Origin: Chrysochromulina tobinii
Taxonomy: Eukaryota; Haptophyta; Prymnesiales; Chrysochromulinaceae
NCBI GenBank assembly: GCA_001275005.1
Contig: JWZX01001549.1
Coordinates: forward strand, 1-33,299
Length of the DNA stretch: 33,299 bases
Direction: 5' to 3'
Shown here: piece by piece, positions 1-33,299 of the stretch
Position numbering within the stretch: position 1 is the stretch's first letter
How the letters are laid out: each line of letters begins with the position of its first letter
The notes under the pieces: model-generated
The model's database searches: none
What the model was told of the DNA's origin: nothing
Seen by the model: only the letters and a program-made list of their open reading frames with translations
Made by a program: the position numbers and the translations under genes

Positions 1-793
<793 letters not shown>

Positions 794-816
794 CTATTGC
801 CGCGGGTTCCCCGTTT

Positions 817-852
817 TGGACTTGACTCGACTTGATTTGACTTGTCTTGACA
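817..852 (-). repeat. imperfect CTTGA / AAGTC short tandem repeat in tubulin leader
   Basis: On the plus strand this tract is a run of CTTGACT, CTTGATT and CTTGTCTTGA units. Read along the tubulin gene it is GTCAAGACAAGTCAAAT followed by further AAGTC units. It lies about 90-125 bases upstream of the tubulin ATG. A closely matching tract lies at 16096-16124, in the SWIP/ATM intergenic region. It may be a promoter or leader element, or a dispersed microsatellite. Confidence 0.7.
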
Positions 853-1294
853 GGAGCACCGCGTCGAGCATGCGTACCTCCTCGTGCGTGAGCTCTGGCT
901 CGCTCGAGGTGCCCGTGAGCGGGACGATCCCAAGCAAGCAAGGACGATCCCGAGCCCGCGCGCACGAAGCCGAACGCCGCCGCTTCGCTCTTACTTCGCT
1001 CTGAGCAGCATGGATCCATTGTGCTGACGCGAATTAAAAACCCGCGCCGGCCGAGACGGGGACGGAGAAAGCGCGCATGCGGCGTCGGTCCGCCCCGCGC
1101 GCCTTAGGTAGACCCCAACCCGGAACCCGGGGGGTCGGTATGCATACTAGATACATTGTACTTAGATACGACTATAGCCCGATCTAAGTCGAATGAAAAT
1201 GACATGTGGAAACTGACCCCCGTTTTATGAAATTGGAACAGTTTGACGCAAACGGTGTCCTTCCTCCACTGGAGGGGCCACACAAGAGACAAGT

Positions 1295-1310
1295 TGATGA
1301 TGCATCATCA
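1295..1310. repeat. 16-base perfect palindrome
   Basis: TGATGATGCATCATCA equals its own reverse complement. It lies in non-coding sequence between tubulin and cyclophilin. No function is assigned. It could be a protein-binding dyad or chance in a local ATG-rich patch. Confidence 0.6.
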
Positions 1311-1615
1311 GTGGATGCAGGCATCTAGGCAAGAGCCGAAGAGGCATGCAGCCTAAAGGCTTATGCAGCACATGATGCAGCGAGAGGGTGCCGAATTGCG
1401 AATACACGCCCCCAGGTCCTGTAGCGAGAAGGCCCATCGAGCCGATCGGTCCATTGCCCACTACCACAACTCGTTGCCTTTGTGTAGCCGATGATGATGA
1501 CCATTCTTACCTCCTGATGCCATGTCTCGGCTTCTCTCGTGCTCGGCAATTTAATCCCCAGGCACGCCATGCCGCCCGCACATGCAGCGGATGTGATTGT
1601 CGCCGGCGCTCCTGC

Positions 1616-2167
1616 TCAACTTGGAGCCACCCGATAGGCCCTTGAAATATAGGATAGCTTCGGGAATCTCTGAAAGTAGGCATTGCCCAGCTGCTTTGCC
1701 TCGTTCTGGTCGATCTTCTTCGCCGGATCGGTCTCCTCGTAAACTGCCTCGGCCACGTCCATGCCGCTCGTGACCTGAGCAAACGGCGTGAATCCCTGCT
1801 CATCGAGCTGCACGTTCGCGTCATCGTAGTTGATAAACAGCTGGCTGCCGCGCGAGTCGGGCCCAGACATGGCGAAAGACAGCATGCCGCGCGTGTTGCC
1901 GATGCCCGCCTTGCGCGGATCATCCTTGATCTTGTTATCGCCCCACTTTTTGTACTCCGTCGGGCTCGCTGGAATGCCCCACTGGCAAATGAATCCCGGG
2001 ATGACGCGGTAGATTCGGCACTCGGTGTAATAGTTGCAGTCCACGAGCTGGAGGAATCGCTGCGCGCCGAGGGGCGCCCAGTCCGGGTGCACTTCGAGCT
2101 CGATCACCTGGGGGTCGGGTCTGCTCGGGTCGAGCACCACTTCGAGCCGGACCCTGACAGCAGACAT
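1616..2167 (-). CDS. cyclophilin-type peptidyl-prolyl cis-trans isomerase
   Basis: Cyclophilins catalyse cis-trans isomerisation of peptidyl-proline bonds. The 183-residue product is essentially a bare cyclophilin domain, with no clear signal peptide, so it is probably cytosolic or nuclear. Visible active-site motifs are RVIPGFICQ (the Arg, Phe and Gln of the catalytic groove) and GSQLFI (Gln and Phe). The position of the human CypA tryptophan that binds cyclosporin is Phe here (GFTPFAQV), as in many bacterial and divergent cyclophilins. That predicts weak cyclosporin sensitivity. I chose the ATG at 2167 (MSAVRVRLEV) because the domain begins there. The frame is open upstream to 2404, but that extension has no cyclophilin similarity and would overlap the divergent gene starting at 2346. 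The stop lies just after the final FPKLSYI-type strand. Confidence 0.92.
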   Translation of the reverse strand: MSAVRVRLEVVLDPSRPDPQVIELEVHPDWAPLGAQRFLQLVDCNYYTECRIYRVIPGFICQWGIPASPTEYKKWGDNKIKDDPRKAGIGNTRGMLSFAMSGPDSRGSQLFINYDDANVQLDEQGFTPFAQVTSGMDVAEAVYEETDPAKKIDQNEAKQLGNAYFQRFPKLSYISRAYRVAPS

Positions 2168-2345
2168 GATGCTCTCCAGCGGGTCGTCTTTGCGCGCCCA
2201 CGCCGACGAACAAAGGGAACACGGGGGCGAGCGTTTCGTCAGCAGTGTGACGTTCTCGAACGTCCAAAGCACATGGCCTCTGTCTCCGTGCTCCGGTGTT
2301 TTTGTCCGGTGTTTGACGAAACCAACATTGCGCAAATCGCGCGAC
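2168..2345. promoter_or_regulatory. 178-base divergent intergenic region
   Basis: The cyclophilin (-) and the membrane/guanylate kinase gene (+) start 178 bases apart and point away from each other, so both 5' leaders and promoters must lie here. I see no clear TATA box. A shared bidirectional promoter is an inference from spacing. Confidence 0.5.
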
Positions 2346-4228
2346 ATGCAGACCACGCACATTCTGCTCGCGGCCGCCGCATCCGTCAGCGCCGCGTTCA
2401 TCACCGCTTCGCCGGCGCTCGTCCGCCGGCCACAGCTCGCGCCCCTCTCGGGACCCGTCTGCTGCGCCGAGTCTGGCGCGACAAACGATCCGGTGCCGAA
2501 GCCGCCGTCGAAGCTGCCTCAGCGCGAGATCGATTCACGCGGCTTCATAGTGCCGCAAGTGGGAGACGTGGTCAAGATGCCCTCCAAGTGGGAAGGCGAG
2601 TGGGAGGTCGGCCAGGTGGACTTCGTCCAGTACGTCGGCTCGCGGAATGCGTACGAGGTCGACCTCCTCCCTCTGAAGTCGATCGGCAACGACCTCTACC
2701 GGCTGCCCGGCAAGAAGCCCTCGTTGATACGGACCGACGTGGCGAAGCTCGGCCGGCTGCTCACCGAGTACGTGCCCGAGCGCGACGCGTACCGCGTCAA
2801 CCCCGACGACCTTTTGCCGACGGGCGGGCGCAAAGTCGAGAACCCGAGCGTCACGGAGCAGGGCCTCGCAGAGTATGCTGAGCTCAAGGCGACGCTGCTG
2901 CGCGAAGCGGCGCTCCTCGGCGTGGCGGGCACGGCGGTGAGCTTGCCCTTCTTCGGAGGCGATGTCGCTTTTGCCTTCGCGCTAGGGGCGGCGGGCGGCT
3001 GCGCGTACCTGGCACTGCTGCAGCGTGAGACGGATGGACGCGAGGGCATGGGCAGGTTGCTCGCGGCCATCGTCGGCGGCCGGCTAGCGCTGCCCGCGGT
3101 CGTGATGGCCGTGCTTGCCAGCCGCGGCATCGCCGCCAAGGGGGGGCAGTTTGACTTTGCGCTCGTACGCGCCGCACACGCGCGCGCGCTGCCGACCGTC
3201 CACCACCAACGAGCGTCATCTCGAGCGTCATCTGCCACCACCGCCGCCGGCACCAAGGGGCTGCGTTGCCGGCACCTTGGCAGCACGTCGCTCGGGCGCG
3301 CGCTTCCCCATAGGCGCTTCCCCACAGGCGCCTCCACACAGGCGCTTCCCCGCGCACTCCCATTGACCAACACGCGCGCGCTCGCGCTCACCGGCAGGTA
3401 CCTCGCGACCAGTTCGGGGCAGCGGTGCTCGGCTTCCTCGCGTACAAGGCGCCGCTGCTCGTGCGCCAGGTCGGCACCGCTCTCAAGGAGCTCGCGTCTA
3501 ACGAGGGGTCACAGGCGCCCATTGAGAAGTCTATGAGCGGCGGCTCCCTCAGCCTGATGGCAAAGCTCGCCACCGCCAACTTTCAACAGCGTCAGCGCGC
3601 CGCAGCCGCGGCGGCGGGCGCGGCGGCAGGCGGCCCCGGCTCTGTGTCGGCGGCGCGGCTCGTGGTGCTGTGCGGCCCCTCTGGCGTGGGCAAGTCGACC
3701 CTCATCGGGCGTCTGCTCGCAGAGTCGCCCGAGCGCTTTGGCTTCTCCGTCTCGTGCACCACGCGACCGCGCCGCCCCGCCGAGGCCGACGGCGTCGACT
3801 ACAGCTTCGTGACCGAGCCCAAGTTCGACACGATGATCGAGCGCGGCGACTTCCTCGAGTGGGCAAATGTGGGTAGCTACCGGTATGGTACCTCGGTCGC
3901 GGCGGTCGAGGCGGTGAGCGCGAGCGGGCGCGTCTGCCTCCTCGACCTCGACGTCCAAGGCGTCCAGTCCCTCGTCGAGCGCCGGCCCGACTTACGCCCC
4001 TACTGCGTCTGGGTGGCCGCGCCCTCGCTCGACGCGCTGCGTGCGCGGCTGCGCCAGCGAGGCTCGGAAGCGCAGGGCGACGTCGAGCAGCGCATCGCGC
4101 GCGCCGTTGATGAGATCGAGTTCTCCCTCTCCGCGCGCTGCTTCGACAAGGTCGTCCTCAACGACGACTTCGAGAGGGCGTACGCCGAGCTCAAGGCGGG
4201 CATCGACGAAGCGACGATGTCGTCGTGA
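2346..4228 (+). CDS. probable plastid membrane AtpI/CGL160-like module fused to guanylate kinase
   Basis: Guanylate kinase converts GMP and ATP to GDP and ADP. Exon 1 (2346-3164) encodes 273 residues. The N-terminus (MQTTHILLAAAASVSAAFIT) looks like a signal peptide followed by a transit-type region with an alanine-phenylalanine junction, typical of plastid targeting in algae with complex plastids. A soluble segment (about 55-160) follows, then hydrophobic helices around residues 195-262. An intron with GTACGC donor and GGCAG acceptor (3165-3397, 233 bases) joins in phase 0 to exon 2 (3398-4228). Exon 2 begins with a further hydrophobic helix (FGAAVLGFLAYKAPLLV) and then encodes guanylate kinase. 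It has the P-loop GPSGVGKST (about residues 366-374), the GMP-binding TTRPRR and EADGVDY motifs, and EWANVGSYRYGTS. The total is about 549 residues. The four-helix pattern resembles ATP synthase protein I/CGL160, but that match is tentative. The kinase identification is strong. The fusion rests on an uninterrupted spliced frame. Confidence 0.75.
3301..3356 (+). repeat. 14-base tandem repeat inside the intron
   Basis: Four near-identical 14-base units of the form CGCTTCCCCACAGG start at 3301, 3315, 3329 and 3343. The first three contain CATAGG or CACAGG, each resembling a 3' splice site. They lie 40-85 bases upstream of the acceptor I prefer (3395-3397). Confidence 0.85.
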
Positions 4229-4430
4229 AAGCTCTCGGGCCGCGCACGCGACGAACGAGTAAGCATAGGCCCTCCGCGGGCGCATCGTGTATACGCACAT
4301 GCAGCAATCAACATTATCAGTGGTAAAACTCTTCTGCGGAGCGACGCGTGACCGAAATCGGGCTGCACTTTTTCCCTCTACGGCAAGTCACCCACCCACA
4401 GACCAGCAGCAAAAGCGAGCCTTACAAAGA
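4229..4430. other. short convergent 3' intergenic region
   Basis: The guanylate kinase gene (+) and the LYR gene (-) end 202 bases apart. The region must hold both 3' ends. No gene is seen. Confidence 0.6.
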
Positions 4431-4712
4431 CTATCGTGACGGCGGCTTGTAGCGGCGTTGCAGCGCGTCGTCGTACATGTAGTTGATGTCGCTGCTCTCT
4501 GAGCTCATGCCGCACTGTTGCCGCAGAGACTGCAAGCCCGATCGCGCCTCGTCAAGCATCTTGGCCATCTTCTGTGGGTTGGCCTCGCCCATGTTCCGCC
4601 GGAACTCATCGCGAATCTCGGTCTTGACGGCCTCCTTTTTGATGGATGGCCAGCGCTGCGCCGTGCGCATGATGCGCCGAAAGAGGCTCAGTGCCTCTGC
4701 TCTGCCGGCCAT
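4431..4712 (-). CDS. LYR-motif protein, LYRM1-like
   Basis: LYR (Complex1_LYR) proteins are small helical adaptors. They mostly act in mitochondria, where they bind acyl carrier protein and help Fe-S cluster delivery or complex assembly. The 93-residue product begins MAGRAEALSLFRRIMRTAQRWP. This matches the start of the family (xEVLxLYRxxxRxAxxW) and is closest in pattern to LYRM1. The central tyrosine of LYR is Phe here (LFR), a conservative change. The basic helix-rich middle (KKEAVKTEIRDEFRRN) and the C-terminal helix with MLDEARSGL fit the fold. I chose ATG 4712 because the family similarity begins there. The frame is open to 4796, but the extra residues look unrelated. It is divergent from the TMEM43-like gene. 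Confidence 0.75.
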   Translation of the reverse strand: MAGRAEALSLFRRIMRTAQRWPSIKKEAVKTEIRDEFRRNMGEANPQKMAKMLDEARSGLQSLRQQCGMSSESSDINYMYDDALQRRYKPPSR

Positions 4713-4939
4713 CGAGGATCGGTACTGTTCAAGTTTACATCGCGAAAGTAAAATTCTGAATAATGGGAAAGGTGACGAAACCTCCCAATCGTACAATCGT
4801 CTGATCCCTGCTCGTTAACGGTGTCCGCCTCGGGTCTCGTCACACAAAATTTGACAAAGTCGCCTCTTTCACTGGCTTTCGGTGACGCACCCCGACGCGG
4901 CCTCGACCGCGCCGGCGACGCCAGCGCCCGCGTCAACAC
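4713..4939. promoter_or_regulatory. 227-base divergent intergenic region
   Basis: This separates the starts of the LYR gene (-) and the TMEM43-like gene (+). The part near the LYR start is relatively AT-rich, unlike the coding flanks. It probably holds both promoters. No specific element is recognised. Confidence 0.45.
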
Positions 4940-6582
4940 ATGCACAAGCGTGGCATGGTGCCCGTTCTGTGCGCCGCTTTCTGCTCCGCGCAAATAGTCA
5001 CGCGCACCGAGTACGTGTATCGGCCGGTTGGGCAGCAAGGCGGCGGAGGAACTTTTTCCGGCGTAGTGCCGGGAATGGTCCTCGCTGCGGGCAGTGCGGC
5101 GCTCTTGTGGTGGAATGAGGGCCGCACGGCGGCACAGGAGCGCCTGCTTGCAAGCGCCAACCGCAAGCTCGTGCACGCGAGCGGCACCGACGCGCTCGAT
5201 CAGGCCAACGATGGCCGCCTCGTGCACCTCTACTCTCCCACGGTTTTCAGCACGGGCGTCACCGACAGTTTATTTGAGGACGTGCGCCGGCCAAAGGCGG
5301 CGCGGCTGCGTCGTCTGACCGAAGTGTACCAGTGGGATGAGACTTCGAGCACGCACGAGGTACGCATCTCTCGCGACACTGTCCAGCGCACGACCTCGTA
5401 CTCCTATGACGCACGCTGGCGCGACCACACAGTGGGAAACGCATTCCACGACGGTGGCCGGCACCACAACCCTACGCCGCGCCTGGTGCCGAGCATAGTG
5501 CTCACCACGGCGACGGACGCCCGACTCGCCAACGGCGTCTCGATCGAGCCCGCCTTGCTCGAGCAACTCGAGAGCTGGCATCCGGTGCGGCTACGGCCCG
5601 GGGCCGCTGACGAGGAAGGAGAGGCGGCGGAAGAGGCGTCGGCTGCGCGTGAGGCGGCGGAAGAGGCGGCGGCGGAAGAGGAGGCGGTTGCGGAGGAGGA
5701 GGCGCCTGGGCACGAGGTGGAGGGGCGGGTCTCGTCACATTCACATTCACAGGTGGAGGGGCGGGTCTCGTCGGCGGTCGTCTCATTGAGCGCCATTGAT
5801 GGCGCAGCGATCGCGCCTCTAGATGGGCACTCGTCGCAGGCCGAGTGCATCTACTTTCCGGTACGGGGATTCGCTGGCGACGCGGCTCGCAGCAGCGGCA
5901 GCTGGGCGCTCGCCGACGGGCCAAGCATGCCGCTGCCCCGCTCGGTCGGTGCGTACTTGCACCGTGAGCGCCGTCTCAGTGCGTCGCCCATGGCCCGCCT
6001 CCGCCTCGCACCGCGTGCGCAGGTGGGTGACGGCGCGTGTGCGATTCGACGAGGGTACCTTGGCCGTCGGAGGGAGTGAGCGTGCTCGCATGCCAGGCGA
6101 GCCTCACAACGCTTGCCCCGTGGCGCGACCGTTTGGGTGGCGGCGGCCCTTCTCTGTACATGCTGCTCCCGGGGCGCGTGCCTGCTTGCGAGATGCTCCG
6201 CGCAGCACGTGCGGCCTCCGTGCGGTCGATGTGGATGCTGCGCGGCGCCGGCGCGGCCCTCATGTGGCTCGGGCTCGGGTGCAGCTTGAGCTGGCTGCCC
6301 GCCCTCGCTGCCCGTCTGCCGCTCCTCGGAGGGCTCGCCGGCTCCCTAGCCGGCGCGGGCATCGGGATCGTCTCCTTGGGTGGTGCACTTAGCCTCTCCG
6401 CGGGGGTCGTCGCGCTTGCGTGGGTGCGCTACCGGCCGTGGCGTAGCGCTGTGCTCGTCGCGATGGCTGCGAGTGCATACTGTGCCCTTGCCAAGGCTGC
6501 CGTTGCTCTCCACGCCGCCCAGTCGCTCGGGCTGCCCAACAGGCAGCCAACGGCCAGACTGCGCGGCCAACAGCCCTTCTGA
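4940..6582 (+). CDS. TMEM43/LUMA-family membrane protein (frame break near 6023-6072)
   Basis: TMEM43 (LUMA) is a multi-pass protein of the ER and inner nuclear membrane. The first segment (4940-6022) has a transmembrane helix around VLAAGSAALLWWNEGR, then family hallmarks GRLVHLYS, LRRLTEVYQWDE, SYSYDARW and HHNPTPR. It also carries an acidic Glu/Ala-rich insertion (about 5600-5705) that animal homologues lack. The second segment (6073-6582) continues the family with VSVLACQ and three hydrophobic helices, ending with the RYRPW motif equivalent to the family's YRPL. The two segments are in different frames. A 50-base GT-AG intron (6023-6072) would join them in phase 0 and give about 530 residues. 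However, the intervening bases contain VGD in one frame and RVRFDEG in another. Both look like conserved family sequence (VGDxRVxF), so two single-base insertions or sequence errors are also possible. The N-terminal start is uncertain. Confidence 0.82.
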
Positions 6583-7302
6583 GAGCTCAGTCGCGTCAGT
6601 GGTGCAGTGCCAGTGCTCACGAGAATCGAGGTCGAGTACACATGGCGGCGATCCGCGATGGCGAAAGCGCGATGACTAGGCTGGGGCGGCGGAGGCGGGA
6701 GAGGGTGATTGGGTGAGAGGTGTTCGGCGAGGTGTTCGGGGAGTGCCCGAGGGTCCCTGACCGAGCACCGACCGTGTGGCGGAGAGGAATCGGCGAATTA
6801 GGGTAAACATTCAATTCTCGGTGTACATGAAAGTACATCCAAGGATTCGCCGTGTCGCAAAAGCGCCGTCGCGTAACCCTTCCCTCAACCCCTGTGCTGA
6901 GACGGGAGCACGGGACTGTCTCGGCGGCGAGAGGACAAGCACGAAACCACGAATGCAGTAGCCACTTTCCGACACGCGTCCTCGACCAGAACGGAGTTTC
7001 CGATCCGTCGGCGATCCACAGTATGCACACATGCCGATACAGTACCACTTCTGTCTCATTTACACACAAGACCAGATACCCATGAGATCTTGCTGGTCCT
7101 CAAAGAAACGGGGGGTCCGGAGTGTCTGCGCGTTTGTGTTTCACAGCCAATGGTTTTATTTGGACACCCACGAGCACCGGACCGGCGACACAGCTCTGTG
7201 TGAAACGGCTGTGAGCTGGAGCGTGCTCCGCACTTCCAAGAAGGCACCAACTCACAGTTGAAAAGGTCGTGCCTTCCCGGCGACAAGCCAGAGGCAGAAC
7301 AC
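6583..7302. other. 720-base intergenic region, no gene recognised
   Basis: This lies between the TMEM43-like stop and the J-protein start. An imperfect direct repeat (GGTGTTCGGCGA / GGTGTTCGGGGA) lies near 6720-6743. From about 6950 the composition is less GC-rich. A 150-codon minus-strand open frame (7069-6617) has no recognisable domain and atypical composition, so I do not call it a gene. The J-protein promoter should be in the right part. Confidence 0.55.
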
Positions 7303-8361
7303 ATGGATTCGTCCAGCGACTCCAGCTCCGCCGAGACATCCGAGACCCTGTACGACATCCTTGATATCACGCCCGACGCTGTCGATGCAGTTATCCGGCG
7401 TGCATACAAGCAGCAGGCGCTGCGCTGGCATCCTGACAAGTGCTCCGAGCCCGGCGCAGAGACCAAGTTCAAGCAGATTGCCGAGGCGTGGCACGTTCTC
7501 TCTGACGACAACCGGCGTGCTGTGTATGATGAGCAGCTGCGCAGCGGCGTCTTCGACGACGATCGCAGTCAGAACGAGAGGCAAGCCGCGGCACGCGAGG
7601 CCGCGTACCAGGCATATCAGGAGTTTATGTGGCGCGAGGAGCAGGACGCACAGCGCCGGATGCGTCGAGAGCGCGCCTGCCTTGTGGGTGTCATCAGCTT
7701 GGTGGCATGGGTCAGCGTGCTGCTTGCGATTTTGCAGCGGCATACGGCCTCGCTCGGCCTACCGCCGCAGCTCTTCCGGCCTCCGCTCGTGCTGAGCACG
7801 CGTGAACTTGCGCGTCTGCCGCTCACGCTCGAGTTCGCATCGTTTCGCGAGCGGCTCGACGCGCGCCACCGTGCGCGCGCGCGGCCATTGGCGGCGTTGG
7901 CGTGGCTGCCCGACTACATGCCCGCCTACCTGCGCATTGACCTCAACCAGACCTCGGAGCTGCGCCGTGCGCCCGAAGTGGGCCAGCCGCACGGGCGTGG
8001 CTGGCTGCTGCGCTCGGCCGCGACGGGCGAGGACATCTACGGGCGCGAGCTGAACCTCGTGACGAGCGTCTACGTGCGGCCGCCGGCTGGGCAGCGCAAG
8101 ACGGGGCAGAAGGTGCTCGGGATGAGCCCCGAGGGCACGCCGACCTTGTGTACGCAGCTCTGGCGCTCGGGCAGCCTGCATCGCGAGGAGTGGTACGACG
8201 ACATGGCGCGCTCGGTTGGCGGGCGGCTCAGGCCGTTTGGGCTCGCGGCGGTCCCACCCGCCGATTGCGAGCCGGAGGTTGGCTTGCTGGCCATCGCGGC
8301 GAGCACGCTCTTGGCGCTCATCGCGACGCGGCTCACCTTGCGCATGGCGAGCTTGGGTTGA
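7303..8361 (+). CDS. membrane-anchored J-domain (DnaJ/Hsp40) co-chaperone
   Basis: J-domain proteins stimulate Hsp70 ATPase activity. The 352-residue product has a short serine-rich N-terminus, then a complete J domain (residues ~15-77). This includes LYDILDITPDA, the essential HPD motif at residues 43-45 (RWHPDK), and the fourth-helix YDEQ. A charged Ala/Glu/Arg linker leads to a transmembrane helix around residues 126-144 (LVGVISLVAWVSVLLAIL). About 180 residues without a recognised domain follow, then a second hydrophobic helix near the C-terminus (GLLAIAASTLLALIA). This predicts a cytosolic J domain on a membrane hairpin, probably in the ER or another endomembrane. I take the ATG at 7303. 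The frame extends upstream to 7258, but only from a TTG. Confidence 0.88.
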   Translation: MDSSSDSSSAETSETLYDILDITPDAVDAVIRRAYKQQALRWHPDKCSEPGAETKFKQIAEAWHVLSDDNRRAVYDEQLRSGVFDDDRSQNERQAAAREAAYQAYQEFMWREEQDAQRRMRRERACLVGVISLVAWVSVLLAILQRHTASLGLPPQLFRPPLVLSTRELARLPLTLEFASFRERLDARHRARARPLAALAWLPDYMPAYLRIDLNQTSELRRAPEVGQPHGRGWLLRSAATGEDIYGRELNLVTSVYVRPPAGQRKTGQKVLGMSPEGTPTLCTQLWRSGSLHREEWYDDMARSVGGRLRPFGLAAVPPADCEPEVGLLAIAASTLLALIATRLTLRMASLG

Positions 8362-8501
8362 CATAGCGCGCGCGACACAGTGCCTTGGGGCCATGTAGTG
8401 CCCGACCGGCCGCTCGACGCATCAGAAAGTCTCTGAAGATAAAATCAACTTAGCAAAAGTGGCCCCACCTTCCTAATTAAGAACTTGCTGATTTCAACAG
8501 A

Positions 8502-8528
8502 AGAGTCCAAGTTCTATTTGTGGACTCT
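8502..8528. repeat. inverted repeat, 7-bp stem
   Basis: AGAGTCC at 8502-8508 pairs with GGACTCT at 8522-8528 across a 13-base loop. It lies in the AT-rich patch before the zinc-finger gene. Confidence 0.7.
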
Positions 8529-8543
8529 GCTGATTAACTTTAC

Positions 8544-8557
8544 CGGCAAATTTGCCG
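8544..8557. repeat. 14-base perfect palindrome
   Basis: CGGCAAATTTGCCG is self-complementary. It lies 59 bases upstream of the zinc-finger ATG and is a candidate dimer-binding site. Confidence 0.7.
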
Positions 8558-8616
8558 AAATCCAAAACTAGAAGACTTAAGGGCCGACGGCGGGCGCGGG
8601 CCGGAATTAAGACGGA

Positions 8617-9879
8617 ATGATGGCGCTTTTCTTGGGCAACCAGCCGTACGCCTGCGTGCACGAGGGCTGCGGCAAGCGCTTCTCGCAGTCGGGCCACCTC
8701 ACGTCGCACAAGCGCACGCACACGGGCGAGCAGCCGTACGCCTGCGAGCACGAGGGCTGTGGCGAGCGCTTCTCGCAGACGACCAACCTAACGACGCACA
8801 AGCGCACGCACACGGGCGAGCAGCCGTACGCCTGCGAGCACAAGGGCTGCGGCAAGCGCTTCACGCAGTCGGGCCACCTCACGACGCACAATCGCACGCA
8901 CACGGGCGACCAGCCGTACGTCTGCAAGCACGAGGGCTGTGGCAAGCGCTTCACGGAGTCGAGCAACCTCACGACGCACAATCGCACGCACACGGGCGAC
9001 CAGCCGTACGTCTGCAAGCACGAGGGCTGCGGCAAGCGCTTCACGGAGTCGGGCAACCTCACGAGGCACAAGCGCACGCACACGGGCGAGCGACCATATG
9101 CCTGCAACGACGAGGGCTGCGGCAAGCGCTTCTCGCAGTCGGGCAAGCTCAAGTCGCACATGTACACAAGCTCGCACGGCCGTTGCAGCCACAATGTGCC
9201 GGAGTACCTGTGTGACGACCTCGAGTGCGTCCAGCGGCGGGAGATGCGCCGTCAGCTCGCCGTAAACTTTGGCCAGCAAGTAGCTCACTCGCCAGCAGCG
9301 CGCCCGGCGCCTGCCGTGCTCCCATCAATGCCGCAGCGCTTGGGCGGCCGCAGGCGCAGCCGGAAGCGCCCACACGAGGCTAAGGACTGGTACGAGGACG
9401 AGGAGGGCATGCAGCTCGCTGTGGCCCTGTCGGCCTCGGTCACAGAGGTGGGCCTTCCCGATGAGAAGCGACAGCGGTTGGACAGCCGACCGACTCACAC
9501 AAAGGGCGCTTCTTCCAGCTTCGACATGGAGCATGCACCTTGCATCAACGACGAGTTGGATGAGGTGAGGGTGGAGGTGGAATTGGATGAGGAGGGTCCT
9601 TGCTTTGGCTGCTGCCTGGGTAGGGAAGTGACCTTCATCGGCACGGCGCGCGATCGACCTGACCTGTCGGAACCCGACGGCGGGTGGGGATACACCCCGT
9701 GCTGCGGGCAGACGGCACACTTTGACTGCCTCGGGCGCTGGCTCACCCCGGACGATCCTGAGCGCGGCAGGCTGGTGGAGTCGACAAGCGGGCCGGTGGC
9801 CATCGAACTCAAGTGCCCCTTTTGTAAGAAGGCGCTCTCCCGCTCGCGCATGCGCATGCTGAGGGCCTGTGCGAAATAA
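8617..9879 (+). CDS. six-C2H2 zinc-finger protein with C-terminal RING-like domain
   Basis: The 420-residue product starts with six TFIIIA-type C2H2 fingers. They are spaced exactly 30 residues apart (first Cys at 13, 43, 73, 103, 133, 163), of the form YxCxHEGCGKRF-(S/T)xSxxLTxHxRTHTGE. Canonical TGE(Q/R)PY linkers indicate sequence-specific DNA binding. The sixth finger has an irregular His spacing (HMYTSSH). Helix residues -1/3/6 are Q/H/S, Q/N/T, Q/H/T, E/N/T, E/N/R and Q/K/S. The middle has a basic stretch (GGRRRSRKRP), a possible nuclear localisation signal, and an acidic region. Residues ~335-407 contain CFGCC, CCGQTAHFDCLGRWL and CPFC. This Cys/His arrangement resembles a RING or RING-variant zinc domain of E3 ubiquitin ligases, with a long loop before the last Cys pair. 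It is probably a nuclear regulator; target and ligase activity are inferred. Two ATGs (8617, 8620) are adjacent. Confidence 0.88.
   Translation: MMALFLGNQPYACVHEGCGKRFSQSGHLTSHKRTHTGEQPYACEHEGCGERFSQTTNLTTHKRTHTGEQPYACEHKGCGKRFTQSGHLTTHNRTHTGDQPYVCKHEGCGKRFTESSNLTTHNRTHTGDQPYVCKHEGCGKRFTESGNLTRHKRTHTGERPYACNDEGCGKRFSQSGKLKSHMYTSSHGRCSHNVPEYLCDDLECVQRREMRRQLAVNFGQQVAHSPAARPAPAVLPSMPQRLGGRRRSRKRPHEAKDWYEDEEGMQLAVALSASVTEVGLPDEKRQRLDSRPTHTKGASSSFDMEHAPCINDELDEVRVEVELDEEGPCFGCCLGREVTFIGTARDRPDLSEPDGGWGYTPCCGQTAHFDCLGRWLTPDDPERGRLVESTSGPVAIELKCPFCKKALSRSRMRMLRACAK
8641..9180 (+). repeat. 90-base tandem units encoding the zinc fingers
   Basis: Six units begin at 8641, 8731, 8821, 8911, 9001 and 9091, each opening with CAGCCGTACG or a close variant. 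The units starting at 8911 and 9001 are nearly identical, which points to recent duplication or gene conversion. Confidence 0.9.
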
Positions 9880-10108
9880 CGCATGGCGAAATAATGGCAA
9901 TGATGCGTCATTAGAGATCAGATGTGGTATGTATGATGTATCCGGCGATGCATCTGCGTGTGAGCTGCGTCGCATGTCGGCTTTGACGTTCCAGCGAACC
10001 TTACCGGCGCGTGATAATTATGAAACTCAAAGCTCCCAGCGGCACGCACAGCACATGATGTCTCTCACATGTCACATGTGCCGTGCGAGACCCATGGCGT
10101 GGGCAGAG

Positions 10109-10542
10109 CATACGCGCCACGAGATCGTCGAACACCTCGCCGACGACCTCATCGGACGACTTGACGCCGCGGCCGCCGCCCGTGCGTGGCTGCAACGAGA
10201 TGAACATCTCAAACATGCCTGCGGACTCCTTTGTTTGGAAAGTGATGTCCGCGTTCAGGTAGAGTCCGAAGATCTCGGGACGGTCCAACGAGCGGAAATG
10301 AACTGGCGGTACGTGTCGATCTGCACCTCGGGCGGCGCGCAGTACCGGAACTTGGCATCCATCTGCGAGCAGTACGATAAGGTCGTCGGCTGCGCGATGG
10401 TCTGCGGGTCGAGGTACGACGAGACCATGGCGCGCGTGAGGCGCACGTCCTGCTTGTCCGTCACGCGCCCGCCGTAGATGACGTCCGACATGATGATGTT
10501 GAGCGCCTCCCACGGCACCGACAGGTTCTGGTCGAGGAAGAG
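10109..10542 (-). pseudogene. dynein heavy chain C-terminal fragment, frameshifted
   Basis: Read on the minus strand from 10542, the translation is LFLDQNLSVPWEALN, then a GGRVTD motif and YCAPPEVQIDTYRQF. This is the region after AAA6 in axonemal dynein heavy chains. The frame then breaks near 10290. Similarity resumes one frame over with RPEIFGLYLNADITF, KESAGMFEMFISLQPR and SSDEVVGEVFDDL, and ends near 10109. The remaining C-terminal residues of a dynein are not found downstream. Frameshift, small size and missing flanks mark it as a relic rather than a gene. Flagellar dyneins are expected elsewhere in the genome of a flagellate alga. Confidence 0.85.
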
Positions 10543-10566
10543 CCTCGAGGAAGAGCCTCGAGGAAG
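10534..10566. repeat. 13-base tandem repeat at the dynein inversion junction
   Basis: The unit GAGGAAGAGCCTC is present about 2.5 times (10534, 10547, 10560). It sits exactly where the minus-strand and plus-strand dynein pieces meet. It contains the palindrome CCTCGAGG, a plausible point of repair slippage or template switching. Confidence 0.85.
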
Positions 10567-10782
10567 GTCCTCCAAAGGGCCTCAAGGCCAACATCGGCCG
10601 CTCGTTCATCGTCATGGATGAGAGTACGCTCGAAGGATGCGCACAGCCGACCGAGTTCAAGAACCTGCTCTTCGGCCTGTGCTTCTTCATCGCGGCCATT
10701 CACGAGCGGCGTCAGTACGGCGCGATCGGCTGGAACATCGCGTACCAGTGGATGACCTCCGACCTCACTTACCGCGTATTGT
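10557..10782 (+). pseudogene. dynein heavy chain fragment, inverted relative to its neighbour
   Basis: The plus strand reads GPPKGLKANIGRSF, then TEFKNLLFGLCFF, HERRQYGAIGWNI and SDLTYRV. In a dynein heavy chain this segment immediately precedes the piece found at 10542-10109. Here it is on the opposite strand, so the two cannot be one transcript. It lies in the position expected for a minus-strand gene but is flipped, which suggests a local inversion of about 225 bases. The right edge abuts the stop codon (10789-10787) of the next gene. The open frame runs on past the similarity, but those codons are antisense to that gene. Confidence 0.85.
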
Positions 10783-10786
10783 ACGA

Positions 10787-11506
10787 CTACACGCGCCCAG
10801 CCAGCTTCGCTTCGATGATTTGCCTGAGCTCCTCGCGCTCGCGCAGGCTGTCTAGCTTGGCGCGCGCCTGCTCGAGCGCCGCCTCGATCTGCTCGCGGTC
10901 GCTCGCGCTGGTGGCCTCGCCCTCGGGGTCTCCCTCAGCCTCGCGCCTGAGCGCCTCAAGCACGGCACGCGTCGCGTCGGGCGGGATCTCGACGCCGCGC
11001 TCGCTCAGGAACAGCTTGAGCTGCGTCGTGGTCAGATGCTTCGCCTTCATGCCGCTGCTGTTCGAGGCGCGCAAGGCGCGCGAGGGCGCCGTCGCTGGCT
11101 TCGGCTCGGGCGCTGATGCGGCCGCTGCCGCCGCTGCCGCCGCTGCCTCGAGCAGCAATGCCTGCTCGACAGCCTGCTTCTCGGCGTCCGCCTGGCGTCG
11201 GTGCTCCTCGACGCGCTCGCTGAATTTCATCTCCAGTTTGCTCGCACGCACTGTCGATGGTGAGGCAGGCTCTGCTGGCCCATTTGGTGCAGGTACCGGT
11301 GGTGGAGCTTCTGCCAGCTCGTTAGGTGCAGGTGCAGACGACGGAATCTCTGCTGGCTGGTTAGGTGGAGGTGCCAGCGGTGGAGCCACTGCTGGCGGCT
11401 CGGCTGCGGCCGTTGGCTGCTGAGCGTCCGGCTCGGGTGCCTTGGCGACGGGGCTGGTGAACTCATCCGGCTCGGGCGGTCGCGTGCCGCTGTGACAGCA
11501 TCCCAT
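10787..11506 (-). CDS. hypothetical MGCC-type acylated coiled-coil protein, SAP-like segment
   Basis: I do not recognise an orthologue. The product (239 residues from ATG 11506) begins MGCCHSG, a classic context for N-myristoylation at Gly2 with palmitoylation at the adjacent cysteines, so membrane association is likely. An in-frame ATG three codons earlier (11515) would hide the glycine, and I prefer 11506 for that reason. A proline-rich segment (about 10-95) contains repeated APAPNxxAE and PPPNQPAE units. A charged helix (KFSERVEEHRRQADAEKQAVEQALLLEA in pieces) leads into a poly-alanine run. A short LTTTQLKLFLSERGVEI segment resembles a SAP or helix-extension-helix motif. The C-terminus is a Glu/Arg-rich coiled coil ending KLAGRV. 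The stop lies at the edge of the dynein relic, so the original C-terminus may have been altered. Confidence 0.6.
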   Translation of the reverse strand: MGCCHSGTRPPEPDEFTSPVAKAPEPDAQQPTAAAEPPAVAPPLAPPPNQPAEIPSSAPAPNELAEAPPPVPAPNGPAEPASPSTVRASKLEMKFSERVEEHRRQADAEKQAVEQALLLEAAAAAAAAAASAPEPKPATAPSRALRASNSSGMKAKHLTTTQLKLFLSERGVEIPPDATRAVLEALRREAEGDPEGEATSASDREQIEAALEQARAKLDSLREREELRQIIEAKLAGRV

Positions 11507-12027
11507 CGGCGCCACCGAGACGGGCTACCTTCTCTTCAGACGAGGCGGTGGATCGGGGATCGTCCGGCGACTCGCTCCACAAGCGGCTTCGGGCACATCC
11601 GCGGAACTACTTTGAGCTCCGCACGGTGTGAACCTTGAGACAGTGTGTGAATGTTCAGTCAGTCAGTTTCGTCGCGGTCCCCCCGCGCTCACCACACCGT
11701 CTCGTCTCAAAGGACGGCTCCGTTCCATCGGTCAACACAATTTTTGAGTAATCGCTCGCTCGGGCGATTCAATTTCCATGCTCGATTTCGCTAGTGAGGT
11801 TCGGTTGAAGTGTGATCTCTGTGTGAATGGTAGGGAACAAGACCCCCGCGCGCCGTTGTGGCACATGGCTTGCCCCGGTTCCACACCAAACGTGGCACGG
11901 ATATCGAAATCGCACGGTCACGCATTAATTGAACACACACGGAGCGAGCCACACCGCGCCCACCCCGCAGCCGCTCCCGCACGCATCGCATGCGCCGCGC
12001 ACTTCGTCTCTCTCGAGTCTCGTGAGC
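11507..12027. other. intergenic region, 521 bases
   Basis: This lies between the 3' end of the SWIP gene and the start of the MGCC-type gene, both on the minus strand. It should contain the promoter of the latter and the 3' UTR of the former. A TCAG triple repeat is seen near 11655. No gene or RNA is recognised. Confidence 0.5.
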
Positions 12028-15000
12028 TCACGTGCGGAAGAAGATACGGGCCGAGCAGAAGGCGCACTCGAGCAGCTCGTACTCGAGCTCGTACGAGCGG
12101 ATGCGCTTGAGCGCGAGCGTGTTCGCGTCCTCCTTACGTCCACCCGTCGAGGCCGCGCCCGCGGCCTCCTGCAGCGCCGTCCGCTCGGCAGCGTAGCGCG
12201 CCTGCACCGTGTCCCACCAGTAGAGCGTCTCGAACTGCTCGTTCTGCTCGAGGAGCTTGAGCAGGTACGCAAGGCCCATTGCGAAACCGTCGTCTGTGAA
12301 GTACGCCTCGCGCGCCTTTTTCTGCAGCTTATCCTTGGCCACGAGCATCGAGTCGACGTACGCGATGGTGAGCGAGGGCACGATGAGGAAAAAGTGGCGC
12401 AGGTGATCGTTCTTGGTCGAGCGGATCTCGGACGAGAAGACGTTGACGAGGATTTCGAAGTAGTTGGCGCCCTCGTCGTACGAGGAGCGCATCCCGTCGA
12501 CGAAGCGCGCAGCTAACCCGTGCGCCTCCGCACACGCCGCGCCAAGCGCGAGCGCACCGCGCACCGCGCCGGCGGCGCCGTTGCCCACGCCGGCCGCGGG
12601 CGCGGCGCCTCCACCGGCGGCGTCCGCATCGGGAGGCAGGGGCAGCGGCTGCACGCCAGGCAGGTCGGGAAGGCATTGGGCCGTCTCGCCGGTGAAGTGG
12701 ACGCCGCCCGCGCGCACCATGCGCACATAGCCCATCGCGTTGCCGATCTCGGTGATGAGGATGCGGAACTGGTCGAGGACAGTGATGGGCGCGTGCTGGT
12801 CGCCGAGCTTGCGCACGTCCTTGGCGAGCTTCTCGGCGGACTCGTATGGGTAGCGGGCCCGCGCACGAGTGCGCCCGTCCCTGTCGCTTTCGGGACGGTC
12901 CTGGCGCGTGAGGATGGCGAGCTCGCGGTACGCGCGCGCCTCGCGCACGAGCTTCGACTTGATGTGGTCGTCAAAGAGGAATTGGGAGAAGACCATCAGC
13001 TTTCGCTTGAGGTACTGGTACGTGAAGTTGACGGCAGTGTTCATGATGCCCGCGCCGTGCACGCGGATCGAAGCGGCCACGTGTCGGATGCCGATCGTGT
13101 TCAGGTGCTTGCCCTCGTGCGCGCCGCCGCTCTCGACGAAGATCTGGTTGTGCAGATTGTACCGGAAGTTACGCACGAAGAGGTGGATGTTGCGCATGAT
13201 CTGGAGCACGTCGAGGCCCTCCTCCATGGTTTGTCCGGGCAGGCACGCGGCCGCGGGCAGCTGCGGGTCGACAAAGTCGAGGCAGCCGCCGCCGCCGGAG
13301 CCATCCATGCCAAACGTGTAGCGCTGCATCGCGATGGCGCGCATCTCCGCGTACGTGCGCCAGTCGTGCAGCGAGACGGTGGTCAGGTTGTAAAAGGTGC
13401 AGTCGAGGTAGCGCCCCACGTGCGCCACCGGCAGCACCGCCTGCATGCAGATCGGGAGTGCCGGCTGCCCGAGCCGTGCGGCGAGCGCGCGCACGTTGGC
13501 GGGCGCGGGCGTGGTGAGCGAGCCTAGGGTGGCGGCCGCGTGCTGTGCATATCGCAGGTCAGTCTCGATCTCGAGCGCGAGCTTGCGCAGTACCTCCTCG
13601 TCGAGCGCGCTACTGAGCATCGCGCTCAGCAGCGTGATCCACGACGGGCCCACGGGCGCCGCGTCATTGATCGGCCCCGGCGGCGCGCCGCTGCCGGGCG
13701 CGCCGGGCTTGGGCGCGTACGGCGTGGGGTGGACGCCGAGGGCGGCGGTGCGCCGCAAGAGTGGCTCGACGTCGCGCACCGCGTCGAGCAGGGTGTGGAG
13801 CACTCGTGGCGTGGGCAGCTCGCGTGCGATCGCTACGAGCGGAATGAGCAGGTCGCGCGCACAGAAGAAGAGGAAGTCGCATGAGGTGGCGGCCGCGAGG
13901 GTTGGCTGCCAACTGCCGAGCAGCTGCAGCTTCCACAGCAGGTCCGAGAGCTCCTCGTGATCGGCTTCGCGCATGAGCGGCTTGAGTTGCGCCACGTGCC
14001 TCGCGAGCTGCACGATCGTGAGCCGCGTGCGGTCCGGCGGCGAGGCGAGCGTCTGCACCATCAGCGTGACCGCCGCTAGCCGATCGAGCGCTGCGTCATC
14101 CAGACGACGCGCCGCCTCGAGCTTCGCGCGCACGGGCAGGAGCAGCCGCCTGATCTGGGCGGCGCACGTACGCCCGGCGTGGACTGCGGTGAGGCTCGTG
14201 AGTGCGCCGTGCCGGTCGACGGCCACCTGGAAGCTCTTGAGCACCTCGAGCGCGCCGAGCAGGGACGGGAGCACCTTCTTTGGGAAGGGGCTGCCTAGCT
14301 CGAAGTGGCCCGCGACGGCGGAGCGAAGCAGCTGTGAGAGGCGCGAGCCGAGCAAGATCGCCTGGATGAGGAGCGAGGTGCTCGTGGTGAGCAGCTCCTG
14401 CTTGTTCGCGTGCGCCGTCAGGTCCGAGTCGAAGCGCGCGAGCCACTTGCACAGCGCGAGCCGCAGCGTGTTCACGTCCTTGTGCAGTTCCGCATCGAGC
14501 AGCTTGAGGAATTCGACTTCGACCTTGGAGGCGGCCTCGACGGTCATCGAGGAGCCTTTGAATGGGAGAGTGCCTGCCCACCGAGGGGGTGAGGGGGCGA
14601 GGGGGTGAGGGGCGAAGGGGTGGCGGGAAGGGGGAGGGGGAGTGGGGGTTCGGCCGCTTGGGGACTTGAGCGCCGTCCCGAGCGCGGGAGGGAGGGCGGG
14701 CGAGGAGATCGAGAGGAGATCGAGAGGAGATCGAGAGCTGAGGGGCCAAGGGGATTGGGGGGGGGCGGGGGGAAGTGGGCACTCACGTGCGAGGAAGGAG
14801 AGCGGTCGCCACATGGCGACGCCGCCCAGGTAGGTGAGCGGCACGCGCTTGCCGAGCGCCCAGAGCGCGGTGTAGGTCTTCTTGTCAACTCCCTTGGTGG
14901 GCGCGTGGAGGTACTGGTGGAAGCAGAAGAGTGCTACGAGGCCGACGATCTCGTCGCGCTGCTGCGTCTCGGTGGGCTGGCCGATTATGGTGCCAAGGTC

Positions 15001-15762
15001 GGCGAGCAGCCGCTTCACGTTCTCGAGCAGCTGCGTCAGGAACGGCGCGTTCGTCGTCACGTTAATGTCGACGGTGCCGTCGACGGTGCGCGCGTCGAGC
15101 TGCTGCGTGATGCAGCTCCGGAAGAGATTGTTCTGCAGCAGCTTGGTGATGGCGACGATGCGCGCATCGAGCTCAAGGAGCTGCGGCATCTCTACACCAT
15201 ACAGGCCAGGCTCGCGCGTCATGTTGTTGACCACGCGCCGGTATCCCGCGAGCGCCTCGGGCAGGTGCGTGCTCCGCTGCAGCGCATCGTCGAGCAGGAT
15301 GAGCACCCCGAGCAGGTCTCCGAGCGCATCAAAAGCGCGACGCATGGTGACGGCGCGGAAGGTGGCGGCGAAGAGCTTTTGTTGCGGCGAGTAGAGCGAC
15401 GCGAGCTGCCGGATTAGGTTCACTGCGAGCGCGTTCACGCGGATCGAGAACTGCTGCACCGCGAGCAGCAGTGGCAGCGCCGCGTTGGCGGCCACCTCGG
15501 GCCGCGGCGGCTCGGCGAGCGCGGCGGCGGCGACGCCCGCCTCGACAGCGGCCGACGCCATCGCCGGCTGGTCGGCGAGCAGCAGCAGCGCCGGCAGCAG
15601 GTGGTCCCGCGCTCGATCGCGCAGCGCCGTCGCCTCGTCGCACAGGTACGAGAAGACGATGATGACCTTGTTGAAGAGCTTGTTGTCGGTCTGCACGAGC
15701 GAGTTGCAGGCCACCTCCGAGCGCGGCGTCGCGTCGATGGCCACCGGACCGCACGAGCCCAT
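12028..15762 (-). CDS. WASHC4: WASH complex subunit SWIP (WASHC4)
   Basis: SWIP is a core subunit of the WASH complex, which activates Arp2/3 actin nucleation on endosomes. The match to animal SWIP runs over nearly the whole length. Landmarks are TDNKLFNKVIIVFSYLC near the start, CTFYNLTTVSLHDW, GLDVLQIMRNIH, KHLNTIGIRH, GIMNTAVNFTYQYLKRK, IGNAMGYVRM and FTDDGFAMGLAYLLKLL, ending SSYELEYELL-type and SARIFFRT. A single intron is supported. The donor GTGAGT at 14786 and acceptor GGGCAG at 14574 bound 213 bases (a multiple of three, with no stop) encoding unrelated proline-rich sequence. Removing it joins SFLA and TLPFKGSS through a split Arg codon and gives about 1173 residues. The N-terminus is probably incomplete. 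Similarity already begins at the annotated Met (15762), and roughly the first 60 residues of animal SWIP are missing. The codon is preceded by CATAG, a possible acceptor for an upstream exon. Confidence 0.93.
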   Translation of the reverse strand: MGSCGPVAIDATPRSEVACNSLVQTDNKLFNKVIIVFSYLCDEATALRDRARDHLLPALLLLADQPAMASAAVEAGVAAAALAEPPRPEVAANAALPLLLAVQQFSIRVNALAVNLIRQLASLYSPQQKLFAATFRAVTMRRAFDALGDLLGVLILLDDALQRSTHLPEALAGYRRVVNNMTREPGLYGVEMPQLLELDARIVAITKLLQNNLFRSCITQQLDARTVDGTVDINVTTNAPFLTQLLENVKRLLADLGTIIGQPTETQQRDEIVGLVALFCFHQYLHAPTKGVDKKTYTALWALGKRVPLTYLGGVAMWRPLSFLARECPLPPAPPQSPWPLSSRSPLDLLSISSPALPPALGTALKSPSGRTPTPPPPSRHPFAPHPLAPSPPRWAGTLPFKGSSMTVEAASKVEVEFLKLLDAELHKDVNTLRLALCKWLARFDSDLTAHANKQELLTTSTSLLIQAILLGSRLSQLLRSAVAGHFELGSPFPKKVLPSLLGALEVLKSFQVAVDRHGALTSLTAVHAGRTCAAQIRRLLLPVRAKLEAARRLDDAALDRLAAVTLMVQTLASPPDRTRLTIVQLARHVAQLKPLMREADHEELSDLLWKLQLLGSWQPTLAAATSCDFLFFCARDLLIPLVAIARELPTPRVLHTLLDAVRDVEPLLRRTAALGVHPTPYAPKPGAPGSGAPPGPINDAAPVGPSWITLLSAMLSSALDEEVLRKLALEIETDLRYAQHAAATLGSLTTPAPANVRALAARLGQPALPICMQAVLPVAHVGRYLDCTFYNLTTVSLHDWRTYAEMRAIAMQRYTFGMDGSGGGGCLDFVDPQLPAAACLPGQTMEEGLDVLQIMRNIHLFVRNFRYNLHNQIFVESGGAHEGKHLNTIGIRHVAASIRVHGAGIMNTAVNFTYQYLKRKLMVFSQFLFDDHIKSKLVREARAYRELAILTRQDRPESDRDGRTRARARYPYESAEKLAKDVRKLGDQHAPITVLDQFRILITEIGNAMGYVRMVRAGGVHFTGETAQCLPDLPGVQPLPLPPDADAAGGGAAPAAGVGNGAAGAVRGALALGAACAEAHGLAARFVDGMRSSYDEGANYFEILVNVFSSEIRSTKNDHLRHFFLIVPSLTIAYVDSMLVAKDKLQKKAREAYFTDDGFAMGLAYLLKLLEQNEQFETLYWWDTVQARYAAERTALQEAAGAASTGGRKEDANTLALKRIRSYELEYELLECAFCSARIFFRT
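14702..14737 (+). repeat. 11-base tandem repeat in the SWIP intron
   Basis: GAGGAGATCGA occurs three times in tandem (14702, 14713, 14724), then a partial copy. The whole intron (14574-14786) is strongly strand-asymmetric, G-rich on the plus strand and therefore C/T-rich in the transcript. Confidence 0.85.
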
Positions 15763-16123
15763 CTATGTTGGACAGGAGGCGCCAGAAAGCAAGGGTCAAC
15801 ACGCGTCGGAGTTGCCGCGACTGAACTTCACAGCGACATGGAAACACGACATGGATCCTGCTTGGATCCCGCTAACGCATGGACGGAGGCATGGCCGAAA
15901 CAACCTTGCACGGCACACACAGACCATTTACATTGTAAAAGCACGCATGATTCAATTGTAAAAGCAAGACGATGTGGCGCGTTTACAATACATGTATCCA
16001 GGCTCGGGGCTAGCCATGCCAGTTGCGCCGCGGCGCGCGCGCGCCCTCCCCACATCTCGCATGGCGGGCACTGGTGGCGGGGGGGGGGGCGTTTGAATTT
16101 GACTTGTCTTGTCTTGACTTGAC
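15763..16123. promoter_or_regulatory. 361-base divergent region between SWIP and the ATM-type gene
   Basis: The two large genes start 361 bases apart, head to head. The region has a less GC-rich centre (about 15890-15995) with a repeated TTGTAAAAGCA-like segment (15935-15970). It also has an 11-base G run (16079-16089) and a CTTGA-type repeat just before the ATM start. It probably holds both promoters, and possibly a missing first exon of SWIP. Confidence 0.5.
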
Positions 16124-16124
16124 A
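16096..16124. repeat. CTTGA-type short tandem repeat
   Basis: The tract TTTGACTTGTCTTG followed by TCTTGACTTGACA abuts the first ATG of the ATM-type frame. Its first 14 bases are identical to part of the repeat at 817-852 upstream of tubulin. Relative to the SWIP gene it has the same orientation as that copy has to tubulin. Confidence 0.75.
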
Positions 16125-19100
16125 TGTCGCCCGCTCGCGCGGAAAGAGAGCGTCCCGGCCGCGACCGACGGCCTCGACGCACGCACATGTCGTCTCAGGC
16201 GGTGGCACGGCGCGCCAAGCTGGCGGCTGCCGACGAGGCCCAGTCGACGCTCCGCCAGCCCGCCGAGCTCAATCAGCTGGTCGATGAGCTCCAGAACCGG
16301 CTCAAGGAGGGCGGCAAGGAGGGCAAGGTCAAGTCGGCGAACGAGGCACTCAAGGAGCTCGTCGATCTGCTCGTGTCACACAAGTACGCGCGCGCGCACG
16401 GTGCCACGCTGCGCGACAACGCGAGCGCCAGCGCCGGCCGTGTGCCAACTTGGGACAGCGTCCTGAAGTGCACGCTCTTCTGTCTGAGCGTGTCCAAGAA
16501 GCTGCTCAAGGCGTTGGTTGAAAAGCTGCGCCTGCTCCTCGGCAAGGCACTCGAGGCCGGGCCGGGCGCGCTCCGCCCGACGAGTGAACTGCGCGTCTTC
16601 CTGTACGTGTGCCAGGAGCTGACCGACCGCGGCGGCACGGAGGCGCACGCGGCGCCGCGAGCTCCCGCGAAGAATGACGGCAAGTCGGCGCACCCCGATT
16701 GCATCGGCGTGCTCCTCCTCCTCGCGAGCGAGCGGCCGCAGCTGCTCGCACGCCTCTCGCCCCTTAGGCGCAAGCTGCTGCTCAACCAATGCATAGAATG
16801 GATCATTGGAGAGCCGCCTGGCGTCGATGGCGCTGGCGGCGGCGGCGGCGACGGCGCGGACAGCCGCTCAGACGGCATGGGCATAGGCGGTGTTGGTGCC
16901 AGCTCTAGCCGCGCGCCCGCGGGCGGCGGCGGCGGCATCGATCCGAGCGTGGTGGCGACGCCGCAGCTCCTGGTGCAGTATGCCCAGCTGCTCTCTCAAC
17001 TCGTAGGGGCGTGGGGCAGCGATATGGGGGTCCTCGAGAGCACTGGCGGTGGGCTGGAGGCGGGCGACGACGGCCCGTTCGCCCTGCTCACCGGCTTCAT
17101 GAACGACGTTTGCGAGAAGGAGCTGCCGTACCTACGCAAGATGGCCAACCAGCTTTGGTCCGCCACGCTGCATGCTATCCTGTGCCACGGCGCCAACGTG
17201 CTGCACGAGGTGGCGGCGTTTGGGCTGACCCCGTGCGTGCTCGAGCGCGTGCTGCGCGAGTTGCGCGAGGCCGATCGGGGTGGCGCGCTTGCCGAGACCC
17301 TCGCGAGCTTCGCGCGCTGCCAGCTCGCCTGCGTGCGCCTCTGCGGGCTCGCGCTGCCCGTGACGAGCGCACGCCAGCTCTCACATCTCGTCGAGCTCGA
17401 GCTCCGGTCTGCGAGCGCCTTCAAGCAGCCGGCGGCGCTGCTGAGCACCGCAGAGCTGAGCGAGGAGCGATGGCGTGCACGCTCGCTCCTACAGCTCATC
17501 GCCGACGTCCTCGCACTCCACCGGCCGCCGCCCAGCGCTGCCGCCGCGAGCGCCGCCGCGAGCGCCGCCGCGGGCGTGGCCGCCGCGGGCGCTACCGGGG
17601 CGGGGGCGTCCAAGCGGCAGCGCACCTCGGCGAGCGTGCCGCTGAGCACGCTGCTTCTCGAGGCGGTCCGTGCGCCCGGTAGCCCTGAGGAGTACGGGCG
17701 CTGGCTGCTCCTGATCGGATGCCTCGCTGAGCGCCATCCGGGCGCCCTCACGCCCTCAGTGCGCACGGCGCTCGTCGAGGCGCTCACGGCGGAGCTGCCG
17801 GTGGCGGACGGCTCGGTGGGTGGCGGCTGGGGGCGCCTGCCGCTCCTCGCGTGGGCGCTTGCCGGCCTCGCGCTGCTCGAGCCGCCGGGCGCAAGTGCGC
17901 CGCGCTGGGTGAGCCTCTGGCGCAGCTTACACGCACTCGTCGCTCTGTACGAGCCGGGCACGCGCACTCTCTACGCGGGCGGCGGCGACGGCGGCGCGGG
18001 TGGCGCGTCGGGCGGCGCAGGCGGCAGCGGCGGTAGTGCTGCTGGCGGCGCCGGCGGTGGTGGGGCGGCGGGAAGTACGGAGCGTCTGTGCTTCGTCGAC
18101 CTGGGCGCGCGCTGCTTGCGCGTGATGCTCGAGCGGGGACTTCTCCCTCCCTCTGAGGCCGCCGCCCAAGCCGCCTCCGTGATCCACTCATCGCCCCTCT
18201 TCGCGCCATTGGCCGTGCGCACCGCGGGAGATGCCACCGCGGCGGCGGCTGAGGGTCGCGCCTACCTTCGCTCGATGGTGGAGCTGAGCGCCGTGCTCGT
18301 CAGCGCAGCCGAGCGAGGCGTTCGCGCGGTAGACGAGGGAGCGGCGGCCGGTGGCGGCCGCGGCGGCGGCGGCGGCGGCGGGGCTTTCGACCGTCGGCGA
18401 CTGGTGCGCTGGCTGACGGAGCGCATGTACTGGGCGCCGGTGCAGCCAGCTTTCGAGGCCACATCTCCCTGGCGATGCGCGCTGCAGCTGCGTGCGACGC
18501 GGGCCGCGTGGGCAGCGGGCGCCGAGCACCTTCTGCTCCGGCGCGTCTGGTGTGCTGTCGTCACCGGTCATGGTGGCGGCGGCGCGGCGGTGGGCGGCAC
18601 GCTGCTCGGTGTGCCCGCTATCTCGCCCGGGGCGTGCGCTCTGCCCGTGACGTGGCTCGAGCGACCGTATAGCTCGGGGAGCGAAGGGTATGATCCTCTG
18701 CTCGGCGCCGCATCGGACGCGAGCTGGCGCCCCTCCGACCAGGCCGCCGGAGTGGCCGCCGCGCCGCCGTGCCCGCCGCGGCTGCTGCGCCGCCTCGTGC
18801 CGCTGGCAACGGCAGCGGGCGGCGGCCCGGTGGGCGCGGTGGACGAGGGCTGCGAGGAGGAAGAGGGCGAGTGGGACGAGGGCGGCGGTGGGAGCATCGA
18901 GGGTGTGCCGATGGGGCTGCTCCACCTCGAGGCCTTCCTACGCCACGTCGAGGCTCTCTCATCCAACCCCGCCCCCGCCGCCGCCGCCGGTTGCGCTGCG
19001 GATGGTGGCGGCGGCGGAGGCGGTGGCGGAGGCGGCATTGCGCTCGGGGCCCTCGGTGCGTACGCGAGCTCCGCGTCCCTGCTGGGTGTGGCTACGTACG

Positions 19101-22100
19101 AGGAGGAGCGGGCCGCGGGGCGCGTGAATGGGTCGCTCTCTCACGCGCCGGATGAAGGCACCGATGAGTGCGCCACAATGCCTGAGATCACGCTCGGGTT
19201 GCTCAAGGAGGCGAGCAAGCGGCTGGTGGCGGCTGCACCCTCGGAAGCCGCCTCGCCCGCCGACCCGGGGGCGCTGCGCACGATCATGCACGGGCTGCGT
19301 CTCGTCGAGTTCGCAGCGGCACTCATGCTCGCCACGGGGCCGCGACGCGCGCCAGAGGGCTGCATAAAGCTGCTGCAGAAGCAGCTGCGTAAGGTGGCGT
19401 CCTGGCTGCGGTGTACGCTGCCGCACGCGGGGCCTGATGCGTCACGAGCAGAGATGCTTGCCAAGGTTAAGGGGTGGGCCCGCGCCTCGCGCACGCTCCT
19501 CGCGTTACGCTCATGCCTCGCCATGTTCGCGGCACTCGCGGCTGACACTCGCGGCGGCACGCAGCGCGGATGGCATGTGGTGGTGGCGCCCTCATGGCCC
19601 GAACCTCTCTACGTCGCCATGGCCTCTGAACCTCAGACCCTCGTCCACGGCGTCAAGCTGCTCTGCATCGCGCGACAGGCGCAGCAAGCGGCGCGAGCTG
19701 AGGCCGCCGCCGCGGGCGGCGGCGGCGGCGGCGGCGGCATCGGCATCGGCGGCACAACAGCGGCTGCGGAGGCGATGGACGTTGACGAGTTCGAGCTGCA
19801 AGTGCCGAGCGAAGCTGCGAACGCGAGCGCCACCGCCTCTGGGGCTGCTACCTCGACTTTGCGCGAGGAGGGCGGCGGTGGCGGCGCCACTAGCGCGGCA
19901 GAAGAGGCGGAGGTGGGCGCGGCGCTGCATGCCATCCTCAGCTGCCTCGACCTGTGGGCGCTCGGCTTCGGCTCGGTCAGCGAGCGAGTACTCGTGGCGC
20001 TCCCAGCCGCGCTCGAGGGGCTCAGTGCGGCCGCGCTGCGCACTAAGCTGCTCGCGCTTCGCACGCTAGCCACATGCATGCGGGCCACCCCCACGCTCAC
20101 CCAAGCTCGGCGTGCGTGGCCTGCCGCGGTTTCGCCGAACCCAGCCACCGCGCCCGCCGTCGGGGGGCTTCTCGGGGATATGGACGTGGGCGGCAGCACG
20201 GTGGTGCGCAACCTGCCCGCGCCCGTGGCGGCTCTGCTCGAACCTTGGCTCTTGGTGGCTGACTCAGCCCTCTTCGGCGACGTGACACGTCGGCTGAGTC
20301 ACGCGAAGAAGCACGCAGCCAAGCTTGAGCTGCCGAAGCCCGAGTGTAGGGAACAGACAGCGGATGTGGAGGCTAAGATCGCCGCGGCCGCCGCCTCGTG
20401 CGACGGGGCCCTCCGGCGCGCGCTAGCGGTGCTCTGCCGCTTTGCACGCGCCGCGCCTGCCACGCTGCCGGCAGGCGGGAGTGCGTGCGAGCTCCGCGCG
20501 TACAACAAGCTTTGGACGATGTCGCTCGGGGTGGCAAAGGAGCGTGGCGACTTTCGCACCATCGTGCGCGACCGTAAGCGCATGCTGCCGCTCACGCCGG
20601 CGGCGCGGCTCGCGCTCGTCGAGGCGCTGCATGCACACGTTGAGATGATGGAGCGGCTGCATGCAAGTGCCAAGGCCGCGGCGATGGAACGGCTGCATGC
20701 GAGCGCTTTGGCCGCGAGCAGTCGCCGTCCTAGCGAATCCACACCGCTGCTGCTCGACGGGCAGACAGTTGATGACGTGGGCGAGAAGTATGAGGAAGAC
20801 CTCTTCGACGCGCTGTATGACACGCAGTGGGCGGTGCGCCAGTGGGTCGTGCGAGCGCTCGGCGTGCTCGCCCCCACGTTCGAGCCCGAGGATCATCGAA
20901 CCTTCCTGCTTCCCAAGGCACTTGGCCCCCTCTTCGGCGTGCCCGAGAGCGCCCCGGCCGAGGCGAGCTTTGGCGTGCCGTGCTTCGCCTTCGTCGGCCT
21001 CAAGCGCGGCGGCGGCGCCAACGGCCTGCTCGCGAGCCCGTGGGGGGGCCACGGGCTTGCGGGTGCGGGCGGCGGCGGTGGTGGGGCCCTGGGCGGGGTG
21101 CCGACGAGCGCGCACGTGCCCTCGCCGTACGTGTCGCCGGCTTTTGAGGTACGTCTGACGGCGCTGCACGCCCTCGCCGCCCTCGGAGCTAGCTCGGCGA
21201 GCTGCACCGACCAGTCGCTGCTCCTCCTCCTGCTCGCGCACGGGCCCGACCCCGCCCGCGCCGCTGCCGCCGCCGCCGCTGCCGCCGCCGCCGCTGCGGC
21301 TGCCGGCAACGAGACGCCGCCGCCACGCGCAGCCCTTCGTCTAGCGGCGGACGCGGCTCTGCGCAGCATGGGGGCGGCAAGTGGGCTGGCACCGTGGCGG
21401 ATGCTGCGCCAACGGGGTCAGCAGCTGCTCGCTCTCTGGCTCCAGTTAAAGCTGCCGCTGCAGCGACTGCCGTGCACTCTCTTCAAGGCCACGCCAGCGC
21501 ACGGCACGGCCGCTGCCCTCACCTCGAGCGTCGGCGCCGCCAACGCGCCCTCCTCCTCGGGAGCCTCCGTCGCTGCTGAGGCGGATGCGAGCGCCGATCG
21601 CGACCTCGCCGCCTTTGTCGCTTCAAGCCGCATCCCTCTCGCGACAGCGGCAGCGATGGCCTCCAACGGCGAGGTCCTCACGACCGCCGCACGTGCGCTC
21701 GGGCTCGCGGGTGGTGCACCCGACCTTTTGCTCGAGGCGCTGCCGCAGGTGCTCGCTCGCCTGCTTCCCATGAAGAATGGGGCGGCTGACGAGCGCCAGA
21801 CGTACACCTTCTCGCTCGACTTTGTATGTAGCATCCTCGCACCACAGCCGCTGCACGCGTGCGCGCAGCCGCAGATGAGCGCTTTGCTCTCTTCCATCGT
21901 CCTGTGCGCCTCGGCCGAGCGCCCCCCAAGCCCACCGCAGCGCACCGTGGCCGAGATTATCGAGGTGCTCATCGCGCCGCCCGACCCGCGCGCCGCCGTC
22001 TCTCGACGACCCCTCGTCGAGTCGCTGCGTTCGCTGCCACCGGTGGCGATGCATGCCCTTGTCCTCACGGTTCGTGGCGCGATCGCGGCGGGCGAGGCGT

Positions 22101-25100
22101 CGCTCGGAGCCCTCGAGGTACTGCTGAGCGAAGCCCTCCTCTCGCCTCAGCAGCTGGGTGCCGGATGCACGCCCCACTTGCTGCAGGCTGGGCTGCTCGC
22201 CCCCGCCCACGCCGCCCTCAACCGCACCACCCTCGCACTCTGCGTGCCGCCTGCCGCCGCCGCCGCCGGCAGCAGCGCCGCGGCCGACCCGGCCGACGCG
22301 GCTGCCGCCTCAGAGAACGCGAAGGTGGATGAGCTGTCGCACGCGTGCGAGCTGCTGCGTCGGCTGCACGCGCGGCTGGGCGCCTTGGCGTCTGTGCGGG
22401 CGGCGCTGCTACCCGCGCTGCTCCGAGCGCTCGTGCCTCTGGCGGCACGCTCGGCTGCGGCCCAGGCGACGCTCGGTGAGGTGCTCCAGCACGATGTCTT
22501 CGCGACAGCCGTGGGCGGGGCCCAAAACCAAGGGGTAGGCTTGGGTGCGCGCGAGGGAGCGAGCGGCAGCCTGGGGGCCAGCCTCGAGGCCTCGTGGACC
22601 GACCCGATCGGATCGTCGGATCGGTTGCATGCCGCACTCGCCAAGCTGCCCCCGTACGAGCTGGTCACCTCGGCCAGCACGCGTGGGCTGCAGGAGCTGC
22701 AGGCGCGCCTGCTGGTCGCTCGAGCCCGCGCGGCGGACGAGGCTTCGAGCGAACGCCTTTCGGCTGCGGCGCAGCTGCTGGCATGCGAGGCAGGCGCACC
22801 CGCCCACGCCCTTGGAGGCTACCCCGCCGTCCGATTGCAAACCGCACGGCCGGTTGCCGAGGCGGCGGCGGCGGGCGGGTGCGGCGAGGCGGTGGCGGGT
22901 GCGGCGGCAGGCATGGTGCTCAGCGGCGTGAGCGAGCGCGGCGCACCTCGCTCGGAGCTCGAAGCGCGGGCTGCAGTGACCAAGGCAATCCTCATCCTCG
23001 GCTCGCCTGAAGCGCTCGAGTGCCCGACGCTCAGCGCGTGGCTCGAGGGTGGAGACGAGGTCGCTGATGAGGGCTACGGCGCCCTCGACCTGCGTGCTCT
23101 ACGGGCCGGCAGCGCGCGCGCGGCGGCGGCAGCAAGGCGCGCCGAGGCTTCGAGAGCGGCGGCTGCCCTCGATGACGAGAGCGCTCTGCACGACGGTGGC
23201 GAGGCATGGTGCCCGTGGAACGACCGAGCGCCGCTGCAGGGCATGGGGCCAGCTCGTGGGGGCCTTGACTCCCAGTCGAGGCTACAGTCCCTTAGGCGAG
23301 CACGCCGCTCGCCTATGGAGCGCACGCGGCGCTGGCTGCTGCGGCTTGCCTCAGCGCCGGGCCTCTCGTCGGCCTTACGAGAGCTCATCAGCCAAGCGCT
23401 CAGCCTGTGTGCCACCCTACCGCCGCCGCGTGCGCTTCTCGAGCCGCTCGCCTCGGACGTGCCACTTCCGCCCTCACAGCTCACCGACTGCGCGGACGAG
23501 GAGGAGGCACTCGGAGCGGCAAGGTCGGCCGCAGAGGCCGCGGGCGCAGCTGACGGGGAGGGCAAGGAGGAGGAGGAGGAGGAGGCCGCCGGCCATGCCC
23601 GGCTGCTGCGCCAGCTCCACGCGGTACTCATCTCGCCGGATGCGCCGCCGCGCCTGTGCGCCCTCGCCGCCCAGAGCCTGTGCCGAGCCTTCGAGTCTGA
23701 CGCGGCGCGCCCGGCGGCCCTGCGCGCGCTCGAGCAGCTGCATCGACAGCCAGCCGCAGCGGCCGCCTACCACCATCTGCTCCCGTATGCCGCGCTTGAG
23801 CAGCTGCGTGCCTCGTTGGCGTCGAGCGGCGCGGCAGATGGCACCGTGAGCGGCGGCGAGAGCGGCGCGAGCAATGCGGCGATGGAGGTTGATGCGGCTG
23901 CGTGGCTCGAGGCGCCGCCGCCCATTGCGTGCGCGCTGGTCTGGGCAATGGGCTCGACGGCGGAGACGCCTGCGTACGATCACGCCGCGTGGCTCTGCGC
24001 AGTAGTCAGTCCTCTGCTCGCCGCCTCAACTGACCCGCTCCTCGCCGGATGCACACCACTCGCGGCCGCCGCGCCCCGATTCGCGGCTTCGATGCTTGAG
24101 GCGGCCGTGCAAGACGTGGCGAGGCAGCCTGCTCACGCGCATGCGCTCGCGAACGCCGTGCACGCTGCCCTCGACCCTCCGGGCCTTGGCGCGATGGCAG
24201 GCGCGAGCGCATGCCCCCCTGCCAAGGCGGCCGCCCTGCTCCGCGTGATCACCTCTCTCCTCCGAAACTCTATACACGCGCCCGCCGCACCCGCCGCCGC
24301 CTCGGCAGCGCTCGAGGCCTTCTGGAGATTGCTCTGCCTCGGTCGGCTGGCCGAGGTGGCAGCGGACCATCAGATGGACGCGACGGCTCTCCTCCTACTC
24401 GAAGCCTCGAAGGCGATCGCCACCGCTACCAGCCCCAGCCACGCCGTCCCTCCTGCTGCCGCCGCCCCTAGCGCCGCGCACGAGGCGCGTGCGCTCGCGG
24501 TGCTGCGGCGTGTGCTGCCCCGCCTCGCGATGCCCGACATGGCGTTGGGGCTGCCGGCAATGGCGACGGAGGCGGCGCTCTCGGCGGGCGCTAGCGGTGG
24601 CGTGGGCGGATTGGTCGGGCTGGGCGGGTTGGTGGGCGCGCGTGGTCCGTGGCTCGTCTCGTCACTCGAACTGAGCCTGGCGGACGTGGGGCTGCGCGCC
24701 CAGCACGGCGCTCAGCACGAGCGGCTACCTGCCGCCCTCGACAGCCTCCATCGGCTGGGCTGCTATGCGCTTGTGCGCGCCGTCAGCTCGGCACGGCTGC
24801 CAATGGCGCCGCCCGCGTTGAGGGTGGCACCGGCGCCGCAGCCTGCGGGTTGGGGTGTGGGCGATTGGCAATCGGTGGCGGAGGGGCAGGCGGAGATGGC
24901 ATGGCGCCTTGGCGAGTGGACGGACGTGCGCGTGCCCACAGGGTCGGGCGTTGCTTTTGACGACGAGGAGATGTGGGAGGCGTCGCTGCCGGGTCTACTC
25001 GACGGCGGCGGCGGCGGCGGCGGCGTGCGCGCGGGTGAGGGCGGCGCCTGCCATGGCGCCTTGGCGAGCGCGCTGCGTTTGCTAGGCCGTCGCGAGGCAG

Positions 25101-28100
25101 GTTCCTTCGCTGCACTCAAACGCACCGTTGGCGGTGCGCAGCAGTCGCTGCTGGCACAGATGGTCAGCCTGCCCCCCGAGGCGAGCGGAGCGCTCGAGGG
25201 AGCGCTCCGACAGCTCCGGCTGTGCGGCACGCTGCGCGAGGGCGCGGGTGGCCTCGCATCCGAGGTGAGCATGACCGATGGGATGAGCACGCCCTGGCTG
25301 CTCCCTTTCGCGCTGGTGGCCGCCGCCCGGCAAGCCCTTGGCGGCGGCACATCGACGCAGGGGATGGCCGACACGCTCGACAGCATGGCCACCGCGGAAA
25401 GCGCCGGCGGGTACGGCGGGTACGGCGGCGGCTTTGGTGGCGCCTCGGAACGTGCGGCACGCGACGAGTGGCTGCAGTGGCGGCGCAAGCGGCTGTCGCA
25501 GCAGCTGGCGGTGCTGCCGCGCGGCGCTCCACTCGGCGAATACGAGCCGCTCGTGGCGCTGCACGTGGCGATGCTGCGGCACATGCAGCCGCACGGCTCG
25601 CGTGCCGAGCAACTTGAGCTTCTAGTCAGCGCCGGCCAGCGAGCGCGCGCCGACGGCCACCAAGCTGGCGCGCATGCCCTGCTTCGGCGGGCGGCTGAGC
25701 TCGCCTCGGCCATCGGCGGGAGCGGCAGCGCCGTTGGCGCTCCGCTCGCGTCGCAAGCGCCGTACGCATCCTGCTCGCAGCAGCTTGAGTCGGAGGGCGA
25801 GGGCTCGGTGCAAGGGGCGACGACTCAGAGTGCGCTGCGCTGGCTGCCGGCGACGTGGGCGGGCCGTTGGGAGCACGCGCTCCTGCTGTGGGACGCGGGT
25901 AGTGACGGGCGCACCGACGCCCTGCTGGTGGCCAAGCGGTTGCGTGACGAGCTTCAGGCGGCCATGGACGCAGCCGCTGGGGTGGGCGGACTGTCCTCAG
26001 CACCGAAGGCGAGCGGCGCGGCGGCAGCGGGGGGTACCGGCGGCCGGCCTCTTTCGTCGAGACACGCGACGCTCCACGTGCAGCTGCTTGCAACGCTCGG
26101 AGGCTGGATGGACGCTCTGCGGTGCGAGGGGCTGGGTGCGGTCCAAAAAGAGCTCGACACGGCGGTCTACCTATGTGATGAGCTTGGGGTGCCCGATGAG
26201 AGTGGCGCAGTGGCGGACGCACTTCTCGGGCTGGGCAGCTTCCACGAGCGACAGTTTGGCGCGTTGCAGCGTCAAGCAGATTCGTCCACCTTTGCCAAGC
26301 TCGTGTCAGTGCACGCACGCACCAGGGTTGAGCTGCGACGCGTGCGCAATGAGCTGCTCACGTTGACCGACACGGCAACCAAGGCGATCGCTCACCGTCG
26401 TAACAAGCTCGAGAATCACGCACGCGAGCTGCGTTTCGCGCTTGACGCGCTCGAGAAGGACTCGCTCGCCACCGTCGACCGGCGTTCCGAGCATCTCCTC
26501 GGCGCGATGGAGAACTACCTTCTGTGCCTGCGCCGCGCGCCTGAGGGCTCGTCGGCCTCCCGCGCGGCCGCCACGGCCGTCTGTCGCCTCTGGATGCGCA
26601 ACCGCGAGGTCCAGCCGCTCTCAGAGAAGGTGCTTGCCTTCTTCGGTGCTCATGGGCAAGGTGCCGCGCCCGCGCTCTCCCGCCCCTTTTTGCCGCTTGC
26701 TTTCCAGCTGTGCGCGCGGCTGAGCACTGCGGCGGACGCGGCGGACGCAATCGACCCACTCTCATGTGAGGAGAGCTTCTCGCAGCCGTCACAGGCATAC
26801 GATCTGCTCGACGAGGGCTCGTACGCGGCGCCCTCAACAGCGGGTGATGTGGGCGTGGCTGAGGCCGAGAAGCCCAACGATGTGCTGGCGGCGGCTGCGT
26901 TCCAGAGAGCACTGCGCACGATGCTCCTCCAGCTGAGCGAGCACGACGTCGATCGCGTCATCATCCACCAACTCATCGTGGCCGCCGAGCCTGCCGGCGC
27001 CGCTGCCGGTACTCACGATGTAGGCGCCTCACAGCAAGCGGCGGCGTCGCTGCTCCAGAAGCTGCGTGAGCGTCGACCGGCCGAGGTGGAGGCATCCATC
27101 GCCCTCGTCGGTGCCCTCCGCCGCCTCGCTTGCTGTCAGGCTCGCGCCGGCGGATGCGGCGACGAGACCCCAGCCAGCCCGCGCGCATCGTACGTTGCCA
27201 TCGCAGACGCGCTCGGCGCGGTAGGCGCCGTGGCGGGTGGCGGATCTGCACCCGACCTGAGCCGCCTGCATGACCACCTCGACATGCGCCGCGTGCCACT
27301 ACGTGTACCCCTCACTCCGGCTGGTAGCGAGGGCGGCGAGCCGGCCCTGATGGTGCGCTACCTGCCGCACTTTATACCTGTTGCCTCGGGCCGGCCGCAT
27401 GCACTCACGGGCGGGGACGGGCCAACGGCGCCGTCTTGGGCGCGCTCCAAGCTCGTCTGGTGCGAAGACGAGGCGGGCGTGCGCCATGCCCAACTGCTGC
27501 GCGCGCGCCCCGCCGGCTCTCTCGATCCTCGGCGGGATGCGCTCGGTTGGCAGGTGTTCGAGGAGCTCTCTCGGCGGCTGGAGGCGGATCCTGCCGCGCG
27601 AGCCCGTGCGCTTCGGCTACGCGCCCCGCGAGTGCTCCCCCTCGCCCCGTCCGCTGGGTTGTATGAGTGGCGCTCGCACTGCCGCTCGATGCACGCGTAT
27701 CTGGCCGACGAGCACGCACGGGCCTATGCCGAGGGGCGCGATCGGATGAAGCTGGTCGAATGCGAAGCAGCCATGCGCGCCGCGCGTGCCGCCGACGCTT
27801 TTAATGCCGCCGCCGCCGACAATGTCGTAGTCGACGACGACGCTTACGCGCAGCCTGCACTCGGCCGCCGCCCCTTGACCGTCGACGCGACGGGTTGCGG
27901 GGGCGCGGGCGCGGACGGCGCCGGCGCCGAGGCGGGCCCAGCGGTGCTTGCGGCATGGACCCGCGTGACGGCGGCCCTGACGCCACAGCTACATCGCTTC
28001 CTGCTCGGCAGCTCTCCCTCGGCTGAGGTTTGGCTCGCGCGGCGTGCGGCGCTCACGCGCTCGGCGGCGGGGGCGTCGGTAGGCGGCTGGCTGCTAGGGC

Positions 28101-28669
28101 TCGGCGATCGCGCACCGCACCGGATGCTCCTCGACAGTGCCACCTCTGAGCTCGTCCACGTTCACATGCAGCCCCTCCTCCTCCAACGAGCTGCGTGCGA
28201 TGGCGCAGACAGTGGGGCGGCTCAGGGTGGCGGCGGCGTGAGCGAGGGCGCGCGCGCGCCGCCGCTGATGCCCTTTCGGCTGACACGCGAGCTCGTGGAC
28301 GCTTTCGGGCTCGGCGGCGTCGAGGGTCCCTTCCGAGCGTCCGCTGATGCGACCCTCCGGCTGGCGCAGGGTGAGGCGTGCACGGCGGCGATCCTCACAC
28401 TCCTCGAGGCCTTCGTTGACGAGCCGATGCGCGGATGGGCCGCCGCCTCCGAGGGCGCCGCCGTGCCGTGGGCCCACGACATGGCTGCCGCCCGTGCCGC
28501 GCGGCTCGATGCTGAGGTGGCGGTGCTCCACGCGCAGCGCCGGCTGGGCGGCAAGCAGGGAGCGGCCGCTCCACTGAGCGTCGAGAGCCGCGTGCGTCAG
28601 CTCATCAGCCTCGCCACCAAGGAGGGGACGCTCGCTGCGCAGCCTATTGGCTGGCAGCCGTGGCTGTGA
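16124..28669 (+). CDS. giant ATM/Tel1-type PIKK with a degenerate kinase active site
   Basis: ATM/Tel1 kinases signal DNA double-strand breaks. This single 4181-residue frame has no intron. The N-terminus (from about residue 49, with W110 in PTWDSVLK) resembles the ATM TAN region. A very long helical-repeat body follows, interrupted by poly-Gly and poly-Ala insertions. The FAT region (about 2760-3640) aligns with ATM through ERLPAALDSLHRLG, EMAWRLGEWTD, LGGWMDAL and AMENYLLCLRR. The kinase fold is clear at PRRDALGWQVF, SVGGWLLGLGDR, SELVHVHM, MPFRLTRELVDAFG and GVEGPF. The end, SVESRVRQLI to GWQPWL, is an ATM-type FATC. The active site is altered. The catalytic loop GDRHxxN reads GDRAPHR (D3995 kept, His to Ala3997, Asn to Arg4000). 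The metal-binding Asp of the DLG motif, 19 residues after D3995 as in human ATM, is His4014. The ATP-binding Lys region reads QLLRAR (Arg3793). This predicts a pseudokinase. ATG 16187 (MSSQAVARR) is an alternative start. Confidence 0.92.
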   Translation: MSPARAERERPGRDRRPRRTHMSSQAVARRAKLAAADEAQSTLRQPAELNQLVDELQNRLKEGGKEGKVKSANEALKELVDLLVSHKYARAHGATLRDNASASAGRVPTWDSVLKCTLFCLSVSKKLLKALVEKLRLLLGKALEAGPGALRPTSELRVFLYVCQELTDRGGTEAHAAPRAPAKNDGKSAHPDCIGVLLLLASERPQLLARLSPLRRKLLLNQCIEWIIGEPPGVDGAGGGGGDGADSRSDGMGIGGVGASSSRAPAGGGGGIDPSVVATPQLLVQYAQLLSQLVGAWGSDMGVLESTGGGLEAGDDGPFALLTGFMNDVCEKELPYLRKMANQLWSATLHAILCHGANVLHEVAAFGLTPCVLERVLRELREADRGGALAETLASFARCQLACVRLCGLALPVTSARQLSHLVELELRSASAFKQPAALLSTAELSEERWRARSLLQLIADVLALHRPPPSAAAASAAASAAAGVAAAGATGAGASKRQRTSASVPLSTLLLEAVRAPGSPEEYGRWLLLIGCLAERHPGALTPSVRTALVEALTAELPVADGSVGGGWGRLPLLAWALAGLALLEPPGASAPRWVSLWRSLHALVALYEPGTRTLYAGGGDGGAGGASGGAGGSGGSAAGGAGGGGAAGSTERLCFVDLGARCLRVMLERGLLPPSEAAAQAASVIHSSPLFAPLAVRTAGDATAAAAEGRAYLRSMVELSAVLVSAAERGVRAVDEGAAAGGGRGGGGGGGAFDRRRLVRWLTERMYWAPVQPAFEATSPWRCALQLRATRAAWAAGAEHLLLRRVWCAVVTGHGGGGAAVGGTLLGVPAISPGACALPVTWLERPYSSGSEGYDPLLGAASDASWRPSDQAAGVAAAPPCPPRLLRRLVPLATAAGGGPVGAVDEGCEEEEGEWDEGGGGSIEGVPMGLLHLEAFLRHVEALSSNPAPAAAAGCAADGGGGGGGGGGGIALGALGAYASSASLLGVATYEEERAAGRVNGSLSHAPDEGTDECATMPEITLGLLKEASKRLVAAAPSEAASPADPGALRTIMHGLRLVEFAAALMLATGPRRAPEGCIKLLQKQLRKVASWLRCTLPHAGPDASRAEMLAKVKGWARASRTLLALRSCLAMFAALAADTRGGTQRGWHVVVAPSWPEPLYVAMASEPQTLVHGVKLLCIARQAQQAARAEAAAAGGGGGGGGIGIGGTTAAAEAMDVDEFELQVPSEAANASATASGAATSTLREEGGGGGATSAAEEAEVGAALHAILSCLDLWALGFGSVSERVLVALPAALEGLSAAALRTKLLALRTLATCMRATPTLTQARRAWPAAVSPNPATAPAVGGLLGDMDVGGSTVVRNLPAPVAALLEPWLLVADSALFGDVTRRLSHAKKHAAKLELPKPECREQTADVEAKIAAAAASCDGALRRALAVLCRFARAAPATLPAGGSACELRAYNKLWTMSLGVAKERGDFRTIVRDRKRMLPLTPAARLALVEALHAHVEMMERLHASAKAAAMERLHASALAASSRRPSESTPLLLDGQTVDDVGEKYEEDLFDALYDTQWAVRQWVVRALGVLAPTFEPEDHRTFLLPKALGPLFGVPESAPAEASFGVPCFAFVGLKRGGGANGLLASPWGGHGLAGAGGGGGGALGGVPTSAHVPSPYVSPAFEVRLTALHALAALGASSASCTDQSLLLLLLAHGPDPARAAAAAAAAAAAAAAAGNETPPPRAALRLAADAALRSMGAASGLAPWRMLRQRGQQLLALWLQLKLPLQRLPCTLFKATPAHGTAAALTSSVGAANAPSSSGASVAAEADASADRDLAAFVASSRIPLATAAAMASNGEVLTTAARALGLAGGAPDLLLEALPQVLARLLPMKNGAADERQTYTFSLDFVCSILAPQPLHACAQPQMSALLSSIVLCASAERPPSPPQRTVAEIIEVLIAPPDPRAAVSRRPLVESLRSLPPVAMHALVLTVRGAIAAGEASLGALEVLLSEALLSPQQLGAGCTPHLLQAGLLAPAHAALNRTTLALCVPPAAAAAGSSAAADPADAAAASENAKVDELSHACELLRRLHARLGALASVRAALLPALLRALVPLAARSAAAQATLGEVLQHDVFATAVGGAQNQGVGLGAREGASGSLGASLEASWTDPIGSSDRLHAALAKLPPYELVTSASTRGLQELQARLLVARARAADEASSERLSAAAQLLACEAGAPAHALGGYPAVRLQTARPVAEAAAAGGCGEAVAGAAAGMVLSGVSERGAPRSELEARAAVTKAILILGSPEALECPTLSAWLEGGDEVADEGYGALDLRALRAGSARAAAAARRAEASRAAAALDDESALHDGGEAWCPWNDRAPLQGMGPARGGLDSQSRLQSLRRARRSPMERTRRWLLRLASAPGLSSALRELISQALSLCATLPPPRALLEPLASDVPLPPSQLTDCADEEEALGAARSAAEAAGAADGEGKEEEEEEAAGHARLLRQLHAVLISPDAPPRLCALAAQSLCRAFESDAARPAALRALEQLHRQPAAAAAYHHLLPYAALEQLRASLASSGAADGTVSGGESGASNAAMEVDAAAWLEAPPPIACALVWAMGSTAETPAYDHAAWLCAVVSPLLAASTDPLLAGCTPLAAAAPRFAASMLEAAVQDVARQPAHAHALANAVHAALDPPGLGAMAGASACPPAKAAALLRVITSLLRNSIHAPAAPAAASAALEAFWRLLCLGRLAEVAADHQMDATALLLLEASKAIATATSPSHAVPPAAAAPSAAHEARALAVLRRVLPRLAMPDMALGLPAMATEAALSAGASGGVGGLVGLGGLVGARGPWLVSSLELSLADVGLRAQHGAQHERLPAALDSLHRLGCYALVRAVSSARLPMAPPALRVAPAPQPAGWGVGDWQSVAEGQAEMAWRLGEWTDVRVPTGSGVAFDDEEMWEASLPGLLDGGGGGGGVRAGEGGACHGALASALRLLGRREAGSFAALKRTVGGAQQSLLAQMVSLPPEASGALEGALRQLRLCGTLREGAGGLASEVSMTDGMSTPWLLPFALVAAARQALGGGTSTQGMADTLDSMATAESAGGYGGYGGGFGGASERAARDEWLQWRRKRLSQQLAVLPRGAPLGEYEPLVALHVAMLRHMQPHGSRAEQLELLVSAGQRARADGHQAGAHALLRRAAELASAIGGSGSAVGAPLASQAPYASCSQQLESEGEGSVQGATTQSALRWLPATWAGRWEHALLLWDAGSDGRTDALLVAKRLRDELQAAMDAAAGVGGLSSAPKASGAAAAGGTGGRPLSSRHATLHVQLLATLGGWMDALRCEGLGAVQKELDTAVYLCDELGVPDESGAVADALLGLGSFHERQFGALQRQADSSTFAKLVSVHARTRVELRRVRNELLTLTDTATKAIAHRRNKLENHARELRFALDALEKDSLATVDRRSEHLLGAMENYLLCLRRAPEGSSASRAAATAVCRLWMRNREVQPLSEKVLAFFGAHGQGAAPALSRPFLPLAFQLCARLSTAADAADAIDPLSCEESFSQPSQAYDLLDEGSYAAPSTAGDVGVAEAEKPNDVLAAAAFQRALRTMLLQLSEHDVDRVIIHQLIVAAEPAGAAAGTHDVGASQQAAASLLQKLRERRPAEVEASIALVGALRRLACCQARAGGCGDETPASPRASYVAIADALGAVGAVAGGGSAPDLSRLHDHLDMRRVPLRVPLTPAGSEGGEPALMVRYLPHFIPVASGRPHALTGGDGPTAPSWARSKLVWCEDEAGVRHAQLLRARPAGSLDPRRDALGWQVFEELSRRLEADPAARARALRLRAPRVLPLAPSAGLYEWRSHCRSMHAYLADEHARAYAEGRDRMKLVECEAAMRAARAADAFNAAAADNVVVDDDAYAQPALGRRPLTVDATGCGGAGADGAGAEAGPAVLAAWTRVTAALTPQLHRFLLGSSPSAEVWLARRAALTRSAAGASVGGWLLGLGDRAPHRMLLDSATSELVHVHMQPLLLQRAACDGADSGAAQGGGGVSEGARAPPLMPFRLTRELVDAFGLGGVEGPFRASADATLRLAQGEACTAAILTLLEAFVDEPMRGWAAASEGAAVPWAHDMAAARAARLDAEVAVLHAQRRLGGKQGAAAPLSVESRVRQLISLATKEGTLAAQPIGWQPWL
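20648..20719 (+). repeat. 36-base in-frame duplication within the ATM-type gene
   Basis: Two 12-codon units (20648-20683, 20684-20719) each encode MERLHASAxAA. They are adjacent and in frame in the helical-repeat body. Confidence 0.85.
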
Positions 28670-29009
28670 GGATGTGTAGGGGAGGACTCAAAGGATCCGT
28701 CGTCGGCAGGTCGTGGCCGCGGCTGCGGGGATCGACTGGCAGGAGCTCGGCTGAGTTCCGCTGGTGAGCAACACGTACAACTGGTCAACGGGAGCACTGT
28801 TCATAAACAGTCGTCGTTGCATGCGTCCATCTCGAACGCGTACCTTTAAACGGTGGTCTAGCGCGGGTTAGGGTCAGTGAGGTTCTCGGTGGAGTAATTA
28901 GAAATTTACTTTTGTACTGATGGCGATTGCATGCACGATGCAGAACGGGGGGTTTTCAATTTTGGGTCGAGTTTGGTTTCCGTTACGTCTCGTCTTGTCA
29001 CGTTTTTCC
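28670..29009. other. intergenic region, 340 bases
   Basis: This lies between the ATM-type stop and the preferred SAM-protein start. It turns AT-richer from about 28770 and should contain the ATM-type 3' end and the SAM-gene promoter. A GGGTTAGGGTC stretch near 28865 is telomere-like but is a single copy. No gene is seen. Confidence 0.5.
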
Positions 29010-30704
29010 ATGGGCTCCATTGCTGATGCTTTCGCCACCGCTGATTTCGCCAATGCCGCCGCGGCTGTGGGAGCGGCGGCTGAGGGCGCAGCCGGTGACG
29101 GAAAGAAGTCGCTGGCGAGCCTAAGCCTGCACGCCTTCCTCGAACATTTCCGCCTCGAAGGCCTCACAGAGGCTCTCGTCGACATCGGGATTACGCGGCC
29201 GATGGACACGCGCATCCTGACGCGCGCGGACCTTCGCTTGCTTGGAATCGCCCATGCACACATGGCAAACAGCGTGTGGCATCGGCTGCAGTACGCGCTG
29301 CAGAGGACCTTTGGCGCAGACTACGATTGTGCGGCGGCGGCAGTGGAGGCGGAGGCGGAGGTGGTGAGCGCGTCCGACAAGCGCACGCTGGACAAGGCTT
29401 CCGAATGGAGTACCACCTCCTCCTTGCGCGGCCGTGGCAGCTTCGAGCGTGGGGCTAGCAATGCCGCCGCTGATTACGCACGTGCTCGCACGTATGGCTC
29501 GTATGATCGCCAGTGCGAGCTCGAGCTGCGCCGCTTACTACAGGGGGGGGCTAGGCGGCGTAACGACGTTTCCGCGCTCACATCGCCGGGGCGGAAGGGT
29601 GCACGCAGCTTCATGCTCAGCCAGGGCAGCAGCCGCTCAGACGCGCCGACACGATCATCGAGGCGTCTGAGGGGCGAGTCACCCTCCTCGTCACTGCCGC
29701 CACCTTCGCCGCCTGCGGTTATATCGGGCACGGCGCGCGTGCATGCTCGGCTCCTCGAGCGCGCAGGAGGGGGCGCGACGAATGCGGTGCACACCCGGGG
29801 GAGCGCCCGTGACGGCGCCAATGGTTACGACGCCTCGCTCACCGCCCGCCCGCATACTATCGCTCACGAAACCGCCAGCGGGCCGCGACCACAAGCCTTG
29901 AAGCCTGTCGAACGCTTCCTGTTGCGCCGGTTAGAGGGTCCGAGGCCTAGCCGAAAGGAGGCGGCACATGCCCCAGCGTGCGGTGCACCGCCCCACCGCC
30001 AGCCTGCCACCACCATGACCGTCGCGGCCATCCTGACCGCCGGCACCCATGCGACGAGCAGTACGATACCCCCCCGTTCCCCCAGGGGCGCCCCGCCTCC
30101 GAGCGCACAAGCGAGCATCAATGGAATACTGCCGCTCAACTCATGTCCTCCTTCCTCTGCAGCCTCGGCTTGTGGAGCTTCAGCCTACGACACCTCCGAA
30201 CATGGGGAACATGGCGCGTGGGGCGGCTGTTCTGGTGGCTACAGCTACAGCAGTGGCTGCGGTGGTGGCTGCCATGGCGCTGGCGCCACCCAGGTGCAGC
30301 TGCCCTTCCTCGTGTGCAACTCGGCCGAGGTTTGGGGCCCAATTCAGCGAGGCTCACCCACCGCCATAGCGCGTGTGCACCCAGGCCACGCCCGCGCTAA
30401 ATCGCCGAGCTTGGCAGTGCGACGATGCTGTGCGCCTGTGGTTCCGTCCGTGGAGCTGCTCGACGGGGGTGAGGTGGATGAGGCGTGGGGTCACGTTGAC
30501 GAAGCGTTCGATAGCCTCGCCGGATGGGATCACGAAAGCAGTGACCCGGCCATTGCCTCTGCGATACAGGAGGAGACAGCCCGGTCGCCACGCTCGCCAC
30601 GTTGTAACACGAGGGATGTGCGCTCTTCCCAGCGCCGGCGCTACCCAATCAAAAACCTCCACGCTCGAGCCCCAACGGTGCTGTTCGCGACGCCCGCATT
30701 CTGA
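29010..30704 (+). CDS. SAM-domain protein, otherwise uncharacterised
   Basis: SAM domains are small helical bundles that mediate protein oligomerisation or RNA binding. In this 564-residue product a SAM-like fold spans about residues 37-97 (LHAFLEHFRLEGLTEAL, then DIGITR, LTRADLRLLGI and WHRLQYALQ). The rest is low-complexity: a Ser/Arg-rich region with several SP or TP sites, proline-rich stretches, and a Gly/Ser/Cys/Tyr-rich segment (GGCSGGYSYSSGCGGGC). This suggests a largely disordered scaffold. I chose ATG 29010 (MGSIADAF). The upstream in-frame ATG at 28920 would add residues from AT-richer DNA that look like leader sequence. The distal half is composition-poor, so an unrecognised intron there cannot be excluded. 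Confidence 0.7.
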   Translation: MGSIADAFATADFANAAAAVGAAAEGAAGDGKKSLASLSLHAFLEHFRLEGLTEALVDIGITRPMDTRILTRADLRLLGIAHAHMANSVWHRLQYALQRTFGADYDCAAAAVEAEAEVVSASDKRTLDKASEWSTTSSLRGRGSFERGASNAAADYARARTYGSYDRQCELELRRLLQGGARRRNDVSALTSPGRKGARSFMLSQGSSRSDAPTRSSRRLRGESPSSSLPPPSPPAVISGTARVHARLLERAGGGATNAVHTRGSARDGANGYDASLTARPHTIAHETASGPRPQALKPVERFLLRRLEGPRPSRKEAAHAPACGAPPHRQPATTMTVAAILTAGTHATSSTIPPRSPRGAPPPSAQASINGILPLNSCPPSSAASACGASAYDTSEHGEHGAWGGCSGGYSYSSGCGGGCHGAGATQVQLPFLVCNSAEVWGPIQRGSPTAIARVHPGHARAKSPSLAVRRCCAPVVPSVELLDGGEVDEAWGHVDEAFDSLAGWDHESSDPAIASAIQEETARSPRSPRCNTRDVRSSQRRRYPIKNLHARAPTVLFATPAF

Positions 30705-31254
30705 GGAGTGCGCTCCTGAAGTCTCGTATTCGCTATTCCGTTCTCGAGTGCAGTCAGAAAAAGGCACACGGCTGAGCTGCGATGGCGGAACCGTGAGGCG
30801 AGGCTTATCTGCGGAATGCTTGGGAGTTGGGTACACGCACACGCTGTACACGTGAGAGTCCACATTTATGTATCGCTCGCAACCTAGCAGCTCGGCTAGC
30901 ATTAGCATGCGCTCGGTACGGTACGTTCGGTACCGCTCGTACGAGTTTTCTTTTCCAGAGACTGAAACCCCGAAACTCATCTAATACGCTGTACTCTAAC
31001 CTGACCTAGTCTCCCCTAGACTCTACGCGATGAGTACAATTATTCTACTCACTAAAAAACTTGGGAAGTTGTATTGTCGTGCGTGTGCGGCCACGTACTG
31101 TGATCTGTGTGCACAAGACTCAAGAGTGCCACAGCTGTCCTGTTGAGTTTACCTATTGAGTGTTGTCATAGTACAAGGTGGAGCTCTGCCGCGCTTAACG
31201 TCCTCGCCATCGCTGAAGAACGCGTCCCTATCGAGCATCCTCAGGCAGGCGCCG
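30705..31254. other. 550-base convergent intergenic region
   Basis: This separates the 3' ends of the SAM gene (+) and the membrane IQ gene (-), so it should contain two 3' UTRs. From about 30850 to 31170 it is clearly less GC-rich than its surroundings. It holds an interrupted palindrome, CGGTAC at 30914-30919 with GTACCG at 30930-30935, and the perfect palindrome CTCGTACGAG at 30936-30945. No tRNA, snRNA or coding frame is recognised. Confidence 0.55.
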
Positions 31255-33299
31255 TCACACGTGCACAGTGGCTGCGTGGCTGGCGCTCCCGCGTTCGCTC
31301 AGTGTGGGGGTCCGGCGGATGGCGGCTGGTTGGGAGGAGCCGGCACGCGGGGTGCTCGACACGCCCGCGTGCCGCGGCGGTGTGAACACATCGCCTGGGG
31401 CAAAGGGGGCCGGTCTGCCGGCAGTGGCGCTCATGGTAGTGGTGGTGGTGGCTGTCATGGCAAGGTCGCTGCTGCTGGCCGCTGGAACACTGCATTCCGG
31501 TGGTGGGAGACGATGGGCCTGAGGCATCGTGCTAGTCACGTCGGCACGCGGCAAGCCACGGCGCACAGACGCCCGAGGGAGGTCCACCGATGACCTTCGA
31601 AGCTCAGACCTTCCTCCGTGATAAGAGAGCGTGCGCGGCAGCGGCGAGGGTACATCGGGAGAGCGGAAGGTCGTAGCCGCGGGGCTCCAGCCCGGACTGC
31701 TGCAGAAGGAGTGAAGCTTGGGTGCTGCCTCGGTTGGTGACAGACTCCTGTACGTGAGGAGATGCTCCGTCAACTCGCGGAGCAACGGGAGAGCTCCGGA
31801 AGGCGAAGGTCGCGTGTGTGGCCGAGATGGACCGGCCAGCGCAGCGAGGCGCAGCCGGCAAAGCAACGTGTGTTTGAGACGCTGCGTGGGCGTCGCAGGG
31901 ACAATCCTCAGCACGACAAGCGACCTCCACAAAATCTGCCAGAGGCTCACAGCCGCCTCACGCATCGGTGCTTCGGCTGGCGCCCCGGCTGGCGCTTCAA
32001 GCACCGCGTCTGCCATCGCTCGCCAACGGATGACGAGGTGATGCAGCCGTCGAGCGCGGCGGCTCAACCTCAGCCAATGAGCGCGTACGCGGCGGTACAC
32101 CGAATCGCCGCGCGACCGGCGCAACCGGTGCGCCTCAAGCCACCTGCGCGCGTGCGTCTGAACAACCGACTCTGCGAGCGTGCGCATCTGGGCAAGCTTG
32201 GCCTCTACTGCGCGCCCGCGAACGGCTCGCCTGAGCGCGGCGAGGCGCACTCCCCTCTGCAGGGTGGTCGCCGCCCTCGCCGCCCGCTCCAGGCGTTCCG
32301 CCTCTGACTTGGCGGCGGAATCACGCTTCATCTTGCGCATCTGCAGCGTGCTGCGCACATGGGCCTGCAACCTCGCCGCCGCCCTCGCCGCCGCCGCCTC
32401 TCGCGCCTCCGTGGCAGCATGCGCCCGCTGCCGTGTCCGCTTCGCCAGCCAGGAGCGTGCCCTCGCTTGCAGCGACACTGCCGCCGTCTTCTCCTGCGCC
32501 GCACGCTGCGCCATCTGCGCCTTGCGCTCCTGCTCGATGTTTCGGCGGCGTCGGCGGATTAAGTACCAAAGTAGCATGAAACCGAGTATGGCCAACGTGA
32601 GCAGACCGAAGAAGAGAATGTCAGGAAGCGGCGGCGGCAGCCCGAAAGGGCAGTTCTCGAAGACGAAGCACGAGGGCGGCGAGGGAGCGGGCGACGGTAG
32701 CGCGGGCGGCTGCAGCGTCTGCCGCGTCACCGCACGCGAGAACGGCCCCTCGAGAGCGTCCACGGTGAGCACGGACGTGCCGGTGTAGTGAACCGCGATG
32801 GCGGCAGAGAGGCTTTGGGGGGTCTGTGCCGCCAGCACCTCGACGTAGCTCGTTGCCACGGTACGGTTGGGCGCGAAGACGACGGCTGTGGCACGCACTG
32901 AGGCTGGCTCTATAGTTAAAGTCACCATCGGAGGGGCAGTGCTAGCGCTTTGAAGGTCGCCGACAAGCGCCGCCACTCCTCTTCGAAGGGCAAGCCGCTC
33001 AGGGTCGCCGAATCGCTCGACAGTCAACGACTGGAGCAGCATGACGATATAGACGTCGTAACCTGCGTAAGCACGCCCTGGCGGTGCAGGTGGCCACGAG
33101 GGTGGCGCAGGAGGTGCCGGGAAGGGTGGCGCAGGAGGTGAGGGTGGGGGCGGCGAGGGCGGCGGCGAGGGTGGCGGCGGCAAGGGCGACTGCGAGGGCG
33201 GCGGCGGCGGCGACGGCGGCGACGAGGGCGGCGGCGGTGACGGCGGCGGCGGCGAGGGAGGTGGTTGCGAAGGTGGAGGGGGCGAAGGCGGGGGAGGAC
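31255..33299 (-). CDS. single-pass membrane protein with SPPP-rich outer region and IQ-like motifs (partial)
   Basis: The frame is open to the right edge, so the true start lies outside the window. The visible part begins with a long SPPP/PPPSP tract like that of algal cell-surface hydroxyproline-rich proteins. About 150 residues follow with alternating strands and helices (VTLTIEPASVRATAVVF, SYVEVLAAQ). This resembles an SEA-like or other ferredoxin-like extracellular domain, and it has one NRT sequon. Next come a Cys-containing CFVFENC spacer and a transmembrane helix (about 32625-32560, FFGLLTLAILGFMLLWYLI) with an RRRRR stop-transfer. The inner part carries four IQ-like segments (for example VSLQARARSWLAKR, ATTLQRGVRLAALRR, VVQTHARRWLEAHR), which usually bind calmodulin. 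A Ser/Pro/Thr-rich tail ends TVHV. I infer a surface protein with calcium/calmodulin coupling. I do not recognise a named family. Confidence 0.75.
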   Translation of the reverse strand, partial: PPPPSPPPPSQPPPSPPPPSPPPPSSPPSPPPPPSQSPLPPPPSPPPSPPPPSPPAPPFPAPPAPPSWPPAPPGRAYAGYDVYIVMLLQSLTVERFGDPERLALRRGVAALVGDLQSASTAPPMVTLTIEPASVRATAVVFAPNRTVATSYVEVLAAQTPQSLSAAIAVHYTGTSVLTVDALEGPFSRAVTRQTLQPPALPSPAPSPPSCFVFENCPFGLPPPLPDILFFGLLTLAILGFMLLWYLIRRRRRNIEQERKAQMAQRAAQEKTAAVSLQARARSWLAKRTRQRAHAATEAREAAAARAAARLQAHVRSTLQMRKMKRDSAAKSEAERLERAARAATTLQRGVRLAALRRAVRGRAVEAKLAQMRTLAESVVQTHARRWLEAHRLRRSRGDSVYRRVRAHWLRLSRRARRLHHLVIRWRAMADAVLEAPAGAPAEAPMREAAVSLWQILWRSLVVLRIVPATPTQRLKHTLLCRLRLAALAGPSRPHTRPSPSGALPLLRELTEHLLTYRSLSPTEAAPKLHSFCSSPGWSPAATTFRSPDVPSPLPRTLSYHGGRSELRRSSVDLPRASVRRGLPRADVTSTMPQAHRLPPPECSVPAASSSDLAMTATTTTTMSATAGRPAPFAPGDVFTPPRHAGVSSTPRAGSSQPAAIRRTPTLSERGSASHAATVHV

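What the first reader, a model, noticed from the sequence alone, without database searches (positions are those of the whole stretch)
27450..28669. ATM-family protein with a dismantled kinase active site
The C-terminal lobe and FATC align closely with ATM (FRLTRELVDAFG, GVEGPF, SVESRVRQLI, GWQPWL). Three sets of catalytic residues are changed at correctly spaced positions. GDRHxxN becomes GDRAPHR. The metal-binding Asp 19 residues later is His4014. The ATP-contacting Lys position is Arg3793. The frame itself is intact over 12.5 kb, so it is under constraint. That argues for a retained scaffold, comparable to TRRAP/Tra1 (the known PIKK pseudokinase) but on the ATM branch. I know of no described ATM-branch pseudokinase. 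Either this lineage lost ATM activity or it carries a second, active paralogue.
Basis: partly seen in the sequence, partly recalled or inferred. Interest (0 to 1): 0.87.

Follow-up and report, generated by a model that had tools for sequence, protein, structure and literature searches.

The report
Dead-enzyme twin of the ATM kinase
Beside an ATM gene with an intact active site, this algal genome carries a second giant ATM-type gene whose key catalytic residues are missing in all nine related sequences found, so its protein is predicted to be inactive and likely works as a scaffold; that would make it a second kind of inactive member in a kinase family where, in the papers seen, only TRRAP is described as one.

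Summary
Window 16124-28669 (+) is one uninterrupted 4,181-codon frame ending in a PIKK kinase domain and FATC. Where ATM has His2872, Asn2875, Asp2889 and Gly2891 it has Ala, Arg, His and Gln. Eight relatives (48-93% identical) show the same loss: 9 of 9 lack all four residues, while 111 of 111 proteins from a canonical-ATM search keep them. This is a conserved pseudokinase clade. It is ATM-branch: a FAT-only profile matches ATM and Tel1 and no other PIKK in the PDB and aligns to an ATM FAT set at 99.9%; the kinase tree agrees, but its AU test alone excludes no other placement. The same assembly has a separate ATM with an intact active site (C1983) and its own TRRAP, the PIKK called sole pseudokinase in papers seen. 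Most likely the protein is a non-catalytic scaffold; partners and function are untested.

The parts
16124..28669 (+). Whole gene: single uninterrupted frame, 4,181 codons, ATM-branch PIKK pseudokinase
   Evidence: relatives P0004 (93% identical, 3,863 aa), P0005, P0006
25544..27358 (+). FAT region (residues 3141-3745), profile matches ATM/Tel1 FAT
   Evidence: profile A5 vs PDB: ATM E 2e-8, tel1 3.5e-6, no other PIKK up to E 10; hhalign vs ATM FAT set 99.9%, E 4e-32 over 402 columns; AlphaFold helical array plus kinase, best match human ATM
27353..28666 (+). Pseudokinase domain with FATC (residues 3744-4181)
27500..27502 (+). Arg3793 at the ATP alpha-phosphate Lys position (ATM Lys2717)
   Evidence: Arg in 3, Lys in 5, 1 not covered, of 9; role of Lys2717 from PMC8828054
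28106..28108 (+). Asp3995, catalytic-base position (ATM Asp2870), kept here, Glu in 7 of 9 clade members
28112..28114 (+). Ala3997 at the catalytic His position (ATM His2872)
   Evidence: Ala 7, Glu 1, Thr 1 of 9
28121..28123 (+). Arg4000 at the Mg-binding Asn position (ATM Asn2875)
   Evidence: Arg 8, Ser 1 of 9; Asn2875 as Mg ligand in PMC8828054
28163..28171 (+). His4014-Met-Gln4016 in place of the Asp-Leu-Gly metal-binding motif (ATM Asp2889, Gly2891)
   Evidence: Asp position His 3, Gly 4, Asn 1, Ser 1 of 9; Gly position Gln 9 of 9
28571..28666 (+). FATC domain (residues 4150-4181)
   Evidence: 72% and 69% identical to P0005 and P0006

Best explanation
The window encodes a 4,181-residue ATM-branch PIKK whose active-site His, Mg-binding Asn and metal-binding Asp are replaced in it and in all eight relatives found, so it is predicted to be catalytically dead and likely serves as a non-catalytic scaffold beside a separate ATM with an intact active site in the same genome. 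Shown: the intact frame, the kinase-FATC architecture, the ATM-type FAT region, the clade-wide loss of catalytic residues, the high conservation of segment 4046-4110 and FATC, and the intact ATM active site on another contig. Inferred: no phosphotransfer; folding by the TTT/Hsp90 PIKK route (a TELO2 match is present; the route is known for TRRAP, PMC8926402); and a working role in which the solenoid-FAT-kinase-FATC body acts as a docking platform, as in Tra1/TRRAP. By descent from ATM it would most plausibly dock at DNA ends or chromatin or pair with ATM, but nothing here tests its partners.
For: Catalytic positions: 9 of 9 clade members lack the His2872, Asn2875, Asp2889 and Gly2891 equivalents; 111 of 111 proteins from the canonical-ATM search keep all of them. 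Relatives at 93% and roughly 50% identity keep the long architecture. Identity to P0005/P0006 is 71/65% in segment 4046-4110 and 72/69% in FATC, against 29-59% in the other segments measured, except 69% for P0005 at 4111-4149. FAT-only profile: ATM and Tel1 and no other PIKK; hhalign 99.9% to the ATM FAT set, 4.3% or less to mTOR, DNA-PKcs, TRRAP and SMG1. Kinase tree (45 sequences): clade 100/100, and ATM plus clade separated from ATR, mTOR, DNA-PKcs and TRRAP with 99.9/99. Predicted FAT-kinase fold best matches human ATM. An intact-site ATM lies on C1983. TRRAP is present separately (C1727; C226, by eye), so this is not the organism's TRRAP.
Against: No expression, interaction or enzyme data. 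The Lys is kept in 5 of 8 members and an acidic residue (Asp or Glu) at the catalytic-base position in 9 of 9, so residual nucleotide binding or unusual chemistry is not excluded. The AU test on the kinase domain does not reject placement with ATR (p 0.051), TRRAP (0.29), mTOR (0.23) or DNA-PKcs (0.15). The hhalign contrast is weaker than it looks for DNA-PKcs and SMG1: these were single sequences, and even the ATM set aligned to them at only 1.5% and 4.0% (but to mTOR at 98.0% and TRRAP at 94.6%). The ATM N-terminal TAN motif was not detected. With FAT plus kinase the clade falls outside all sampled ATMs with modest support (81.8/87), so when it split from ATM is unresolved. The own ATM has a frame change upstream of its kinase domain in this assembly. 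Scaffold function is an analogy.
Confidence: 0.72

Rival explanations
1. Natural kinase-dead ATM acting as a regulator of active ATM: it would form mixed dimers with, or compete for MRN sites against, the intact ATM on C1983 and so damp or gate DNA-damage signalling.
For: The ATM-type FAT region is kept; both genes sit in one assembly and an MRE11 match is present. Engineered kinase-dead ATM (mouse D2880A, N2885K) is worse than no ATM and is proposed to block repair physically at damage sites (PMC6990542, PMC4957979 passages); the natural Asn-to-Arg change sits at the position of N2885 (mapped through the mouse D2880A = human D2870A correspondence).
Against: No test of co-assembly; the clade is highly diverged (stem 1.64 substitutions per site), which makes a shared dimer interface less likely; interface residues were not compared.
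Confidence: 0.17
2. It keeps an enzymatic activity by an altered mechanism, using Asp or Glu at the catalytic-base position and new basic residues in the cleft.
For: Asp or Glu at the catalytic-base position in 9 of 9, Lys kept in 5 of 8, Arg at the Asn position in 8 of 9.
Against: Both Mg ligands of ATM (Asn2875, Asp2889; PMC8828054) are gone in 9 of 9, and the Asp position varies among His, Gly, Asn and Ser, which suggests no retained metal site.
Confidence: 0.06
3. The gene is a decaying duplicate, or the lesion is an assembly or splicing artefact.
For: Catalytic residues are lost; the protein has many Ala/Gly-rich stretches.
Against: 4,181 codons without a stop, long relatives at 93% and about 50% identity from other contigs, conservation concentrated in segment 4046-4110 and FATC, and no canonical motif in any frame of the window.
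Confidence: 0.03
4. It is a diverged ATR (no ATR was found in the held assembly) or another PIKK, not an ATM derivative.
For: No ATR gene was found; the C-terminal profile A2 scores ATR (121 bits) close to ATM (129); AU p for a grouping with ATR is 0.051; ATR was represented by two sequences in the tree and by none in the FAT comparison.
Against: The FAT-only profile matches ATM and Tel1 and no ATR chain up to E 10, although ATR chains are in that library (ATR rows).
Confidence: 0.04

Closest known systems
ATM / Tel1
   Same: FAT region, kinase fold and FATC; FAT-only profile and best predicted-fold matches are ATM
   Different: All nine members lack the catalytic His, the Mg-binding Asn, the metal-binding Asp and its Gly; 4,181 aa against 3,056 for human ATM; TAN not detected
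TRRAP / Tra1, described as the sole PIKK pseudokinase (PMC8926402 passages, PMC8625110 abstract start)
   Same: Giant PIKK with the kinase fold but without the catalytic set; basic residues at the cleft (Tra1 cleft arginines, PMC5982823 abstract)
   Different: Sequence relation is to ATM: TRRAP scores 20 bits against 129 for ATM with profile A2 and 0.1% in the FAT comparison; the organism has its own TRRAP
Engineered kinase-dead ATM (mouse D2880A/N2885K; D2899A)
   Same: Substitutions fall at the same Asn and metal-binding Asp positions
   Different: Natural, shared by a clade, and present beside an intact-site ATM rather than replacing it
ATR, mTOR, SMG1, DNA-PKcs
   Same: PIKK kinase domain and FATC
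   Different: Catalytic residues kept in the rows aligned (ATR, mTOR, DNA-PKcs; SMG1 not aligned); the FAT-only profile does not match them

Membership tests
PIKK superfamily | PI3K/PI4K-type kinase domain at the C terminus | tested here: met
   PF00454 71.8 to 78.9 bits, cut-off 27.1
PIKK superfamily | FATC at the extreme C terminus | tested here: met
   PF02260 29.5 bits for the domain alone; 24.9 in the whole protein, just under 25.3
PIKK superfamily | FAT domain before the kinase | tested here: met
PIKK superfamily | N-terminal HEAT solenoid | tested here: inconclusive
   one HEAT match at 1560-1585, 18.5 bits, below the 23.5 cut-off; residues 1-3140 were not folded
ATM/Tel1 branch (descent) | FAT region closest to ATM/Tel1 | tested here: met
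ATM/Tel1 branch (descent) | kinase domain groups with ATM | tested here: inconclusive
   ATM plus clade split 99.9/99 but the AU test rejects no alternative at 0.05; no SMG1 in the tree
ATM/Tel1 branch (descent) | N-terminal TAN motif | tested here: inconclusive
   no TAN match up to E 10 in residues 22-1159 (Pfam) and no PDB match for 22-259; no TAN over cut-off anywhere in the assembly, so the test has little power
ATM kinase (active enzyme) | Asp-His-Asn and Asp-Leu-Gly catalytic set | tested here: not met
   9 of 9 lack His, Asn, Asp and Gly; 111 of 111 comparison proteins have them
TRRAP/Tra1 | sequence relation to TRRAP closer than to other PIKKs | tested here: not met
   profile A2: TRRAP 20 bits, ATM 129; FAT comparison 0.1%; the kinase-only AU test does not exclude it (p 0.29)
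TRRAP/Tra1 | incorporation into SAGA or NuA4 | not testable with these tools
   needs biochemistry
Pseudokinase | one or more essential catalytic residues missing in a retained kinase fold | tested here: met
   residues; fold is a prediction:
Pseudokinase | no phosphotransfer in an assay | not testable with these tools

The most novel reading that the evidence does not exclude
A second, independent PIKK pseudokinase lineage: algae that keep a working ATM have turned an ATM relative into a permanent, conserved kinase-dead partner that gates DNA-damage signalling, that is, they have tamed what is lethal when engineered in mice.
Probability: 0.22. Interest if true: 0.92.

Novelty: new variant of a known kind. 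Interest (0 to 1): 0.76.

Why it matters
TRRAP/Tra1 is described as the sole pseudokinase of the PIKK family (PMC8926402). A conserved ATM-branch pseudokinase would show that a giant DNA-damage kinase can be kept purely for its body. It would also bring a natural counterpart to kinase-dead ATM, which in mice is more harmful than having no ATM (PMC6990542), and make the question of ATM's structural, kinase-independent role testable in an organism that has both versions.

Tried and rejected
Rejected: (1) that the lineage lost ATM activity: an intact-site ATM is on C1983. (2) TRRAP orthologue: TRRAP is separate and scores far below ATM. (3) DNA-PKcs, suggested by the 4,181-aa length: DNA-PKcs is on C1959 and scores lowest of the active PIKKs with profile A2. 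(4) Diverged ATR: not favoured by the FAT profile, though the kinase domain alone leaves it open. (5) Artefact or decay: relatives from other contigs.

Led nowhere: a viral-contig scan found no relative. UME and TAN searches of the assembly gave nothing over cut-off. The eukaryotic SSU rRNA search did not complete, so the organism was not identified by rRNA. DNA of the relatives was not available, so no dN/dS. The distribution of the clade is under-sampled: length limits of the protein search (about 241-766 aa for the domain query, 2,300-7,300 for the full length) skip mid-length proteins, and only the candidates sharing most words were scored (1,693,992). The comparison set of 111 came from a canonical-ATM query (7,994 candidates scored) and so leans towards intact enzymes; two of the 111 (P0123, P0124) look like mTOR. 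The kinase tree used 24 of these 111 as ATM rows, two ATRs and no SMG1; the tree used 28 of them and 8 of the 9 clade members (P0013 left out). In one search, DNA-PKcs, TRRAP and SMG1 were one sequence each and ATR had none. TRRAP rows did not appear in the structure lists shown, which shows nothing.

Literature: no described ATM-branch pseudokinase was met in searches (open-licence PMC only); for most hits only listings and abstract starts were seen. Passages found by search terms were read of PMC6990542, PMC8828054, PMC4580454, PMC3019232, PMC3218828, PMC5709506, PMC8926402 and PMC4957979; abstract and outline of PMC5982823; abstract start of PMC8625110; the title of Elias-Villalobos 2019 only in a reference list.

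Full report
WHAT IS THERE. The window holds one uninterrupted frame from ATG 16124 to TGA 28669 on the plus strand, 4,181 codons. The C-terminal part is a PIKK kinase domain with FATC: PF00454 71.8 bits in the whole protein, 78.9 for the domain alone, cut-off 27.1; FATC 24.9 and 29.5 bits, cut-off 25.3. Pfam's FAT, TAN and UME models give no match (whole protein up to E 0.1; pieces up to E 10). Against the roles given for human ATM in PMC8828054 (passages: Lys2717 contacts the alpha phosphate, Asp2870 is the base, His2872 is thought to stabilise the transition state, Asn2875 and Asp2889 bind Mg), the window has Arg3793, Asp3995, Ala3997, Arg4000 and His4014, and Gln4016 where ATM has Gly. None of the canonical motifs searched occurs in any of the six frames of the window.

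A CONSERVED CLADE. A search with residues 3740-4181 returned three close relatives: P0004 (93% identical, 3,863 aa), P0005 (52%, 2,327 aa) and P0006 (48%, 3,059 aa), besides two mTOR-like proteins. A search with the aligned domains returned five proteins, P0009-P0013, all of this kind (50-60% identical). Aligned to ATM, nine of nine lack the His (Ala 7, Glu 1, Thr 1), the Asn (Arg 8, Ser 1), the metal-binding Asp (Gly 4, His 3, Asn 1, Ser 1) and the following Gly (Gln 9). The catalytic-base position is Glu in 7 and Asp in 2. The Lys is Arg in 3, Lys in 5 and not covered in 1. All 111 proteins returned by a search with the organism's own canonical ATM (two of them look like mTOR) keep Asp, His, Asn, Asp and Gly. 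That set leans towards intact enzymes because of the query, but the contrast is complete. The metal-binding position varies within the clade, whereas segment 4046-4110 of the C-lobe (71% and 65% identity to P0005 and P0006) and FATC (72% and 69%) are the best-conserved parts of the protein; the other segments measured lie at 29-59%, except 69% for P0005 at 4111-4149. This is what one expects of a domain kept for its shape and not for catalysis.

WHICH BRANCH. With the FAT region alone, which is independent of the active site, a five-sequence profile matched ATM (E 2e-8) and tel1 (E 3.5e-6) among all PDB chains; of the six rows up to E 10 the one other was a TSG101 chain at E 4.2. Profile-profile comparison of FAT regions gave 99.9% and E 4e-32 over 402 columns to an ATM set of 17, and 4.3, 0.3, 0.1 and 1.0% to mTOR (four sequences), DNA-PKcs, TRRAP and SMG1 (one each). 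As controls in the same call, ATM aligned to mTOR at 98.0% and to TRRAP at 94.6%, but to DNA-PKcs and SMG1 at only 1.5 and 4.0%, so the negative results for the last two are weak; no ATR set was available. In the kinase-domain tree of 45 sequences the nine form one clade (100/100), and ATM plus this clade is separated from ATR, mTOR, DNA-PKcs and TRRAP with 99.9/99; the place within ATM is unresolved. Against this, the AU test on the kinase domain alone rejects no other placement at 0.05 (ATR 0.051, DNA-PKcs 0.15, mTOR 0.23, TRRAP 0.29), and single-sequence and profile scores put ATR close behind Tel1 and ATM, even ahead of ATM in the single-sequence search (68.6 against 64.7 bits). With FAT and kinase together the clade falls outside all 28 sampled ATMs with modest support (81.8/87), the only outgroup being mTOR. 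Whether it is an early ATM-side paralogue or a fast-evolving lineage duplicate is open.

THE REST OF THE PIKK SET. The same assembly (53.15 Mb, 2,253 contigs) has an ATM with all catalytic residues on C1983 (354 bits to human ATM; residues), DNA-PKcs on C1959 (281 bits), TRRAP on C1727 (71 bits) with its FAT part on C226 (by eye), mTOR on C1821 (groups with mTOR proteins at 100/100) and an SMG1-like protein at the end of C916 (by eye). So the window gene is an extra, not the only ATM and not the TRRAP. No separate ATR was found. Matches to MRE11 and TELO2 models are present. The own ATM shows a frame change near L015:3316-3323, upstream of its kinase domain; a 99% identical protein from another source, P0014, crosses it without a break.

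ORGANISM. It is a photosynthetic eukaryote: 58 light-harvesting-protein matches. Seven chains of PDB entry 9vfj head the list for one of these proteins, but without a single stretch passing alone; the best single-stretch matches are fucoxanthin chlorophyll a/c proteins. P0014, 99% identical to its ATM, groups with the ATM of Pavlovales sp. CCMP2436 in the FAT-kinase tree (92.4/96), though in the kinase-only tree that Pavlovales protein fell beside the pseudokinase clade instead (85.8/61). The assembly is of the size of that of the haptophyte Chrysochromulina tobin (59 Mb, 3,472 contigs, 63.4% GC; PMC4580454 passages), which is only a hint. A haptophyte is likely, the species unproven.

HOW IT PROBABLY WORKS. 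Loss of both Mg ligands in every member makes phosphotransfer unlikely (inference from the ATM structure). A retained PIKK body without catalysis has one precedent in the papers seen, Tra1/TRRAP, an adaptor that needs the TTT chaperone (PMC8625110 abstract start; PMC8926402 passages); mutating three arginines in the Tra1 cleft impairs nuclear import and complex assembly (PMC5982823 abstract). By analogy the window protein is most likely a scaffold. Its descent from ATM suggests DNA damage or chromatin, and a role as partner or competitor of active ATM is a serious rival: kinase-dead ATM in mice (D2880A, N2885K) is more damaging than absence of ATM and is thought to stay on the lesion (PMC6990542, PMC4957979 passages), and the clade's Asn-to-Arg change is at that Asn. 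None of this was tested.

NOVELTY. Papers seen state that TRRAP is the sole PIKK pseudokinase. Searches of the held open-licence library listed no ATM-branch pseudokinase; the passages seen of kinome papers on Phytophthora and Giardia and of a 312-genome survey describe none. I rate it a new variant of a known kind: a pseudo-PIKK on a branch where none was met in these searches.

Noticed in passing
L015:3316-3323 (G000 contig C1983): The own canonical ATM changes reading frame upstream of its kinase domain, while a 99% identical protein from another source (P0014) runs through without a break. A sequencing slip or a real lesion; described only.
   Followed up: partly
whole assembly G000: No separate ATR gene was found with the human ATR kinase domain, UME or the PI3K model. 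The assembly may be incomplete.
   Followed up: partly
window 12028-15762 (-): WASH complex subunit 4/7 gene (PF14744, PF14745, PF14746), divergent from the pseudokinase with 361 bp between the two starts.
   Followed up: no
window 28920-30704 (+): 594-codon frame downstream without a Pfam match up to E 0.1; its start looks SAM-like by eye only.
   Followed up: no
window 4940-11420 (+): Frames with TMEM43, DnaJ, five C2H2 zinc fingers and a dynein heavy-chain lid domain.
   Followed up: no
G000 contigs C226 and C1727: TRRAP appears split over two contigs, FAT part (by eye) and kinase-FATC part.
   Followed up: partly
residues 3804 and 4000 of the window protein: Two new arginines are fixed around the cleft: Arg3804 in all 8 members that cover it (Gln in 21 and Gly in 5 of the 26 ATM rows) and Arg4000 in 8 of 9. 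Reminiscent of the cleft arginines of Tra1; could mark a new ligand site.
   Followed up: no
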